DNA from: a virus
Virus record (IMG/VR): IMGVR_UViG_3300036823_000129
Location: 1 to 57,456 of that record
DNA: 57,456 nt
Direction: 5' to 3' (one strand)
Part shown: piece by piece, positions 1 to 57,456 of the stretch
How the letters are laid out: every line of letters begins with the position of its first letter
Numbering within the stretch: the stretch's first letter is position 1
Made by a program: the position numbers and the translations under genes
The notes under the pieces: generated by a model
Database searches by the model: none
Seen by the model: the letters and a program-made list of their open reading frames with translations, nothing else
Told to the model about the DNA's origin: nothing

Positions 1-87
1 AAGGTCGGGACTGCCTCACGCCGCGCGAGCGGCCCCGAGAGGCCAGCCCACCGTAGCGAATAGCCGTCGAAAGCCTCCCGGAGTCCA

Positions 88-98
88 GACAGGCTGTC
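88..98. promoter_or_regulatory. Short dyad GACAG-g-CTGTC within repeat
   Basis: A perfect 5-base palindrome with one central base, overlapped by two direct 7-base copies of GTCCAGA spaced 13 bases apart (83-89 and 96-102). The same sequence is present in the right repeat copy. The half-site resembles the GACAGAA/TTCTGTC arms of the dyad at 1890-1931. A regulator or recombinase site is an inference. Confidence 0.35.
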
Positions 99-133
99 CA
101 GAAAACCCCGATCTTGCAGGGATTTCTGCCGGA

Positions 134-152
134 TTTAGAGTTAATCTCTAAA
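134..152. promoter_or_regulatory. Inverted repeat TTTAGAG-N5-CTCTAAA
   Basis: Perfect 7-base arms separated by five bases, in an AT-rich patch of an otherwise GC-rich sequence. The identical element occurs at 56472-56490 in the right repeat. It could be an operator, a recombinase core site or part of a promoter; position upstream of the recombinase gene favours one of these, but nothing decides between them. Confidence 0.4.
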
Positions 153-227
153 CGCGGATAGGTGTCGGAAATCAGTCTTCTTGCCGACTATGCGCGGGGT
201 TCCGTGGCGGGCTGAAATGACCGACTG

Positions 228-449
228 CTATCCGCACGAAAGAGGGCGCTCGGGCTCGGGCGACATGAGCCACACCTGGACGACTGGGTACAGGTTGTCG
301 AAACCAGGGCCAGATCGGTGACCGGCCTTCGTATCGATGATCTGCTCGTCGTCGGCGACGTCGATCACCACCGAGTCCCAGGTCATTCCGTAGCCCTGAG
401 GGAATCCCTCGGTGCCGACGAACTCGACCATCCTGACGCGGTACTTCAT
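228..449 (-). CDS. Small protein of unknown function
   Basis: A 73-residue acidic protein starting at an ATG that overlaps the TGA of the gene at 446-616 (ATGA), which is why this start is preferred over the longer open frame. It reads as a compact soluble protein with a VVIDVADDEQ stretch and no membrane segment. Its stop codon falls in a short patch conserved with the right window end, where the gene at 56566-56760 ends at the same TAG, so the two genes occupy equivalent slots of the duplicated region but have unrelated sequences. Function unknown. Confidence 0.55.
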   Translation of the reverse strand: MKYRVRMVEFVGTEGFPQGYGMTWDSVVIDVADDEQIIDTKAGHRSGPGFDNLYPVVQVWLMSPEPERPLSCG

Positions 450-616
450 GCGGCGGAGTCGTCGTCTTCGGAGATCGCTTCGGCACGGATCACGCGCCAA
501 CCCTCCCGTTCGATCTGGGCCTTCGCGGCTTCGATCGATTCGGCCTCGCGGACGGTCACGAGCCACGCTCCATCTAGTTCGCCGCCGACCTTGTCGATCG
601 TAAGCAGGACTCGCAC
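446..616 (-). CDS. Small protein of unknown function
   Basis: A 56-residue frame starting with GTG, ending in an acidic tail (EDDDSAA). The repeated pattern of short beta strands and a helix (WLVTVREAESIEAAKAQIER) reads like a small alpha/beta domain. It ends in a 4-base overlap with the ATG at 449 and starts 10 bases after the gene at 627-845. The counterpart slot in the right window end holds an unrelated gene (56757-57071). Function unknown; the start is tentative because the ribosome site is weak. Confidence 0.5.
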   Translation of the reverse strand: MRVLLTIDKVGGELDGAWLVTVREAESIEAAKAQIEREGWRVIRAEAISEDDDSAA

Positions 617-626
617 AGCTATCGCT

Positions 627-845
627 TCACGCTGGCGCGGCGCCGAGCTCGTCCCGTCCGATCGGGCCGTGATGGCTGAAGACCCTCGTGATTTCGCCGT
701 CGCGGAGCTCGAACTCGATCCGCCAGTTCCCGTCGGCTGACTGGCCGCCCGTGATGAATCTCGCGACCTCGCTCATCAGGCTCCGGACGAGCGTGTTCAG
801 TGCCGCAGGGTCATGCTCGCGATCGGCCGCATCCATCGCTTGCAC
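627..845 (-). CDS. Conserved small protein, left paralogue
   Basis: A 72-residue protein almost identical to the product of 57068-57283: one substitution (Arg for Cys at residue 9) and an extra residue near the C-terminus. It reads as a helix followed by beta strands (NWRIEFELRDGEITRVFSHH), with no known motif. The start codon is GTG; an in-frame ATG follows three codons later. Preservation of this gene while the genes downstream of it differ between the two window ends shows that the ends are homologous modules with swapped contents. Function unknown. Confidence 0.7.
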   Translation of the reverse strand: MQAMDAADREHDPAALNTLVRSLMSEVARFITGGQSADGNWRIEFELRDGEITRVFSHHGPIGRDELGAAPA

Positions 846-878
846 ATTGTGCAGGACACTACGGCTACTTGCAGATTT

Positions 879-1265
879 TTAGAGCTTCACCGTCGGCTTC
901 CACGGTGACTTCGGAGCGAACGTGACGGTCGCGGCACCCGAGCTCCCGTCGGTGCTCGCCATCCGCCAGGTGCACCGGTACCGCAAGAAACCCGCGAACC
1001 CCCGGCACGTGATCACCGCGTCCCAGTTCGCACTCTTCCCACCCGACATCCGGATCCGGAGCGCCATCGCCGCCGCGGTCTTCCCACACACCGACGCGCT
1101 ATGAGCAGCGCACGCCCTCGGGTCGACGGTCATTCCGTGACAGAACCCAGCCGCAACCGTGCCGGGAAGACACGACGCCGACGATGTTGTCGGAGGCGCC
1201 GCGGCAGCGATCGCCGGCACAATCAGGGCGATCAGCAGAGCGCAAAGCGTGATCGAGCGCTTCAT
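879..1265 (-). CDS. Secreted or exported small protein
   Basis: A 128-residue protein with a classical signal peptide: MKRS, then a hydrophobic core (LCALLIALIVPAIAAAA) with an Ala-rich cleavage site near residue 22. The mature part contains five Cys residues, suggesting disulfides outside the membrane. The ATG is preceded by AAAGGAGGGGG at ideal spacing, which decides the start over the longer frame. It lies downstream of the repressor-like gene on the same strand, a position where lysogeny-expressed accessory genes are often found; a role at the host surface (for example exclusion) is only an inference. Confidence 0.7.
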   Translation of the reverse strand: MKRSITLCALLIALIVPAIAAAAPPTTSSASCLPGTVAAGFCHGMTVDPRACAAHSASVCGKTAAAMALRIRMSGGKSANWDAVITCRGFAGFLRYRCTWRMASTDGSSGAATVTFAPKSPWKPTVKL

Positions 1266-1403
1266 TCCCCCTCCTTTGTGGACAGTTGCGAGGTCATGCT
1301 CAGCGTGAAAGACTCGCCATGCCAATTGTTGGGGAACGGGAGGCGATGGACGATGCAACGCTTGCGGCGCTGATCGAATTGCTCGCTGCGGTGCGCGCTG
1401 CCG

Positions 1404-1850
1404 TCACTGTCCTTGGGCGCGTCGAGTTTGCCCTTGCTCTCCTAGTGGGTGAGTCTGATCAAGTGCCTTCTCGCCCTCGTGCCTCGCGGCATTTACGGCT
1501 AATTCCAACTCCTCCGCAGTGACGGTCGATGCGCGTCTCTCTTGTGCGTTCACCAGTTCGGCGAGAACATCCTCGATGTCATCCAGCCGATCATGGACAG
1601 CGCGAAGATCGATCTTTTGGGATGCTGGCAGAGTTGCCCGCGGGACGCCCATGATCTTCGCGATCAGTTTCGCGTGCTCTTCGCGGATGCGTTCCCGCTG
1701 AAGGTATTTGCGCCAGGACTCGCGGTCCTTCTCAGGTGCCTGATCGGCTAAAGCCTTGGCGAGTGCGCGAATGCTGTCGGGCTTCCCCGGGCTCGCATCC
1801 TGAAACAGACGAGCGAGCGCCGTTGACCAGTTGATCTTCTCCCGTGCCAC
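1404..1850 (-). CDS. Repressor-like helix-turn-helix protein
   Basis: A 148-residue protein with an N-terminal helix-turn-helix region (SIRALAKALADQ...RKYLQRERI...KLIAKIMGV) and a C-terminal amphipathic helix (RAVHDRLDDIEDVLAEL) that could dimerise. The HTH aligns with the divergently transcribed gene at 1954-2196, so the two look like paralogues in a CI/Cro arrangement. GTG at 1850 is preferred because longer starts would run across the intergenic dyad. Known biology of temperate phages suggests that this protein holds the lysogenic state; which of the pair is the maintenance repressor is inferred from size and orientation. Confidence 0.6.
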   Translation of the reverse strand: MAREKINWSTALARLFQDASPGKPDSIRALAKALADQAPEKDRESWRKYLQRERIREEHAKLIAKIMGVPRATLPASQKIDLRAVHDRLDDIEDVLAELVNAQERRASTVTAEELELAVNAARHEGEKALDQTHPLGEQGQTRRAQGQ

Positions 1851-1889
1851 AGGGGCAGAGTTTCCCGACGAATAGGGAGATTCCGAAAG

Positions 1890-1931
1890 GTGACAGAAGT
1901 ATTTGGCCCCGGGGTCTTGCTTTTCTGTCCC
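1890..1931. promoter_or_regulatory. Dyad operator between divergent regulators
   Basis: A symmetric element centred at 1910.5 with a core palindrome CCCCGGGG (1907-1914) and perfect 7-base outer arms GACAGAA (1892-1898) and TTCTGTC (1923-1929). It sits in the 103-base gap between two divergent HTH genes. The symmetry of both core and outer arms about one centre makes chance unlikely, and the position suggests binding by one or both regulators. Confidence 0.6.
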
Positions 1932-1945
1932 AGGGGTGGTAGTTT
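1917..1945 (+). promoter_or_regulatory. Candidate promoter for rightward early operon
   Basis: TTGCTT (1917-1922) and TAGTTT (1940-1945) are separated by 17 bases. The -10 hexamer ends 8 bases before the ATG at 1954, so the transcript would be leaderless, as is common in Actinomycetota. The right operator arm lies in the spacer, which would let a bound regulator block the promoter. Confidence 0.4.
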
Positions 1946-1953
1946 GCCGCCCC

Positions 1954-2196
1954 ATGGCAACCGGAACGCGCGAGACGTACGCCGAATGGCTCGAAAAGCA
2001 GATGCAAGAGCGGGGATTGAGTCGCCGAGCGCTTGCCAAGATCTGGCGTCCGGACGACATCGAGTCGGCACGTAGATCGATCCGTCGTTATCTCGGTGGG
2101 ATGTTTCCTCAGGAGCGTGTTCGGCGCGAGATCGCCGATGCTCTTGGGGTCGCCGAGCTCGGTCCGGCTGGCGCTGACGATGCGGAGGAGGACTGA
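1954..2196 (+). CDS. Cro-like helix-turn-helix regulator
   Basis: An 80-residue, highly charged protein with an HTH pattern (LSRRALAKIWRPDDIESARRS) that aligns with the repressor-like protein on the opposite strand, including the ALAK core, the Arg-rich second helix and the terminal ALGV. It lacks the C-terminal dimerisation helix of that protein. It is the first gene of the rightward operon and probably controls the switch between early expression and lysogeny. The ATG at 1954 is chosen over an upstream start because it lies just after the candidate promoter. Confidence 0.65.
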   Translation: MATGTRETYAEWLEKQMQERGLSRRALAKIWRPDDIESARRSIRRYLGGMFPQERVRREIADALGVAELGPAGADDAEED

Positions 2197-2197
2197 C

Positions 2198-2278
2198 ATG
2201 TTGTCCGTCCTCGAAGATCGCGTTGCCGAGATAGCTGGTCTCCTCAGTGCTCTTCGTGAGGAGCGTGCTTTGTCGTGA
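2198..2278 (+). CDS. 26-residue coiled-coil microprotein
   Basis: A tiny frame starting one base after the stop of the Cro-like gene. Its sequence (MLSVLEDRVAEIAGLLSALREE) is an amphipathic helix that resembles the C-terminal helix of the repressor-like protein (RAVHDRLDDIEDVLAEL). It may be the detached dimerisation helix of the second regulator, made as a separate peptide. The tight spacing supports translational coupling; expression is unproven. Confidence 0.4.
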   Translation: MLSVLEDRVAEIAGLLSALREERALS

Positions 2279-2394
2279 CGTCCCTCGGGCTCCGCCTCCA
2301 CGTTCGTCGGCGCCGTTCGCTCGCTGAACGGATCGGCGCGTACCGGGTCCGCTGGCCGCTTCGGCCGTTCCCCGGGAAACGGATCTAGCCAGCG

Positions 2395-2607
2395 ATGGCC
2401 CCGGTCTCGCACCATGCAGCGCCAGCTCCTTTGTTCGTGGTCGGCGACCGCGTGCGCCATATCGACGCCAACCTCACCGGGACAGTCGACATGGTCACCC
2501 CGGAGTGGGTGCGCGTGAACTGGGATCACCTCGGACTCGCATACGCGCAGCTCGGCCAGATGTGCGACTACAGGAAGAGCAGCGAGTTGGAGCACGTCGC
2601 GGAATGA
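2395..2607 (+). CDS. Small protein, SH3-like beta fold possible
   Basis: A 70-residue protein whose centre (FVVGDRVRHIDANLTGTVDMV) resembles a KOW/Tudor-like small beta barrel found in many phage accessory proteins. It ends with an ATGA overlap with the next gene. No convincing ribosome site precedes the ATG, so the true start may be a GTG a little downstream. The preceding 116 bases (2279-2394) hold no gene that I can support. Function unknown. Confidence 0.5.
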   Translation: MAPVSHHAAPAPLFVVGDRVRHIDANLTGTVDMVTPEWVRVNWDHLGLAYAQLGQMCDYRKSSELEHVAE

Positions 2608-3068
2608 GCCAGTGCGATGCCATCCTTGCCGTGCTCGCCGACGGTCGCCCGCACGCCTACCGCGAGATCCATGACCGCGTCGGTTTCTGCCGCCTGAACA
2701 GCCGCGTCGCAGAGCTCCGCGCTCGCGGACACCGGATCGAGTGCAACAAGACCGGCGGCGACTTCGTATACCAGCTCCAGGCCGGGGAGGTGAGCGAGCT
2801 CGAGCGCGTAGCGGAACCCATCGTCACCGGCCTGCCGGTCGCAGGGACAGACCTCGGCGCAACCGGGCAACCCGGCTCGGGCTCGCTGACCTCCACGCTC
2901 GTCGAGCCGTTGGACGAGACCGATCCTTCCGGGCGCGTTCTCGATAACGCTCCTCTGGGGTCGGTCTCGTCGAGCGGCGGCGAAACCGACGACTGGGGCC
3001 GGACGGACGGCGCCGCTCAACTCTCGCTTCTCCCGGATCCCGTCCGTCGTGAGAGGTGGGCAGCTTGA
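2604..3068 (+). CDS. Winged-helix DNA-binding protein
   Basis: A 154-residue protein. Residues 1-55 form a winged-helix pattern (DAILAVLADGRPHAYREIHDR, then RVAELRARGHRIECNK, then a beta wing ending FVYQL), as in phage proteins that read DNA in early operons. The remainder is Ser, Gly and Asp rich and probably disordered. The ATG overlaps the previous stop. A regulatory or replication-related role is likely from the fold; the target is unknown. Confidence 0.6.
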   Translation: MSQCDAILAVLADGRPHAYREIHDRVGFCRLNSRVAELRARGHRIECNKTGGDFVYQLQAGEVSELERVAEPIVTGLPVAGTDLGATGQPGSGSLTSTLVEPLDETDPSGRVLDNAPLGSVSSSGGETDDWGRTDGAAQLSLLPDPVRRERWAA

Positions 3069-3316
3069 TCGTCGTTGTCGCTTCGGAGATCTCCACGCGC
3101 GACGAGCAGCTCCTCGCGAGCCCCGACGGGCAGGCCACGCTCGCCCGGATCGACGATGCGGTCGGTGAGTTCTTCGCTGCCGGCGTCGACCGCGACAAGC
3201 ACGTCCGCCAAATCACCCTGATCTGCCTGAACGGCAGGAACCAGAACAAACGACCGGCCCCAACAGCACCCACCTCGCCAGAGATCGAAGCTGTCAGGGC
3301 CAGACAGGAGCAATGA
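3056..3316 (+). CDS. Small protein of unknown function
   Basis: About 83-86 residues, beginning with GTG at 3056 or, equally plausibly, TTG at 3065, which lies 8 bases after GAGAGG. The N-terminus is hydrophobic (LIVVVASEIS), followed by a charged helical region and a polar tail. It overlaps the previous gene by 4-13 bases and the next by 4. No family recognised. Confidence 0.5.
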   Translation: MGSLIVVVASEISTRDEQLLASPDGQATLARIDDAVGEFFAAGVDRDKHVRQITLICLNGRNQNKRPAPTAPTSPEIEAVRARQEQ

Positions 3317-3492
3317 TGCCACGCCGTAACGCTGACGGCCGCAAGCCGCAGCTCCCCAAGGCCGCCTCAACCCACGTGAGGACACCCTCGCGCAGGGCGC
3401 ACACCTACGCCGGGCTTCGGGCGCAGGCGGAGCGGTACTACGCCGACCAGGCGTTCCGTGAAGCGATGCCGTGGTCGGAGCTGCCGGCATGA
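3313..3492 (+). CDS. Small basic protein of unknown function
   Basis: A 59-residue frame with a Lys/Arg-rich N-terminus (PRRNADGRKPQLPK) and a helical C-terminus (AQAERYYADQAFREAM). It overlaps both neighbours by ATGA, which is the main evidence that it is translated. The basic half could bind nucleic acid. No family recognised. Confidence 0.5.
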   Translation: MMPRRNADGRKPQLPKAASTHVRTPSRRAHTYAGLRAQAERYYADQAFREAMPWSELPA

Positions 3493-4736
3493 GGGTCATC
3501 ACTCTCACCGCCGAGAACGTCAAGCGGCTCAAGGCAGTCGAGATCACGCCCGACGGGAACGTCGTCGTGATCGCCGGCCGGAACGCCCAGGGGAAGAGCT
3601 CAGTCCTCGACGCGCTCTGGATGACCCTCGCCGGCGCCGGAGGCTCGAAAGACACGAGCAAGCCGATCCGTGAAGGACAGGAGAAGGCGGTCGCGACGGT
3701 CGACCTCGGGGACATCAAGGTCACACGCCGCTGGAGCGCCTCCGGCACCACACTCGAGGTCGCGTCGAAGGACGGTGCGAAGTACCCGTCGCCGCAGACG
3801 ATGCTCGACAGCCTGATCGGACGGCTCTCGTTCGACCCGCTCGAGTTCGCGCAGCAGGACTCGAGAGCCCAGCTCGCGACGCTGCTCAGCGTGGTGGAGC
3901 TGCCGTTCGTGCCGGCCGAGCTCGACGAGCGTCGGCGTGCTGCGTTCGATCGCCGCACCGAGGTGAACCGGACAGCGAAGCAGCTCGCCGCGCAGATCAC
4001 CGGGCTCGGCCAGGTGCCCGACGAGACCCCGGAGGAGGAGATCTCTGCGGGCGCGCTCCTCGAAGAGCTCGAAGCGGCACGGGACTCGAACGAGACGCGC
4101 CGTCAGGCACAGGAGGACGTAACCGACCGGAAGAGCCAGGTCGAGCTCGCCGAGGCCGAACTGCACCGGGCACAGCGCTCGCTCGCCGAGGCGAAGACGA
4201 GGTTCGAGAGCGCGCAGGAGCGCCTGGAGAAGGCGCCGGCGTTCATCGACACGGCCCCGATCGTCCAGCGGATGGAGCAGCGCGACGAGGTCAACCGGAA
4301 CGTCCGGATCCTCACGACCCGCCGCGAGCTCGAGACCACCCACAAGGCCGCCGAGCAGACCGCGGCGAAGCTGACCGGGGAGCTCGAGAAGATCGACCGG
4401 GAGAAGGCCGACGGGCTCGCCGCCGCGAACATGCCGCTCGAAGGGCTGTCGTTCGACGAGACCGGCGTGCTCTACCACGGCGTGCCGTTCAGCCAGGCAT
4501 CCGCGGCGGAGCGGCTCCGTGTCGGGATCGCGATCGCGATGGCCGTGAACCCGAAGATCCGGGTGATCCGGATCACGGACGGGTCGCTCCTCGACTCAGA
4601 AAATCTCCGGTTGATCGAGGAGATGTGCGACGAGCACGACTTCCAGTGTTGGCTGGAAAAAGTCGACGAGACCGGGACCGTGGGCGTGGTCATCGAAGAC
4701 GGCCAAGTCGTTCAGACCGAGAGCGAGGCGGCGTGA
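3489..4736 (+). CDS. RecF/SbcC-like ABC-type ATPase
   Basis: A 415-residue protein with the ATP-binding plan of RecF, RecN and SbcC proteins. It has a Walker A motif GRNAQGKSS near residues 30-38, a long coiled coil through the middle (about 160-300), a signature-like SQASAAERLRVG near 340 and a Walker B-like IRVIRITDGS shortly after. Such proteins tether or process DNA in recombination and repair. In the operon it stands with mIHF, an RDF-like protein and a Cas4-like nuclease, suggesting a phage recombination module in which it is the ATPase partner of the nuclease. No separate SbcD-like nuclease was seen. The ATG overlaps the previous stop. Confidence 0.75.
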   Translation: MRVITLTAENVKRLKAVEITPDGNVVVIAGRNAQGKSSVLDALWMTLAGAGGSKDTSKPIREGQEKAVATVDLGDIKVTRRWSASGTTLEVASKDGAKYPSPQTMLDSLIGRLSFDPLEFAQQDSRAQLATLLSVVELPFVPAELDERRRAAFDRRTEVNRTAKQLAAQITGLGQVPDETPEEEISAGALLEELEAARDSNETRRQAQEDVTDRKSQVELAEAELHRAQRSLAEAKTRFESAQERLEKAPAFIDTAPIVQRMEQRDEVNRNVRILTTRRELETTHKAAEQTAAKLTGELEKIDREKADGLAAANMPLEGLSFDETGVLYHGVPFSQASAAERLRVGIAIAMAVNPKIRVIRITDGSLLDSENLRLIEEMCDEHDFQCWLEKVDETGTVGVVIEDGQVVQTESEAA

Positions 4737-5074
4737 CCTTCTCGTTCTTCCTCAAGGAGGTTCTTCCCGAGGCGGTCGCGCTCGCGGTCTTCCTGATGGT
4801 CATCCGCCGGCAGATCCGGCTCGACAAGCTCGCGAAGCGTCGCGCCGACCTGCACCGGAAACGGCAGATCTACAAGGACGCCCGGCGCACCCAGGACATC
4901 GCGTGGGAGAACGAGCTCCGCCGGGCCCGCGCGCACGCCGCCATCGCGGACGTTCAGGGGCTCGAGCTCGCCGACATCCTCCGCACCGGCAGCACCGGTC
5001 TCGGCCGTGAGGTCGGCGATGCGATGCTTCCCGCGACCGTCGGCGTTCCGGTTACGAGAGGCGGTGCGGCGTGA
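4733..5074 (+). CDS. Membrane-anchored small protein
   Basis: A 113-residue protein with one probable N-terminal membrane segment (PEAVALAVFLMVI, residues about 10-23), followed by a strongly basic helical region and an acidic to neutral tail. The GTG overlaps the preceding TGA. Topology suggests a single-pass protein with its soluble part in the cytoplasm. No family recognised; its position within DNA metabolism genes does not define its job. Confidence 0.55.
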   Translation: MTFSFFLKEVLPEAVALAVFLMVIRRQIRLDKLAKRRADLHRKRQIYKDARRTQDIAWENELRRARAHAAIADVQGLELADILRTGSTGLGREVGDAMLPATVGVPVTRGGAA

Positions 5075-5382
5075 CCGTCGTCGCGCCTGTCCGGAGCCGC
5101 GAGCAGCAGCTGTCCGCATTGCGCCGCGCGAACGAGATCCGCGTGAAGCGGTCCGCGCTGAAGCGGTCACTGACCTGCCGTGGCGACGCGATCGCGGTGC
5201 TGATCAACCCGCCTGAGTACGCCGCAACGATGAAGGTCAAGGATCTTCTCGTCGCGATACCGACAGTTGGGAGCGTGAAGGCGACCCGGATCATGAACCA
5301 CGTCCGGATCAGCTACGGCAAGACGGTCGGCGGGATGAGCGCGCGGCAGCGCGGCGAGCTCGCCCGGGAGCTCGGTCAGTGA
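5071..5382 (+). CDS. mihF: mIHF-like integration host factor
   Basis: A 103-residue protein that matches the actinobacterial integration host factor family. It has a basic N-terminal helix (REQQLSALRRANEIRVKRS), then the core MKVKDLLVAIPTVGSVKATRI with the helix-two-turn-helix glycine pair, and the closing GGMSARQRGEL helix. mIHF is a nucleoid protein that supports integration by actinobacteriophage L5 recombinase. It is normally encoded by the host, so a phage copy may free recombination or packaging from host supply. It does not resemble the alpha/beta HU-type IHF of Proteobacteria. The gene symbol is by family likeness only. It overlaps both neighbours. Confidence 0.75.
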   Translation: MTVVAPVRSREQQLSALRRANEIRVKRSALKRSLTCRGDAIAVLINPPEYAATMKVKDLLVAIPTVGSVKATRIMNHVRISYGKTVGGMSARQRGELARELGQ

Positions 5383-5729
5383 TGCCGGGCGACTGGTTCG
5401 ACATTTACCATGTTCGCTCGTCGAAGAACCTCGCGCGGATGCTCGAGGGCGAGGTCGTGGCCCTGACCGGTACCGACGAACGGATCCATGACGCCGACCT
5501 GCACGTCGAGAAAGTCCTCACCGTCGCGGTCGGGATCGACTCCTCCGGCATGTTCGCGTCGATCGAGGTCGAGGGCTCGATCGGGCCGTACCTGCCTGGC
5601 GCGAACGAGTGGTCGCGGTGGAACCTCCACGCGAATGGCACCGTCACCGACCACAACGACCAGTTCATCGGGTGGCACGCGCTGAAGTCGATGCCCGGCC
5701 GTGACCTCGTCGAGGGGATCCGGTCGTGA
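5379..5729 (+). CDS. Conserved-looking protein of unknown function
   Basis: A 116-residue, mostly beta protein starting at GTG 5379 (overlapping TGA) or ATG 5382. Motifs such as SKNLARMLEGEVVALTGTD and NEWSRWNLHANGTVTDH stand out but match no family I can name. It lies between mIHF and the RDF-like protein, so it may share their recombination context. Confidence 0.55.
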   Translation: MMPGDWFDIYHVRSSKNLARMLEGEVVALTGTDERIHDADLHVEKVLTVAVGIDSSGMFASIEVEGSIGPYLPGANEWSRWNLHANGTVTDHNDQFIGWHALKSMPGRDLVEGIRS

Positions 5730-6898
5730 GCACCGACCTCGTGAAGAGCGACGGACGGGGCGGCGCAACGCGTCCCCCGATCGGACTGCTGCTCTCGATC
5801 GGTGACACGACCACCAGTCGTGGCGGCAAGGAGATCCCCACCAGGATCGACTACTTCCGCCCGAAGGAGGGGCAGCTCACGCAATACGCGGCCGCCGTCG
5901 CCAAATTCAATGATGTCTACGGGCCCGAGCCGAAGCAGCTCGACGATGTCTACTTCCTCTCGAACAACATCGGCGACATCCTCACCATCCGGCTGATGGC
6001 GTGGGGGAGCTCCGGGCCGCGGCTCGTGGGCGACACGAACTTCGCGACGCTCCCGCCGGACGAGTGGGAGGAACGCGCCAACGCGTTCGACGACGACATC
6101 ACCTACTACCCGCTCTCGCCGGCCGACGTTAAGCCCGAGATCCGCGACACATGGAACGGCGAGCCGATCCGGGGGCGCCTGAGCGGCCCGAAAGATCCGA
6201 GCATCAAGAAGCTCGCGATCAACATCGAGTGCACCCTGAACTTCTGCCTCCCCGAGGTGATGGGGTTCGGCACCGTCGCGCAGATCACGACGAAGGGGCG
6301 CCGCTCGACCCGGAACCTCGTCTCCGCGATCAACAACCAGCACCAGGCGTTCCACGGTCAGCTCGTCGGGATCCCGTTCCGTCTCTCGAACCGTCCCGCT
6401 CGCGGCCGGCATTTCGACCCGAAGGACAGGACGTACAAGATGACGACGTTCCCCGAGATCGTGCTCGACACGCCGTTCACGCAGCGGGAGCTGCTCGACG
6501 CGATCCGGGAGCGCCGCGAAGCGCTCGGCGTCGGGATCGAGCAGCCCGCATTGGGCTCCGCGGAGGGTCGTGCGTTTACCGAGGCGCTCGCGCTCCCGGC
6601 CGGCGCCGCGACCGACGGTGAGGATGTACAGCTGCGCGATGAGCCGTCGGCGGTCGACCGTGTCGACGATGCCTTGCTGAACCGGATCGCACAGCTGCAG
6701 GAGCAGGTCGGCGACGGCGCGATGATCACGCTGCGCGGCGTGTTCGGTGTCGAGGATCCCCGCGAGCTCGACCCGGCCGCTGCCGCTCAGTACGAGCAGA
6801 TCCTGACGAGGTCGATCGAGGCTGAGCCGGTCGAGGACGCCGAGATCGTCGATGACGACGACGACACCGGGATCGTGTTCGGGGAGCCGCGCGCATGA
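5726..6898 (+). CDS. Recombination directionality factor-like protein
   Basis: A 390-residue protein resembling the Gp3-like phage recombination directionality factor family. The N-terminal part has the pattern DYFRPKEGQ...Y...FNDVYGPEPKQLDDVYFLSN. The middle has GTVAQITTKGRRSTRNLV and an LVGIPFRL segment followed by a beta strand TFPEIVL. The acidic tail is probably disordered. The founding member is the RDF of the serine integrase of phage phiC31, but relatives are widespread in phages without serine integrases and some may be ssDNA-binding or annealing proteins. The two integrases in this window are tyrosine recombinases, so classical RDF activity is uncertain. Confidence 0.65.
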   Translation: MSTDLVKSDGRGGATRPPIGLLLSIGDTTTSRGGKEIPTRIDYFRPKEGQLTQYAAAVAKFNDVYGPEPKQLDDVYFLSNNIGDILTIRLMAWGSSGPRLVGDTNFATLPPDEWEERANAFDDDITYYPLSPADVKPEIRDTWNGEPIRGRLSGPKDPSIKKLAINIECTLNFCLPEVMGFGTVAQITTKGRRSTRNLVSAINNQHQAFHGQLVGIPFRLSNRPARGRHFDPKDRTYKMTTFPEIVLDTPFTQRELLDAIRERREALGVGIEQPALGSAEGRAFTEALALPAGAATDGEDVQLRDEPSAVDRVDDALLNRIAQLQEQVGDGAMITLRGVFGVEDPRELDPAAAAQYEQILTRSIEAEPVEDAEIVDDDDDTGIVFGEPRA

Positions 6899-7386
6899 GC
6901 GCCACTGCCGAGCAGTTCCGGTTCCGTGGCGCACCGCCGCTCGCACGGCTTGCTGCGCACGTCATCTTCCTCCCGAATGGCTGCTGGGGATGGACGGCGA
7001 GTCTCAAGGCCAGCGGTTACGGAAGCTTCTGGCTCAACGGCAAATGCGTCCTCGCTCACTGTGCGAGCTATCAGCTTCTCGTCGGACCAATCCCAACGGG
7101 ATTCGAACTCGACCACCTCTGCCACACGAACGACCCTGTCTGCATGGGCGGCATCGAGTGCCCCCATCGCCGCTGCGTCAACCCGGCACATCTCGAGCCG
7201 GTCACGCATCTCGAGAACGTCCTCCGCGGAGAGAGCGTCATGGCCGCGCGCGCAGCTCAGACGCACTGCATCCACGGGCACGAACTCACTGAGGAGAACG
7301 TCTATCTGAAGAAGAACGGAAACCGTGAATGCCGGGCGTGCTGGCCTCGGCACCGGGCTGAGCGCCGGGCAATGGCGGCGGCATGA
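6895..7386 (+). CDS. HNH endonuclease
   Basis: A 163-residue free-standing HNH nuclease. The N-terminal GCWGWTAS-GYG segment is the DNA-contact module usual in phage HNH homing enzymes. The catalytic core reads FELDHLCHT, two Cys pairs, then CVNPAHLEPVTHLEN. A C-terminal C-x-H...C-x-x-C knuckle follows (CIHGHELTEENVY...CRAC). It lies in the same strand and overlaps both neighbours, so it is carried as an ordinary operon member. Such enzymes are typically mobile and may cleave variants lacking the insertion. Confidence 0.85.
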   Translation: MSATAEQFRFRGAPPLARLAAHVIFLPNGCWGWTASLKASGYGSFWLNGKCVLAHCASYQLLVGPIPTGFELDHLCHTNDPVCMGGIECPHRRCVNPAHLEPVTHLENVLRGESVMAARAAQTHCIHGHELTEENVYLKKNGNRECRACWPRHRAERRAMAAA

Positions 7387-8396
7387 CGGCGATCGTGGAC
7401 GAGAAGCGCCGTCTGCGCGGTGCGACGAGATGGTCGATGGCGGCACGCTGCTCAAGAATGGCTTCGTACGGCCTGTTGGGCGAGACGCCCGAGGAGCCGA
7501 CCGAGCGGACGAAACTCCTGTGGATCCGAGGCAAGCTCGACGAGGGCTGGTTCATCGACCACATCCTCGCTCCGCGTGTCGGCGGCGAGAACGTCACCCG
7601 GGAGAAGGCCGTGCCGTGGCCTGTCGACCAGCTCCCCGTCGGCGAGCTCCACGAGGACGCGTTCGTCTCGACGGAGGGGATGCCGTACGAGATCAAGTCC
7701 CACGCCGACGGCTCTCTGATGGACAGCGACTACCTGCAGCTGAAGGGCGCGCTCCACTACGACCAGGACGTCGTCGCCCCGGCCGGGAAGCCGAAGGTCG
7801 GGGCGCTCGTCGTCATCGACCGCGACCTCCAGTGGCAAGCGATCCCGGTGTACCTCACCGACGACGCGATTGAGGAGGTTGAGCAGCGCGCCGCCGACGT
7901 GATCCGTGCCGGCAAGACCGGTGAGCTCCCCGACCGTGTCTGTGAGAAGCCCGGTGACGCGCGCGGGCATCTGTGCCCGTTCGCGGAGAAGTGCTTCGCT
8001 GGATGGTCACCGCCCGATCCCGTTCACTTGGACGGGGACATCGGGCTGCTCGCGATCGAGCTGATGCACGCGCAGACCGCCGAGCGGGCGAAGCGGAAAG
8101 AGGCTGCGGCGATCGAGGAGGAGCGGAAGGCGATCGCGGAGCGGCTCGCCGAGTGGAACCTCGTGCCGGGACTGGAGTACCGCGGCGCCGGCGTGCGGTT
8201 GAAGCGGACGAAGGTCGACGACAGCGAGAAGGTCAGTCTGTCGCAGCTGAAGAAGGCCGGTGCGTTCACGCCGGAGCTCGAGGTTGCGTTGCGGCCGTTC
8301 ATCAACGCGTCGGGCGGCCACGACCGGTGGTCGGTCAAGCCGGACGCTGACGCTGGGCTGACCGCGGATGACTTCGGTGAAGAGGCGCCGTTCTGA
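7383..8396 (+). CDS. Cas4-like PD-(D/E)XK exonuclease
   Basis: A 337-residue RecB/Cas4-family nuclease. The nuclease core shows a conserved acidic residue followed by the EIKSH strand (PYEIKSHADGSLM) and the QLKGALHY helix (QxxxY motif). Four Cys residues suit an iron-sulfur cluster: one in ARCSRM near the N-terminus and three in VCEKPGDARGHLCPFAEKCF. The C-terminal half is a charged helix plus a unique tail. Phage Cas4-like nucleases process DNA ends in recombination; the RecF/SbcC-like ATPase upstream is a plausible partner. Confidence 0.8.
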   Translation: MTAIVDEKRRLRGATRWSMAARCSRMASYGLLGETPEEPTERTKLLWIRGKLDEGWFIDHILAPRVGGENVTREKAVPWPVDQLPVGELHEDAFVSTEGMPYEIKSHADGSLMDSDYLQLKGALHYDQDVVAPAGKPKVGALVVIDRDLQWQAIPVYLTDDAIEEVEQRAADVIRAGKTGELPDRVCEKPGDARGHLCPFAEKCFAGWSPPDPVHLDGDIGLLAIELMHAQTAERAKRKEAAAIEEERKAIAERLAEWNLVPGLEYRGAGVRLKRTKVDDSEKVSLSQLKKAGAFTPELEVALRPFINASGGHDRWSVKPDADAGLTADDFGEEAPF

Positions 8397-8668
8397 TGGC
8401 GGCCGTCGCTGTCCGGTTCCTCTACACCGAGCTCGCCGCGGAGATCGACCTTCCTGCCGCCGACACGGTGGAGGAGCAGATCACGCATTTGCAGGAGCGG
8501 CGGGCGTTCCAGCTCGAGACGCTGTCGGCGCGTGATCCTCAGGAGCTGCCGTCGGCGAGTCTGCTTCGGCTTCGTGCGACGCGGTGGGATGAGGTGTCGA
8601 AGTGCGAGGCGGCGTTGACGATGCTGGGCGCGCCGTTCGAGTCGCCTGTGGAAGAGGGACCGTCGTGA
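8396..8668 (+). CDS. Small protein of unknown function
   Basis: A 90-residue, largely helical acidic protein (EEQITHLQERRAFQLETL...RLRATRWDEVSKCEAALT). The ATG shares one base with the preceding stop and the end overlaps the next start. It reads like a small helical accessory subunit; no family recognised. Confidence 0.55.
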   Translation: MAAVAVRFLYTELAAEIDLPAADTVEEQITHLQERRAFQLETLSARDPQELPSASLLRLRATRWDEVSKCEAALTMLGAPFESPVEEGPS

Positions 8669-8787
8669 TCTGGGTGCTCGTCGGGTGCTTCGCCGCGGTG
8701 GTTGCGGTGGCGTATGTCGTGGCGGCCGTGAACAGTCGGATCTACCGGGCTCGCTCGCGCCGGTTCTTTGAAAGGGCCGGACGCTGA
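8665..8787 (+). CDS. 40-residue single-pass membrane protein
   Basis: GTG start overlapping the previous TGA. Residues 2-25 form one hydrophobic helix (VLVGCFAAVVAVAYVVAAV) followed by a strongly basic tail, predicting an N-out, C-in membrane microprotein. It ends one base into the next ATG. Function unknown. Confidence 0.5.
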   Translation: MIWVLVGCFAAVVAVAYVVAAVNSRIYRARSRRFFERAGR

Positions 8788-9620
8788 TGGGCAGTAGCTC
8801 GCTGTTTGCGCCCCGTTGTGCCGGCTGCAATGTGCGGCCACCGTGGGAACATCGCTGCCACGGTCAGGGCTGCCCTTGCGAGGACTGTGAGGGCCGTTCG
8901 TGCGAATGCCCTGAGTGTCTGTCGGATCGCACGGTCGCGGCGCTCTTCGTCATCCCGAACGGCGTCTATAGCGGCCTGCTGGACGTCGAGTGCTGGGACG
9001 AGGCTCGCGATGCTCGGCTCTACGCCGGGCCTCATCCCGTCGTCGCTCATCCGCCCTGCGCTCGCTGGTCGCGCCTGGCCGGCTTCGTCGAGTACGTCCA
9101 CGGCTACAAACGCGGCGATGACGGCGGGTGCTTCGCGGCCGCCCTGGCATCTGTTCGGGCCTTCGGCGGGGTGCTCGAGCATCCCGCCTACTCGAAGGCG
9201 TGGGATCACTTCAACCTGCCCGAGCCGCTCGATCGCTTCGGCTGGACGGGAGGCCTTTGTGGCGGCTTCTCGGCCTACGTCGAGCAGGGCCGCTACGGCG
9301 AGTTGCCCGTGAAGAAGGCGACGTGGCTCTACGCTTACGGAGTCGAGCTCCCGGAGCTTCGCTGGGGGTATCTCTCGGATCGGGCCAGCGACGCTGCGAA
9401 CCAGAACGCGCACGGCGACATGGACGGGTGGCGCGACTCGTGGCGGCCGGCGCTCAAGCGCGGCTGGCGGATCAACGAGCACCGCGACGGCGAGGTCGCT
9501 GCGGTCTCGGCGGTCGACGGCCGGATGCGAGGGGCGAAGGCGAGCACGACGCCGGTCGAGTTTCGTGATGTGCTGCTCGCGATCGCCCGCACCGCGAAGG
9601 TCGTCGAGGTCGCAGCATGA
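8787..9620 (+). CDS. Methyltransferase-like PPC-motif protein
   Basis: A 277-residue phage protein with a Cys-rich N-terminus (three or more C-x-x-C pairs in residues 11-45, probably zinc binding) and a Rossmann-like domain. The domain holds VVAHPPCARWSRLAG, which resembles the PPC motif IV of C5-cytosine methyltransferases, and a conserved VKKATWLYAYG strand. It lacks an obvious FxGxG motif I for SAM. Relatives in phages are often labelled DNA methylase-like. A role in DNA base modification is plausible but unproven. Confidence 0.5.
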   Translation: MGSSSLFAPRCAGCNVRPPWEHRCHGQGCPCEDCEGRSCECPECLSDRTVAALFVIPNGVYSGLLDVECWDEARDARLYAGPHPVVAHPPCARWSRLAGFVEYVHGYKRGDDGGCFAAALASVRAFGGVLEHPAYSKAWDHFNLPEPLDRFGWTGGLCGGFSAYVEQGRYGELPVKKATWLYAYGVELPELRWGYLSDRASDAANQNAHGDMDGWRDSWRPALKRGWRINEHRDGEVAAVSAVDGRMRGAKASTTPVEFRDVLLAIARTAKVVEVAA

Positions 9621-9663
9621 ACCGGCCGCAAACCAAGCTTCGTAGCCCGAAAGGAAACCAGGC

Positions 9664-10719
9664 GTGAGCACCGTCGAAACGACCGACTTGACGCGGAACG
9701 CGTTCGTGGAGATGCTCGCCGAACTCGGAGGGCCCGACGCGCTCCGCTACCAGTTCATGGCATCCGGCGAATACCGAGCCCACCCGATCGGCCAACTCGC
9801 GGGCCGCTACCTCGACGCCCTCACGTTCGAAGAGTACAGCCAGAGCACCATCACGAACCGCACCCAGACGCTCTCGTGGCTCACGTTCGACCATCCGACG
9901 CTTGAGCCAGCAGACATCACGTACGAGTTGCTCGTCGAGTTCCTGATGACCCATTGGAAAGACGCCGCGCCGAACACGAAGGCTCAGCACGTATCGAGCC
10001 TCAAGAACTTCTTCGAGTGGGCCTACGAGCACGACCACATCCCCTCGAACCCCGCCAAGAAGCTCAAGCCGCCACGGAAGCCAGAGACCGAGCGCCGCTC
10101 ACACTCGCACGACATCATCAAACGGCTCGTGCTCGCGCAGCCGCAGCGCCGCGACCGCGTCGCGATCCTGACGATGTACTGGTGCGCGCTCCGACGCAAC
10201 GAGCTCCGCCAGGTGCAGTTCCGCCACATCGACCTTGGCCGGCGCGTCCTCACGGTGTTCGGGAAAGGCGGCCGGGTGAACGAGCAGAACATCCCGGAGC
10301 CGTTGGCGCTCGAGCTCGAGCGGCTCATCCTCGACCGTCAGGCCGACCCGGACGAGTTCCTCCTCTACCCGCAGAAGGTCGGCCGTCGCGGCGGCTGGCC
10401 CACCTACGCCCAGGACATCATCTGGGAGAACCGTTTCGCGCCGTTGACGCAGCCAGGGATAGACAAATGGTGGCAGCGCTGCCGGGCCCGCGCCGGGCTC
10501 GGAGAGGGCGACTCGAAGGTACTGATGCACGAGCTCCGCCACACCGCCGGCACGCACGCCCAGGAGGCCGGACACGACCTCCTCGCGACCCAGGAGCTTC
10601 TCCGCCACCGCTCGGCGGCGACGACCGAACGAACGTACATCCACATCGACCGCCGGCAGGCCGTCGCACGAGTGCAACGGCAGATGACCGACCCGATGGC
10701 CGACACGGAGAACGAATAA
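9664..10719 (+). CDS. Tyrosine recombinase (integrase, XerD-like)
   Basis: A 351-residue site-specific recombinase with both domains. Residues about 45-135 are the core-binding SAM-like domain. The catalytic domain carries Arg178 (ALRRNEL), Lys201 (GKGGR), His289 and Arg292 (HELRHT), His315 (LRHRS) and nucleophile Tyr325 (TYIHI). The GTG is preceded by GAAAGGAAA and a 43-base gap, unlike the overlapping genes around it, so it may have been inserted as a unit. Integration, excision or dimer resolution are all possible. A second, shorter tyrosine recombinase lies at 55757-56320. Confidence 0.9.
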   Translation: MSTVETTDLTRNAFVEMLAELGGPDALRYQFMASGEYRAHPIGQLAGRYLDALTFEEYSQSTITNRTQTLSWLTFDHPTLEPADITYELLVEFLMTHWKDAAPNTKAQHVSSLKNFFEWAYEHDHIPSNPAKKLKPPRKPETERRSHSHDIIKRLVLAQPQRRDRVAILTMYWCALRRNELRQVQFRHIDLGRRVLTVFGKGGRVNEQNIPEPLALELERLILDRQADPDEFLLYPQKVGRRGGWPTYAQDIIWENRFAPLTQPGIDKWWQRCRARAGLGEGDSKVLMHELRHTAGTHAQEAGHDLLATQELLRHRSAATTERTYIHIDRRQAVARVQRQMTDPMADTENE

Positions 10720-10776
10720 ACCGTGTTTGGCTCCCCGACAGGGTTTGTCCCCCAGCATGGACGCACATTGGCGATA

Positions 10777-10796
10777 GCACGTACTTCGGAACGTGC
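10777..10796 (+). terminator. UUCG-loop hairpin after integrase gene
   Basis: GCACGT and ACGTGC form a 6-base stem, extended by one C-G pair closing a TTCG tetraloop. It lies in the 194-base gap after the integrase stop. No T-run follows, so it is a weak terminator or an mRNA 3' stabiliser. The rest of 10720-10913 shows no gene. Confidence 0.4.
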
Positions 10797-10913
10797 CCGT
10801 GAGCAGGATTTTTCCGCTCATGGTTCGCTGAGATCGCGTCTCGGCTGGGATTGTGACACAGCCGAGGCCGATTCTTGACCCCTCAGTCCCGGACACCATT
10901 CGAGGACACGAGC

Positions 10914-11315
10914 GTGCCCGTCGTGCGCTCGCAGGAGCAGATCCGGAAGCTTCTCCGCGATGCTGGCGCCGAGGGCGTCCAGTTCACCGAGGAGTGGGGG
11001 ATGCTCCCGGTCTTCCACGTTCGGTTCGTCTGGCCGCTCGGCGAGAACAAGCAGGCCGTCCGGTTGCAATGCTCACCGCTGCCTGAGGATCACGGCGGGA
11101 AGTGGAAGTCCGTTGAGCAGCGCGAAAGGCAGGCGTGGCGTGGGCTCGCGCACTACCTCGAAGGGACGATCAAGGCCGCCACGTTCGGGCTCGTGAAGTT
11201 CGAGGACATCTTCCTCAGCTTCATGGAGCTCGAGCCGATGGGCCGCACCCTCGGCGAGGTCGTCATCCCGCAGATCGCTTCCGGCCAACTGGCCCTGAAC
11301 GCGGGTGCTCCGTGA
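10914..11315 (+). CDS. Conserved phage protein of unknown function
   Basis: A 133-residue alpha/beta protein. GTG at 10914 is chosen because GAGGA lies 7 bases upstream; an in-frame TTG at 10875 would lengthen it by 13 residues. Features include VRSQEQIRKLLRDAGA, a beta pair ending FVWPLG and a long central helix region (ERQAWRGLAHYLEGTIKAA). It follows a gap and starts a new transcription-translation block. Its architecture is common in actinobacteriophages, but I know no function. Confidence 0.6.
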   Translation: MPVVRSQEQIRKLLRDAGAEGVQFTEEWGMLPVFHVRFVWPLGENKQAVRLQCSPLPEDHGGKWKSVEQRERQAWRGLAHYLEGTIKAATFGLVKFEDIFLSFMELEPMGRTLGEVVIPQIASGQLALNAGAP

Positions 11316-11428
11316 GATAGCCCCGGCCGTATCCCCCGAAGCACCGCTGGGCGCCAGCCGAGCGATGCCGAGCCGCACCACGGGCTCGAGGCCCTGTCAT
11401 CAACGGAAGGAACGGAGCTCTGACCCGG

Positions 11429-11926
11429 ATGTTGACCGCGATCGTCATCCTCACTGTCCTCTCGCTCGCGTCGATCGCGAGCTCTTCGGCGCATCCGCGC
11501 CGCGGCCACCACCGCGGCCCGCACCACTCACCGAGGTTCCTGATCGTGCAGCGGCTCCAGGCCGGCCTCGCCGGCACACCGCTCGAGCCGTACTCCTACG
11601 CGATCGAGAAAGCCGGCCACCAATGGAACGTGTCGCCGTTCCTGATCGCAGCTATCAGCGGCGACGAATCAACGTTCGGCGAGTACGCCTGTCAGGGCAA
11701 CGCATGGGGAATTGCATCGTGCGGAATCACGTTCCCGGACTTCGCCACCGGAGCGATGTACGAGGCCCACTTGCTCCGCACCGGGTACCTGAGCCACGGC
11801 GCCCGGTCCGTCTGGGACATCGCCCGGAGCTACTGCCCGAACTGCTCGGAGTGGCCCGGGAACGTCGCCGGGTTCCTGCAGCGGTTCGACGCGTCCCTGT
11901 ACCAGCTCACCTACCCAACCACCTGA
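11429..11926 (+). CDS. Secreted lysozyme-like glycan hydrolase
   Basis: A 165-residue protein with a signal peptide (hydrophobic residues 2-20, then a His/Arg-rich linker). The mature domain resembles lytic transglycosylases and N-acetylglucosaminidases: a catalytic Glu in ISGDESTFG, a paired Cys region (CQGNAWGI..CG), and the FATGAMYEAHLLR helix. It would act on peptidoglycan outside the membrane. Its place in the early operon, far from the endolysin at 28 kb, suggests a role other than final lysis. The 113-base gap before it (11316-11428) has no visible gene. Confidence 0.65.
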   Translation: MLTAIVILTVLSLASIASSSAHPRRGHHRGPHHSPRFLIVQRLQAGLAGTPLEPYSYAIEKAGHQWNVSPFLIAAISGDESTFGEYACQGNAWGIASCGITFPDFATGAMYEAHLLRTGYLSHGARSVWDIARSYCPNCSEWPGNVAGFLQRFDASLYQLTYPTT

Positions 11927-11936
11927 GAGGAGATCC

Positions 11937-12470
11937 GTGAAGATCGACCTGAAGCGCTTCAAGATCGAGAAGGCAGCCCGCAAGGACGGACACCTTCCCA
12001 CGCTGAACGGCGTTTATTTCGATCCCGAGGACGCGGTGCTCGTCGCCGGCGATGGCTACGGGCTCGCCGTCGTTCCGATCCGCGAGGTCGGACTCGACGA
12101 CGACGCCGGCATGATCCCCGCCGAAGCGATCCAGCTCGCCCGCGCCAGCCAGGGAAAGAGCCCCGATGCGGAGCTGTCCGCGAACGGGAACGTGACGGTC
12201 GGCCTCCGCGGGAAGCCGGTCGAGTTCGCCCGGGAGTCCTCCGAAGGGTTCCCCGACTGGAGCGAGCAGATGAAGACGAGCGGGCGCCCGGTCGCGACAT
12301 TCATCCTGAGCCCGAAGACGCTGCAGAACGTCGCTGACGCGCTCGGGTCAGGACTCGTGAAGCTCGAGCTGCACTCCGGGGGGAAGGCAAAGGTGTCGCC
12401 GGTCTATTGGGACGACGAGTACCCGATGCCGCGCGGCGTGATCATGACGCAGACGGTCGAAGCCGCATGA
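11937..12470 (+). CDS. Sliding-clamp-like (DnaN-like) protein
   Basis: A 177-residue protein with a GTG start and GAGAGGAG ribosome site. It reads like one or two beta-clamp type repeats: VYFDPEDAVLVAGDGYGLAVVPI, then ELSANGNVTVGLRGKPVEF, and FILSPKTLQNVADAL followed by VKLELHSGG. This pattern recalls DNA polymerase III beta domains, but the protein is shorter than a three-domain clamp. If correct it would recruit host polymerase or mismatch enzymes to phage DNA. The assignment is tentative. Confidence 0.45.
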   Translation: MKIDLKRFKIEKAARKDGHLPTLNGVYFDPEDAVLVAGDGYGLAVVPIREVGLDDDAGMIPAEAIQLARASQGKSPDAELSANGNVTVGLRGKPVEFARESSEGFPDWSEQMKTSGRPVATFILSPKTLQNVADALGSGLVKLELHSGGKAKVSPVYWDDEYPMPRGVIMTQTVEAA

Positions 12471-13009
12471 GCGAGGTGGCCGCGATCGTCGAAGAGTGGC
12501 GAGCCGTCGTCGGCTTCGAAGGTCTCTACGAGGTCAGTTCGCTCGGGCTCGTCCGTCGCGTCGGGAACGCCGCCAAGTCCGGGAACGGACGTGGAGGTGG
12601 CGCGCGCCTCGGGCGGGTACTCGCGTTGACCCCACACAACGGCGGCTACGTCCACGTCCAGCTCTGGAAGGACGGCACTCCGACGACACGTCTTGTCCAT
12701 CTGGTCGTTGCGGCGGCCTTCCTCGGTCCGTGCCCTGACGGCCTAGAGGTTAACCACGAGGACGGTGACAAAAGCAACTGCGCCGTCACGAACCTCGAAT
12801 ACCTCACGCGTCCCGAGAACCTTCGCCATGCCTACCGGACGGGCCTGCGGAAGGTCAGCATCGAGCAAGCAGTCCGGGCGCGCCGAAAGCCTCGCGTTCT
12901 TATCGCATGCGCCTGCGGCTGCGGCACTCAGATCGAAACGCTCGACCGCAAGGGACGCGATCGGAAGTTCGTCAGCGGCCACAACACCAGAAAGGAGGTG
13001 CTCGTTTGA
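12467..13009 (+). CDS. NUMOD4-HNH homing-type endonuclease
   Basis: A 180-residue nuclease. Residues 8-35 match the NUMOD4 DNA-binding motif (EEWRAVVGFEGLYEVSSLG). The HNH core is HLVVAAAFLG...LEVNHEDGDKSNCAVTNLEYL. A C-terminal zinc knuckle follows (ACACGCGTQI...GHNTRK). ATGA overlap with the preceding gene fixes the start. The mobile HNH is inserted between the clamp-like protein and a conserved phage gene without breaking either. Confidence 0.85.
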   Translation: MSEVAAIVEEWRAVVGFEGLYEVSSLGLVRRVGNAAKSGNGRGGGARLGRVLALTPHNGGYVHVQLWKDGTPTTRLVHLVVAAAFLGPCPDGLEVNHEDGDKSNCAVTNLEYLTRPENLRHAYRTGLRKVSIEQAVRARRKPRVLIACACGCGTQIETLDRKGRDRKFVSGHNTRKEVLV

Positions 13010-13407
13010 GCGAGCACGCCGAATATGAAGGCTGGGCGATATTGGAATTGCTTGGGCATCGCAGGCTCGCCGGGTATGTGACCGTGGTCGAGCTCGCCGG
13101 GCAGCCGATGTTCCGCCTCGACGTGCCCGGTCAGGTCTATGCGGGCGAGGAGACGGGGCAGGCGACTCAGTTCGTCGGGCCTGGGTCGCTCTACGCGTTG
13201 ACGCCGACGACGGAGGAGATGGCGCGGGCGGTCGCGGCGAGGAATCGCCCGGCGCCGGTCCACGCGTGGGAGCTGCCGAGGCCCGCGCTGCCGCCGGCGC
13301 CCGAGCCCGCTGGGATCGATGCTCCTGGTGATCTCGGCGGTCTTGACGACACGGTCTACGCCGAGCCCGACCACGCCGAGCTCGACCCGGAAGCGATCCC
13401 GTTCTGA
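13006..13407 (+). CDS. Conserved actinophage protein (EGWA family)
   Basis: A 133-residue protein starting with TTG at 13006, decided by the strong AAAGGAGGTG site 6 bases upstream and the TTGA overlap. It matches a family I recognise from many phages by its pattern: YEGWAILELLGHRRLAGYV, then FRLDVP, ATQFVGPGSLYALTPTTEEMA. A Pro/Ala linker and acidic tail follow. Function is unknown; abundance near replication genes hints at DNA metabolism. Confidence 0.7.
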   Translation: MSEHAEYEGWAILELLGHRRLAGYVTVVELAGQPMFRLDVPGQVYAGEETGQATQFVGPGSLYALTPTTEEMARAVAARNRPAPVHAWELPRPALPPAPEPAGIDAPGDLGGLDDTVYAEPDHAELDPEAIPF

Positions 13408-13757
13408 TGCGTCGCGGCCCGCTGCTCCCCGCGAACTTCACCCATGACGACCTGATCGCGGCCGGGCTCACCGAAGGCGACTGCGACGAGGTGCTCGCGT
13501 TCCGTGAGTTCCTCCACGTCGCCGGGCCCGTGCCCTCGAAAGACGAACGCGACGCCGGCGCGACCGTCGCTGTGCCGGAGCCGTGGTACTCCTACGCGCT
13601 CGGCACGCTCACCGGCAGACAGGCGCTCGAGGCGGCCGCGCACGCCGAAGACGACGGGCCCGCCTGTGTGTCGTGCGGCTGCACCGAGAACCGCGCCTGC
13701 GAGGGCGGCTGCAGCTGGGTCTCGCTGAACCCCCCGATCTGCTCGGCGTGCCTATGA
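13407..13757 (+). CDS. Small protein with C-terminal zinc domain
   Basis: A 116-residue protein. The C-terminal 30 residues form a Cys-rich module CVSCGCTENRACEGGCSW...CSAC that is a recurrent zinc-binding tail on diverse phage and bacterial proteins. The N-terminal part contains a helical segment but no known motif. It shares one base with the previous stop and overlaps the next gene by ATGA. Confidence 0.6.
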   Translation: MRRGPLLPANFTHDDLIAAGLTEGDCDEVLAFREFLHVAGPVPSKDERDAGATVAVPEPWYSYALGTLTGRQALEAAAHAEDDGPACVSCGCTENRACEGGCSWVSLNPPICSACL

Positions 13758-14239
13758 ACACACCGATGAAAGCCCTCTCGCTCACGCAGCCATGGGCGAG
13801 CCTGGTGGCGGCCGGGGCGAAGCGGTTCGAGACACGCTCGTGGTCGACCGGCTACACGGGTCCGCTCGCGATCCACGCCGCGAAGGGGCTCTCCTCGATC
13901 GGCGGGAAACGCGGCCTCCTCGAGGTGTGCGACCTGCCGTTCTTCCGGCAGACGCTCGCGCTCACCGGCACCGTCGCGGCGGATCTGCCGCTCGGGCAGA
14001 TCGTCGCCGTGTGCACGCTCGCGCAGAGCGCGAAGACCGAAGACGTACGCGCCTACCTCGAAGGCGTCGACGAACCGGCCGAGATCGCGTTCGGCGACTA
14101 CAGCCCGGGCCGTTACGCGTTCGAGCTCGTCGACGTGCAGGCAGTCGCACCGATCGCCGCCGTGGGGGCGCTCGGGCTCTGGGACGTTCCGCGGGAGGTC
14201 GAGGCGCTCATCGGCCGGATGGTCGGGGCGGCGGCCTGA
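13754..14239 (+). CDS. ASCH-domain protein
   Basis: A 161-residue protein with the ASCH/PUA-like signature: KALSLTQPWASLVAAGAKRFETRSW at the N-terminus, then GPLAIHAAK, then GQIVAVCTLA and a C-terminal GRYAFEL strand. ASCH domains bind modified RNA or nucleotides, and some hydrolyse N4-acetylcytidine. Next to methyltransferase genes it could read modified bases. Start fixed by ATGA overlap. Confidence 0.8.
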   Translation: MNTPMKALSLTQPWASLVAAGAKRFETRSWSTGYTGPLAIHAAKGLSSIGGKRGLLEVCDLPFFRQTLALTGTVAADLPLGQIVAVCTLAQSAKTEDVRAYLEGVDEPAEIAFGDYSPGRYAFELVDVQAVAPIAAVGALGLWDVPREVEALIGRMVGAAA

Positions 14240-14430
14240 TGCCGTACGTCCCGAGATCGAAACAGCAGGTGATGAAGGGCCGAGACAACCGCCACCACGG
14301 CCAGGTGTTCGGTGAGGTCACGTTGAGGTGTGGCCACCAGGCGCATGGCGAGCCGCGGCTCTCGAATCCGGACAAGTGGTTCTGCGGGGAGTGCCGGTCG
14401 TACGAGCTCGCACGGAAGAGGGCCGCGTGA
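14239..14430 (+). CDS. 63-residue zinc-ribbon-like protein
   Basis: A short basic protein with two knuckles (LRCGHQAHGE and WFCGECRSY) that could bind one zinc ion. It shares one base with the previous stop and overlaps the methyltransferase start. Function unknown; it may help neighbouring base-modifying enzymes, which is only a guess from position. Confidence 0.5.
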   Translation: MPYVPRSKQQVMKGRDNRHHGQVFGEVTLRCGHQAHGEPRLSNPDKWFCGECRSYELARKRAA

Positions 14431-16463
14431 CGGCCACGTTCGCCGAGGACACCCAGCTCGCGATCAAGCAGCTGCAGCGCTCATGCCCGGCGTGCGCAGG
14501 CCTGGGGGTCCTCGAGGCGACCGACATCTTCTGCGGCGCCGGCGGGTCGTCGCTCGGACTCGAGAACGTTCGCTGTCACGCCTGCGGCCGCTCGCTGATC
14601 GTCGTAACGCAGGCGCTGAACCACTGGGACCTCGCCGTCGAGGCGCACAACTACAACTTCCCGTTCGCCGACCACGACGTCCACGACGTCCAGGGCATCC
14701 ACCCGAAACGGTTCCGGAGAACACCGCTGCTCTGGGCGTCCCCTGGCTGCGGTTACCACGCGTTCTGCCGTGGGCCCAAGGAATCGACGGAGGAGGCGCT
14801 CCGCTCGCGCGCGACCTTCAACGACATCATCCGCTGGACGGAATACCACCGCTACGACGCCGTGATCGTCGAGAACGTGATCGAGGCGCGGCTCTGGTGC
14901 GACGACGCTACCCACGGCGAGAAGTGCAACTGCGGCTCGCATTTCGACTGGTGGCGCGCCCAGATGGAGCTTCTCGGTTACGAGAGCCAGATCGTCTTCT
15001 TCAACTCGCAGTTCGCGCTCCCGACGCCGCAGTCACGCGACCGGATGTACGTCGTGTTCTGGCGCAACGGGATCCGCGCGCCCCTGCTCGACTTCGCGCC
15101 GATCTCGTGGTGCTCGACGTGCGAGACGGTTGTCCGTGGCCGCCAGGTGTGGAAGCAGGCGGGGAAGCGGACAGTGCGGGCGCAGCCTGGGAAGTTCGAG
15201 TGGGGCCGCTACGGCGCGCAGTACCTCTACCGCTGCCCCGAGTGCGCCGACCCGGTCGCGCCGGCGGTCACGGGCGCCCGCACGATCCTCGACTTCGATC
15301 TGCCGGCGGAAAGGATCGGCGACCGGAAGAAGCCGCTGAAGCCGAACACCTACGAGCGGATCCGTGGCGGCCTCATCGACCTCGGCGCGCTCAAGCCGAT
15401 CGTGGTTCAGGTCGGCGGTCATCTCTACGAGCGCCGCCGCGGAGTGCGGGTGTGGAGCGTCGAGGCTCCACTGAAGACCGTTCACGGCACGAGCGACAAA
15501 GCGGTGGTGTTCCGGTACGGCGGTCAGTCGCCAGCGCCCCGCGCAGTCGGCGAGCCGATGAACACGATTACCGCCCATGACCGGCAGATCGGGCTTTGCG
15601 TTCCTGCCGGCGGGCAGCGCGCCGACGCGAAGTCGCTCGGCGAACCGACTCACACGGTGATCGGGAACGACCGGCTCGGCGTCGTGATCCAGAACATGGC
15701 GAACAACGGCGCGCGGCCGCTCGAGCAGCCCACGCCCCCAGTAACCACGGGCGGCAACCACATGCTCGTGCTGCAGAAGTCGAGCAACGGCATCGGCCGC
15801 ACCGAAGGCGAGCCCGTCCCGGCCATCACCGCGTCGAGCGGCGAGCACATGCTCGTCCAGGTCAACCGCGGATCGAAGGGCAAGTCGCGCGACCGGAACG
15901 TCCAGGTGCTCGGCGAACCGACCCGCACGATCGCCGGGCATGGCGAGCTCGCGCTCGTCTCGCTCCGCAACCACGGATCGGCTCGGCCGCTCGACGAACC
16001 CGCGCACACACTCGCCGCGAGCGGCCAGCATCACGGCCTCCTTGTCTACAACGGCTCGCCCGGGTTCGTGCGGTCCCTCGACGACGCCGCGGGCACGGTC
16101 ACCGGCCGCGACAAGCAGAGCCTCCTCGTGCCCTACTACACGAACGGGCGCGCCCGTGGCGTCGACGAGCCGATGGGCGCCATCACGACCCGCGACCGGG
16201 AGGCGCTCGTCGTCACCGACGCCGACATCAACGAGTGCCTGTTCCGGATGCTGCAGTGGCCCGAGCTCCTCCGTGCGCAGCAGATGCACATGCACGGCGA
16301 CGGGCGCGAGTACGAACTGACCGCGAAACGGCGCGGGCCAACCGGCCGGATGCGGGAGCTCTCGAACGAGCAACGCGTGAAGATGATCGGCAACGCGGTC
16401 TCGTCACCGGTCGCGACGATGCTCGGCGCCGCTCTCGTCGACGTTCTGGCGAGGGCCGCATGA
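14427..16463 (+). CDS. C5-cytosine DNA methyltransferase with repeats
   Basis: A 678-residue enzyme. Motif I is DIFCGAGGS (33-41). Motif IV reads ASPGC (Cys108), so the usual PPC is PGC with the catalytic Cys kept. Motif VI is VEN (148-150), motif VIII QSRDRMYVVF, and motif X IGNAVSSPVA is at the C-terminus. Cys pairs at 20-23 and 50-53 flank motif I and may bind zinc. Residues about 345-600 hold about nine copies of a 25-35 residue repeat with consensus R-x-hydrophobic-x-EP-x-x-TIT...LV, in the target-recognition region. The enzyme probably methylates phage DNA against restriction. GTG start by GTGA overlap. Confidence 0.85.
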   Translation: MTATFAEDTQLAIKQLQRSCPACAGLGVLEATDIFCGAGGSSLGLENVRCHACGRSLIVVTQALNHWDLAVEAHNYNFPFADHDVHDVQGIHPKRFRRTPLLWASPGCGYHAFCRGPKESTEEALRSRATFNDIIRWTEYHRYDAVIVENVIEARLWCDDATHGEKCNCGSHFDWWRAQMELLGYESQIVFFNSQFALPTPQSRDRMYVVFWRNGIRAPLLDFAPISWCSTCETVVRGRQVWKQAGKRTVRAQPGKFEWGRYGAQYLYRCPECADPVAPAVTGARTILDFDLPAERIGDRKKPLKPNTYERIRGGLIDLGALKPIVVQVGGHLYERRRGVRVWSVEAPLKTVHGTSDKAVVFRYGGQSPAPRAVGEPMNTITAHDRQIGLCVPAGGQRADAKSLGEPTHTVIGNDRLGVVIQNMANNGARPLEQPTPPVTTGGNHMLVLQKSSNGIGRTEGEPVPAITASSGEHMLVQVNRGSKGKSRDRNVQVLGEPTRTIAGHGELALVSLRNHGSARPLDEPAHTLAASGQHHGLLVYNGSPGFVRSLDDAAGTVTGRDKQSLLVPYYTNGRARGVDEPMGAITTRDREALVVTDADINECLFRMLQWPELLRAQQMHMHGDGREYELTAKRRGPTGRMRELSNEQRVKMIGNAVSSPVATMLGAALVDVLARAA

Positions 16464-16816
16464 TCTGGCCCTTCAAGAAGCAGCACGCGCCCGCCGCCCC
16501 GGAACCGCAGGTCGAGGAGCAGACGACCGACCCGCCCAATCCCCGGCAGCAGCTCGACGCGATCGCGACAGGCATCGTCCACATGCTCAACCCGCACGCG
16601 TTCCGCGTCACGCACGGCGCCCCAGAGGGGCCGCTCACCCAGCCGAACGCCCGCACCGCAGTCGAACGCGAAGCGAACTGCACGAGCCAGCCATGGGAGT
16701 GGGCGAGCCACGTCTACCTCACCGCCCACGGTGAGCTCCGGTGGCGCTGCTGCGCGAACCTCTTCACCGACGACCACTCGCCGTACTGCGGAATGCCCGA
16801 GGGGAAGCAGCTGTGA
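16460..16816 (+). CDS. Small protein of unknown function
   Basis: A 118-residue protein beginning MIWPFKK, with a Pro/Glu-rich linker and a C-terminal region containing four Cys residues (NCTSQPWEW...RWRCCANL...YCGMP). It overlaps both neighbours (ATGA, GTGA). No recognised family. Confidence 0.55.
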   Translation: MIWPFKKQHAPAAPEPQVEEQTTDPPNPRQQLDAIATGIVHMLNPHAFRVTHGAPEGPLTQPNARTAVEREANCTSQPWEWASHVYLTAHGELRWRCCANLFTDDHSPYCGMPEGKQL

Positions 16817-17296
16817 TCTGGCGCTCGACGATCGAGACCGACATCGTCGCGAACGAGCTCGCCGACCGGCACTACAGCCGCCAGACCCCCGGGTGCGGAC
16901 AGGTCGGGCCGCCCGGCTCGAGGATCGTCCTCGTCAGCATCTGCGGTCGCGCGCTGTGGATCAGCCAGTACACCCGCTATCCGGACGACGGCCTCGACGC
17001 CTACCGCTGCTCCATCTTCCGGAACGAAGGCGCGGGGCTCTCCTCGACGCTGATCGCCGCGGCGATGGAGGTCACCGAGGAGAACTGGGGGCCAGCGCCT
17101 GACGGGTGGGTGACCTGGGTCGACGTTCGGCGGATCCGGTCAACGAACCCGGGCTATTGCTTCCTCGCGGCTGGCTGGAGCCGCGACGACGGGTGGTCGC
17201 CCGCGCGGGGGCGCCGCGGCCGCGTTCGGCTTCGCGCCGTTGCGAAACGGGGGGGGGCTTCAGCAGAAGCAGCTTGCCCTTGGAGCCGCGGCATGA
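16813..17296 (+). pseudogene. Phage protein with poly-G frameshift
   Basis: The frame from GTG 16813 encodes a recognisable phage protein (IWRSTIETD...ANELADRHYSRQ...GPGSRIVLVS-type pattern; VTWVDVRRIRSTNPGYCF...AGW). It continues without a stop into the Dam gene through nine G residues (17249-17257). If one G is removed, the frame instead ends ...LQQKQLALGAAA and stops at TGA 17294-17296, overlapping the Dam ATG by ATGA, exactly the local pattern. Either one G is a sequencing or replication slip, or slippage makes two products. Function unknown. Confidence 0.65.
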
Positions 17297-18285
17297 AAGC
17301 GACATCGACCTCGCGCAGCCCGATCCCATGGTTCGGCGGGAAACAGAAGCTCGCCGACCAGATCATCGCGCTCTTCCCCGCCCACGACAGCTATGTCGAG
17401 GTGTTCGGCGGAGGCGCAAGCGTTTTGCTCTCGAAGCCGCCGGCGACACTCGAGATCTACAACGACCTCGACGACGGCCTCGTCACGTTCTTCCGGGCGC
17501 TCCGCGACCAGCCAGACGAGCTCGTCCCGATGCTCGAGCTCAGCCCCTACTCGAGGTCCGAGTGGCAGCGGTGCCGGGAGACGTGGCGGGAGGAGGGGAT
17601 CACGGACGTCGAGCGCGCGCGGCGGTGGTTCGTCGTCGCCACGCAGAGCTTCGGCGCGATGACCGCCCGCGGCCGCGAAGGCTGGGACGAATCCGGCGTT
17701 CGGATCCCCGAGCCCGCATGGCGCCGCGAGCTCCGTGCCGGCGGCGGCCCCGCAGGATGGAAAGACGACCGGGGCCCGAACGGCGAGCGCCACCACGGCC
17801 GCGGCTGGGGCGGGGAACGGCTCGGCCGTATGTACCTCTCGAGGGCCGCGTCGAACGCGAACCGGATCGACCACATCTGGCGGTTCGTCGAGCGGCTCCG
17901 CGTCGTCCAGATCGAGAATCTCGACTGGCGCGCCTGCCTCGAACGGTACGACCACGCGGACGCGGTCTTCTACCTCGACCCGCCCTACGTCCCCGCGACG
18001 CGACGCGCGGGCGGCTACGAGCACGAGCTCGGCCCCGAAGACCACGAGGAGCTCGTCGAACGCGTCCTCGCGTTGACGGGTGTCGTTGTGATCTCCGGCT
18101 ACGACCACGAGCTGTACGCGCCGCTCGTCGACGTCGGCGGGTTCACCCGGCACGAGTACGGGGTGTGGTCGAGCGCCGGTCGGAAGCAGAGCGGCGACAA
18201 GCGCGACCGTCGCGTCGAGGTCGTATGGGCATCCCCGCACGCTGCGATGCCGACGCTCTTCACGGCCGCGGCGGGTGTCGCGTGA
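17293..18285 (+). CDS. Dam-type adenine DNA methyltransferase
   Basis: A 330-residue D12-class N6-adenine methyltransferase. It has the SPIPWFGGKQ start typical of Dam, FGGGAS motif I (38-43), a target-recognition domain in the middle, and the catalytic DPPY motif at 229-232. The C-terminus is REVVW-like (RRVEVVWAS). It would protect phage DNA from restriction or mark it. The ATG lies in frame with the upstream gene because of the G-run, so a fusion read-through protein is formally possible; conserved length says the enzyme itself starts here. Confidence 0.9.
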   Translation: MKATSTSRSPIPWFGGKQKLADQIIALFPAHDSYVEVFGGGASVLLSKPPATLEIYNDLDDGLVTFFRALRDQPDELVPMLELSPYSRSEWQRCRETWREEGITDVERARRWFVVATQSFGAMTARGREGWDESGVRIPEPAWRRELRAGGGPAGWKDDRGPNGERHHGRGWGGERLGRMYLSRAASNANRIDHIWRFVERLRVVQIENLDWRACLERYDHADAVFYLDPPYVPATRRAGGYEHELGPEDHEELVERVLALTGVVVISGYDHELYAPLVDVGGFTRHEYGVWSSAGRKQSGDKRDRRVEVVWASPHAAMPTLFTAAAGVA

Positions 18286-18290
18286 CGACG

Positions 18291-18473
18291 CTACGCGGGC
18301 TTCACGACGAGGCACCCATCGACGTCGTCGCCGTCCTCCGCGACCGTCACCGCGACCACAACGAGGCTGCTGTGGCCCTGGTGGATCCGGTCTCCGGGCG
18401 TCCACGTCGGCGTCGCAGCCCGGAACGTCCCGAGATCCTCACCCGTCTCGCTGAGCAATCGGAACGTCGGCAC
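18291..18473 (-). CDS. Antisense small protein in early operon
   Basis: A 60-residue minus-strand frame: MPTFRLLSETGEDLGTFRA, then WTPGDRIHQG, a VVVAVTVAE strand and a closing CLVVKP. This arrangement resembles a small beta-rich protein common in actinobacterial genomes, while the plus-strand frame at 18282-18494 reads as low-complexity Arg/His-rich sequence. However, the plus frame has perfect GTGA overlaps with both neighbours, so it cannot be excluded. Preferred call by protein quality; strand uncertain. Confidence 0.5.
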   Translation of the reverse strand: MPTFRLLSETGEDLGTFRAATPTWTPGDRIHQGHSSLVVVAVTVAEDGDDVDGCLVVKPA

Positions 18474-18490
18474 GACGCGGGAGGCTACCG

Positions 18491-18904
18491 GTGACCGCCA
18501 CGTTGTTCCCGACAGTCGAGCTGCTCGAGCACCAGTTCACCGAGCAGGTCATCGGCACGAAGAACAAACCCGGCATCGCCCGCCAGGTCGGGTTCCGGGT
18601 CTACCACACCTACCGCTCGAAACGGTCGGAGCCCGGGTGGCCTGATTGGGCGCTCGTCCGTGAGCGCTTCATCACGCTCGAGCTGAAGACGAGCTCGGGG
18701 AAGGTCAGCGACGCGCAGAAAGCATGGGGGCGCGACCTGATCTCCGGCGGCGTCGAGTTCTACATCCCTCGGCCCGCTGACCTCGACCTCCTCGCGCTCA
18801 TCCTCTCCTCCCGGGAGAACGCCGGCACCGGGCTGCTCTCAACGGTTGAGGCGCAGGCGGCACGGGAGTTGCTGCATGCGAAAACCGTGGAGGCGATCGC
18901 TTGA
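18491..18904 (+). CDS. VRR-NUC domain nuclease
   Basis: A 137-residue protein with the VRR-NUC signature: EPGWPDWALVRERFITLELKT, followed by GKVSDAQKAW and GGVEFYIPRP. The family is a PD-(D/E)XK-like fold used as Holliday-junction or flap nucleases in phages. The acidic and Lys residues of the active site (D in PDW, E-x-K in LELKT) are present. It fits the recombination and replication setting. GTG start overlaps the previous frame. Confidence 0.85.
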   Translation: MTATLFPTVELLEHQFTEQVIGTKNKPGIARQVGFRVYHTYRSKRSEPGWPDWALVRERFITLELKTSSGKVSDAQKAWGRDLISGGVEFYIPRPADLDLLALILSSRENAGTGLLSTVEAQAARELLHAKTVEAIA

Positions 18905-19353
18905 CCATCCTCGCCATCGCGCTCGCCGCGCTGCTCGCATGGGCCCTACTCCACATCGCCCTGACCACGGAGGAGGACGAGCTCGTGATCGCGGGCGCCG
19001 CGCTCACCGGCAGCCACCAAGTCGCGTTCTCGATCCATGTCCTCGAGCACGCCGTCGACCAGGCCCAGGCGCGCTACCCCGGCGACGACATCACCGGCGC
19101 AGCGATCGCCGCCGACGTCGCCAACGCGCTCGAGGAAGGACGCAACGGCAACCAGCTCACGGAAAGAGGCCGGTCGCTCCGAGGCGCCAAAGACGGATCG
19201 CAGCTCGCGTGGACACGAGCGGGCGAACGGATCTACGTGTGGAAGCCAGACGGTCCGCACAGGCTGATCGTGATCACCGCGCTCCCGCCCGTCGAGACCG
19301 CGCCGGTGGAGACGGCTGTCGCGCGGGCGTTGCGAAGGGCGATGGTCGCGTGA
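18901..19353 (+). CDS. Membrane-anchored protein of unknown function
   Basis: A 150-residue protein with a TTG start overlapping the previous TGA. Residues 2-20 form a hydrophobic segment (ILAIALAALLAWALLHIAL), either a membrane anchor or an uncleaved signal. The rest is alpha/beta with no known motif. Function unknown. Confidence 0.5.
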   Translation: MTILAIALAALLAWALLHIALTTEEDELVIAGAALTGSHQVAFSIHVLEHAVDQAQARYPGDDITGAAIAADVANALEEGRNGNQLTERGRSLRGAKDGSQLAWTRAGERIYVWKPDGPHRLIVITALPPVETAPVETAVARALRRAMVA

Positions 19354-19631
19354 AAGAGCTCACCCTTTTCGATCCGCCAGCCGCGATTCCGCGGTCGCTC
19401 ACGGATCACCAGGCCGAAGCGTTCGAGCACGTCCGGGAGGCCGGCCACGACGGCATCCGCGCGGACGAGCTCGGGCGCCTCATCGGATCCGCGCCTTTGC
19501 ACTGCCGCCAGAACGGGCTCTCGCTCCTGCAGGCATTGAAGAAGAAGGGGTGGGTGCGGCAGACGAAAGGCGGCGTGTACGTCGCGATCGAGCTCCCCAC
19601 CGGCGACGACTTCGGCGAGATCCCGTTCTGA
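19350..19631 (+). CDS. Small winged-helix protein
   Basis: A 93-residue protein with a winged-helix pattern: TDHQAEAFEHVREAGHDGIRADELGRLIG, then a second helix (NGLSLLQALKKKGWVRQ) and a beta wing (GGVYVAIEL). The C-terminus is acidic. Likely DNA-binding; role unknown. GTG start by overlap. A 46-base spacer with AAAGGAGAG follows before the next gene. Confidence 0.55.
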   Translation: MKELTLFDPPAAIPRSLTDHQAEAFEHVREAGHDGIRADELGRLIGSAPLHCRQNGLSLLQALKKKGWVRQTKGGVYVAIELPTGDDFGEIPF

Positions 19632-19677
19632 CCATCCCGACTTTCACCCGCACGACCAACCCAACAAAGGAGAGACC

Positions 19678-20007
19678 GTGAACAAGCTCTACCGGCAAGG
19701 CGACGTCCTCATCATCCCCGTCGCATCCATCCCCCACGCGACCGACGCGGTCAAGCGTGAGAACGGCCTCGTGATCCTCGCCCACGGCGAGATCACCGGC
19801 CACCACCACGCGATCGCCGACCAGAAGGTCGAGCTCGTCACAAGCCAGGAGGCAGACGAGCTCCGCACGTGGCTCTCGATCACCACCGACGAGCCCGTCG
19901 CTCTCACCCACCAGGAGCACGACACGATCATGCTCCCGCCCGGAAGCTATGAGGTGCGGAGGCAAAGGGAATACGCCCCTGACGCTCCGCGCAACGTCCA
20001 GGACTGA
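19678..20007 (+). CDS. Conserved phage protein, HEH and GHHHAI motifs
   Basis: A 109-residue protein I recognise as widespread in phages and bacteria by its pattern: RQGDVLIIPV, then VILAHGEITGHHHAI, then THQEHDTIMLPPGSYEVRRQREY. The His clusters could bind a metal. Start is GTG with AAAGGAGAG 8 bases upstream. Function unknown. Confidence 0.7.
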   Translation: MNKLYRQGDVLIIPVASIPHATDAVKRENGLVILAHGEITGHHHAIADQKVELVTSQEADELRTWLSITTDEPVALTHQEHDTIMLPPGSYEVRRQREYAPDAPRNVQD

Positions 20008-20012
20008 TCCCG

Positions 20013-20486
20013 ATGCCAGCGAGCAAGTCTGGGGTCTGGGTAAGGCCTCGTCACGGAACGATCACCGGCTACAAGAACTACCGCTGCCGCTGCGCGCCTT
20101 GCAAAGCGGCGAACGCTGCGTCGCATCGCCGGTGGGCGGCGAAGAACCGGCCGCACACGCGGAGCAAGGCACGCGATTACTACCGCGCGCATCCGGACCG
20201 TCGTCGCGTTCAGACGCTTCGGCGGTATGGGATCACCGCTGAACAGTTCGAAGGGATGCTGGAGGCACAGGAAGGTGCCTGCGCGATCTGCCACGCAGAA
20301 GAGGTCGTTCTGCAGGTCGATCACGATCACTCCTGCTGTCCTGGTCAGCGCTCGTGTGGCGGATGTATTCGCGGTCTGCTGTGCGCGAAGTGCAACACGG
20401 CGGTCGCGTTCTTCGACGACGATCCCGAGCGGCTCCGTCGGACGATCAGCTACCTGACGATCTCCGCTCTTGAGGCGGCGATCTGA
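20013..20486 (+). CDS. Recombination endonuclease VII family nuclease
   Basis: A 157-residue protein related to T4 endonuclease VII. The core has ITAEQFEGMLEAQEGACAICH, then LQVDHDH, a Cys-rich loop, and IRGLLCAKCNTAV. It forms a His-Cys zinc nuclease that cuts branched DNA or acts as a homing nuclease. An N-terminal basic Cys-pair region (CRCAPCKAAN) is added. It starts 5 bases after the previous stop. Confidence 0.85.
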   Translation: MPASKSGVWVRPRHGTITGYKNYRCRCAPCKAANAASHRRWAAKNRPHTRSKARDYYRAHPDRRRVQTLRRYGITAEQFEGMLEAQEGACAICHAEEVVLQVDHDHSCCPGQRSCGGCIRGLLCAKCNTAVAFFDDDPERLRRTISYLTISALEAAI

Positions 20487-21427
20487 TGACGAAGAAGAAG
20501 ATCGCTCAGCTCACAAGCGAGCAGGAGGCGGCGCTCCACGAGAGCGTCGCCTCCTGGCTCCAGACCGGCCGGAGCACCGAACGGTGTGACAGGGAGGCCT
20601 GCGAGGCGGCATGGACGGGCATGTACGCGAAGCTCGGCGAGCGGCGGCCGATGGTGCTCTGGTTCGACAGCCCCCTCGCGTGCATTCTGGCATGGGGGAT
20701 CCTGTCGCAGCTCGGCTCGCAGCTCGGCTCGCAGCTCCGCTCGCAGCTCGGCTCGCAGCTCGGGGTCCGCTGGGGCGGCGGCTGGTGGTCGTGGTACCCG
20801 GCGTTCTACTCCTGGCCCGAAGTGCACCTGGCCGACCAGGGCTTCGAATACGACAAGGAGGCATCGGAACGGCTCGGTCTGTGGCGGCAGGACGCCGAGA
20901 ACGCCCACTGGTGGTTCCCGTACAAGCCGCTGATCCTCGCCAGCGACCGCCCCACCACCCTCCAGGTCGACGAGGAAGGGCGGCTGCACAGCCAGACCGG
21001 GCCCGCGCTTCAGTACGCCGACGGGTACAGCCTCTACGCCTCCCACGGGGTTCGCCTCGATGACCGTCGGATCATCGAGGCGCCCGAGACGTTGACCTCC
21101 GCGGAGATCCTCGGCGAGCAGAACGTCGAGGTCCGTCGTGTGATGATCGAACAGTTCGGGATCGACCGGCTGATGTCGGAGGCGGCCGCGGTGCTCGTCG
21201 ACGCCGACGTCGACACGCACGGCCGGCCACGCGAGCTTCGGCGGCTGCCGATGCCAGGCGACGAGGACGTGCTCGTCATCCAGGTCGTCAATTCGAGCCC
21301 CGAGCCGGACGGGCACTTCAAGGACTACTGGCTACGGGTGCCGCCAACAGTCAGCACGTGCGTGGAGGCGGTCGCGTGGACGTTCGATATGACCGAGAGC
21401 GACTACCGGGTGGCGATCGAGACGTGA
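20486..21427 (+). CDS. DUF6745-like protein with QLGS repeats
   Basis: A 313-residue protein resembling the DUF6745 family. Residues about 70-95 consist of tandem QLGS-type units (QLGSQLGSQLRSQLGSQLG), typical of repeat-bearing members of this family. The C-terminal part is alpha/beta (DEEGRLHSQTGPALQYADG). Function is unknown, though relatives appear in accessory and possible immunity contexts. The DNA tandem repeat that encodes it is listed separately. Confidence 0.65.
   Translation: MTKKKIAQLTSEQEAALHESVASWLQTGRSTERCDREACEAAWTGMYAKLGERRPMVLWFDSPLACILAWGILSQLGSQLGSQLRSQLGSQLGVRWGGGWWSWYPAFYSWPEVHLADQGFEYDKEASERLGLWRQDAENAHWWFPYKPLILASDRPTTLQVDEEGRLHSQTGPALQYADGYSLYASHGVRLDDRRIIEAPETLTSAEILGEQNVEVRRVMIEQFGIDRLMSEAAAVLVDADVDTHGRPRELRRLPMPGDEDVLVIQVVNSSPEPDGHFKDYWLRVPPTVSTCVEAVAWTFDMTESDYRVAIET
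20708..20763 (+). repeat. Tandem 12-base repeat inside coding sequence
   Basis: About 4.7 copies of a 12-base unit (CAGCTCGGCTCG), with one copy varying at a single base. It encodes the four-residue period QLGS, so copy changes keep the frame. Slippage could vary the length of this region between strains. Confidence 0.85.
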
Positions 21428-22320
21428 GCGTGGCGATCGCCGGCGGCACGAAAATAGAGTGGTGCGACTTCACGTTCTCGCCCTGGTGGGGATGCGAACG
21501 CGTCTCGCCGGCGTGCGCGCACTGCTACGCCGCCGACTGGGCGAGATTCCGCGGGAAGGTCGACGACCTCTGGACAAAGACCGGGGAGCACCGGTTCCAG
21601 TTCATGAGCGACGCCCGGTGGCGGGAGCCGCTGAAGTGGGCCCGCAACGCACCCGAGGCCCTCGGCAGGCGACCACGGGTCTTCTGCGCGTCGATGGCCG
21701 ACGTGTTCGAGGAGCGCCCCGAGCTCGACGAGCACCGCGACCGGCTCTTCGACCTCATCTGCGCCACCCCGGAGCTCGACTGGCTGATCCTCACGAAACG
21801 CCCCGAGTTCGCGCACGAATGGCTCCGCGGGTTCTACTGGCGCACGCTCACCGACCCGTTCGTGAAGGTGCCGCTCCGGAACGTCTGGATGGGCGTGTCG
21901 ATCGAGAACAGCCGCTACACGTGGCGAGCCGACGTCCTCCGGGATCTCCCCGCCGCAGTGAAGTTCATCAGCGCCGAGCCGCTGCTCGGATCGCTCTTCG
22001 AGGACGCACGCTCACCCCGCCCGGCTGAGACGCCGACGCTCGACGAGCGCCGACGCGTTCGCGCACCCCTCAACCTGACCGGGATCGACTGGGTCATCGC
22101 CGGCGGCGAATCCGGGCCACGCTCCCGCCGCACCGACCCCACCTGGATCCGCGAGATCCTCGAAGCCGTCGACGAACAGAAAATCTGCCACGACCACCAA
22201 GTCTCGCTCTTCGTGAAGCAGTTGGGTGCCCGTCTAGCGAAGGAGCTTGGTCAGCGAGGCAAAGGGGACGATCCCTCTGGCTGGCCTGAGGATCTCCGTG
22301 TGCGGGAGTTCCCGCGGTGA
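21424..22320 (+). CDS. DUF5131 (phage Gp37/Gp68) family protein
   Basis: A 298-residue protein with the hallmark start TKIEWCDFTFSPWWGCERVSPACAHCYA, the VFCASMADVFE and WLILTKRPE strands, and a C-terminal WVIAGGESG region. The Cys-x(n)-CAHCYA arrangement resembles radical SAM iron-sulfur binding. Enzyme function is unproven. The last 70 bases overlap the antisense gene at 22251-22760. GTG start from GTGA overlap. Confidence 0.85.
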   Translation: MSVAIAGGTKIEWCDFTFSPWWGCERVSPACAHCYAADWARFRGKVDDLWTKTGEHRFQFMSDARWREPLKWARNAPEALGRRPRVFCASMADVFEERPELDEHRDRLFDLICATPELDWLILTKRPEFAHEWLRGFYWRTLTDPFVKVPLRNVWMGVSIENSRYTWRADVLRDLPAAVKFISAEPLLGSLFEDARSPRPAETPTLDERRRVRAPLNLTGIDWVIAGGESGPRSRRTDPTWIREILEAVDEQKICHDHQVSLFVKQLGARLAKELGQRGKGDDPSGWPEDLRVREFPR

Positions 22321-22760
22321 CGGCGTCCCTGAGAGTTCAGAGCGATGGCCGCGTCGCGGAGATCCTGTCGCGCTGCGATCTCCTCGGGGGTCATCCGCCG
22401 GCCGTTCACGGACGGCAACTTCACGAATCGCTGGACGAGTGCCGCCTGCTCAGCCTTCACCTGCAGGTACGGCTTGAGTGTTGCGCTAGCCGCGGCGGCC
22501 TGGGCGTTGGAGACCTGCCACATGTAGGCCGGGAGATTGTGCTCACGCGTGTTGTACTCGTAGACGCGCACTCGGCCACCGAACCGATCGGCGAGCAGTG
22601 TCGGAACCTGCGGTGTCACCTGGCTGAGTCCCATGATCGCGACGAAGTAGGTGACCTCCGAGCCGTCGGACACTCGCCGTTTGTATCGAGAAGAGATCGA
22701 GATGTACCCGTCGCAGTCGATGCAGCCGGCGAGATAGGGAAGCAACTGTCGATCGTTCAA
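22251..22760 (-). CDS. LAGLIDADG-type homing endonuclease (antisense)
   Basis: A 169-residue single-motif LAGLIDADG protein: LAGCIDCDGYI at residues 10-20, followed by the pattern of alternating strands and helices (EVTYFVAIMGLSQ, LADRFGGRVRVYEY). It would act as a dimer. It lies on the strand opposite to the surrounding operon, between two plus-strand genes that are here not overlapping, and its 3' end runs into the DUF5131 gene. This looks like a recent mobile insertion. Confidence 0.75.
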   Translation of the reverse strand: MNDRQLLPYLAGCIDCDGYISISSRYKRRVSDGSEVTYFVAIMGLSQVTPQVPTLLADRFGGRVRVYEYNTREHNLPAYMWQVSNAQAAAASATLKPYLQVKAEQAALVQRFVKLPSVNGRRMTPEEIAARQDLRDAAIALNSQGRRHRGNSRTRRSSGQPEGSSPLPR

Positions 22761-22813
22761 GCCGCGAATCTTACCGTGTGGCTGCAGCTAGGCACGCTTC
22801 CCAGGAGCGCCGC

Positions 22814-22990
22814 ATGAACGAGCTACGGCAGCTCGACGCGAACCTCGGGCACTGCGAGTTCCAATCCATCCGCGGCGATGACGGGCTCTGGCGCGCCCAC
22901 TGCAAAACCTGCCCCTGGATCGGAGAGCCACAGCCTCACCCGCTCGACTGCGGCGAGGACTCAATCCGCCACTCGAAAGAGACCGCCTGA
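22814..22990 (+). CDS. 58-residue Cys/His-rich protein
   Basis: A small acidic protein with Cys and His spaced as a possible zinc knuckle (GHCEFQ...AHCKTCPWIG...LDCGED). It starts with ATG 53 bases after the end of the antisense homing gene and overlaps the next start by one base. Function unknown. Confidence 0.5.
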   Translation: MNELRQLDANLGHCEFQSIRGDDGLWRAHCKTCPWIGEPQPHPLDCGEDSIRHSKETA

Positions 22991-23898
22991 TGGCGTATCG
23001 CGAGATCCACGACGACGTGCCGCTCTCCCGCACGCTGAACCAGCTCAGCCACTTCGAAGAACGCCTCTACTGGCGGATGCTCTCCCAGACCGACGCGTGG
23101 GGGCGTCTCTCCGGCGAGCTGCGGAAGATCCGTCTGCGCGCGATCCCCGAGCTCGCAGTCACCGATGACGACCTCGACCGGGCTCTCCGGCGTCTCGTCA
23201 CGGTGGAACGCGTCGACGTCTACATCGAGTCCGGGGTGACGGTCTCTCAGATCGTGGACTTCGACGACCGCCAGCACGTCGCCAAGCTCAAACGGGCGCC
23301 CTCGAGGTTCCCGACCCGCACGACCGCATCAACATCGCCGTACGACCTGCCGCTCTCGCTCCCTCTCCCCGAAACCGGGCCTGAGGCTTGCGACCTGCCG
23401 CTCTCGAACGTCGAACCGATCCATAAACACCCTGCAAAATCACCGATCGACAGAGAGAAGACAGAGAGAGAAGACAGAAGAGAGATTGATCTACCGACAG
23501 CGGTGTCTAGGGAACCCGCGCGAGGCCTGTCGGTTTCAGAAACGATTCGAGGCTCGCTCGAACATTGCGGCCGATCCGTGATCAGCGATGCCGACATCCC
23601 CGCGAGACTTACCGTCCCGGCTTTCGCTGACCTGCCTGCGAGCGCGATCGGCGGATTCGACGCGCATGATCCGAGGTCGATCGCAGCTCGGCTCCGTGAC
23701 GCCGACGACGGGACGGTGAACGTGCTCGCGAAGCTTCGGTCGCGGCTGCCGCCGGCGGCGTTCCTGGCGGCGATGGAGTCGCTCGAGGAGCGCCGCGGGA
23801 AGCAGCCGCCGCTACGTTCCGACGTGCGATATGTGGTCGGGGCATTGAAGACGATGCTGCGCGAGGGCACCTACCAACAGGGCGGAGCGGCGGCTTGA
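22990..23898 (+). CDS. Phage replication organiser, DnaD-like
   Basis: A 302-residue protein. Residues 1-85 resemble the N-terminal winged-helix domain of phage replisome organisers (LNQLSHFEERLYWRMLSQTDAWGR, then KIRLRAIPELAVTDDDLDRALRRL). A long linker rich in Thr/Pro and charged residues follows. The C-terminal part has helices. Such proteins load helicase at phage origins. The origin itself was not identified. ATG shares a base with the previous stop. Confidence 0.65.
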   Translation: MAYREIHDDVPLSRTLNQLSHFEERLYWRMLSQTDAWGRLSGELRKIRLRAIPELAVTDDDLDRALRRLVTVERVDVYIESGVTVSQIVDFDDRQHVAKLKRAPSRFPTRTTASTSPYDLPLSLPLPETGPEACDLPLSNVEPIHKHPAKSPIDREKTEREDRREIDLPTAVSREPARGLSVSETIRGSLEHCGRSVISDADIPARLTVPAFADLPASAIGGFDAHDPRSIAARLRDADDGTVNVLAKLRSRLPPAAFLAAMESLEERRGKQPPLRSDVRYVVGALKTMLREGTYQQGGAAA

Positions 23899-24356
23899 CG
23901 ACCGCGGGACGATCGACCGGCAGCGTGTACGTGTGCTGGTCCCCGATCTGGGATCCTAGGTTCGTGAAGATCGGGTTCAGCGCCGACGTGGGCAGCCGGA
24001 TGAAGGCGCTGCGCGCGAACCAGATGCTCGTTCTTGACGGTGGCGGAGGGGTGGAGACTCATCTGCACGCGGCTCTTCGAGATCGTCGAGTTCGGCACGA
24101 GCATTTCGAGGTCGGTCCGGAAACGCTTTGGCTCTTGTCGCTGATGCGTGAACGACAACGCGAAGCCGGCCTGGCTGCCTTCGCTTCGAATTACGCCGGC
24201 TTCTTCGATCGGCTGGGGATCGATTTACGCGGCCAATACCCGTGGCAATCCAGCCTCTGGTCGCTCGGCGAGGACGCGCGAACCGATCGTCCGGCGGTCG
24301 CTCTTCGCGCGGACATCGAGCGGATCCTCGGCCCGTACGTGACGACCTACCTGTGA
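23895..24356 (+). CDS. T5orf172/GIY-YIG-like protein
   Basis: A 153-residue protein with a TTG start overlapping the preceding TGA. The first 90 residues match the T5orf172-type GIY-YIG domain: VYVCWSPIWDPRFVKIGFSADVGSRMKAL, a middle ETHLHAAL helix, and RRVRHEHFEVGPETL. A degenerate GIY-YIG nuclease fold is likely, though the family is not always catalytic. A second, HTH-linked copy is at 26147-26593. Confidence 0.7.
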   Translation: MTTAGRSTGSVYVCWSPIWDPRFVKIGFSADVGSRMKALRANQMLVLDGGGGVETHLHAALRDRRVRHEHFEVGPETLWLLSLMRERQREAGLAAFASNYAGFFDRLGIDLRGQYPWQSSLWSLGEDARTDRPAVALRADIERILGPYVTTYL

Positions 24357-24363
24357 TCTTCCA

Positions 24364-24525
24364 GTGAAGGCCTGCCGGGTGTGCGGTCGGAAGGCTGAGC
24401 GTCTCGTGCGCGCCACGACGGGACGCTCTCGGGTCCTGCTCGGGGAGGAGCTCGCGTGCCGGGACCACGAGGAGGCGGTTCGCCTCGACCTGCTCCGGGT
24501 ACTCACGCGCCGGAGGGTGTCGTGA
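24364..24525 (+). CDS. 53-residue zinc-knuckle protein
   Basis: A GTG-started basic protein with CRVCGRKAE and a distal CRDHEEA, a probable CxxC...CxxH zinc site. It ends in a GTGA overlap. It is a small accessory protein of unknown function. Confidence 0.5.
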   Translation: MKACRVCGRKAERLVRATTGRSRVLLGEELACRDHEEAVRLDLLRVLTRRRVS

Positions 24526-24689
24526 CGATCGTCGGGAAGACCTACCTCGAGCGCGGGGAGCCGGTGACGGTGCTGATCCGTTGGCGCCCGGGCTCGCCGA
24601 AGGGCACGCCGCGGAATGTGCTGATCCGGCGCGCCGACGGGACGCTCGTAGTCCGACCCTTTCGCGGGCTCCGGAAGCCTTCGTCCTAG
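24522..24689 (+). CDS. 55-residue basic beta protein
   Basis: GTG start overlapping the previous stop. The sequence alternates beta strands and charged turns (GEPVTVLIRW, RNVLIRRADGTLVVRPF), suggesting a small beta barrel or nucleic-acid-binding module. It is the last gene before a 730-base gap. Function unknown. Confidence 0.5.
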   Translation: MTIVGKTYLERGEPVTVLIRWRPGSPKGTPRNVLIRRADGTLVVRPFRGLRKPSS

Positions 24690-24915
24690 CGACGGGCCTC
24701 GCTGCCAGGGGTTCTCGTCGAGAACGTCCCGGTGGCTGGTAGGCGTCGTGTCCGGCCGACGCGACGGCTAGAAATGCAGTTCGCGCTGCTCCCGTGTCGG
24801 GGTTGGGCGTCATCAGGAGAAGTGCGGGACCGCCCGGTGGGCGCCGGGCGTCCCGCTGAGATCGGGCGATTCTCGAATACTGTCCGGCCCCATCCGTACG
24901 CTCGCGTGCTCCTGA

Positions 24916-25122
24916 TCAACGCGGCCGGCGAAGACGCCCATCTGGTTCGGCCAACCGACACATCTTCCGGTTGTTGTCGTGCCACGGGACCCTAACTTCG
25001 AGGATCAGCGACCACGGCACAGGCACCGGCGGTCTGTTGTTCCAGCCGCCGCCGTTGACGTAGAACTTGCCGCCGACGAAAGCTGCATGGTCGGCGAGAG
25101 AGATGTGCGCTTGGATATCCAT
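24916..25122 (-). pseudogene. DUF6941-like gene remnant
   Basis: The first about 45 residues have the family start (MDIQAHISLADHAAFVGGKF, then YVNGGGW, and SLILEVRVPWHDNNRK). The frame ends at 68 residues, about half the usual length, and downstream family-like segments can be followed only in other frames. It probably lost its 3' half by frameshift. Its strand is opposite to the operon, so it may be a passenger gene. Confidence 0.45.
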
Positions 25123-25384
25123 TTCAGACGAGCTCCGTTCTGCCGTTCAAACTCGAGCTGCTCGACGCCGACTGCAACGCCGTCGAGGTCGGCTCCGGGG
25201 CTTCCGTCGCCGCGACGACGATCGGTGGCTCCGTGAACCCGCTCCAGCTGGTGATTGTGATCTCGATCATCCCGAACGATTCGACGGTTCCGTCGAGGAC
25301 CCTCCCTCCGGATCCTACGACGTGATCGGCCGCGACGCGAGCTACTTGCGCGGCGAGACGATTTGATGCACGCGCTACATACCG

Positions 25385-25413
25385 TTGACATGATATAGCA
25401 CTACTGCTATATT
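25385..25413 (+). promoter_or_regulatory. Strong leaderless promoter of toxin-antitoxin pair
   Basis: TTGACA (25385-25390) and TATATT (25408-25413) separated by 17 bases give a nearly consensus vegetative promoter. The -10 ends 6 bases before the ATG at 25420, so transcription would start at or near the initiation codon. Confidence 0.75.
25393..25412. promoter_or_regulatory. Palindromic operator of toxin-antitoxin pair
   Basis: ATATAGCA-CTAC-TGCTATAT is an 8-base perfect inverted repeat around a 4-base spacer. It covers the spacer and -10 box of the promoter. Toxin-antitoxin operons are commonly autorepressed through such sites by the antitoxin; here the binder is inferred to be the XRE antitoxin at 25827-26150. 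Confidence 0.75.
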
Positions 25414-25419
25414 ATCGGC

Positions 25420-25782
25420 ATGTGGGAAGTCGAAGTCACCGACGAATTCCGGGACTGGTACGAGGATCTCGACGAGGACAGCCAGGCGCCGATCATCGCG
25501 GCTGTCAAACAACTAGAGCAGCGAGGGCCGTCACTCCCTCGCCCGATCGCCGCAGAGGTCGTCGGCTCCCGCATCCACAACCTGAAAGAGCTTCGGCCGC
25601 TCGGAACAAGCATTCGGATCCTGTTCGTGTTCGACCCGCGCCGCTCCGCGATCCTGCTGATCGGCGTCGACAAGGCCGAGCAGGGCTGGAACGAGTGGTA
25701 CGACCGGGTCGGGATCCCGGCGGCCGAGCGGCTGTATGACGACTACCTCGCCGAGTTGCGACGGGAGGGACTAATCGAATAG
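25420..25782 (+). CDS. RelE/HigB-type toxin (Gp49-like)
   Basis: A 120-residue protein of the phage-derived Gp49-like branch of RelE/ParE toxins. It has an N-terminal VTDEFRDWYEDLDEDSQ helix pair, the core (IHNLKELRPLGTSIRILFVFDPRRSAILLIG) with the basic residues used for mRNA cleavage, and a C-terminal WNEWYDRV helix. It would cut mRNA on the ribosome when free of antitoxin. Toxin gene first, antitoxin second, is the HigBA order. Confidence 0.85.
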   Translation: MWEVEVTDEFRDWYEDLDEDSQAPIIAAVKQLEQRGPSLPRPIAAEVVGSRIHNLKELRPLGTSIRILFVFDPRRSAILLIGVDKAEQGWNEWYDRVGIPAAERLYDDYLAELRREGLIE

Positions 25783-25826
25783 GGCGGGTTCGGGGCAAAT
25801 CCGGCTAAGGGAAAAAAGGGGATCAC

Positions 25827-26150
25827 ATGAGCGGACACACGAAATTTGGGGATCTGAAGCACAAGCCGAGCCGCGAGAAGATCGCGGCGGCTGACAGGGA
25901 GCTTGAGCGGGCATTGACGCTCGCGGAGCTTCGCCGTGCGCGGGAGATGACGCAGACGCAGCTCGCGTCTGCGCTCGAGATGAAGCAGGGCGGCGTGTCG
26001 CGGATCGAGCATCAAACCGATCTGTACGTGTCGACGTTGCGGAGCTTCATCGAGGCTCTCGGCGGGCAGCTCGAGGTGACGGCGGTGTTCCCGGACGGTC
26101 TCGTACCGATCAGGGACTTCGCTGACCTCGACGAACCCGTGCCGGCGTGA
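25827..26150 (+). CDS. HigA-like XRE antitoxin
   Basis: A 107-residue protein. A basic N-terminus is followed by an XRE helix-turn-helix (RRAREMTQTQLASALEMKQGGVSRIEHQ, about 45-72) and a C-terminal strand region (RSFIEALGGQLEVTAVFPDG) typical of HigA antitoxins. It should bind the toxin and the upstream palindrome. It starts 44 bases after the toxin stop, with a GGGAAAAAAGGGG site. Confidence 0.85.
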   Translation: MSGHTKFGDLKHKPSREKIAAADRELERALTLAELRRAREMTQTQLASALEMKQGGVSRIEHQTDLYVSTLRSFIEALGGQLEVTAVFPDGLVPIRDFADLDEPVPA

Positions 26151-26593
26151 CCGTCACAGCTGAGGATGCGGCCGAGCTCCGAGCGGCTGTCGAGAAGTGC
26201 CGGGAATCGAGGGCGGAGCGCGACGCAGCCAAGCAAGAGCTTTACGCCTATCTGCGGAGCGCCCGCTCGGTCGCGACGGTGCGCGAGCTCGCCGAGGCAT
26301 CCGGTCTGAGCTTCCAGCGGGTGCACCAGATCGTCGGGACGGGCACCGGCGCGTCGCCGGCAACGCATCTCTACTTCGCCGAGCACGGGAACCTGATCAA
26401 GATCGGTGTCACCTCGAATGTCGAACAGCGGATGAAGGAGCTGAAGACGACGCTTCTGCTCGCGGTTGAGCATCCCGAGCCGACGAAGCTCGAGGGGCAG
26501 CTCCACGGCTCGCTCGCCGCGCACCGCGTCCGTGGCGAATGGTTCAGCGCCCACGGCGAAGTGCTCGCCGCGATGGATACGCTCCGACCGTGA
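26147..26593 (+). CDS. HTH plus T5orf172/GIY-YIG-like protein
   Basis: A 148-residue protein with a coiled-coil start, an HTH (VRELAEASGLSFQRVHQIVG, residues about 40-62) and a T5orf172-like domain (LYFAEHGNLIKIGVTSNVEQRM, LEGQLHGSLAAHRVRGEWF). GTG start overlaps the antitoxin stop, so it may be co-transcribed with the toxin-antitoxin pair and could regulate it, but this is inferred from position only. Confidence 0.65.
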   Translation: MTVTAEDAAELRAAVEKCRESRAERDAAKQELYAYLRSARSVATVRELAEASGLSFQRVHQIVGTGTGASPATHLYFAEHGNLIKIGVTSNVEQRMKELKTTLLLAVEHPEPTKLEGQLHGSLAAHRVRGEWFSAHGEVLAAMDTLRP

Positions 26594-26904
26594 CGACCAC
26601 GTTCACCGTCCAGCCGTTCGCCGACGCCGACCAGGACGTCAGCGCGGACGAGCTCGACGCGATCCTCACGACCCTCGAGAACGACCCGGGTGTGCACGCG
26701 CCCGCCATGTCGTACGACTCCGAGCACAGGCGCGTCGGCGCGATCTTCCAGGTCGACTTCACGACCGAGCGCGACGCGACGATCGACACCGCAACCCGGA
26801 TCGCCGTCACCGCGTTCGAGCTTGCGCTCGCCAGCGCACGCCTCGACGCCGAAGCGGTCGGCGTGTCGATCGTGGCGGGAGACGACCCCGACCTGCTCCC
26901 GTAG
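26590..26904 (+). CDS. Small acidic protein of unknown function
   Basis: A 104-residue acidic protein, GTG start overlapping the previous TGA. It shows a ferredoxin-like alternation (AIFQVDFTTERDATIDTATRIAVTAFELAL). Nothing in it matches a family I know. It follows the operon toward the convergence point. Confidence 0.5.
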   Translation: MTTTFTVQPFADADQDVSADELDAILTTLENDPGVHAPAMSYDSEHRRVGAIFQVDFTTERDATIDTATRIAVTAFELALASARLDAEAVGVSIVAGDDPDLLP

Positions 26905-26914
26905 CTACGCGCGG

Positions 26915-27112
26915 GTGAAGGTCGAGCTAGTCCGCGTTTCGGTCGACGGTGTCGACTTGACGCCGTACGTCACGAGCCTCGACCTCAGGCCGGCCACGAT
27001 CGATCTTTCCGGGGACCGCTCGTGCGGCTGCTCCAGCTTCGCCGACGATACTGGCGAATGGTGGATCGCGCTCTGCGTCGAGCACGAGACCGATATCGCC
27101 AACGGAGCCTGA
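26915..27112 (+). CDS. Last gene of rightward operon, 65 residues
   Basis: A small beta-rich protein (VKVELVRVSVDGVDLTPYV) with a CGCSSF motif and a GTG start. It is separated from the leftward lysis genes by only 10 bases, and no hairpin terminator is visible between them. Function unknown. Confidence 0.5.
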   Translation: MKVELVRVSVDGVDLTPYVTSLDLRPATIDLSGDRSCGCSSFADDTGEWWIALCVEHETDIANGA

Positions 27113-27122
27113 GACCTGGCGG

Positions 27123-27374
27123 CTAGCTCTTCGATCCGAACAGCTTCGCGGCGAGCGCGGCGAGCTGCGGCTTCAGCGCTGCGTAAGCACCCACGAGAGC
27201 CGTCACGATCAACGCGGGCGCTGCCGACTTCACGGCAGACAGGCCGCCCTCGGCGAGGACATGCTCACCGTTGAAATACAGGGTCGTCGCGAACGTTCCG
27301 CCGAACACGACGGCGAGATGCTCACCGACTTTTCCGGCCGGTGTCTTCAGGAACTTCTTCAGCTTGGCGAGCAT
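27123..27374 (-). CDS. Small membrane protein, holin candidate
   Basis: An 83-residue protein, ATG preceded by AAGGGAG. It has a basic N-terminus (MLAKLKKFLKT) and two hydrophobic stretches (LAVVFGGTFATTLYF and SAAPALIVTALVGAYAAL), suiting two transmembrane helices with a charged C-terminus. This is the size and plan of a phage holin, and it sits in the lysis cassette downstream of the endolysin. Holin function is inferred. Confidence 0.55.
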   Translation of the reverse strand: MLAKLKKFLKTPAGKVGEHLAVVFGGTFATTLYFNGEHVLAEGGLSAVKSAAPALIVTALVGAYAALKPQLAALAAKLFGSKS

Positions 27375-27447
27375 GCGGGTTTCTCCCTTCGAGGGATGGA
27401 TGAGGTGGTGGTAGTGCCTGTGGAACCAGGGGCCGAGGAGCAGCCGG

Positions 27448-27828
27448 TCACGCATCCGGACGCCCGGCGGTGATGTGGAGCTGGAGCTGCTCGAGCGCCA
27501 TCTGGACGGTCTCGAGGGCGGTGCCGATCGCTTCGGCCTGCGCGATCAGTGCGTCACCGTCGGCCTCGTCGTTCCGGGCGAGCTGCAGCAGGGTGCCGAG
27601 GGCCTCGTTCAGCTTCCGGTCCGCCTGCTCGTTTTGGTAGCCGATCGTGAACTGTGTGGCGTAGCTGATGAAGGTGCAGAACGCGAGGTACCAGAAGATC
27701 GCGCTGGTCTCTGACCATCCGAGGAGCCACGGGATGGTTGCCCACGCGAACGTCGTCGAGACGGCTTGCATGATCCCGGTCGGGTGCGCGAGCCATCTCG
27801 CGACGAGCCCGGAGAGCCGGGAGTTCAC
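27448..27828 (-). CDS. Membrane protein resembling low-affinity iron permease
   Basis: A 126-residue protein with two membrane segments (AVSTTFAWATIPWLLGW and AIFWYLAFCTFISYATQFTIGY) followed by a cytoplasmic coiled-coil tail containing QNEQADRKLNEAL. The second helix and tail recall the iron_permease family, but in this place it is more likely a holin or holin partner. GTG start by overlap with the next upstream gene. Confidence 0.5.
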   Translation of the reverse strand: MNSRLSGLVARWLAHPTGIMQAVSTTFAWATIPWLLGWSETSAIFWYLAFCTFISYATQFTIGYQNEQADRKLNEALGTLLQLARNDEADGDALIAQAEAIGTALETVQMALEQLQLHITAGRPDA

Positions 27829-28193
27829 GAGACGTGATGCCCTGTCGCTCGCAGGATCAGGTCGACGACAACGGCCGCGATGACTGTCGCTGTGATCGTC
27901 GCGAGGACGATCGCGCCGGCCGGCCATTGCCTTGCGAGCCCGGTGATCCTGTCCGCGTTCCGTGTCTCGGACTGCGCGATCGCGGTCGCGGTCGATTGCT
28001 TCAGGTCGATGGTCTGGTCGTCCATCTGTTTCTTGAGGACGCCGGGGAGGCCTTCGACGATCTCGGCGAGATGGCGGACCTGCTTGCGGGTTTCGCGTTG
28101 GGATCGTTTGATCGTCTCGTTGCTGCTGGCGAGGTTCTTCGTGACGCGCTCGAGCTCCGCGACGCGTTCCTCGATCGACGGGTCGGCGCTCAT
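27825..28193 (-). CDS. Coiled-coil protein with C-terminal membrane anchor
   Basis: A 122-residue protein. Residues 5-75 are a charged coiled coil (EERVAELERVTKNLASSNETI). One membrane segment lies near 92-113 (AGAIVLATITATVIAAVVVDLIL). Similar tail-anchored proteins near endolysins act as holin-like or antiholin-like factors, which is an inference from context. ATGA overlap with the endolysin stop. Confidence 0.55.
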   Translation of the reverse strand: MSADPSIEERVAELERVTKNLASSNETIKRSQRETRKQVRHLAEIVEGLPGVLKKQMDDQTIDLKQSTATAIAQSETRNADRITGLARQWPAGAIVLATITATVIAAVVVDLILRATGHHVS

Positions 28194-29005
28194 GCGGGGA
28201 GCCTTATGACGACCTGGGTGGGGGCGCCGTGCGCGGCCTGCCAGGCGTTCTGGGCACTCAGGGTTGAGTAGGAGGGCCCGGCGCCGGTCGGGCCGCCGTT
28301 GTTGATCACGCGCCAGTCGCCGGCGGCGAGTTTCGCGCGGAGGATGGTGATGTGCGCGCCGGCGGGGTACGCGGGCCCGGTGAAGATGACGCCGTCACCT
28401 GGTTGGGCGTCGGTGAGGGTGGTGCGGGTGAGCTCGAGGAGCGCGCCGGTTGCGCCGTCGGGGTTCGGGATCTGGATCCCGGCATGCCACGCGCACCCGT
28501 AGTAATGCCCTGAGCAGTCGGAGGTGAGCTTTCCGTGCTGCGCGACGACGGCGGCCCAGTTCTGCCCTGTGGTGTCGATCGGCGCGACCCGGAACCAGTC
28601 CCGCTCGCCCGGCTGCTCGCCGATCGCCTCGCTGTATCCGAGGAGGTTGGCGTGGACGATGGTGAGGTCGGCGATCTGGAGGAACCGGTTGTGGGGTGCG
28701 GCGGCGATCGCGAGCGCTGCTTGTTCTTTCTTCAGGAGCCGGATCCCGTCGGCGTCGAACAGCTCGAGCGCGGCCATCCGGGCGAATGTGTTGGGCCCGA
28801 TGATCCCGTCGGCGGTGAGGCCTTGGGCGTGCTGGAACTTCTCGACGAGCGCTACGGCCTGGGCGCCCATTGTCGGGGTGATCGTGACGCCGTTTTTCTG
28901 GCCGTGGTTCCATTTGACGAGCGCGCGTTTGTCGGCCTCGACGTCGGGGCCGTGGTCTCCTTGGTGGAGGACGCGCACGAATGGCGCCGTTGCGATGGCG
29001 GTCAT
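28190..29005 (-). CDS. Endolysin with peptidoglycan-binding domain
   Basis: A 271-residue lysis enzyme. Residues 8-80 are a peptidoglycan-binding-like domain (VLHQGDHGPDVEADKRAL ... GLTADGIIGPNTF). Residues about 150-265 are an NlpC/P60 or CHAP-like amidase with catalytic Cys164 in SDCSG and His218 in AHITIL. The ATG is preceded by AAGGAGG. It cleaves peptidoglycan at the end of infection together with the membrane proteins downstream. Confidence 0.85.
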   Translation of the reverse strand: MTAIATAPFVRVLHQGDHGPDVEADKRALVKWNHGQKNGVTITPTMGAQAVALVEKFQHAQGLTADGIIGPNTFARMAALELFDADGIRLLKKEQAALAIAAAPHNRFLQIADLTIVHANLLGYSEAIGEQPGERDWFRVAPIDTTGQNWAAVVAQHGKLTSDCSGHYYGCAWHAGIQIPNPDGATGALLELTRTTLTDAQPGDGVIFTGPAYPAGAHITILRAKLAAGDWRVINNGGPTGAGPSYSTLSAQNAWQAAHGAPTQVVIRLPA

Positions 29006-29072
29006 TTGTGCCTCCTTGAAAGGGATGGTGTTGGGCGGTTCACGGGCCGAGCTCGGGGCTCGGACTAGGGGG

Positions 29073-30134
29073 TTACGTTGTGGCGGCCGTTGGTTCGACG
29101 AGCTGCGGTTCGATGATCCGCGCGGGGCGCCGGCCGCGGCGAAGGAACGGCTGCTCAACGAGGTGATACGAGATCGCGGCGGCAGCGAACGAGATTGCGA
29201 CGATGGCCCACTTCTGCTGCGTCGTTGTTTCGAGTCCGTTGCCCCAGAACCAAATGAGGATCGGCCAGTGCCAGAGGTAGAGCGAATAAGAGATCCGTCC
29301 GACGTAGACGACCGGCGCGAATGACAACGCGGCGGCGAGTCGTGACTCCTCGTCAAGTGCGCCCACGAGGACGATGACGGCGAGCAGCGCGATCAGGGTT
29401 GTGTCGAGGCGGAATGTCCAGTGTCCGGTTGGCGCGAAGATGAGCCCGAGAACCGCGAGCGCGGCAAGCGGAGCGAACGGTCGCGCGCGTCGCGCCCAGA
29501 GCGGCCGACGCTCCGCTGTCAGGAGAACTGCCGCGAGTGATCCTGCGATCAGCCCGACGCACCGAGCATCGGGGCCGTATCCGAGATCGGAAGCGGAAGC
29601 TCCCAGAAGGTCACGGATCGAGACGGCGACGAGGGCGACGCAAAGCACGATTGCAGCGAGGCCCAAGCGGCGCTTCATGACCAGCAGGAGAGCGATCGGC
29701 CAGACGAGATAGAACTGCTCCTCGGTTCCGAGCGACCAGAGATTGCGGAGACCGAACGATAGGTCGACGTGCGTCCAGGCGATCGCCGCGTTGGTCGTGA
29801 AGGTTGCGGCCGCGAGTTCGCTCAGCCCGACTGACAAACGGTGCTCTGCCGCGCCGATGACGCCGTAAACCACGAGGAGGGTGACGAGCGCAGGGAGGAT
29901 CCGACGTGCCCGCGCGACATAGAAGCCCCGCATGTTCGGGTAGTGGCTCTCTAGCAGCAACGTGGTTATGAGGAAGCCACTGAGGACGAAGAACAAATCA
30001 ACGCCGAATTGTCCGTCAGTGGGTTTGTCGAAGACGTGGTAGCCGACGACTGCGACGATCGCGACGGCGCGGATCCCGGCGAGCGGACGGCGGTAGCCAA
30101 GCGATTCCACTGTCACACGATACGACCGTTTCAA
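29073..30134 (-). CDS. O-acyltransferase (acyltransferase 3 family)
   Basis: A 353-residue membrane enzyme. It has the acyltransferase 3 start (PLAGIRAVAIVAVVGYHVFD, with the catalytic His), FGVDLFFVLSGFLIT, ARRILPAL and about ten membrane segments. Members add acyl groups to surface sugars, lipids or peptidoglycan. Within a phage it may alter the host envelope (serotype or receptor change). A TTG start overlapping the upstream stop is chosen; a GTG seven codons later is an alternative. Confidence 0.85.
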   Translation of the reverse strand: MKRSYRVTVESLGYRRPLAGIRAVAIVAVVGYHVFDKPTDGQFGVDLFFVLSGFLITTLLLESHYPNMRGFYVARARRILPALVTLLVVYGVIGAAEHRLSVGLSELAAATFTTNAAIAWTHVDLSFGLRNLWSLGTEEQFYLVWPIALLLVMKRRLGLAAIVLCVALVAVSIRDLLGASASDLGYGPDARCVGLIAGSLAAVLLTAERRPLWARRARPFAPLAALAVLGLIFAPTGHWTFRLDTTLIALLAVIVLVGALDEESRLAAALSFAPVVYVGRISYSLYLWHWPILIWFWGNGLETTTQQKWAIVAISFAAAAISYHLVEQPFLRRGRRPARIIEPQLVEPTAATT

Positions 30135-30817
30135 GCTCTTTGTGACATGGGCGCCGTGCGCGGAAGGATCCAGACTCCTGTGCGGTCACCAGGGCACGGC
30201 GCGTCGCGCGGGATTGTTCCGGCGTAGATATCGTCGATGACTGTGCTGGATTGGCTGCATCCGAAGCCGACGAGGCCTGAGCCGATGTATGTGGCGTCCG
30301 TGTCGGTGTAGCTGAGGACTTCGTTCCATCCGCTGCCCTGGTTGATCCAGAGGTCGATGGTGAAGCATCGGATCCGCATCCCGATCTTGTCGCCGCTATT
30401 CACCGTTTGTGTCGCTGACGCGATCACGACTGCGGTACCGCCGACGGACTTTTGAATCTGCCACGCTGATGCGCTGCCCGAGGTGAATCCTCCGACCGTG
30501 AGACGGTAGAGCTGGTCGTGATCTGATTGCACCCGCACGCAGAGGTCAGCCTGGTTGTCGTTGCCGCCGCTGATCGAGCCGCTCGTCGTTTTGACTGTGA
30601 CGTAGACCTCGCAGTCGGGCCCGAACTTCTGTGGTGTCCAAAACGTCTCTTCCTCGTTGATGTGGGGGTTGACGAGCGTGTTCGTTACGGCGTCGCCGAC
30701 TCTCTCGAGGACGCCGGCGAGGCCGCCGACAGGCGACCAGTTACCGCCCTCAGAGAGGGGGTTCTCGTCGGGACCGGTGAAGCTAGATAGAAGGGCTGCG
30801 TAGTCGCCGAAAGCCAT
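30131..30817 (-). CDS. Tail tip or receptor-binding protein, lectin-like
   Basis: A 228-residue beta-rich protein with a jelly-roll-like sequence (FGPDCEVYVTVKTTSG, LYRLTVGGF, KIGMRIRCFTIDLWINQGSGW) as in concanavalin/LamG domains. It has no signal peptide. It stands after the tail genes, so it probably decorates the tail tip and binds host sugars. ATG shares a base with the preceding glycosyltransferase stop. Confidence 0.6.
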   Translation of the reverse strand: MAFGDYAALLSSFTGPDENPLSEGGNWSPVGGLAGVLERVGDAVTNTLVNPHINEEETFWTPQKFGPDCEVYVTVKTTSGSISGGNDNQADLCVRVQSDHDQLYRLTVGGFTSGSASAWQIQKSVGGTAVVIASATQTVNSGDKIGMRIRCFTIDLWINQGSGWNEVLSYTDTDATYIGSGLVGFGCSQSSTVIDDIYAGTIPRDAPCPGDRTGVWILPRTAPMSQRA

Positions 30818-31683
30818 CAGGTTCCGAGGTAGTGGCCGAGCTCCACGAAGAGCGCGTCTGGCGGCATGGGTTTCTTGTCGCTAAGGCTGTTTGCGGCGTT
30901 GGAGAGGGCGCGGAGCGGTTCGACTCGGCTCGGGCGCTCCCTCCAGGCGCGTAGGAGCTCGTCGGCGCCCTCATCGAAGCTCACGTAGGTCGATAGCAGG
31001 CAGCCGAGCTGGTAGCGGCTGTAGAAGAGCTCCTCGTCCCAGCCGCCCATCCTGAGCCGGCGCCGGTACATCTCGATCGCCCGTTCCCACTGACCTGTCT
31101 CGCGAAGGGTCTGTGCGAGATAGAAGACCGAGCGGCTATCGGTCGGGTCACGTTCGACGGCCTGGTCGAGGAGCTGTAGGTAGGTGTCGGAGCGGCCTTC
31201 GCGTGTGCCTCCGTCGGCGCGGTGGGTGATCTTGAGGCTGGCGGTCGCTTCTTGGCGGAAGGGGCCGTCATGCTCGAGGTATTCGTGAACGGGCCCGATG
31301 TAGCGCCACCGGCCGTCATTTCGGATCAGCCGCGGCAGTTGGTGAATGGTTTCGCCGGTCCGGATGGTGACCATGTAGGCGTCGACGTCACCGGCGAGGT
31401 CTGGGATGTCCCCTTCGACCGTGTCGTCGGCGTCGATGATCAGCAGCCAGTCTCCACGCGAGGCGTTGAGCGCGCGGTTGCGGTTCGTGGCGAAGTCTGC
31501 CCAGTCGTGACGCTCGATCCGGCCGGGTAGATCGCCGAGCACGTACTTGGCGATCTTGCGCGTTCGGTCGGTCGAGCCGGTATCGCAGATCGTCCAGGAG
31601 TCGATAAGTGGCTTTGCCGACTGTAGGCAGCGCTCGATCACGTCGGCCTCGTTCTTGACGATCATGCAGAGTCCGACCGTCAC
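30817..31683 (-). CDS. Family 2 glycosyltransferase with TPR-like tail
   Basis: A 288-residue GT-A enzyme: GLCMIVKNEADVIERCLQS, the CDTGSTDRT motif, and DAD at 84-86 (LLIIDADD). The C-terminal half has helical repeats (FYLAQTLRETGQWERAIEMYRR). It transfers a sugar to an unknown acceptor. It lies inside the tail fibre genes, so tail or surface glycosylation is plausible. Confidence 0.85.
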   Translation of the reverse strand: MTVGLCMIVKNEADVIERCLQSAKPLIDSWTICDTGSTDRTRKIAKYVLGDLPGRIERHDWADFATNRNRALNASRGDWLLIIDADDTVEGDIPDLAGDVDAYMVTIRTGETIHQLPRLIRNDGRWRYIGPVHEYLEHDGPFRQEATASLKITHRADGGTREGRSDTYLQLLDQAVERDPTDSRSVFYLAQTLRETGQWERAIEMYRRRLRMGGWDEELFYSRYQLGCLLSTYVSFDEGADELLRAWRERPSRVEPLRALSNAANSLSDKKPMPPDALFVELGHYLGT

Positions 31684-32465
31684 AGGCCAGCCTGGTAATG
31701 GGCAAGCACCCGAGTCGCTGAGAGAGCGTTGCCGTTGTAAATGGCGACCTCGTCGATCGCGCCACTGAACCAGGTGTTGTCGGTTCGGTTTCGCGCGATA
31801 TACGTCCAGTCGAAGCTGGTGAAGCCACTGTTTGCGGTGTCGGTGGCGGTCGCAACTGAGACGCCGTCAACGTAGATCGTCCAGACCTTGCCGGTCGTCC
31901 TCGTAACGGCGATGTGATGTCGTTTGAGGTCGTTGTATTTCGGGGTGCTGGCGGGAGCGACGAGCCCGACGTTGCCGTTGCAGCGCATTACGATCTGCGC
32001 CGTCCCTGTTGCGCTTATCAGGATGTGGAGGATCTGGGGTGAGCCGCCTGTGCTGTTCCGAGCACACCAAAGGGATTGGCCGCCCGAGGCTGTCAGGCCG
32101 GGCCCGAGCATGAACCAGGCGTCGAACGACCACGCGGTTGTTGCTGTCGCGATCGAGGGAACGCTCGCGGTAAGGACGTCCTGCGTGCTCCCGTTGAAGA
32201 CAACAGCTGTGTTCGGATCGTTACCGAGCAACGAGGGGTAGCCGAGCGCCGGTGTGCCCTCATACGTGCCGGTGTTGCTGTTGCCTGAAGCATCGGCAGC
32301 GGAAGTACCGGTCAACTCCCCGAGCCTGTAGTAGGCGGTGGGGCTATCGGCGAGAACAGCGGCTTTGTAGGCCTCGATCGGGACGGAAGGCACCTGTGCT
32401 CGTGATGGCCGGAAGATCGAGGAGACCTGTCCGCTGACCCACATCTTTTTCTGGCTTGCGAGCAT
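31680..32465 (-). CDS. LamG-domain tail protein
   Basis: A 261-residue protein. Residues about 60-255 form a LamG/concanavalin-like domain (YRLGELTGTSAADASGN, WSFDAWFML, HHIAVTRTTGKVWTIYVDGV, GAIDEVAIYNGNAL). Such domains bind glycans in phage tail fibres. ATGA overlap with its neighbours. Likely part of the receptor-binding apparatus. Confidence 0.8.
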   Translation of the reverse strand: MLASQKKMWVSGQVSSIFRPSRAQVPSVPIEAYKAAVLADSPTAYYRLGELTGTSAADASGNSNTGTYEGTPALGYPSLLGNDPNTAVVFNGSTQDVLTASVPSIATATTAWSFDAWFMLGPGLTASGGQSLWCARNSTGGSPQILHILISATGTAQIVMRCNGNVGLVAPASTPKYNDLKRHHIAVTRTTGKVWTIYVDGVSVATATDTANSGFTSFDWTYIARNRTDNTWFSGAIDEVAIYNGNALSATRVLAHYQAGL

Positions 32466-32818
32466 CAGCTGATCCGGTTTGCGTAGCCCCAGATCACGAC
32501 GACGTTCGCGGCGTCGGCCGCGGCCTTTACGACCAGCGAGTTGCGAAGGATGAGGTCAGCGACAACGAGAGTGAGCCCAGCCTGGACGGGGATGGTCTGG
32601 ACGATCAAGTCGTCCGGGCTTGTCGATCCTCCCCAGCCGAGCGTGAGAATTCTGACCGCCGTGTCGCTGTTGTATGCGAACAGCGTGATGTTGTCGGGAA
32701 GGGTTGCGTCGCTTGTCGCGGCGTGGATCGTGGTTCCTGATCCAATGCTGGTCGCCGCGACCTTGATCCCGCGGCCATCGGTCGAGCCGCTCAGGACGAT
32801 CTTGCTGTACGCGCTCAT
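32465..32818 (-). CDS. Small tail-associated beta protein
   Basis: A 117-residue beta-rich protein ([30 protein letters not shown]-type strands). It occurs between collagen-like and LamG fibre genes and may be a fibre head or trimeric accessory. The start overlaps the collagen-like gene stop. Family not recognised. Confidence 0.55.
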
Positions 32819-33582
32819 GCGTAGACCTCCACGCTGTTGATTAGGCTGGAGTCGTCGGGGTTGGCGACACCACTTCCGCCTGCCGCGCCGGTCGCGCCCG
32901 TGGCGCCTGTCGCACCTGAACCTGTGGCGCCTGTCGCTCCCGTAGCGCCCGTCGGACCGGTGCCTCCGGTTCCACCAGTCGCACCCGTAGCACCGGTCGC
33001 GCCTGCTCCGGTGCCTCCCGTAGCGCCCGTCGCGCCCGTGGCTCCGGTTCCACCAGTCCCTCCTGTGGCTCCGGTGTGCCCAGTGGCCCCAGTGCCGCCG
33101 GTCCCTCCGGTGCCGCCGGTCGCTCCGGTGATGCCAACCACCTCCGCCTTGAACGTCACGATTCCTGTCCCGGGGTCAAAGACGAGCGTTCCGATCCCGT
33201 CCCCGTCGCTCCCATTCGATGTGGGGAGGCGACTTGTCCCTGTCGCCGCGACAGTGCAAAGAGCGGCCGGAACTACCGTTACCTCCGACCCAGGCCCTGG
33301 GCTTGTCTCGCCGCCGGTCACCCCGCCGCGGAACTCCGTCAATCCATCGCCGCGAAGACGCACCGCGAACGGCTCCGCGCCGCTCCCGATGTTCGTCCAC
33401 GGCGACGTGAAGGGAGGCGGCCCGGGCGTCTGCCCGGTCGCGTAAGGCGAAGGGTTCGCCGCAAGGAGATCATCGACATCATCCACGCCCTCCGTTCCGA
33501 ACGTCACCCAGGGGCCGTCGATCGGGTCCGAACTCCCCGCCTGGTGGGTGTCGTTGTGTCTGCTTGGGAACCAGCGCGGCAT
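32815..33582 (-). CDS. Collagen-like tail fibre protein
   Basis: A 255-residue protein with an N-terminal globular part (about 1-150), a long run of Gly-x-Thr/Ala triplets (GATGGTGGT type, about residues 150-235) and a short C-terminal cap. Collagen-like shafts trimerise in many phage tail fibres. The DNA is a GC-rich 9-base-periodic repeat that could vary in length. It shares one base with the next gene. Confidence 0.85.
32860..33130 (-). repeat. Collagen-like triplet repeat in DNA
   Basis: A run of repeated 9-base units (mostly Gly-Xaa-Thr codons) encodes the collagen-like shaft. The DNA is low complexity on both strands; the opposite strand reads as PVAPVAPV-type open frames that are artefacts. 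Confidence 0.8.
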
Positions 33583-34982
33583 CAGTCACCGCTCCAAGGG
33601 CCCGTCGCGAACAACGCCGCCGGCGACAGATCCAACGTCAACGTCAAATCAGGTAGCAGCCCCGCCGCATTGAACGAATACGAGATCCCCTCCACGAAAA
33701 ACGACACCGCATCGAAGCCGCCACCACCGATATGCGTCGTGTTCACGATCACCACGTCCCCGAGCTCGACGTTGCAGAGGAAGTTCCAGTGCGCCTCCCC
33801 ATTCGGCTTTGACGGGTCGATCTGCTTGAAGGTCGCCTGCTGGATCGCTGTCAAAGGAGCCGACGCGCACGTCACAAGCCACTGCCCGTAGGCAGCGCAC
33901 TCGTCGTTCGCGTTGTTCCCGGTCAGGATCCCGTCGGCGACATACAGGCCGGTCGCGCTCGCCGCGCTCGACGACTGGGGCCCGTACTTCCCGATCGACG
34001 TCGGGTTGTAGATCAGCTGCCCCTGCCGGAAGATCCCGCCGCCCAGGTCAACCGGTGCCCCGGAGCCCGCGATCTCGGAGTTCAGGATCCCCTGCGGCGT
34101 GAAGAGCGCACTGTTGACGACCTTCGAGATCGGCCGGCCAACCGTGAACGGGTCGCGGTAGAGCAGCGCGAACCCGCTGTTCCCGGCCACCGCCGGGCCG
34201 TCGCCGACATGCCACACGTTGACGAAGTCACCGTAATCGGACGGGTGGAACCGTGAGAGCCGCCCCAGGAACCGATAGATCCCCTCTTTCGTTATGAAGT
34301 GGTTCGCGACGTTCGGGAACTCCGCGTTCGCGGCGTCCTGCAACGCGCCCAGGAACGTGTAGCCGGGTGAATAAACACTCGGCTGCATGTGCACGTTGCC
34401 GCTGAACACCGCGGCGAGATCCGCCGGGAACGAGCTGAGGCCGGCGGTGATCGCGTAGTCGTTCAGGAGCGCGTTGATGCGGTCGTTGACGGCCTGGTAG
34501 GCGTAGGTGGTGTTGCCGCTCGAGTTCTGGGTGCTGGCGCCGCTGTCGGTGTCGTCGAAGTCGAGTCCCGGCGGGATCTCCGCGTTCGCGAACAGCGAGA
34601 ACAGGTCGAGCGCGGGGATCTGGACGCGGTTGGTGCGGGTGCCCTGGTCGTAGATGTTCGGCTGAACATCCTGGGTGAGGCCGCGGTAGATCGTCACCGG
34701 GTTGCCGGTGAACTGGTTCACGAGCCTGACCCGCAGCGGGGCGTTCGGGTCGAGGATCCCGAAAGGCCCGTCGACGCTCGTGGGGTCGAGCGCACCGACC
34801 TTGTCGACCGCCGTGACGGTCGCCTGCCCGGCCTGCGTCTGATCGGTGAAGTAGTTCCGTCCCCGCTGGGTCGTCACCGCTGGGATCGCGACCCCGTCGA
34901 CGGAGTCGAGAGCAACCCAGTCCGGGGACGCGTCAAGAGCGGCCGCGCCGTACGCAGCCTCGACAGTCACGACGTCCGTCAA
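33582..34982 (-). CDS. Minor tail protein
   Basis: A 466-residue protein directly after the tape measure gene, where siphovirus distal tail and tail-hub proteins lie. It begins with short strands and turns ([20 protein letters not shown]), with [11 protein letters not shown] near the end. The order and size suggest a baseplate hub-like component, but the motif evidence is moderate. It starts one base from the tape measure stop. Confidence 0.65.
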
Positions 34983-34983
34983 C

Positions 34984-37900
34984 TCAGGGCGCCATCAGAG
35001 CGCGCCCACCGAACGGGCCGCTCGAGCTAGCCGCCATCGCATGCGAGGTGTGCTGGATCTTCTGGATCACCTTCGTCACGATCTCGTCGGCGTTCGAGCC
35101 GGTGACGTGGAAGACGTACTGCGATGTGCCTGGCACCGAGAGCCCCTGCACGCCCATTCCGGTGGGGAGACGGCCGCCGTGCGCCATCAGCTGCGCGATC
35201 CGCATCTCGTCGGCCTTCTTCGCGCCGGCCGGGACGTGGAGCATCGCGGCGATCTTCGATGCGCTCAACGTCTTCGCATATCCCCGCGTGACGCCCTGCC
35301 CCAGAACCTGGTTCTGCTGCGCGATGTCGTCGTAGATCGCGATCTGCCCCTGCAGGCTCAGCGTGTGCGCCTTCAGGAGCTTCTCATCCCATTTCTTGAT
35401 CGCGAGAGCGGCCTGGACGTCCTGTTCGCTCGTGGCGCCCTGATCACTCGACGAGGCCTGCGCGGCGGCGAGCTGCAGAGGCAGCGGAACCTGCGGGTTG
35501 TTGCGGAGGTTGTTGAGCTGTCCGCGCGCGGTCGCGGCGTGTTGCCGCGCGTCGTTCCTCTGGGTCGGCGTGAGCTCCTTGTTCGCGGCTTCGCTCTCGT
35601 AGCCGGCGATCAGGTTCCTGAGTGCGGCCTCCTGCCCGGCGACGTTCCCCTTCGACGCTTTCGCCTGCGCGACCCGTGCTTTGAGGCCGGAGATGATCGT
35701 GGATTCGTAGGTGAGGGCGTCCTTCAGTGCGGCGGCGTTCTCGCCCTTCTTCGCCGCGACCGCCTCGGCGGCGTACCGGGCACGCTCGGCCGCCGTCAGC
35801 TTCGAGTCCTTCGCCTCGTCCTTGAAGAACGTGATCTCGGCGTCCCTGGCTTTCGAGTCGGCCGTGGAGGGCTTCCCGTCATGGCCGGTGCCGCCGGCAG
35901 CGGAGACGGCGGTGATCAGCGACTCCGCATGAGTTGAGACACCGGACGCGTACTCCCGTTGGGCCTTCGCCGCGGCCGCCTTCTTCTTGTTGCTCGCCGA
36001 CGTGGTTTTGGTCGTCGCGGACTTGATCGAGGCCTCGGTCGCCGAGCGGTCTGTCCCGTATTGCTGCAGCAGCGAGAGGTACTTCGTCTTCGTGATCTTC
36101 CCGTCCGCGAACGCTTTCTGGGCGTCGGCGAGCTGCTTGTCATCCATCGCGAGCTTCTCCTTGAGCAGCGCGACGTTGTTCGGGTCGAGATACAGCCCGG
36201 CCTGGATCTGCTCCGCCTTCGTGAGCTTCGGCGCGGCCGCCGTCGTGGCCGTCGGCGACGTTTTCCCGCCATAGCCCTTCATCTTCTCGAGCTGGCCGTT
36301 CAGCTCGTTGATCTGCTTCGGCGTCCAGCCGGCCGAGAACGCCTGCAGGTCTTCGGCCGTCACGTTCGGGTTCAGGTTCAGCGACGAGATCTTCTGGTCG
36401 GCGACCTGGAGGTAGTCGGCGTTGCTCGCGAAGTACGGCTTCAGCTTCACGATCTGCGCGAGCGTGATCCCCGAGATGACGTCGACGTCGTCCGAGGTCA
36501 GGTTGTGCCGGTTCATTCCGCCCGCGGTCGCTTTCTTCCTGAGCGCGTTGTATTCGGTGGTGCTGGTCGGGCCGGTCGGGATGATGCTGTCGCCGGTGAT
36601 CGCCGCGCCGAGCTTCGCGGCGCCGAGCGCCGCCTGCGTGTCGACTCCGCCGAGGCCGGGGATCCCCGCGAGCGCGTTACCGACGGTGTTCCCGAACACC
36701 TTGTCGAGGACGCCCTTGCCGGCGCTGCTCTTCGGGACGATGTCGAGGATCAGCGTCGCGACGAACGCCTTCGCGGCCAGGCCCAGCAACCCCGCCCTCA
36801 GCCCCGCGACCTTCCCCTCAGCCGTGACCGCGCTCGCTCCGAGCCCCGCGACCTCAGCGTCGGTCTTGGCGAGCGCCGGACCGGCTCTCACGGGGATCGT
36901 CGTGAACGCTGTCCCGATGCTCTTCACCGCCCGGGTGGCCGCGGCGGCGCCGAGGATCACGGGGCCACCGACGGCGAGCAGCCCGACGACGATCCCGATG
37001 TCCTGCTTCACCGGGCCGGGAAGACCGGAGAACGCGCCGGCGATCTCGGTGACGCCGTTCGCGACCTTCGTGACCGTCGGAAGGATCGCGTTGCCCAGCC
37101 CGATGAGGATCGCCTCCATCTCCGCGATGTCACGGTGGAACGACGCCGCGGCGGTGTGCTGCTGCTCAGCCTCGCTCGACGTCAGTTTCCCGGTGCTCGC
37201 GATCACCTGGTTGACCTTCTGCGCGTACCCCGAGACGGGCGCGTCAAGTGACTGGACGAGCGTGATGATCGCCGAGCTCTGCCGTGACCGCCCGAACGCA
37301 GACGCCAAGTCCTGCTCGCCCTGCACCTTCCCGACGCTGTCGACGCCCTCCTTCAGCCGTTGAAGCGCGAGGAGCAGCCCATTCGGTTTCTGCAGATCGA
37401 TCGCGAGCTCGTTCGCGCCGATCCCCATCGCCGCCAACGCCTTCTGAGCGACAGGGGCGGGATCTGACATCAGCTTCAGCGTCGCGCCGAGCCTCGTGGC
37501 TGCCTGCTGCGCCGGCACGCCGCGGTCGACGAGCACATCGAGGGCGGCGCCGACCTCGGTCAGGCTCACACCGACGAGCTTCGCGTTACTCAGGAGCCCG
37601 GTGCCGAGCGCGTCGGTCAGGTCTTGCATCGTCATCGCGCCGCCGCCGACGATCGCGTTCAGGGTGCCCATCGCCTGCTGGTAATCCTGGGCGCCCTTGA
37701 CGTTCGACACGATCGCGCCACCGAGTGCGTTCGCGGTGTCGGTCAGGTTCGCCTGCCCGAGCGCCGCCGCGTTCGACGCGACCTTCAACGCGTTGATCGC
37801 CGCGGTACCGCGCAGCCCGCGGGACTCGAGGTAGTAGAGCGCGTTCGCGAGCTCAAGCGGGCCCTGCTGCGCCCCGCCCTTCGCGAGCGCGAGGACAGCG

Positions 37901-38328
37901 CCGTTCATCTTCTGCACCTCGGTCGCTGACGCGCCCGCCTGCGTCTGGATCCGAAGCATCGCCGACTGGAAATCGGTGCCGAGCTTCACCGCCGCGAACC
38001 CGGCGAGCAGCACCGGCGCCGTCACGAACGTCGTCAGGGTCCGCCCGATCTGCGACGCAGCCTCGAGCTGCGACGCCTTCAACGAGTCGATCGTCTTCTG
38101 GTACCGCAGCGTCGCGTTCGCCGCACCCAACGTGCCGGCGCCGTACCTGTCCATGGAAAGCGCGAGCTTGTCCTGGGCCGACGCGAGCTCGAGCGTCGAA
38201 ACCGACATCCCCTTGAACGCCGACAGGTATGTCTTCGCGAAGTCCTCGGTCGCGCCCGCGGCCCGGCCGAGAGCAGCCTCGAGCGGCGCGGAGTTCCCGA
38301 TGATGTCAACGCCGGCACGGAGGGTCAT
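34984..38328 (-). CDS. Tail tape measure protein
   Basis: A 1114-residue protein, the largest in the window. The N-terminal third matches the TP901-1 type tape measure domain (AAVKLGTDFQSAMLRIQTQAG, LELANALYYLESRGL, VGVSLTEVGAALDVLVDRG). The middle has hydrophobic segments (VGLLAVGGPVILGAAAATRAV) and the rest is helical coiled coil. It sets tail length and is delivered with DNA. RBS TGGAGG lies before the ATG. Located downstream of the frameshifted chaperone genes, as expected. Confidence 0.95.
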   Translation of the reverse strand: MTLRAGVDIIGNSAPLEAALGRAAGATEDFAKTYLSAFKGMSVSTLELASAQDKLALSMDRYGAGTLGAANATLRYQKTIDSLKASQLEAASQIGRTLTTFVTAPVLLAGFAAVKLGTDFQSAMLRIQTQAGASATEVQKMNGAVLALAKGGAQQGPLELANALYYLESRGLRGTAAINALKVASNAAALGQANLTDTANALGGAIVSNVKGAQDYQQAMGTLNAIVGGGAMTMQDLTDALGTGLLSNAKLVGVSLTEVGAALDVLVDRGVPAQQAATRLGATLKLMSDPAPVAQKALAAMGIGANELAIDLQKPNGLLLALQRLKEGVDSVGKVQGEQDLASAFGRSRQSSAIITLVQSLDAPVSGYAQKVNQVIASTGKLTSSEAEQQHTAAASFHRDIAEMEAILIGLGNAILPTVTKVANGVTEIAGAFSGLPGPVKQDIGIVVGLLAVGGPVILGAAAATRAVKSIGTAFTTIPVRAGPALAKTDAEVAGLGASAVTAEGKVAGLRAGLLGLAAKAFVATLILDIVPKSSAGKGVLDKVFGNTVGNALAGIPGLGGVDTQAALGAAKLGAAITGDSIIPTGPTSTTEYNALRKKATAGGMNRHNLTSDDVDVISGITLAQIVKLKPYFASNADYLQVADQKISSLNLNPNVTAEDLQAFSAGWTPKQINELNGQLEKMKGYGGKTSPTATTAAAPKLTKAEQIQAGLYLDPNNVALLKEKLAMDDKQLADAQKAFADGKITKTKYLSLLQQYGTDRSATEASIKSATTKTTSASNKKKAAAAKAQREYASGVSTHAESLITAVSAAGGTGHDGKPSTADSKARDAEITFFKDEAKDSKLTAAERARYAAEAVAAKKGENAAALKDALTYESTIISGLKARVAQAKASKGNVAGQEAALRNLIAGYESEAANKELTPTQRNDARQHAATARGQLNNLRNNPQVPLPLQLAAAQASSSDQGATSEQDVQAALAIKKWDEKLLKAHTLSLQGQIAIYDDIAQQNQVLGQGVTRGYAKTLSASKIAAMLHVPAGAKKADEMRIAQLMAHGGRLPTGMGVQGLSVPGTSQYVFHVTGSNADEIVTKVIQKIQHTSHAMAASSSGPFGGRALMAP

Positions 38329-38360
38329 ACCGACCTCCAGACCTGCGAAAATCCGAGGCT

Positions 38361-38828
38361 GTGGCAGCTAATCCAGACCGACTGATCAAGGGGCTTCCGG
38401 CCACGGAGTATTTCGCTCGTTACCGCGAAGAGCACCGCGAGGAGATACGCGCCAAAGGCCGCGAGCGTCAGCTCAAGAAGAACCGCCAGGCCGGCATGTT
38501 CGAGAGCGGCTCTCCCGAACACAGAGAGCGGATGCGCCAGTGTCGTAAGGCAAAGGGCGAAGAGCACGGCAACTGGAAGGGCGACGACGTCGGATATGAC
38601 GCCCTTCACGACTGGGTTAAACGGAACAAGCCGCGTACCGGAATCTGCGAGGCCTGCGGTAAAAAGCCGAGGACGTGGACGCATCTTGCGAACGTGTCGG
38701 GCGAGTACCGCCGCGATGTCGCCGACTTCATTGAGTTGTGTGCGTCCTGTCATAAGAAGCGCGACCTGGCCGAGACGCGAGGGGCGAGAGAGCGGTTCGA
38801 GCGGCGGGTAGCGACCACGCCCGTCTAG
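38361..38828 (+). CDS. HNH endonuclease inserted antisense in tail operon
   Basis: A 155-residue HNH-type protein on the plus strand within leftward genes. It has a basic N-terminus, then GNWKGDDVGYDALHDWVKRN, a GICEACGKKPRTWTHLANVSG core and a closing LCASCHKKRD. Its 3' end overlaps the end of the chaperone GT frame. It lies between the chaperone and tape measure genes. Typical of mobile HNH enzymes that settle in intergenic sites. Confidence 0.8.
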   Translation: MAANPDRLIKGLPATEYFARYREEHREEIRAKGRERQLKKNRQAGMFESGSPEHRERMRQCRKAKGEEHGNWKGDDVGYDALHDWVKRNKPRTGICEACGKKPRTWTHLANVSGEYRRDVADFIELCASCHKKRDLAETRGARERFERRVATTPV

Positions 38829-39333
38829 GCCTCTTTCGCCATCGCGCGGAGCAGGTCGACCGCGCCCATCAGCTGGTAGGGGGTCAGGTCGCCTATGTCT
38901 GCGGGCCTGAGGTGGCAGATGTGTCCGAGCCCTGCTGACCAGTACGACTCGGGTCGCTCTCCGGGCTGCCCGACGAGCTGCTCGAAGTCGCGCCAGAACC
39001 CTCGGGTGAGTCGGCGCTGCTTTCGGGCAGCTCTGAGGCTGGGGGGCCGGCATCAGCGTCCTCTTCATCACCGGCGAAGACGAGGGCGATCGACCCGTGC
39101 GGCGCGTCCCAGAGCTCGTCGACGTTCACGTCCTTGTCGGCCCGCCGGAGCGCAAGCAGCGCGTACGACACCCAGAGGGCAGGGTCTTTCGCGAGGAACG
39201 CGTCGAGGAGCTCCCCGTACCGCAATCCGGTGAGGAGCTTGATCTCGTGGTACTCGCGGTTCGTGATCGATGACGGCTCGAGCTCGTAGACGCCGTCGAC
39301 CTTCTTGCCGACACCGGTGATGCTGATCTCCAC
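38825..39333 (-). CDS. Tail assembly chaperone GT fusion (-1 frameshift)
   Basis: Reading from GTG 39333, a -1 slip at CCCCCCA (39046-39040) continues in another frame as FWRDFEQLVG...YWSAGLGHICHL...PYQLMGAVDLLRAM, ending TAG at 38825. The extended protein would be 169 residues. Two chaperone forms made by -1 frameshifting upstream of the tape measure gene are the established siphovirus arrangement. The C-terminal part of the T segment resembles other actinophage chaperones. Confidence 0.85.
38893..39333 (-). CDS. Tail assembly chaperone G
   Basis: The non-shifted product, 146 residues. It starts with GTG after AGGAGG. The first 90 residues are folded (ISITGVGKKVDGVYELEPSS, YGELLDAFLAKDPALWVSYALL), followed by a Ser/Gly/Glu-rich tail. 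It binds the tape measure protein during tail assembly. Confidence 0.85.
   Translation of the reverse strand: MEISITGVGKKVDGVYELEPSSITNREYHEIKLLTGLRYGELLDAFLAKDPALWVSYALLALRRADKDVNVDELWDAPHGSIALVFAGDEEDADAGPPASELPESSADSPEGSGATSSSSSGSPESDPSRTGQQGSDTSATSGPQT
39040..39046 (-). promoter_or_regulatory. -1 ribosomal slippery site CCCCCCA
   Basis: In the zero frame the codons are GGC CCC CCA. Moving back one base re-pairs as CCC CCC. The window downstream in the -1 frame then gives the T extension with no stop until 38825. A slippery heptamer in this place is expected for this gene class. Confidence 0.8.
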
Positions 39334-39344
39334 TGGCTTGCCTC

Positions 39345-39710
39345 CTAGGTTCCGTGGCTGGCGACGATCGCAGCGATCCGGCCTTCGAGCCCGGCGACAG
39401 CGCCTTCGAGCTTCGCGTCGCGTGCCGGCAACATCGCGTGGGTGACCATCAGCGCCCCGAAGTCGGGCCGCTTCCCGGTCGTTTTCCGGAGCGCCTGCTC
39501 GACCCGGACGAGCCCGCCGGCGCGGACGCGCTCCTGGAACCCGGCGGCGCTGGCCGTGCTGTACCGCCAGAACCGCCGGGTTGCGTCGTCGCGGACCTCG
39601 CCGCCGACGAGCAGGAGCTCCTCTTTGACCGCCGCGGCGCACTCCACTCCGATCGTCTCGAACGTCCTCGCGAGGTTGAGGAGCGGCGTGATGTTCGCGG
39701 GCCCGATCAG
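39345..39710 (-). CDS. Tail or head-tail protein before chaperones
   Basis: A helical protein between the tail tube and chaperone genes. The open frame begins with GTG at 39647, giving 100 residues, but continuing upstream gives LIGPANITPLLNLARTFETIG, which reads as a natural N-terminus if it starts with CTG at 39708-39710 (CTGA overlap with the tube gene stop). That would make 121 residues. I list the longer form. Function unknown. Confidence 0.5.
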   Translation of the reverse strand: MIGPANITPLLNLARTFETIGVECAAAVKEELLLVGGEVRDDATRRFWRYSTASAAGFQERVRAGGLVRVEQALRKTTGKRPDFGALMVTHAMLPARDAKLEGAVAGLEGRIAAIVASHGT

Positions 39711-40120
39711 GTCGTGACCCGGTCGACGAGACCGATCACCTTGAACGTGGTCTGGCTCTTCGAGAGCGCGCCGACCTGGCCGTTGACCGGGTCGTAGTTG
39801 AAGAGCTTCGCGGTCATGCGGTAGCTCGGGTTCTCGTCCGAGACCGCCCCCTGGAAGTTCTGGTAGGTGATCTCGAACTCGTCCTCGTCGCGGTAGAGCG
39901 GGAAGAGGGTGTCGGTGACGGAGCCGCTGTCCTCGTCGTTCATGAACTCGACGACGCAGCCCTCGTCTGCGAGGCCGTGGACCCAGTCGTGGCCGCCGCC
40001 GGCGTTCAGGCCGGTCGCGTCGATCTGGTCCTTCGTGAGCGGGATGTCGATCGACGTGACGTGATCGGACAGATCGACGCCGGCGATCTCGAGGACGCCT
40101 TCCTTGACTACGAACTTCAT
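39707..40120 (-). CDS. Major tail (tube) protein
   Basis: A 137-residue protein matching the size of siphovirus tail tube proteins. It begins VKEGVLEIAGVDLSDHVTSIDI and has EDEFEITYQNF and FNYDPVNGQVG strands. It lies between the tail terminator and chaperone genes, which is the usual order. RBS AAGGAGA precedes the ATG. Confidence 0.75.
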   Translation of the reverse strand: MKFVVKEGVLEIAGVDLSDHVTSIDIPLTKDQIDATGLNAGGGHDWVHGLADEGCVVEFMNDEDSGSVTDTLFPLYRDEDEFEITYQNFQGAVSDENPSYRMTAKLFNYDPVNGQVGALSKSQTTFKVIGLVDRVTT

Positions 40121-40150
40121 CTGAGTGTCTCCTTCGGGTTAGCGGGCACG

Positions 40151-40171
40151 AAAAAGCCCGCTTGCGCGGGC
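40151..40171 (-). terminator. Rho-independent-type hairpin before tail tube gene
   Basis: Read on the minus strand, GCCCGC-GCAA-GCGGGC is followed by TTTTT. It lies in an 82-base gap between the tail terminator gene and the tube gene. No separate promoter is seen after it, so it may be a partial terminator or a 5' stabiliser of the tube mRNA. Confidence 0.75.
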
Positions 40172-40202
40172 CGGGAACTTGCGGTCATGGCGGCAGGTGG
40201 TT

Positions 40203-40622
40203 TCAGACGTAGACCTTCACGAGCCATTCGGCGCCGATGACCTCGCCTGACCCGTCGGGGCTCTTGTAGACGCGGTAGCCGGACGAGCTCGTGACGATCA
40301 GGTCGGCGCATTTCCCGCCGAGGCGGCTGTCGGACTCGATCGCCGCTTTCACGCTGCTCGGGCCGTCGCTCGCGATGTACTCGTCGAGCGTCGTCTGCGC
40401 GCCGATGTCGGTTGTGCGGGACACGAACACCTGCACCGTCATCTCGACGGTCTCGAGACCGTCGCTGAGCGCGCCGTGGTACTCGATCGGGCCCGGGATG
40501 ACGTGCGCGGCCGGCGGTGTCGGCGACGCGAGCATCACGGGCGACACCTGAATCGTTTTGCCGAGCGCGTTCTGGAGGTTCGCGGCGATCGCTTTCCGGA
40601 TCCCGACGAAGTCAGCGGCCAT
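40203..40622 (-). CDS. Tail terminator-like protein
   Basis: A 139-residue protein, start ATG overlapping the preceding TGA. It begins DFVGIRKAIAANLQNALG and has VEMTVQVFVSRTTDIGAQ and SGYRVYKSPDG segments, resembling tail completion proteins that cap the tube. It is placed between the connector and the tube gene. Assignment rests on size and order. Confidence 0.6.
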   Translation of the reverse strand: MAADFVGIRKAIAANLQNALGKTIQVSPVMLASPTPPAAHVIPGPIEYHGALSDGLETVEMTVQVFVSRTTDIGAQTTLDEYIASDGPSSVKAAIESDSRLGGKCADLIVTSSSGYRVYKSPDGSGEVIGAEWLVKVYV

Positions 40623-41620
40623 CAGGCGAAGTAGACGTCTCTCGTGTAGCGGGCCAGGAGCTTGCAGACGTCGGGGTCGGTCATCGAGAGCCGCATCCCG
40701 CCGCTCTCGTTCCCGAGCCCGACGATCGCCCACGGCGCCTCCCGTTTACGGAGCACCAGGCGGGGCGCGAGGATCATCACGGCCTCCTGCACCTTCGCCG
40801 GCACCTCGGGCCACCCGAACCGTCCGGTGACCCGCACTGCCTGCGGGATCCGGTACGGCCACCAGAACTTCCCGATCACGTAGGGGCCGCCGTAGCCGCC
40901 GTACCCGGGGAACCTGCCGAGCGAAGGCACCCGCTGCCGCACAGTGATCCGTTCCCACGGTTGCGCCTTCAACGGGGCGTTCGGCGGGTCGAGCAGGATG
41001 TCGGTCGGGTACGACCAGATGTTGGTGTAGTCGCCGTAGCCGGTCGGGTCGGTCGCGAACTCGGTGAGCTCGATCAGGTCGTCGATCTCGATCACGCCAT
41101 GCCGGGACGCCGTGTAGTACCGGACGCTCGTCGCGTCGGGATCCTTGCCGAAGTACCGGTGGGTCTCGTCATCGACGAGCCTGGAAGCGGCGCTGATCGA
41201 GAGAACGAGATCCTCGTCGGCGAACGACTGCGAGACCAGCGACCGGGATTTCTTGACGGCGTCGAGGGTGACGTAGTCGATCAGGTCGAGCCCGAGCGCC
41301 GGTGGCTCCTGGAGAACGGTGAGCGCCCCGGTGGCGAGCGTGACGACATGCCCGTCGGCCAGTGTCGCGGTGAGCGCGTAGAGCCAGTTCGGCTCGATCA
41401 GCGCCGCGGTGTCGTCGGCGGTCAGCTCCACCTGGGCTTCGGTCGCTGACACGACAGTCCCGGCCTTCTCGAACGTGGTGCCGGTCGGGTTGAGCAGGCG
41501 AAGCAGGATCGCTCCGGCGGTGATGTCGGGCCATGCGGTGCCAGCCCAGTCGAGCGCGCGGCTGTCCGCGGCAAGGTAGTCGTCCCCAGACACGACCTCC
41601 ACGGTGTCGCCGTCGGTCAC
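40622..41620 (-). CDS. Head-tail connector with N-terminal extra domain
   Basis: A 332-residue protein. The C-terminal 220 residues look like a gp6-type adaptor (YVTLDAVKKSRSLVSQSFADEDLVLSI, RVTGRFGWPEVPAKVQEAVMI, plus a final LLARYTRDVYF). The N-terminal 100 residues are an extra beta domain (GAILLRLLNPTGTTFEKAG). It should sit between portal and tail. ATGA overlap with the terminator gene. Confidence 0.7.
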   Translation of the reverse strand: MTDGDTVEVVSGDDYLAADSRALDWAGTAWPDITAGAILLRLLNPTGTTFEKAGTVVSATEAQVELTADDTAALIEPNWLYALTATLADGHVVTLATGALTVLQEPPALGLDLIDYVTLDAVKKSRSLVSQSFADEDLVLSISAASRLVDDETHRYFGKDPDATSVRYYTASRHGVIEIDDLIELTEFATDPTGYGDYTNIWSYPTDILLDPPNAPLKAQPWERITVRQRVPSLGRFPGYGGYGGPYVIGKFWWPYRIPQAVRVTGRFGWPEVPAKVQEAVMILAPRLVLRKREAPWAIVGLGNESGGMRLSMTDPDVCKLLARYTRDVYFA

Positions 41621-41645
41621 TACGGGCGGGCCTCGGTCACGCCGG

Positions 41646-41870
41646 TTAGGCCTTCGCCTTCGTTCCGCGCCTCGCCGGGACGACGTCGTCGGAGCCAGGG
41701 ACGGCGGTCACGAACGCCGACGCCGGCGCGAACAGCCCCTCACGGCCACGCACGAGAGGATCGTCCGCCTGGATCAGCATCCCCTTCGTGATCAGCCGTG
41801 TTTTCCCGCCTCCGACGTTCACGATCGCCGACGAGCGCGCCATCAGGATCTCGGTGTCGTTGATCTTCAC
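41646..41870 (-). CDS. Small head-associated protein
   Basis: A 74-residue protein (SSAIVNVGGGKTRLITKGMLIQ). It resembles small head-tail or decoration proteins next to capsid genes, often with ADDPLVRG-type motif. It lies between capsid and connector with a strong inverted repeat upstream. ATG start with AAAGGAG site. Confidence 0.6.
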   Translation of the reverse strand: MKINDTEILMARSSAIVNVGGGKTRLITKGMLIQADDPLVRGREGLFAPASAFVTAVPGSDDVVPARRGTKAKA

Positions 41871-41896
41871 TCTTGTTGCTCCTTTCGTTCGAGCCG

Positions 41897-41941
41897 CCGG
41901 GCGCCGCGAGGGGCACAGGAAAGGCGCCTCGCGGCGCCCGG
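41897..41941. terminator. 15-base perfect inverted repeat after capsid gene
   Basis: CCGGGCGCCGCGAGG (41897-41911) and its complement (41927-41941) enclose a 15-base loop. It lies between the capsid stop and the next gene. There is no T-run, so it may act as a weak terminator, or as an mRNA 3' end barrier that keeps capsid mRNA abundant. Confidence 0.55.
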
Positions 41942-41970
41942 GTTGGCTCAGTCGGTTAGATGCTCAGGTC

Positions 41971-43443
41971 TTAGGTGTGCTGGACCTGGAGCACCCGGAA
42001 CGCGTTCGCCGTCAGGACCTGCGACGAGTTCCGCCAGTAGGCGTACAGGCCGCGGGAGCCGAGCGGGTAGCCCGTCCCGGTGTCGAACAGGTGTGGGATG
42101 AACTCGACGCTCATCCCGATCCGGTCGACGACGAGGAACTGCTCGAAGTCGCCGAGCACCGCGATGTACTCGCCGCCCGTCGAGGTGAGCTTCGACATGG
42201 CCGACGCGCGCCATGCCGGGTAGCCGAGCAGCTGGAAGCCGGTGTTGCCGCCGTCACCGCGGCCGCTTCCCTGCTGCACCGGGATGAAGATGTTGAAGGT
42301 GTCGTCCGTGACCGACCGGACGGCGTTGTAGAACGCGCGGTTCGCGACGAAGCACGAGTTCGGCTCGAAGCGGTCGGCGACCGCGTTCTCGAGCAGATAG
42401 AGGTCGTCGCGGGCGAACGCGTTCACGGACGCCGTCTCGACGATGATCGAGCCGCCGACCGCCTCGAGCGCGGTCAGGAGCCCCTCGGGCTCGTGCGAGC
42501 CGTGGCCGGCACCGAAGAAGAACTTCTGTGCTTCGAGGACGTCCTTGGCGTCGGCGAACAGCTTCGACAGCTCGGCCTCGACGCCGATCCAGTCCTGGCT
42601 GACCTCGATCGAGAGCGGCACGAACGCCTGCGCCTTCTCGACCTCGAGGACCGGCTGGGCGAGCGTCGGGCTGTTGTCGCTCGCCGGCGTGAGCTCGGGC
42701 CCGTAGGACGCGACGACACCGTCCGACGTCGTGACGCCGAGCCACTGGTGCCCGGTGATCTGCGCCTGACGCGAGATCTGCCGGATCGGGTTGACCGCGC
42801 CGTTCGACGCGAGGATGACGGTCGGGTCGAGCGTGTACGGGATCGCGTAGCCGCCGTCGCTGGGCGTGCCGATCGTCAGGGCGTACATGTCGAGCGCCTG
42901 CTTCTCGGTGCCGTTGATCGGGAGCCCGCGGACGGCCTTGCTCCACGCGCGGCGGTACTGGTCGGAGCCGGTCGCGAGCATGTGCCGCGCGAACGATCCG
43001 TCCTGGGTGTCGTTCGCGAGGAGCTTCAGCACGTGCGCCTTCGCCTTGCCCTCGTTGATGTTCTCGTTCGGGATCTGGGCGATCTCGAGCGCGCGCTTCG
43101 CCCCGTCCTTGAACAGGGAGCCGAGCTCGTCGATGCTCCGGGCCCGGGAGCGGTACCCGGCGATGTCCCAGACGTTCTCGTTCGCCTCGGGCGAGCGGGT
43201 GCTGAACGACCCGATCTCGACGCGGCTCGCGGCCGGTGCGGCGGCACCCTTCTCCTGCAGCATCGCCTTCCGCTCGCGCATCTCCGTGACGGTGGCCTTG
43301 AGGTTCTGCCACTCCTCCTGGAGGTCGTCGAACTCGCTCTTGGCGTCGGCCGGCATCAGCTCACCGGCGAACGTCGCGTCGAGTTCCTCCTGGCGCGCGC
43401 GGATCTCGTCCTGACGCGCGACCAGCTCTTCGATCGTCTTCAC
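41971..43443 (-). CDS. Major capsid protein (internal start form)
   Basis: The HK97-fold capsid portion of the longer ORF. GTG at 43443 lies 6 bases after AAGGAG, so it may initiate independently to give a 490-residue protein. It starts with a coiled-coil delta-type region (KTIEELVARQDEIRARQEE) and contains the HK97-like core (GGYAIPYTLDPTVILASNG, APASDNSPTLAQP, EVSQDWIGVEAEL, FQLLGYPAWRASAM). A stoichiometric excess of capsid over protease would need such a start. Confidence 0.65.
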   Translation of the reverse strand: MKTIEELVARQDEIRARQEELDATFAGELMPADAKSEFDDLQEEWQNLKATVTEMRERKAMLQEKGAAAPAASRVEIGSFSTRSPEANENVWDIAGYRSRARSIDELGSLFKDGAKRALEIAQIPNENINEGKAKAHVLKLLANDTQDGSFARHMLATGSDQYRRAWSKAVRGLPINGTEKQALDMYALTIGTPSDGGYAIPYTLDPTVILASNGAVNPIRQISRQAQITGHQWLGVTTSDGVVASYGPELTPASDNSPTLAQPVLEVEKAQAFVPLSIEVSQDWIGVEAELSKLFADAKDVLEAQKFFFGAGHGSHEPEGLLTALEAVGGSIIVETASVNAFARDDLYLLENAVADRFEPNSCFVANRAFYNAVRSVTDDTFNIFIPVQQGSGRGDGGNTGFQLLGYPAWRASAMSKLTSTGGEYIAVLGDFEQFLVVDRIGMSVEFIPHLFDTGTGYPLGSRGLYAYWRNSSQVLTANAFRVLQVQHT

Positions 43444-44871
43444 GTTCTTCTCCTTGTCGTTGGTCGCGTTCGCCGGCGGCGTCGCGGTTGCTTCCAGCTC
43501 CAGATCAAGCGCGGAGCCCTTCTTTGCGTCGAAGTCGTCGAGGTGGCGTTGCAGGTGCGCCTTCACGCCGTCCTTGTCGCCCTCGGGGATGTCGCTGTCG
43601 TCGAGACGGGCGAGCCCGTCACGGACAGCGGAGATCACCGCTGGGCCTTCGACCTTCGTGTGATGCGGGAACTTCCAGTCGCTCTTCGCGTCCGGGAGCC
43701 CGTCGTCGTCGGTGTCGTTGTCGTCGGTCGAATCGGCGAACCACGCGAACACCGACTTCCACTCGGCCTGCTTGCCGTCGGGGAGCGCCTTCTCCACCTC
43801 ACCGGCATCCCAGGGCTCGTCGATGACCTCGGTCGAGTGCGGCGCGATCGCCCCGGCGAGCACCCCGACCGTCGTGGCGGGCGGCATCACGATCACCGGG
43901 CCCTGACCCTCGCCGAACGACGTGACATCGACCTCCGCGAACGTCCCGAGTCCCGGAACGAGCGCCGCCATCGGCAGCGCGAGCTCGGCACTGCGACGCC
44001 GCGAGACGCCCGGCGCTGCCTTCCCGCCCGAGAGCTTCCCGATCGTGTCCGCCAACGTCCCGACGCTGTCGGCCATCCCGGCCTTCACCGCCTCGGCGGC
44101 GTTCACCATCCGGCCCTGCCCGAACCCGTCGATCACGTCCTGCTGCGACACCCCGCGTCCCTTCGCGACCGCCGCGGTGAACATGCCGTAGAACTCGTCG
44201 ACGTTCGCCTGAGCGGCCTCGAGCGCCTCCTCGGAGAGCGGCCCGAACGGCGACCCCTCCGTCTTGTACTTCCCCGCGGAGATCAGCGTCGTCTTGACGC
44301 CCATCTGCTCCTGCATCCCCGACACGTCCTGGTGCGCCGAGTACACGCCGATCGAACCGACCGCACCCGACGGCGTCACGACGACCTCGTCGCAGCACGC
44401 CGCGATCCAGTACGCCGCGCTCGCGGCCTCCGTGTTCGCGACCGCCACGATCGGCTTGCCCTTCCCCCGCATCGCGAGGATCGCCGCGCCGGTCTCCGGA
44501 ACCATGTCCGTCGAACCACCAGGGCTGTCGATGTCCAACACGACCGCGGTGATCTGCGGGTTCTGCATCATCGCCTGCAGGTCACCGAGGAACGAATCGA
44601 GGGCGCAGCCCCCGGAGATCTCGCTCATCAGCCCGGCCTTCGGCGTGATCACGCCCTGAACGGGCAGCACGCCGACCGCGCCCTGCGTCGGCACCACGGT
44701 TTCCCGCTGCCGCCGGGCGGCTTCGAGCTCGGCCCGGATCTCGTCCGGGGTCAGTCTGACTCCTTCGACTCTACGATGAACGATCTCGACGATCGTTGCC
44801 AGCCGTTCCGGCCGCATCGCCCAAGGCGTGTTGAGCACGAGGTTAACCACGTGCCGGTATGGCCTATCCAC
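41971..44871 (-). CDS. Prohead protease fused to major capsid protein
   Basis: One uninterrupted frame of about 966 residues. Residues 55-290 are an S49/SppA-like protease (LDIDSPGGSTDMV, NTEAASAAYW with Ser151, ISAGKYKTEG with Lys201). An acidic linker region follows (about 310-470), then the HK97-type capsid protein. The usual arrangement is separate genes. GTG 44871 is preferred over ATG 44889 because AAAGGAGG sits just before it. The fused protein could be a processing precursor. Confidence 0.85.
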   Translation of the reverse strand: MDRPYRHVVNLVLNTPWAMRPERLATIVEIVHRRVEGVRLTPDEIRAELEAARRQRETVVPTQGAVGVLPVQGVITPKAGLMSEISGGCALDSFLGDLQAMMQNPQITAVVLDIDSPGGSTDMVPETGAAILAMRGKGKPIVAVANTEAASAAYWIAACCDEVVVTPSGAVGSIGVYSAHQDVSGMQEQMGVKTTLISAGKYKTEGSPFGPLSEEALEAAQANVDEFYGMFTAAVAKGRGVSQQDVIDGFGQGRMVNAAEAVKAGMADSVGTLADTIGKLSGGKAAPGVSRRRSAELALPMAALVPGLGTFAEVDVTSFGEGQGPVIVMPPATTVGVLAGAIAPHSTEVIDEPWDAGEVEKALPDGKQAEWKSVFAWFADSTDDNDTDDDGLPDAKSDWKFPHHTKVEGPAVISAVRDGLARLDDSDIPEGDKDGVKAHLQRHLDDFDAKKGSALDLELEATATPPANATNDKEKNVKTIEELVARQDEIRARQEELDATFAGELMPADAKSEFDDLQEEWQNLKATVTEMRERKAMLQEKGAAAPAASRVEIGSFSTRSPEANENVWDIAGYRSRARSIDELGSLFKDGAKRALEIAQIPNENINEGKAKAHVLKLLANDTQDGSFARHMLATGSDQYRRAWSKAVRGLPINGTEKQALDMYALTIGTPSDGGYAIPYTLDPTVILASNGAVNPIRQISRQAQITGHQWLGVTTSDGVVASYGPELTPASDNSPTLAQPVLEVEKAQAFVPLSIEVSQDWIGVEAELSKLFADAKDVLEAQKFFFGAGHGSHEPEGLLTALEAVGGSIIVETASVNAFARDDLYLLENAVADRFEPNSCFVANRAFYNAVRSVTDDTFNIFIPVQQGSGRGDGGNTGFQLLGYPAWRASAMSKLTSTGGEYIAVLGDFEQFLVVDRIGMSVEFIPHLFDTGTGYPLGSRGLYAYWRNSSQVLTANAFRVLQVQHT
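43450..43455 (-). promoter_or_regulatory. Internal ribosome binding site before capsid part
   Basis: Minus-strand AAGGAG lies six bases ahead of GTG at 43443, inside the protease-capsid ORF, at the junction of the acidic linker and the capsid delta-type region. Correct position and spacing suggest independent translation of the capsid. This is an inference from sequence alone. Confidence 0.55.
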
Positions 44872-44890
44872 AGAACCTCCTTTGGGCATG

Positions 44891-44912
44891 AAAAAGGCCG
44901 CTCTCGGCGGCC
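44891..44912 (-). terminator. Hairpin with T-run before protease-capsid gene
   Basis: On the minus strand GGCCGC-CGAGA-GCGGCC is followed by TTTTT. It sits between the portal stop (44941) and the protease-capsid start, then AAAGGAGG follows. Like the hairpin at 40151-40171, it stands before a gene for an abundant structural protein. Confidence 0.75.
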
Positions 44913-44940
44913 CCAGTGGTAGTGCGGTGAGAACCAGGTT

Positions 44941-46317
44941 TCACTCCGGCTCGTCCCCAACGACGATCTCCGGGTCAGGCGAGCCGCCCTTTATCTGCGT
45001 CGGCTGCAGCTGCACCGACGGCAGCCCCGAGTGCTCGAGCAACGTGAGATCGCCCTGGTTCACCGCCTCGATGATCGACTCCGGTGTGAAGCCGCCCATG
45101 ATCAGGGTGTTGATCGTCTTCGCGTTCACACCGAACACGTTCGCGGCGTCAAGGACGTCGGCCTGAAGCGCCGGGATCTCGCTGTCGCTGTACCAGAGCT
45201 CCGACACGCCGCTGGCGTCCGTCGCGGGCATGTCGATAATCCGCTCCGCGGAGCCGCAGAAGTTCTGCCAGTTCGGCCGGACCGTCAGGTTCGAGAACCG
45301 CCGCATCGCCGACTGATAAACCTTGTCGCTAAGCGCCGTCCCGTTCATCGACTCGGCGAGCCCGATCACCTCCGGCGGCACACCTGCGGCGGCCGCGAGC
45401 CTCGTCTCGCCGTAAGCCTGGATCGCCCGGAAATCGATCTGCTTCAGATCAGCCCCGACAATCGTCGCGCTCGCGCCAGCCCCGAGGAACAGCGACTTGT
45501 AGGCGTTCCGGGTGCCCTCGCTCTGCTCCCCGAAGATCTCCCTCCACCGCGCGAACTTCTCCGGGTCCGTCTCCGGCATCGTCACGAGCATCGACGGGGT
45601 CGCGCCGTGCTCGAAGAACTTCAGCTTGTGCGCCTGCGCAGCCTTGTCACCGAGGATCTCGGTGATGACCGGCTCGAGCCAGGAGCAGCCGCGCCACGGC
45701 GCGATCGGATCCGGGATCGGCATGTAATGCATGACCTCCTCCGGCAACAGGTACTCCGGGTCCTCGCCGGCCGCCGCGCCACCGGGCTGGTAGATGTAAC
45801 CGACCGGCTGAGCGTCGATGTCGTAGCCCTGCACCTCGTCGTCGGTGTTCGATCCGAGGATGATCGTCGTCCAGTCCGGCCTCAGCCGCCGCACACCGGT
45901 CGCCCGCCGCGCCCCGAAGAAGTTCCCGCAGATCGACACGTCCATCTCGGCGAGCGCCAACAGATCAGCAGTGGTGCCGCCCGACCACGGCGTCTCGAGT
46001 GGGGCGAGCGCAGTCGTGCCGAACAGATCGCCCGGCTTCCCGTTCAGCCGCCTGCGGAACTGGAACCGCGCCTGCGCGAACAGCGCCTGCCGGGCCGTGA
46101 TCAGCGCGAAAACGATGCCATTCTGCTTGTACGCCATCTGCGCGATCCCGAGATAGTTCGGCGTGATCCGCTGCTGGTTCCCAACCAACGTCTGGTTGAG
46201 CGGCGCACCGTAGATCTGGTTGCCGTAGCTGAAGTACTCGACCCACTCGCCGAACGGGAGCGGCATCCCGGCCGTGGCGCTCGTCTTCCCCCCGGCGATA
46301 CGTCCGACGACGCTCAC
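44941..46317 (-). CDS. Portal protein
   Basis: A 458-residue HK97-type portal: YLGIAQMAYKQNGIVFALI, a domain with PIAPWRGCSWLEPVI, KFFEHGATPSMLVTMPE and FRAIQAYGETRLAAAAGVPPEVIGL. It forms the ring through which DNA passes into the head. GTG at 46317 overlaps the upstream TGA; the longer ORF start is not used. Confidence 0.9.
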   Translation of the reverse strand: MSVVGRIAGGKTSATAGMPLPFGEWVEYFSYGNQIYGAPLNQTLVGNQQRITPNYLGIAQMAYKQNGIVFALITARQALFAQARFQFRRRLNGKPGDLFGTTALAPLETPWSGGTTADLLALAEMDVSICGNFFGARRATGVRRLRPDWTTIILGSNTDDEVQGYDIDAQPVGYIYQPGGAAAGEDPEYLLPEEVMHYMPIPDPIAPWRGCSWLEPVITEILGDKAAQAHKLKFFEHGATPSMLVTMPETDPEKFARWREIFGEQSEGTRNAYKSLFLGAGASATIVGADLKQIDFRAIQAYGETRLAAAAGVPPEVIGLAESMNGTALSDKVYQSAMRRFSNLTVRPNWQNFCGSAERIIDMPATDASGVSELWYSDSEIPALQADVLDAANVFGVNAKTINTLIMGGFTPESIIEAVNQGDLTLLEHSGLPSVQLQPTQIKGGSPDPEIVVGDEPE

Positions 46318-46544
46318 GACTTCCGCTCCGCCAGGAACACGACCGCGCTCACCGCGGCGCCGGCGACGATCACGCCCGCCGGCCGATAGATCATCCCCGT
46401 GCCGCCCGCGACGAGCAGCAAGCCGCCAAGGAACAGCACATCCGGCGCGAGCTTCCATGCCCAACGGCGGCCGCGCGCGAGTACCGGCGTGGTCTTCGAA
46501 CGCAGGAGCGCCAGGACAGCGAGGAGCCGCACGCTCATACCCAT
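46314..46544 (-). CDS. Small membrane protein between terminase and portal
   Basis: A 76-residue protein with two hydrophobic stretches (VLFLGGLLLVAGGTGMIY and AGVIVAGAAVSAVVFLA), overlapping the end of the terminase gene by 10 bases and the portal start by four. Two-pass membrane topology is predicted. Function unknown; possibly host-envelope related. Confidence 0.55.
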   Translation of the reverse strand: MGMSVRLLAVLALLRSKTTPVLARGRRWAWKLAPDVLFLGGLLLVAGGTGMIYRPAGVIVAGAAVSAVVFLAERKS

Positions 46545-48028
46545 GCCGCCAGCATTGAGGACTCGTCCTTCCCGAACTCCTCGCTCGCGACCGAGTTCAC
46601 CATCGCGCCGGCGACGAGCGCATCGATCACACGCGCTTCCTGATCGCCACCCTGCCGTGTCGAGCTCGGACGGTCAAACCGCGCGCCGCCCCCCGACAAC
46701 CCTCGCGCGATCGCGTTCAGCACATGCCGCGTCAAACCGAGATCCCCGGAATGGCGCAACCAGCCCTCACGGAGCGCCTCCATGAACCGCTCGTAATCGA
46801 GCGCCGCCATCGCGTTCCCCTGCGACCGGTCGACGACGCGGCAGCCGAGCTCGTCCTCGGCCCACCGCGCGAGCTGCTCCGCACGGGTCATGTCCATCAC
46901 GAGCGTGTGGATCGGATTCCTGGCGTGCACAGTCATCAGGGCCTTCTCGACGAGATGCGGGTCGAGCGACGTTCCGTCCCGCGGCGGCGTCAGCACCTCG
47001 GCCGGCCCGAACAGCCGATACTCGAGATCGCGCATCCACAGCGGCACAAGCGACGTCGTATCCCACTTCCATCCGACATCGAGGCCGGCCCACACCGGCT
47101 CATCCTCAGGAATCGGATCCGCGCTGAATGCGGCCGCCCATTCGATCTCCTGCACCGCGGCCGAGTCTGCGCGGGTCGCGAGGTTGCACGTGAACCGGCG
47201 CCAATGCGGCAACGTCATCGTCGCCGTTCCGCGCTTCTCCGCGAGATCGTCGACCGTGATCCCCGTGAACGGATTCGCGAGCTTCACGACGTCCATGTCC
47301 TCGACGTCGCCGTCCTCGGGCACCGCGTACTCGTGGAACGAGATCCCGTTCGAGCGGCATCGCGTGAATCCGGGCCGTCGCTCAACCACGGGGACGGTCT
47401 GCCGGATCAGCTCGCGCGTCGTCTCGAACTCGCCGCCCGGCTCGCCGGCGGTCGAGATCGTCGAGAGCTGCCCGCCGCGCTTCCCGAGCTTCCCGCGCCA
47501 TGTCCGGTAGAGCCGCAGGTCCTTGTGCCGGTGGAGCTCGTCGAGGAACGCGTCGGTCGGGATCACGCCGTCACCGGTGCCGGCGTCGGCGGCGAAGACC
47601 TGCATCCGGCCGCCCGTCTCCGTGTTCTTGATCCGCCGGTAGCCCTCCTGGCACTTGATGAACTTCTTCAGCCGCTCCGACCTGATCACGAATCCCTCGG
47701 CCTGGCGGTAGCCGATCTCGGCCTGGTCGCGTGACGACGCGGCCCATGGCACCGCGGCGAGCGGGCGGAACTCGACGATGTAGACGACCAGGCCGCCGAG
47801 GTTCGTTGTCTTCGCGTTCCCCTCGGGCACCAAAAGCCAGTTCTCGGGTACCCCGGCGAAGTAATCCTGCAGGTAGAGGAGGAAGTACGGCTCGACGATC
47901 CACGGCTCGCCGTTGTCGAGCTCGAGCTCGGCCGCCCACGTCTCGAAATGCTCGACGGTGAACGGATGCTGCTCGGTCGCGTCGGCGCGCGGCCGGCGCT
48001 TACGCGAAGTCGCCGGCGCGATCGTCAC
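46535..48028 (-). CDS. Terminase large subunit
   Basis: A 497-residue protein. The ATPase domain has PEGNAKTT (about 68-75) as its Walker A-like loop (Lys73 kept, not the classical GKS) and Walker B VIPTDAFLDELH (155-166). The C-terminal nuclease has LDVGWKWDTTSL and DALVAGAMVNS acidic positions. It drives DNA packaging and cleavage. GTG start overlaps the HNH stop. No convincing small terminase is seen. Confidence 0.9.
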   Translation of the reverse strand: MTIAPATSRKRRPRADATEQHPFTVEHFETWAAELELDNGEPWIVEPYFLLYLQDYFAGVPENWLLVPEGNAKTTNLGGLVVYIVEFRPLAAVPWAASSRDQAEIGYRQAEGFVIRSERLKKFIKCQEGYRRIKNTETGGRMQVFAADAGTGDGVIPTDAFLDELHRHKDLRLYRTWRGKLGKRGGQLSTISTAGEPGGEFETTRELIRQTVPVVERRPGFTRCRSNGISFHEYAVPEDGDVEDMDVVKLANPFTGITVDDLAEKRGTATMTLPHWRRFTCNLATRADSAAVQEIEWAAAFSADPIPEDEPVWAGLDVGWKWDTTSLVPLWMRDLEYRLFGPAEVLTPPRDGTSLDPHLVEKALMTVHARNPIHTLVMDMTRAEQLARWAEDELGCRVVDRSQGNAMAALDYERFMEALREGWLRHSGDLGLTRHVLNAIARGLSGGGARFDRPSSTRQGGDQEARVIDALVAGAMVNSVASEEFGKDESSMLAAWV

Positions 48029-48318
48029 GCAGGCCTTCCCTGCTGAACCGCCTGGCCGGCGCGCGCATTGCAGCTCCGATGCTCAGGCCTGCGCTCGCCG
48101 CCGGCGCCACCTTTGACGACGTCGACGACGTGGCCGGCGACGAACGGATCGTCCTCGCGCGGCCCCTCGCCGCACCGCCAACACGCGGTGGCCGACTTGG
48201 CAACGGCTCTTGCGTCGCGGTGCTCGCGTGTGTCATAGTCGCGGCGCCTCGGATGCTTCGAGCAGCGATTCCCTGAGGCAGCGATCGCACCGCACACCGA
48301 GCAGGCCCGGACGGTCAA
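48025..48318 (-). CDS. HNH endonuclease next to terminase
   Basis: A 97-residue protein: CSVCGAIAASGNRCSKH, then CWRCGEGPREDDPFVAGHVVDV, and RSCNARAG. Cys pairs bind zinc, and the HNH-like AGHVV...H motif is catalytic. Small HNH proteins beside terminase genes are required for packaging nicking in several phages (for example HK97), so this may be functional rather than mobile. TTG start from TTGA overlap. Confidence 0.75.
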   Translation of the reverse strand: MTVRACSVCGAIAASGNRCSKHPRRRDYDTREHRDARAVAKSATACWRCGEGPREDDPFVAGHVVDVVKGGAGGERRPEHRSCNARAGQAVQQGRPA

Positions 48319-48566
48319 TCGGCACCATCCGAAATTTTTCTCGCGGCGATGGCGCGGAATGAAACGGCATCGCTCGATGCCATAGGTCGACCCGCCCCCC
48401 CTAGGTGCAGCTGCTGCTCCACGGCCTGCTCGAGGCCTTCCTGCTCAAGCTCGGCGGCGAGGGCTGCAACCTGGTCACGGTCGTGGTGGAGCATGGTGGC
48501 GCGGCTCGGGAGCTTCCGCAGCCAGCGGCTGTAGGCGAGCCGCTCGGCGATGGTCAAGCTGCCCAC
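48315..48566 (-). CDS. Small helical protein upstream of terminase
   Basis: An 83-residue charged protein with long helices (DRDQVAALAAELEQEGLEQAVEQQ) and a loop (GGAGRPMASSDAVS). It sits where a small terminase subunit would, but the sequence lacks the usual HTH so the role is unproven. GTG start at 48566, overlapping the glycosyltransferase end by 13 bases. Confidence 0.5.
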   Translation of the reverse strand: MGSLTIAERLAYSRWLRKLPSRATMLHHDRDQVAALAAELEQEGLEQAVEQQLHLGGAGRPMASSDAVSFRAIAARKISDGAD

Positions 48567-49231
48567 CGTTCGAGCTGGTGGCGGCGGCGGGCCATGTAGT
48601 ACTCGGTTGCCTGGCGCTTCCGCTGTTTGTCTCGGGCGTCGTGGTCGTGGACAAGCTGGAGGTGGCTGCTCAGATCGATCGCTTCCTCGAGCGGCACATA
48701 GGCGGGGTCTCCGTGGAGCCAGCGGCCGTCGCTTGTGCGGTAGCCGTTGTGGGCGCGCTCGAGGGTGATGCCGGTGTCTGCTCGGTAGATGCGCCTGATC
48801 GGGCTCGCGGTGATGTTCGTGACCTCGATGCCGGCGCGGCGGATCTGTAGGCGCGCGACGTCGAGTTTGGTGCGGGCGAGCGCGCGGCGGATCTCGTTGC
48901 TGTTGCCGTGTTCGATGTATTCGTCGGCGTCGACGACGAGGATCCAGTCGGTTCGGCGGCCGGCTGCTTCGTGCATGAGTGCGGCGCGTTTCCCGACCTG
49001 TGTGGGCCAGATGATTCCGCCGGTGATGAGGACGTCGATGCCGACCTCGCGTGCGGCGTCCTCGATCGCCTGGGCCTGGTCGGGGTTGCTGAAGCTGGCG
49101 CCGTTGGGGAAGTGCTGCCAGGCGCCGTCGTAGGCGATGAGATTGTCGGCGATGCCGCCGAGCGAGGTGATGAGCCGCGCGAGGGTTTCGGGTGTTTCGT
49201 CGTACCAGGCGAGCGCGGCCGTGATGATCAT
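48554..49231 (-). CDS. Glycosyltransferase (family 2-like)
   Basis: A 225-residue enzyme: IITAALAWYDETPETLARLI, DGAWQHFPNG, and DAD at 101-103 (WILVVDADEY). The C-terminus has a HDHDARDKQRKRQATEYY helix. It is the last gene of a sugar-related cassette, upstream of terminase. Donor and acceptor unknown. ATG start at 49231 overlaps the upstream stop. Confidence 0.8.
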   Translation of the reverse strand: MIITAALAWYDETPETLARLITSLGGIADNLIAYDGAWQHFPNGASFSNPDQAQAIEDAAREVGIDVLITGGIIWPTQVGKRAALMHEAAGRRTDWILVVDADEYIEHGNSNEIRRALARTKLDVARLQIRRAGIEVTNITASPIRRIYRADTGITLERAHNGYRTSDGRWLHGDPAYVPLEEAIDLSSHLQLVHDHDARDKQRKRQATEYYMARRRHQLERWAA

Positions 49232-49779
49232 GTTCCGACCGCCGTCTTCGCAGGGTCGATGACGCGGAACTCCCAGCCGTCGACGAATCCGAGGTGGCCG
49301 AGCTCGCGCTGCGGATGCGGATCCCACCTGATCTCCCGGCCGAACATCACGACCAGGTGCAGCCCAGGCGAGAGACCGCCATCGCAGTAGGGGCAGGCGA
49401 TCGAGGGGTCGTGCCGGATCGACGGCCCGGATTCCGGATACGTGAGGTCTGTCCTCGCGGTGCCCTTGCAATGGCTGCACCGTGTCTTGAATCGCGGTGA
49501 GCGGACACTCGCGAGCCACCAGATGTCGCCGGGCCATCCGTTGAGCACCGTCGGGTCGTCTTCGTCGAGGCTGACGTACGCGTTGCCGAGGCGAAGATTC
49601 CGGGCGGCGAGCCACTCGGCCCAGAGCTGCCACCAGTTCTCGTGCTCGACGAAATGCGGGACTTCGAGGAGCGGCAGCTCGAACAGCGACGCGACGCAGG
49701 CGCGCATGCAGTCGCCGGCCACGACCGTGTCGCCGTGCTCGTCGATCACGGAAAGCTGCCACTGCTCGACTGGCGTCAA
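49228..49779 (-). CDS. C39-like cysteine protein of phage family
   Basis: A 183-residue protein with a conserved GDCMRACVASLFELPLLEVPHF segment that resembles papain/C39-like peptidases and their degenerate relatives, followed by a zinc-type pair (CSHCKGTA...CPYCDGG). A His near the C-terminus (HLGFVDGWEFRVIDP) could complete a dyad. Known from phages, function unproven. TTG start by TTGA overlap. Confidence 0.6.
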   Translation of the reverse strand: MTPVEQWQLSVIDEHGDTVVAGDCMRACVASLFELPLLEVPHFVEHENWWQLWAEWLAARNLRLGNAYVSLDEDDPTVLNGWPGDIWWLASVRSPRFKTRCSHCKGTARTDLTYPESGPSIRHDPSIACPYCDGGLSPGLHLVVMFGREIRWDPHPQRELGHLGFVDGWEFRVIDPAKTAVGT

Positions 49780-50438
49780 CGTGTCCCCTTTCTGAGGAGC
49801 TCGATCGCGGATGGGTTCGGGCTGTCGGCGGGCCAACCGAAGTACTCGACCCTCAACCCACGATCGAGGAACGGTGTTTCGTCGAGGTAGGAGCGTCCGC
49901 TCGGCCCTGACAACCAGACGTTCGCGCCGACCTCGGCGGTCATCTCGGCGAGCTGCTCCGAGATCGTCGGCATGTCGTCGCGGTCGTCTGTGACGAGCGG
50001 GCCCGAGCCGATGCCTGCTTCGAGGTCTGACTGACGCACCTCGGCGGTGTCGATCTCGAGCCGGCCGAGCAGGATCCGGTTCAAGGCGATGTTCAGCGCG
50101 GCAAGCCGACGGAACGGACGATGCAGCTCGATCGTGAACGCCTCAGCGAACTCGCGGCCGAAGCGGAGCTCGAGCGTCTTCGCGAGCTTCGTGCGCGCTC
50201 GAAAGGTCGCATCCGCGATCCTGACTGTCTGGATCGGCGCGTACCGGTCGCGGTTGTCGTAGGGCACGACGAGGGGTGTGCCGTCGGCGAGCTGCTGCCG
50301 GTTGACCCATCCGTGCCTGACCATCTGGAAGCGGTCGCAGACGATGAAGACGTCGGCTGCACGGATCTTCTCGGTGACGCTGATCGGGTAGAGCAGGTTG
50401 GGCTGGTGGCCGGTCGCGATGACGTCGCCGACGGTCAT
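49776..50438 (-). CDS. WbqC-like protein
   Basis: A 220-residue protein that resembles the WbqC family: IATGHQPNLLYPISVTEKIRAADVFIV, VRHGWVNRQQL, VVPYDNRDRYAPIQTVRI. WbqC proteins occur in O-antigen and other polysaccharide biosynthesis clusters and are thought to act in amino-sugar or N-acyl modification. Here it belongs with glycosyltransferases and a deacetylase. ATG start by ATGA overlap. Confidence 0.75.
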   Translation of the reverse strand: MTVGDVIATGHQPNLLYPISVTEKIRAADVFIVCDRFQMVRHGWVNRQQLADGTPLVVPYDNRDRYAPIQTVRIADATFRARTKLAKTLELRFGREFAEAFTIELHRPFRRLAALNIALNRILLGRLEIDTAEVRQSDLEAGIGSGPLVTDDRDDMPTISEQLAEMTAEVGANVWLSGPSGRSYLDETPFLDRGLRVEYFGWPADSPNPSAIELLRKGTR

Positions 50439-50797
50439 GTCGTTGAGTCCGGGAGGCGTTCGAAGACACCGTGGTCGATGTAGCCGTGCCAGCACCGTTC
50501 GTTGCGGCTGCCGATGAGGATCGAGTTCGATGAGCCGTCGTTGCGGCGGACGCTGATCGTTCCGTCGTCTTCTTCGCGGACCGTGTGCGCTTCGAGGTTG
50601 CCGAGCCCGTAAGGGCCGAATCCTTCGTCGCTCCATGGGACGGCGACCATCCAGTGCTGGCCTGTGAGGTTGGAAGCGTGCTCAGTGATTTCGCGGGGTG
50701 CGCTCCCGTCGCGGGTGAGCACTTTCCAGTAGTCGCCGGCGTGGATCTCGGCCGGGAGGTCGCCGTGCGGGGTATCGGGTCTCCGACGTCCGATCAT
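50435..50797 (-). CDS. DUF6527-like small protein
   Basis: A 120-residue protein with HWMVAVPWSDEG, a LEAHTVREEDDGTISVRRND region and a closing WHGYIDHGVFERL, resembling the DUF6527 family common in phages. In some phages it is joined to deubiquitinase-like domains, but none is seen here. Function unknown. ATG start with RBS not strong. Confidence 0.6.
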   Translation of the reverse strand: MIGRRRPDTPHGDLPAEIHAGDYWKVLTRDGSAPREITEHASNLTGQHWMVAVPWSDEGFGPYGLGNLEAHTVREEDDGTISVRRNDGSSNSILIGSRNERCWHGYIDHGVFERLPDSTT

Positions 50798-51345
50798 CGG
50801 CGCATCACGAGGAGGAGGTCGTTCGAGCGGTAGCGCTCAACCGTGAAGCTTCTCGCCTCGCCGGCCGCGAACGTGGCGAGATCGGCGGGCTCGTACCGGA
50901 TGCACCGCGGATCGGTGCCGTGGTAGACGCTGACCGCCATCACACGTTCGCAGCCGTCCCAGAGACCGCGGAGCGTCTGGAACGTGAGCGCTTTCGACCA
51001 GTTGTCGGCGAGGTTGAATGTCCCGATGACCGCGACGAGGTCGAACATCCGGCCGGGCTTGACGTGGTGGAACTTCCGGTCGGGATGGGCTGCCTGGGCG
51101 CGGTTCACCATCGCGTGCGCCCAATCGCAGCCGTGGTAGGCGACGTCGTCTTCGACCCAGTCGGCGAGATCTCCGAGTCCGCAGCCGAAGTCGAGCAGCG
51201 TGTCGCCGCTTTTCGGGTCGAGTGCTTTCATGACCGCGTCGAATCGGTCGGTTTGGCCGGATGCTGTCCAGCCGACGGCTTCGAGGGGTGGCTTCGCGGC
51301 CCGGGAGCTCCACGCTGCCGGGGTGTTCGCGATCGCCTCGCTCAT
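50794..51345 (-). CDS. SAM-dependent methyltransferase
   Basis: A 183-residue class I methyltransferase: motif I LLDFGCGLGDLA, then YHGCDWAHAM and FDLVAVIGTFN, with a C-terminal FTVERYRSNDLLLVMR. Substrate is unknown. It could methylate a sugar or nucleotide in the cassette. The ATG overlaps the glycosyltransferase stop. Confidence 0.75.
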   Translation of the reverse strand: MSEAIANTPAAWSSRAAKPPLEAVGWTASGQTDRFDAVMKALDPKSGDTLLDFGCGLGDLADWVEDDVAYHGCDWAHAMVNRAQAAHPDRKFHHVKPGRMFDLVAVIGTFNLADNWSKALTFQTLRGLWDGCERVMAVSVYHGTDPRCIRYEPADLATFAAGEARSFTVERYRSNDLLLVMRR

Positions 51346-52079
51346 TCCGGCGCCTCGTAGTAGATGCGCTTCGCTGCGATCCGGTCGGTTGTCGCCTCGA
51401 CGGAATGCCGGATCTCGATGCCCTGCACGATCGGGAGGATCGAGAGACGCTTGTTCGGGAGCTTCGTCTCGATCGACCGGAGCGCGGCCAGGGCGGCGAG
51501 CTCGAGCGGCGACATCTCGTCGGCGGCCGCGGCGAGCGCCTCGACCAGGTAGACGTGGATCGGTTTGCCGTTCTCGCGGTAGTGGCCTGGAGAGAGGCAG
51601 GTCAGCGTTGGCGACCAGCGGAACCAACGGAGCATCGGCACCGATGCGCGCACGTCGCGGTCAAGCCAGGGGGTTCGGATGGCTAGGTCGTTCGGCTTGT
51701 CGTTGTGAAGGACGATGCAGCCATGCCCAGCCGGGCAGGCCTCCTCGTCGATCGTCCCTTCCAATCGTTCGTCGGCGTCGAGGAGGATGAGGTGGTCACC
51801 TGGGCCTCCGAACGTGAGCAGGTAGTCACGTTTGGACTTATCGCCAGCCCAGAACGGATACTCGGGCTCGACATACTCGGCGCCGGCGGCCCGAGCTGCT
51901 TCGCAAGTTCCGTCGGTCGAGAGGTGCGTGGCCGCGTTCCCGAAGAGCGTCCCGTCGGGGTTGCCCCAGGCGCCGTCGACGACGACGACGCGGTCGCAGC
52001 CGGCCGCGTAGAGCGACTCGATCGCGCCAGTGATCGCGTCCTCTTCATTGAACGCCTGAATCGTGCCGATCACGCTCAC
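51342..52079 (-). CDS. Glycosyltransferase (family 2-like)
   Basis: A 245-residue GT-A enzyme: IGTIQAFNEEDAITGAIESL, VVVVDGAWGN, and DAD at 101-103 (LILLDADERL), and a C-terminal helical domain. Like the product of 48554-49231, it has the DGAW and DAD motifs, so the two are probably related enzymes. Overlaps both neighbours. Confidence 0.8.
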   Translation of the reverse strand: MSVIGTIQAFNEEDAITGAIESLYAAGCDRVVVVDGAWGNPDGTLFGNAATHLSTDGTCEAARAAGAEYVEPEYPFWAGDKSKRDYLLTFGGPGDHLILLDADERLEGTIDEEACPAGHGCIVLHNDKPNDLAIRTPWLDRDVRASVPMLRWFRWSPTLTCLSPGHYRENGKPIHVYLVEALAAAADEMSPLELAALAALRSIETKLPNKRLSILPIVQGIEIRHSVEATTDRIAAKRIYYEAPE

Positions 52080-52294
52080 GAGATCACGACCATCTTCGTC
52101 CCGATCAGATCCGGGGTGACCTCGACCTCGGAGCCATCCACGCGCCGAACGGTGAAGATGCGGTTCCCATCATCGATACCGCCCCAGATCGGATCCTCTC
52201 CGTAGCGGACGTCGATCACCTCAGCCTCGAAGCGTGGATCGTTGCCGCGGAAGACCGCGACGCGTTCACCCACGAGATGGCGACTTACACCCAT
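52076..52294 (-). CDS. Small beta-rich protein in glycan cassette
   Basis: A 72-residue protein (HLVGERVAVFRGNDPRFEAEVIDV, FTVRRVDGSEVEVTPDLIG). It looks like a small SH3-like barrel. Start ATG at 52294 overlaps the deacetylase gene by 10 bases. Function unknown. Confidence 0.5.
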   Translation of the reverse strand: MGVSRHLVGERVAVFRGNDPRFEAEVIDVRYGEDPIWGGIDDGNRIFTVRRVDGSEVEVTPDLIGTKMVVIS

Positions 52295-52797
52295 GTGAGC
52301 GCCCTCGAGCGGCAGATCGTCGGGAGCGCCTCAACCGTCGCCTCGACACCATCGTGCAGCCAGACAGGGCTACCAACCGGAAGCCGCCGCGTCGCCTCGA
52401 CGATCTCGGTCGTCGAGAGGTCGTAATCGCCGAAGCTCGGTTGCAGGTGGCACACGTGGCCCATCGCCTCGGCGATCCGGACGACGTTGCCGTCGTCCCA
52501 CCGCACGAACGGCGGCCGAAAGTCCTTGGGCCAAACACCGGTGAGGCCGAGGATCAGCGCGTCGGTCATCGCGATCTCCGTGGCGATCTCGACCGGGTTC
52601 AGCTCGACGAGCGGACGGTGCGACCACCCGTGGTTCCCGAGCGTGTGGCCCTCCACGAGGATCCGGCCGAGGAGCCGCTCCTGCCCCGCGATTCGGTCAC
52701 CAACGACGAAAAACGTGGCGCGTGTGTGGCGCTCCTTGAGGATGTCGAGGATCCGCGGCGTGGTGCTCGCGTCGGGCCCATCGTCGAACGCGATCAT
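52285..52797 (-). CDS. Polysaccharide deacetylase (NodB-like)
   Basis: A 170-residue deacetylase. It has the N-terminal FDDGPD (Asp5, Asp6), metal-binding HxxxH (His56 and His60 in NHGWSH), and RPPFVRWDDGN motifs of the carbohydrate esterase 4 family. It would remove acetyl groups from N-acetyl sugars of a glycan. No signal peptide, so it acts in the cytoplasm or before export, unlike cell-wall members. Confidence 0.85.
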   Translation of the reverse strand: MIAFDDGPDASTTPRILDILKERHTRATFFVVGDRIAGQERLLGRILVEGHTLGNHGWSHRPLVELNPVEIATEIAMTDALILGLTGVWPKDFRPPFVRWDDGNVVRIAEAMGHVCHLQPSFGDYDLSTTEIVEATRRLPVGSPVWLHDGVEATVEALPTICRSRALTWV

Positions 52798-53528
52798 CTG
52801 GCGCTCCGGTAGACGCGCTGCATTTCGTCGACGAACTCGGCCGGGTAGACCTCGGCGAGGTCAGACCACACCGTGGCGCTCTCGTGAGTGCCGTAGTGGA
52901 GCGAGCAGCCGGCGTAGTCGTTGAGCTGCCCGGCGCGGCTCTTGAAATCGACGAGCTGGAGCGGGTGAAGGTCGAGGTACTCGAGGCGCGGCCGGACGCC
53001 GGCGGCCATGAGCTTCCGCTGCATCGAGGTGTCCATCGCGCGGTCGCGGTCATCCTCGGCCGGGCGGCACCCGACCTTCGCGAGCATCGAGACCGGGATC
53101 GTGCGAACACCATCACCGCCGCGGTAGGTGATGTTCAGGTGCGCGAGCCGGCGGCCGTCCTCGCTCACGACGGTCGAGAGCCGTGAGCATCCGATCTCGC
53201 CTTCCCGTGGGAGCCGCGCCGCGATGAGGGCCGGGTCGACGATGTCGTCGGAGCCGAACGGCACGACGTAGTCGGCGTCGAGCTCGTTCACGGCATGCTC
53301 GATCCCGTCGTTCCATTTCCGTCCGAGCGGCTGGTTCGTCTGCGAGACATGCGCGAAGCCGAGCTCGCGGGCGAGCCGCTCGAACCTGGGTTCGTTCGAG
53401 ATGAGCACCGCGGTCGCGCCGATCGTGGCGGCGAGCTGTTCGCAGGTCCGGCTGAGCTGGCGAAGGCAAGCGGCCGCGATCTTGTGACGGCCATGGCACG
53501 GAACGACGAACACGAGCCGGCTACCCAC
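52794..53528 (-). CDS. Glycosyltransferase-like protein
   Basis: A 244-residue GT-A-fold protein: LVFVVPCHGRHKIAAACLRQL, NQPLGRKWNDGIEHAV, VVPFGSDDIVD. Its SDD is used in place of DxD. It is the first gene of the cassette. GTG start lies within the overlapping end of the small gene at 53521-53682. Confidence 0.7.
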   Translation of the reverse strand: MGSRLVFVVPCHGRHKIAAACLRQLSRTCEQLAATIGATAVLISNEPRFERLARELGFAHVSQTNQPLGRKWNDGIEHAVNELDADYVVPFGSDDIVDPALIAARLPREGEIGCSRLSTVVSEDGRRLAHLNITYRGGDGVRTIPVSMLAKVGCRPAEDDRDRAMDTSMQRKLMAAGVRPRLEYLDLHPLQLVDFKSRAGQLNDYAGCSLHYGTHESATVWSDLAEVYPAEFVDEMQRVYRSAR

Positions 53529-53682
53529 GAGGCTCCTTGCCTTCGACGTGAAGGACACGCCAGCTGTTCAGCTGCTTCAACGCGGCGTCGCTTGCCTGCC
53601 GATCGTTCGCAGCGGTCTTGACATCGACGACCTTCTGCTTCCCCGAGCCGTCCTGGCAAGTGACCCGATACCCGGTCTTCAC
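53521..53682 (-). CDS. 53-residue basic protein
   Basis: A short protein (KTGYRVTCQDGSGKQKVVDV, AALKQLNSWRVLHVEGKE). GTG at 53682 overlaps the upstream TGA and is preferred over a longer frame. It resembles small phage proteins but has no known function. Confidence 0.5.
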   Translation of the reverse strand: MKTGYRVTCQDGSGKQKVVDVKTAANDRQASDAALKQLNSWRVLHVEGKEPRG

Positions 53683-53933
53683 GCCGCGACGGCCCGACGG
53701 TGACGGCCGCACGTGCAGCCCGGCTCGCATCGTTTCCGCCTCCAGTCGCTCGGCCGCTGGACGGACTCGAGGTCGTGGGATCGGAGGACGCGTTCGGCGT
53801 GCCGGGCGCGTTCGATCAGCCTGGGACGCAACTGGATGAGCAGCTCTCGCCGCTCCGCCGGTGTGATATTCAGCCCCAAGAAATGCGGAAGCCCGCGCTC
53901 GGCGGGCTCGAAGGTCTTGCTCTGGGGGCGCAC
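53679..53933 (-). CDS. Small protein with CEPGCTCGRH zinc motif
   Basis: An 84-residue basic helical protein ending CEPGCTCGRHRR, a CxxxCxCxxH knuckle found near HNH and NUMOD-type modules in phages. A hairpin with a 7-base stem (53890-53908) lies inside the first codons of the longest frame, so the true start may be a TTG after it. Function unknown. Confidence 0.45.
   Translation of the reverse strand: MRPQSKTFEPAERGLPHFLGLNITPAERRELLIQLRPRLIERARHAERVLRSHDLESVQRPSDWRRKRCEPGCTCGRHRRAVAA
53890..53908 (-). other. Hairpin resembling the structural-gene hairpins
   Basis: AGCCCGC-gctcg-GCGGGCT makes a 7-base stem, similar to those at 40151 and 44891, but no T-run follows on the minus strand. It may end an upstream transcript or protect an mRNA end. 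Confidence 0.4.
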
Positions 53934-53989
53934 CTCGCCTACCGGGGGCGGGCGGGCGTGCCCAACAACACGACGAGAGTAGCACGGCC

Positions 53990-54274
53990 TTATCCGAGCC
54001 TTCTTCGTTCACGTCGGCGCTCTCGCGCGATGGTCTCTTTCTCCGGGGCGGTGCCGTCGATCGCGCCGCCAAAACCGGTAACGGGTATGCCTCTTAGCCG
54101 GCGTTCGTCGCCGGGTGGAGCGTTCGGGTTCACGGGGAGCTCACCACCGGTTTCGACGGTGATCCGGGCGAGCTCGGCCTCCATTCGCTGGTTCTCTTGC
54201 GCGTGTTTGGCCCAGAGGATGAGGCGTTGGTCGCCGGCGGGGGGATCGTCGACGCGCGGATTCGGGCGCCTCAC
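53990..54274 (-). CDS. Small disordered-looking protein
   Basis: A 94-residue protein rich in Arg, Pro and Glu (LILWAKHAQENQRMEAELARI). ATG at 54274 overlaps the sigma-like gene stop. Probably an accessory factor of the regulators; unknown function. Confidence 0.45.
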   Translation of the reverse strand: MRRPNPRVDDPPAGDQRLILWAKHAQENQRMEAELARITVETGGELPVNPNAPPGDERRLRGIPVTGFGGAIDGTAPEKETIARERRRERRRLG

Positions 54275-54486
54275 GCGAGCTCGTCGACGTCGAACGCGTC
54301 CTTCAGCCGCCGGCGGGCGCGGGCCATCAGGTCACGGACGTTCTTCGGATCGGTGTCGAGCGCCCTGGCGATCTTCCGGATCGGCCAGCCTCGCGCGACG
54401 AGCTGCAGCACTTCGATCTGCCGGGGTGTGCACCGCGCCTCGATCAGCGCGGCGAGTTCCGGCGACACCCCTTCCCACCTGCTCAC
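54271..54486 (-). CDS. Sigma-70 region 4/LuxR-like HTH protein
   Basis: A 71-residue protein with CTPRQIEVLQLVARGWPIRKIARALDT and a second helix (KNVRDLMARARRRLKD), the pattern of sigma region 4.2 or LuxR helix-turn-helix. It may be a late-gene activator because it stands upstream of the structural operon. GTG start from GTGA overlap. Confidence 0.7.
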   Translation of the reverse strand: MSRWEGVSPELAALIEARCTPRQIEVLQLVARGWPIRKIARALDTDPKNVRDLMARARRRLKDAFDVDELA

Positions 54487-54554
54487 GCGGACACCGTCGC
54501 CCGGCAGATGAACCAGAGACAGCCGAGGCGTTCGCAACGGCGGCAGATCCTCAT
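54483..54554 (-). CDS. 23-residue Cys-rich micro-ORF
   Basis: MRICRRCERLGCLWFICRA contains CxxC and two more Cys residues. ATGA and GTGA overlaps on both sides place it in the translation chain of the operon. Too short to assign; the double overlap is the main evidence. Confidence 0.4.
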   Translation of the reverse strand: MRICRRCERLGCLWFICRATVSA

Positions 54555-54787
54555 CCTCCGGTCACCGCGAGCCTGCCCGAGCGCGCCGCCGCGTCGAAGA
54601 CGGGCTTGGCCGCATCGACGAGCGTCGCGGCGATGTGGCATACCTCGATCCGGCCCATGCGCGCGATCACGAGATGGCCGCCGCCGAGCGCTGGCCGAAC
54701 GATCACTGTCCACCCGGCTCGGCGCAGCACCCAGAGGAGCGTTTCTCCCCAGACATCTGACTGGCCGAGACGCTCGAGCTCGCCCAC
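54551..54787 (-). CDS. Small protein of unknown function
   Basis: A 78-residue alpha/beta protein (ETLLWVLRRAGWTVIVRPALGGGHLVIARM). GTG start one base after the upstream stop. It has no known motif. Confidence 0.5.
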   Translation of the reverse strand: MGELERLGQSDVWGETLLWVLRRAGWTVIVRPALGGGHLVIARMGRIEVCHIAATLVDAAKPVFDAAARSGRLAVTGG

Positions 54788-54788
54788 G

Positions 54789-55124
54789 TCACCGGTCGCC
54801 CGGCGGCGTCACTTGCCAGCCGTGGTCGATCAGGGCGTGCGCGAACGAGGCTTGTGTTTCGTCGTCGAGTCGGAGGGCCTCAACGGTGGCATCGACGCAG
54901 AAGAGCTCGATGTTCGCCCGGCTGAGCTCCCCGACCATCATCGTGACGGTCATGCTCCGGACAGAGCGGCGGACGTCGAGCCAGCTGCCGTCGTCCTTCC
55001 GGAGGAAGAAGATCCCGACGTTCCGAACGATGTTCTCGCTCGACTCGATCCGAACAAGGTTCCGCTTCCGATTCGCTGGAGCCGCCGTCGGCGCGGGCCG
55101 CCGCGCCCGGAACCAGCGTTTCAC
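54789..55124 (-). CDS. Small protein of unknown function
   Basis: A 111-residue protein with GIFFLRKDDGSWLDVRRSV and DETQASFAHALIDHGWQV. GTG at 55124 overlaps the preceding TGA. Family not recognised. Confidence 0.5.
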   Translation of the reverse strand: MKRWFRARRPAPTAAPANRKRNLVRIESSENIVRNVGIFFLRKDDGSWLDVRRSVRSMTVTMMVGELSRANIELFCVDATVEALRLDDETQASFAHALIDHGWQVTPPGDR

Positions 55125-55414
55125 TTCGAGTCCAGGATCGTCGCCGACCGGATCATCCTCGACCGATCGTCGAACGCATCCCACGCCTTCTGCCGGCGCT
55201 TCTTCATCTCCCGCTGCAGCCGCTCGATCTGCGGTTTCAGATCCTCGGCGATCGTCTGCAACTCACGATCGAGAACGGTGCGGGCCTGGCGGAGCGCGAC
55301 GCGCTGCTCCGACGTCGCCCGCCGGGCGGGACGAGCTTTCTTCTCGGCGGCTTCCTTTTGCCGCGGCGCCTGGTTTCGCTGCGACCGCGCGCGGGAATCG
55401 AAATGACTGGGCAA
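55121..55414 (-). CDS. Basic coiled-coil protein
   Basis: A 97-residue protein with long charged helices (LKPQIERLQREMKKRRQK). The TTG at 55414 is chosen because GGAGG lies 6-8 bases upstream. It could bind DNA or act in packaging; unknown. Confidence 0.5.
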   Translation of the reverse strand: MPSHFDSRARSQRNQAPRQKEAAEKKARPARRATSEQRVALRQARTVLDRELQTIAEDLKPQIERLQREMKKRRQKAWDAFDDRSRMIRSATILDSK

Positions 55415-55518
55415 GGCGCACCTCCAGATGAGACGGGACCTCATTTGGTGTGCGCCACCCTGCTCGCGGCAGGCCCGAAGCGCTCAAGCGGATCGTATCC
55501 GCTGCTCGTTGACAGCGT

Positions 55519-55728
55519 CTACGACCGCCGGCTCCAGAACATCCCAACCACCCGGACCCCAACTGGGATGTCGGCCGGCTCGACCTTCTCGCACATGAAG
55601 TGAAAGATCTCTGGCCGGCCGGTCTCCTCGACACCAGTCACGTGGTAGCCAGATCCGGCGTCGGTCACGAGGTACATCCCGAGCTCCGGTTGCTCGTTGC
55701 CGCTCCAGGTGAACCGACGCAGCCACAC
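55519..55728 (-). CDS. Small protein after recombinase gene
   Basis: About 69 residues, with FTWSGNEQPELGMYLVTDAGSGYHVTG and FHFMCEKVEPADIP, similar to small phage proteins. The start is unclear: GTG at 55728 or an upstream GTG at 55779 that overlaps the recombinase gene end. Confidence 0.5.
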   Translation of the reverse strand: MWLRRFTWSGNEQPELGMYLVTDAGSGYHVTGVEETGRPEIFHFMCEKVEPADIPVGVRVVGMFWSRRS

Positions 55729-55756
55729 AACGGATCCGGACTGGCTTTCCGCGCAC

Positions 55757-56320
55757 CTATTTCCAACCTCGCATCTCACGAGCGAGGTCGGCCGGGTTCG
55801 CGTGCAGATACCGCTGCGTCGTCGCGAGGCTCGCATGCCCCATCAGGAATCTGACCTTCTCGATGTCGAGGCGACGATCGGTGAGCCAGTAGTTGGCCGC
55901 GGTGTGACGGAGGATGTGCGGGTGGAGGTCTTCGATTCCGGCGCGGACGCCGTAGCGCTTCACGGTTTCCCGGAGCTGCGATGTCGCGACGAGCTTCCCG
56001 GTTCGGGTCGTGAAGAACCCGGGCCCAGCCCATCTTTCGGCGCGCCACGCTCGGAGGTAGGGCTCGAGCGCGGGTTCGATCGGGACGACCCGTTCCTTGT
56101 CGCCCTTGCCGTGGACGCGGATGAGGAACTGCTCGAGGTCGACGTCGCGGGGTTTGATCGTGACGACCTCTCCGGCGCGTAGGCCGGCGTAGAGCATCGT
56201 CGCGATCATCGCCCGGTCGCGCCGCGGTGTTTTCCACCTGGGCTCGGGCGCGGCCATCAGCTTGCGGCGCTCGTCGGGCGTGAGGGAGCGGGGGAGACGC
56301 TGCGGCTTGCGCTTCGCCAT
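55757..56320 (-). CDS. Minimal tyrosine recombinase (catalytic domain only)
   Basis: A 187-residue recombinase with Arg48 (LRAGEV), Lys72 (GKGDK), His135 and Arg138 (HILRHT), His162 (MGHAS) and Tyr171 (QRYLH). It contains all catalytic residues but lacks the core-binding N-terminal domain. It may work as a XerC/D-like partner, or be an N-terminally reduced integrase. Its promoter side faces the 188-base repeat. A second, full-length integrase lies at 9664-10719. Confidence 0.85.
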   Translation of the reverse strand: MAKRKPQRLPRSLTPDERRKLMAAPEPRWKTPRRDRAMIATMLYAGLRAGEVVTIKPRDVDLEQFLIRVHGKGDKERVVPIEPALEPYLRAWRAERWAGPGFFTTRTGKLVATSQLRETVKRYGVRAGIEDLHPHILRHTAANYWLTDRRLDIEKVRFLMGHASLATTQRYLHANPADLAREMRGWK

Positions 56321-56338
56321 CGGCAGTCCTTGGAGAGG

Positions 56339-56526
56339 AAGGTCGGGACTGCCTCACGCCGCGCGAGCGGCCCCGAGAGGCCAGCCCACCGTAGCGAATA
56401 GCCGTCGAAAGCCTCCCGGAGTCCAGACAGGCTGTCCAGAAAACCCCTATCTTGCAGGGATTTCGGCCGGATTTAGAGTTAATCTCTAAACGCGGATAGG
56501 TGTCGGAAATCAGTCTTCTTGCCGAC
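56339..56526. repeat. Right copy of the diverged direct repeat
   Basis: Matches 1-188 with two visible mismatches. It starts 19 bases upstream of the recombinase start codon and extends to the small genes at the right end. Contains the two palindromes described for the left copy. Confidence 0.9.
56472..56490. promoter_or_regulatory. Inverted repeat TTTAGAG-N5-CTCTAAA (right copy)
   Basis: Same element as at 134-152. It lies about 150 bases upstream of the recombinase start, so it may be an operator or a binding site for the recombinase or mIHF. Confidence 0.4.
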
Positions 56527-56565
56527 CATCCGCCTGGTTCCCGGGTGCGCCGAAAAGACCGACTG

Positions 56566-56760
56566 CTATCCGCGCGAAACGCTGGCTTTGCGCTTGAGCG
56601 TGATCTGCACGGTCCCGTTCCCGTAGAACTGCATCGCGGCGATCTCCATTCGGCCGTCGGTGATGACCATGTAGTCGTCCTTGATCACCTTCGACTCTGT
56701 CTCGCCGGTCGCGATGTCTTCGCACGTGACGCGCGTGCCCTCGGTCGCCAGCTCGTTCAT
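56566..56760 (-). CDS. Small protein of unknown function
   Basis: A 64-residue protein (GTRVTCEDIATGETESKVI, YGNGTVQITLKRK). ATG at 56760 overlaps the preceding stop. Its position corresponds to the gene at 228-449 in the left end but the sequence is unrelated; both stop at a conserved TAG. Confidence 0.55.
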   Translation of the reverse strand: MNELATEGTRVTCEDIATGETESKVIKDDYMVITDGRMEIAAMQFYGNGTVQITLKRKASVSRG

Positions 56761-57071
56761 GCTGGCGGATTCGTCATGACGACCTCGACGATCGACAGCA
56801 ACCGATCCCGGGTCTTTCTCACGTCCTCGAGCGCATCCCTCGTCGCATCCGAAGTCTGCGTCGTCTCGCCGAGCGCGCGCGCGATCGCGTCCCACTCATC
56901 GAACGACAATCGGATCAGCGGCTTAATCTCGCCGCCAGGATCAGCGCCTTCGTAGATCACCTGGCCGTTCGGATCGAGCCCGACGGCCACGGCGAAGCTC
57001 TCGGCTGGCCCCGTCGCCATCCTGATTTCATAGCCGCGAGTGAACGGGTTGACCTCGACGGTCGCTCTCAC
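56757..57071 (-). CDS. Small protein of unknown function
   Basis: A 104-residue protein (RATVEVNPFTRGYEIRMATG, SFDEWDAIARAL). GTG start overlapping the stop of the gene at 57068. No counterpart in the left end, where a different gene fills this slot. Confidence 0.55.
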   Translation of the reverse strand: MRATVEVNPFTRGYEIRMATGPAESFAVAVGLDPNGQVIYEGADPGGEIKPLIRLSFDEWDAIARALGETTQTSDATRDALEDVRKTRDRLLSIVEVVMTNPPA

Positions 57072-57283
57072 GCCGGCGCCCCGAGCTCGTCGCGTCCGAT
57101 CGGGCCGTGATGCGAGAACACGCGGGTGATCTCGCCGTCGCGGAGCTCGAACTCGATCCGCCAGTTCCCGTCGGCTGACTGGCCGCCCGTGATGAATCTC
57201 GCGACCTCGCTCATCAGGCTCCGGACGAGCGTGTTCAGCGCCGCAGGGTCATGCTCGCAATCGGCCGCATCCATCGCTTGCAC
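57068..57283 (-). CDS. Conserved small protein, right paralogue
   Basis: A 71-residue protein nearly identical to the product of 627-845 (one substitution and a shorter C-terminus). The match, with flanking bases to 57323, shows that the two window ends are homologous. Start GTG. Function unknown. Confidence 0.7.
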   Translation of the reverse strand: MQAMDAADCEHDPAALNTLVRSLMSEVARFITGGQSADGNWRIEFELRDGEITRVFSHHGPIGRDELGAPA

Positions 57284-57356
57284 ATTGTGCAGGACACTAC
57301 GGCTACTTGCAGATGTTTAGAGCACCAGCCGCACCCTGTTCAGCGTTCGTCTCCGA

Positions 57357-57456
57357 TCAGGAGGAAATGCAAGAGGGCTTCGTCGTGCCGAGCGTGTTCG
57401 CGAAGAGCGACCGCACGACAGCGGTCGAGTCAGAAGCAATTCCGCCATGAACTGTG
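57357..57456 (-). CDS. Possible partial gene cut by window end
   Basis: The last 33 codons of a minus-strand frame ending in TGA read TVHGGIASDSTAVVRSLFAN and then GTTKPSC. It would be the C-terminal end of a gene that begins beyond the window. Its left counterpart is not obvious. Low confidence. Confidence 0.3.
   Translation of the reverse strand, partial: TVHGGIASDSTAVVRSLFANTLGTTKPSCISS

Follow-up and report, generated by a model that had tools for sequence, protein, structure and literature searches.

A putative virion glycosylation cassette coupled to the terminase genes of a temperate soil phage, with a collagen-like protein as candidate acceptor

The virus record IMGVR_UViG_3300036823_000129 (IMG/VR), which derives from a soil phage, carries a compact block of genes for predicted sugar-modifying enzymes upstream of its terminase genes. 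The sequence-only reading of this DNA proposed that the block builds or edits a sugar, a view that our analysis supports, but left three targets open: virion proteins, the host surface and hypermodified DNA. Which of these targets the block serves is the question addressed here. The window analyzed is the whole record of 57,456 bases. Because its ends overlap (positions 1–885 and 56339–57323 are 93–95% identical, with one indel), the window represents a near-complete, circular-mapping genome of approximately 56.3 kb. The phage is temperate, with integrases at 9664 and 55757, and also encodes cytosine and adenine DNA methylases outside the block. All features described below lie on the minus strand.

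The block, hereafter the cassette, occupies 48554–53528, exactly as it had been delimited, and comprises nine overlapping genes bounded by the GTG start codon of GT1 (53528) and the stop codon of GT3 (48554). From 53528 to 48554, they encode GT1, a NodB-type deacetylase, a 72-residue protein, GT2, a methyltransferase (MT), a 120-residue protein, a WbqC family protein, a C39-like protein and GT3. Adjacent cassette genes mostly share 4 nt and in one case 10 nt. The overlaps run on past GT3 into genes coding for an 83-residue protein with no assigned function (48315–48566), a small HNH-type protein that has tblastn matches beside related terminases (48025–48318), the terminase large subunit TerL (46535–48028; PF03354, E = 1.8e-6; 4-nt overlap), a 76-residue membrane protein and the portal protein. 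Given that overlaps of 4–13 nt connect GT1 with TerL and the portal gene, the sequence evidence points to one translationally coupled late operon on one late transcript. A simple scan revealed no separate cassette promoter, and no membrane segment was found in any cassette protein.

The three GT-A-type glycosyltransferases that had been recognized in the cassette were confirmed along different lines. GT1 (244 aa, GTG start; 52794–53528) scores below the Pfam cut-off; however, an AlphaFold2 model based on an alignment of 28 phage relatives reached a pLDDT of 96.5, and Foldseek matched this model to GT-A structures in the PDB, including 6p61 (target TM-score 0.79), TarP and TarS. A DxD-like GSDD motif is conserved in this protein. 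GT3 (225 aa; 48554–49231) matches phrog_7009, a phage glycosyltransferase family (E = 1.3e-17), its profile matches GmaR (E = 4.9e-6), and a homologue is present in Omegavirus mycobacteriophages. GT2 (245 aa; 51342–52079), which has a DxD-type LDADE motif and a weak match to phrog_7009, was assigned as a paralogue of GT3 by hhalign with the GT3 profile (95.6%, E = 1e-8).

The NodB/CE4 polysaccharide deacetylase (170 aa; 52285–52797) scores above the Pfam cut-off (PF01522, E = 3.1e-26, 92.2 bits). In the PDB it matches the peptidoglycan GlcNAc deacetylase 2c1g (E = 8e-22), and alignment with 2c1g showed that all catalytic motifs are kept (FDDGP; NHGWSH, an HxxxH motif; RPP; and HDG). As had been stated, the enzyme has no signal peptide; because the protein begins at its first motif, FDDGP, it is predicted to be cytoplasmic. 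MT (183 aa; 50794–51345) was likewise called correctly and is a class I SAM-dependent methyltransferase with a Methyltransf_12 match about at the Pfam cut-off (E = 1.8e-6).

The WbqC assignment (220 aa; 49776–50438) was also upheld, with a PF08889 match (E = 4.1e-19) of 69.7 bits against a gathering cut-off of 21.3. Its AlphaFold2 model has a pLDDT of 88.5, and no solved relative was found either by fold at E < 1e-3 with Foldseek or by sequence. The best Foldseek matches, PIG-L deacetylases (E = 0.009, TM-score 0.31), were too weak for a function to be read from the fold. No function has been published for WbqC in the literature that we searched, and plasmids gave only weak matches with uninformative neighborhoods. 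The C39-like call proved weak. The protein concerned (183 aa; 49228–49779), which starts with a TTG codon overlapping the WbqC stop codon, shows the Cys...His...Asp arrangement of a C39/papain-like protein and a zinc-ribbon-like insert, but the stretch 49231–49836 gave no match to the Pfam C39 family at E ≤ 1, and the only match was to phrog_5845, of unassigned function (E = 2e-17). The block had also been credited with a DUF6527-like protein, which we did not find: PF20137 has no match at the cassette and one sub-threshold match elsewhere in the record. The 120-residue protein (50435–50797), which is not DUF6527, and the 72-residue protein (52076–52294) matched no family and have no assigned function.

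Alignment scans of viral contigs confirmed 108 IMG/VR stretches with GT1, 12 with WbqC and 7 with MT, and single-sequence searches of 50,697 records of cultured phages gave no match to GT1 or MT. Among genome contigs, GT1 has one match (L150), on a phage-like contig of 12 kb from a Myxococcales MAG, and this is too weak for naming the host. A head, neck or packaging gene lies within 5 kb of GT1 on the same strand in 39 of the 42 GT1 loci examined, a set that includes some near-duplicates and was assembled by searching with GT1 rather than with structural genes; the genes counted were those for terminase, portal, protease, capsid, connector and tail proteins, with labels checked against PHROGs. 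In one relative (L077), the cassette does not adjoin recognized structural genes. MT adjoins WbqC, directly or one gene off, in approximately 15 distinct contigs. The GT1 loci span two capsid types, and the module precedes TerL in the window and in L072, follows TerL in L073, follows a capsid or connector gene in L057 and L059, and follows the second capsid type in L060, L062, L065 and L071. From this varied placement, the module moves between unrelated head modules yet stays in the late region. The deacetylase is also exchanged: the window has NodB, four relatives have a PIG-L protein (L063, L077, L080 and L081; in L081, PF02585 at E = 1.2e-5, just under the cut-off), and six have a protein that is NodB-like by motif only (L064, L068, L069, L075, L076 and L079). 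The occurrence of two non-homologous deacetylases in one slot suggests that the pathway includes a step in which an amino sugar is de-N-acetylated.

Outside the cassette, the window holds three further genes of interest that were absent from the sequence-only reading. One (30817–31683) encodes a glycosyltransferase of the GT2 family (PF00535, E = 4.5e-15) with a C-terminal TPR region, here called the GT-TPR enzyme, which is a candidate protein-linked initiating transferase. Its closest solved relatives in the PDB are GmaR (E = 1.6e-17) and SunS (E = 3e-10), which we take to be a flagellin O-GlcNAc transferase and a peptide S-glycosyltransferase, respectively. The second gene (32815–33582) encodes a collagen-like protein of 255 residues with a Gly-X-Thr array at 33135–33001, where Thr fills 93% of the Y positions, and the array continues to approximately 32870. 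These two genes and the intervening gene for a LamG (concanavalin-like) protein (31680–32465; PF13385, E = 1e-16) form a short string of overlapping, coupled genes. Of 51 loci that carry a member of the GT-TPR family, 18 also have a Gly-X-Y array close by and in the same orientation, although only some of these arrays are Thr-rich. The third gene (29073–30116) encodes a membrane acyltransferase 3/O-acetylase (PF01757, E = 6e-32) with approximately six TM segments, which is possibly a separate host-surface modifier.

The collagen-like gene gains weight from the relatives. Under a fixed rule of at least 10 triplets, a Gly-X-Thr array begins 69–690 bp after WbqC in 8 of the 15 WbqC cassettes (L058, L060, L062, L065, L071, L073, L138 and L140). 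Such an array occurred in none of 41 control loci, which were terminase-matched loci without the cassette (Fisher p = 5e-6); the zero count among the 16 controls that extend 7 kb or more downstream gives p = 8e-4. The eight cassettes fall in two WbqC subclades and are therefore not eight independent events, and in the remaining seven no collagen-like gene was seen within the loci examined. In the window itself, the gene lies approximately 15 kb from the cassette and is not adjacent to it, which counts against the link. The Thr-rich collagen-like protein is nevertheless our best candidate for the acceptor.

Taken together, it is reasonably probable that the cassette is expressed late and acts in the cytoplasm to glycosylate proteins of the phage's own virion. 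From the observed genes, their coupling, their recurrence and their association with collagen-like genes, we infer enzyme activities, an order of steps, an acceptor and a sugar as follows. Late in infection, the GT-TPR enzyme, as the most likely initiator, would place a sugar, GlcNAc by analogy, on Ser or Thr of a virion protein, for which the Gly-X-Thr collagen-like protein is the best candidate. GT1, GT2 and GT3 would extend the glycan, and NodB would remove the acetyl group from an N-acetylhexosamine to leave a free amine. MT and WbqC, which travel as a pair, would then complete the sugar at the end of the chain, perhaps by methylating it and adding an acyl- or amide-type cap. A virion glycan is not necessarily the substrate of WbqC, however, because cultured Vibrio phages of the SIO-2 and VHS1 type have WbqC beside the terminase without glycosyltransferases. 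The complete scheme, a phage collagen-glycosylation pathway in which a protein-specific GT-TPR enzyme attaches the first sugar to a Gly-X-Thr fiber of the virion and a mobile late-operon cassette (GT1–3, an exchangeable NodB or PIG-L deacetylase, MT and WbqC) extends the glycan and adds an unusual amino sugar as its cap, is offered only tentatively.

The evidence favors the virion over the other two targets because the cassette is coupled to the terminase and portal genes, because head and neck genes accompany GT1 in 39 of 42 relatives, and because we found no membrane segment in the cassette and neither a TET/JBP nor a thymidylate-synthase family protein in the phage. The last point bears on the proposal that the glycosyltransferases, the deacetylase, MT and WbqC together make a bulky base, shielding packaged DNA from restriction. 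This proposal draws on the DNA methylases encoded elsewhere in the phage, on the position of the cassette away from recognized structural genes in L077, and on Vibrio phages in which WbqC pairs lie between replication genes and the terminase, with PIG-L, methyltransferase, glycosyltransferase and ParB genes added there in phage V-YDF132. The lack of a TET/JBP-like oxygenase, already remarked on from the sequence, was verified for the near-complete record (PF12851), from which the thymidylate-synthase/hydroxymethylase family (PF00303) is absent as well. Together with the coupling to late head genes, these absences make a DNA target less likely, and among solved structures the GT-TPR enzyme is closest to enzymes that glycosylate proteins or peptides; we therefore regard DNA hypermodification as rather improbable. 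Modification of the host surface by a prophage, for serotype conversion or superinfection exclusion, would fit a temperate phage, and the membrane O-acetylase at 29073–30116 would suit such a role. The cassette, however, encodes neither a membrane protein nor a flippase or polyprenyl-phosphate glycosyltransferase, and the lack of a membrane-bound protein makes this role less likely. In addition, no promoter of its own emerged from the scan, and expression in a lysogen is unlikely because the cassette is coupled to the terminase. We accordingly give the host surface little credence.

Within the virion reading, the acceptor might be the major capsid protein or the tail tube protein, instead of the collagen-like protein. 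Capsid and tail tube are the targets reported for mycobacteriophages (PMC12363180), and cassettes often follow the major capsid protein gene directly. Collagen-like genes directly after WbqC in more than half of the WbqC cassettes, and the resemblance of the GT-TPR enzyme to SgtA in architecture, argue against this choice. A capsid or tail-tube acceptor competes strongly with the collagen-like protein, although on its own terms we consider it somewhat doubtful; being a sub-case of virion glycosylation, it shares part of the confidence placed in that reading.

Among known systems, we place the cassette with phage virion glycosylation, as a putative member. Glycosylation of capsid and tail proteins has been published for the mycobacteriophages Che8, Corndog and Myrna (Freeman 2023, as cited in PMC12363180). 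These phages encode their own glycosyltransferases, as the window does, the virion being the proposed target in the window; the accessible portions of PMC12363180 and PMC11256854 describe no NodB, WbqC or link to collagen. Homology of GT1 and GT3 to Che8 gp109 and gp110 was rejected (hhalign probability of no more than 2%). The nearest layout in the literature is the insertion of glycosyltransferase and methyltransferase genes in the left arm of cluster J phages (Omegavirus), for which viral and host targets were left open (PMC3706429). There, a GT3 homologue (approximately 31% identity) and methyltransferases lie in the head module between the capsid and connector genes, whereas the block in the window lies upstream of TerL, and the two Omegavirus loci examined showed neither an MT–WbqC pair nor NodB nor a collagen array.

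The Vibrio phage V-YDF132 resembles the window in having WbqC, a methyltransferase, an N-deacetylase and a glycosyltransferase directly upstream of the terminase, but it differs in that the deacetylase is PIG-L and not NodB, the glycosyltransferase is of the GT-B type, WbqC is present in two copies and the cluster follows replication genes. Serotype-converting cassettes of the gtr type have a flippase and a lipid-carrier glycosyltransferase; the cassette in the window has no TM segment, so neither was seen. For the initiating step, the parallel would be SgtA of C. difficile, a GT-A enzyme with a C-terminal TPR region, which is encoded immediately upstream of bclA3 and adds β-O-GlcNAc to Thr in the GPT collagen repeats of BclA3 (PMC7157674). 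The window shares this architecture: its GT-TPR enzyme also joins a GT-A domain to a C-terminal TPR region and is encoded close to a Thr-rich Gly-X-Y gene. However, SgtA–BclA3 is a spore system, and the members of the pair lie two genes apart in the window, with the extension and capping enzymes 15 kb away.

So far, a few mycobacteriophages have provided the known cases of phage virion glycosylation; the module described here recurs in many phages that have not been cultured and that differ in capsid type. The Gly-X-Thr collagen-like fiber is a concrete candidate for its acceptor, and through the cassette the WbqC family gains a tractable setting. The question of whether virus or host is the target, which was raised for the cluster J phages, thereby becomes testable with two or three recombinant proteins.

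The two ends of the record, which is nominally linear, match each other at 93–95% with one indel (1-885 against 56339-57323), and the window is therefore probably a near-complete circular-mapping genome that was assembled through strain variants. It encodes two integrase-family recombinases, one at 9664-10719 on the plus strand and a short one of 187 aa at 55757-56320 on the minus strand. The early region carries a C5-cytosine DNA methylase of 678 aa (14427-16463, plus strand), a length that leaves space for a further domain. A Dam-type N6-adenine methylase (16813-18285, plus strand) has an additional N-terminal 125-aa domain, phrog_24928 (annotated as unknown), which appeared Mom-like when inspected by eye. 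An S49 peptidase and an HK97-type major capsid protein are fused in a single 966-aa reading frame (41971-44871, minus strand); these are separate genes in several relatives.

Six related viral loci bearing the lead glycosyltransferase GT1 (L064, L068, L069, L075, L076 and L079) represent a distinct cassette type that lacks WbqC and contains a GNAT-like protein, a NodB-like protein with a 'GLRHDxD' motif, an additional glycosyltransferase and a protein of ~160 aa. WbqC genes, frequently two, precede the terminase in ON075462.1 (57467-60527; L002) and in ~30 related Vibrio phages, and in V-YDF132 they are accompanied upstream of the terminase by PIG-L, a methyltransferase, a glycosyltransferase and ParB. 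Cultured Vibrio phages with WbqC provide a system where WbqC function could be tested.
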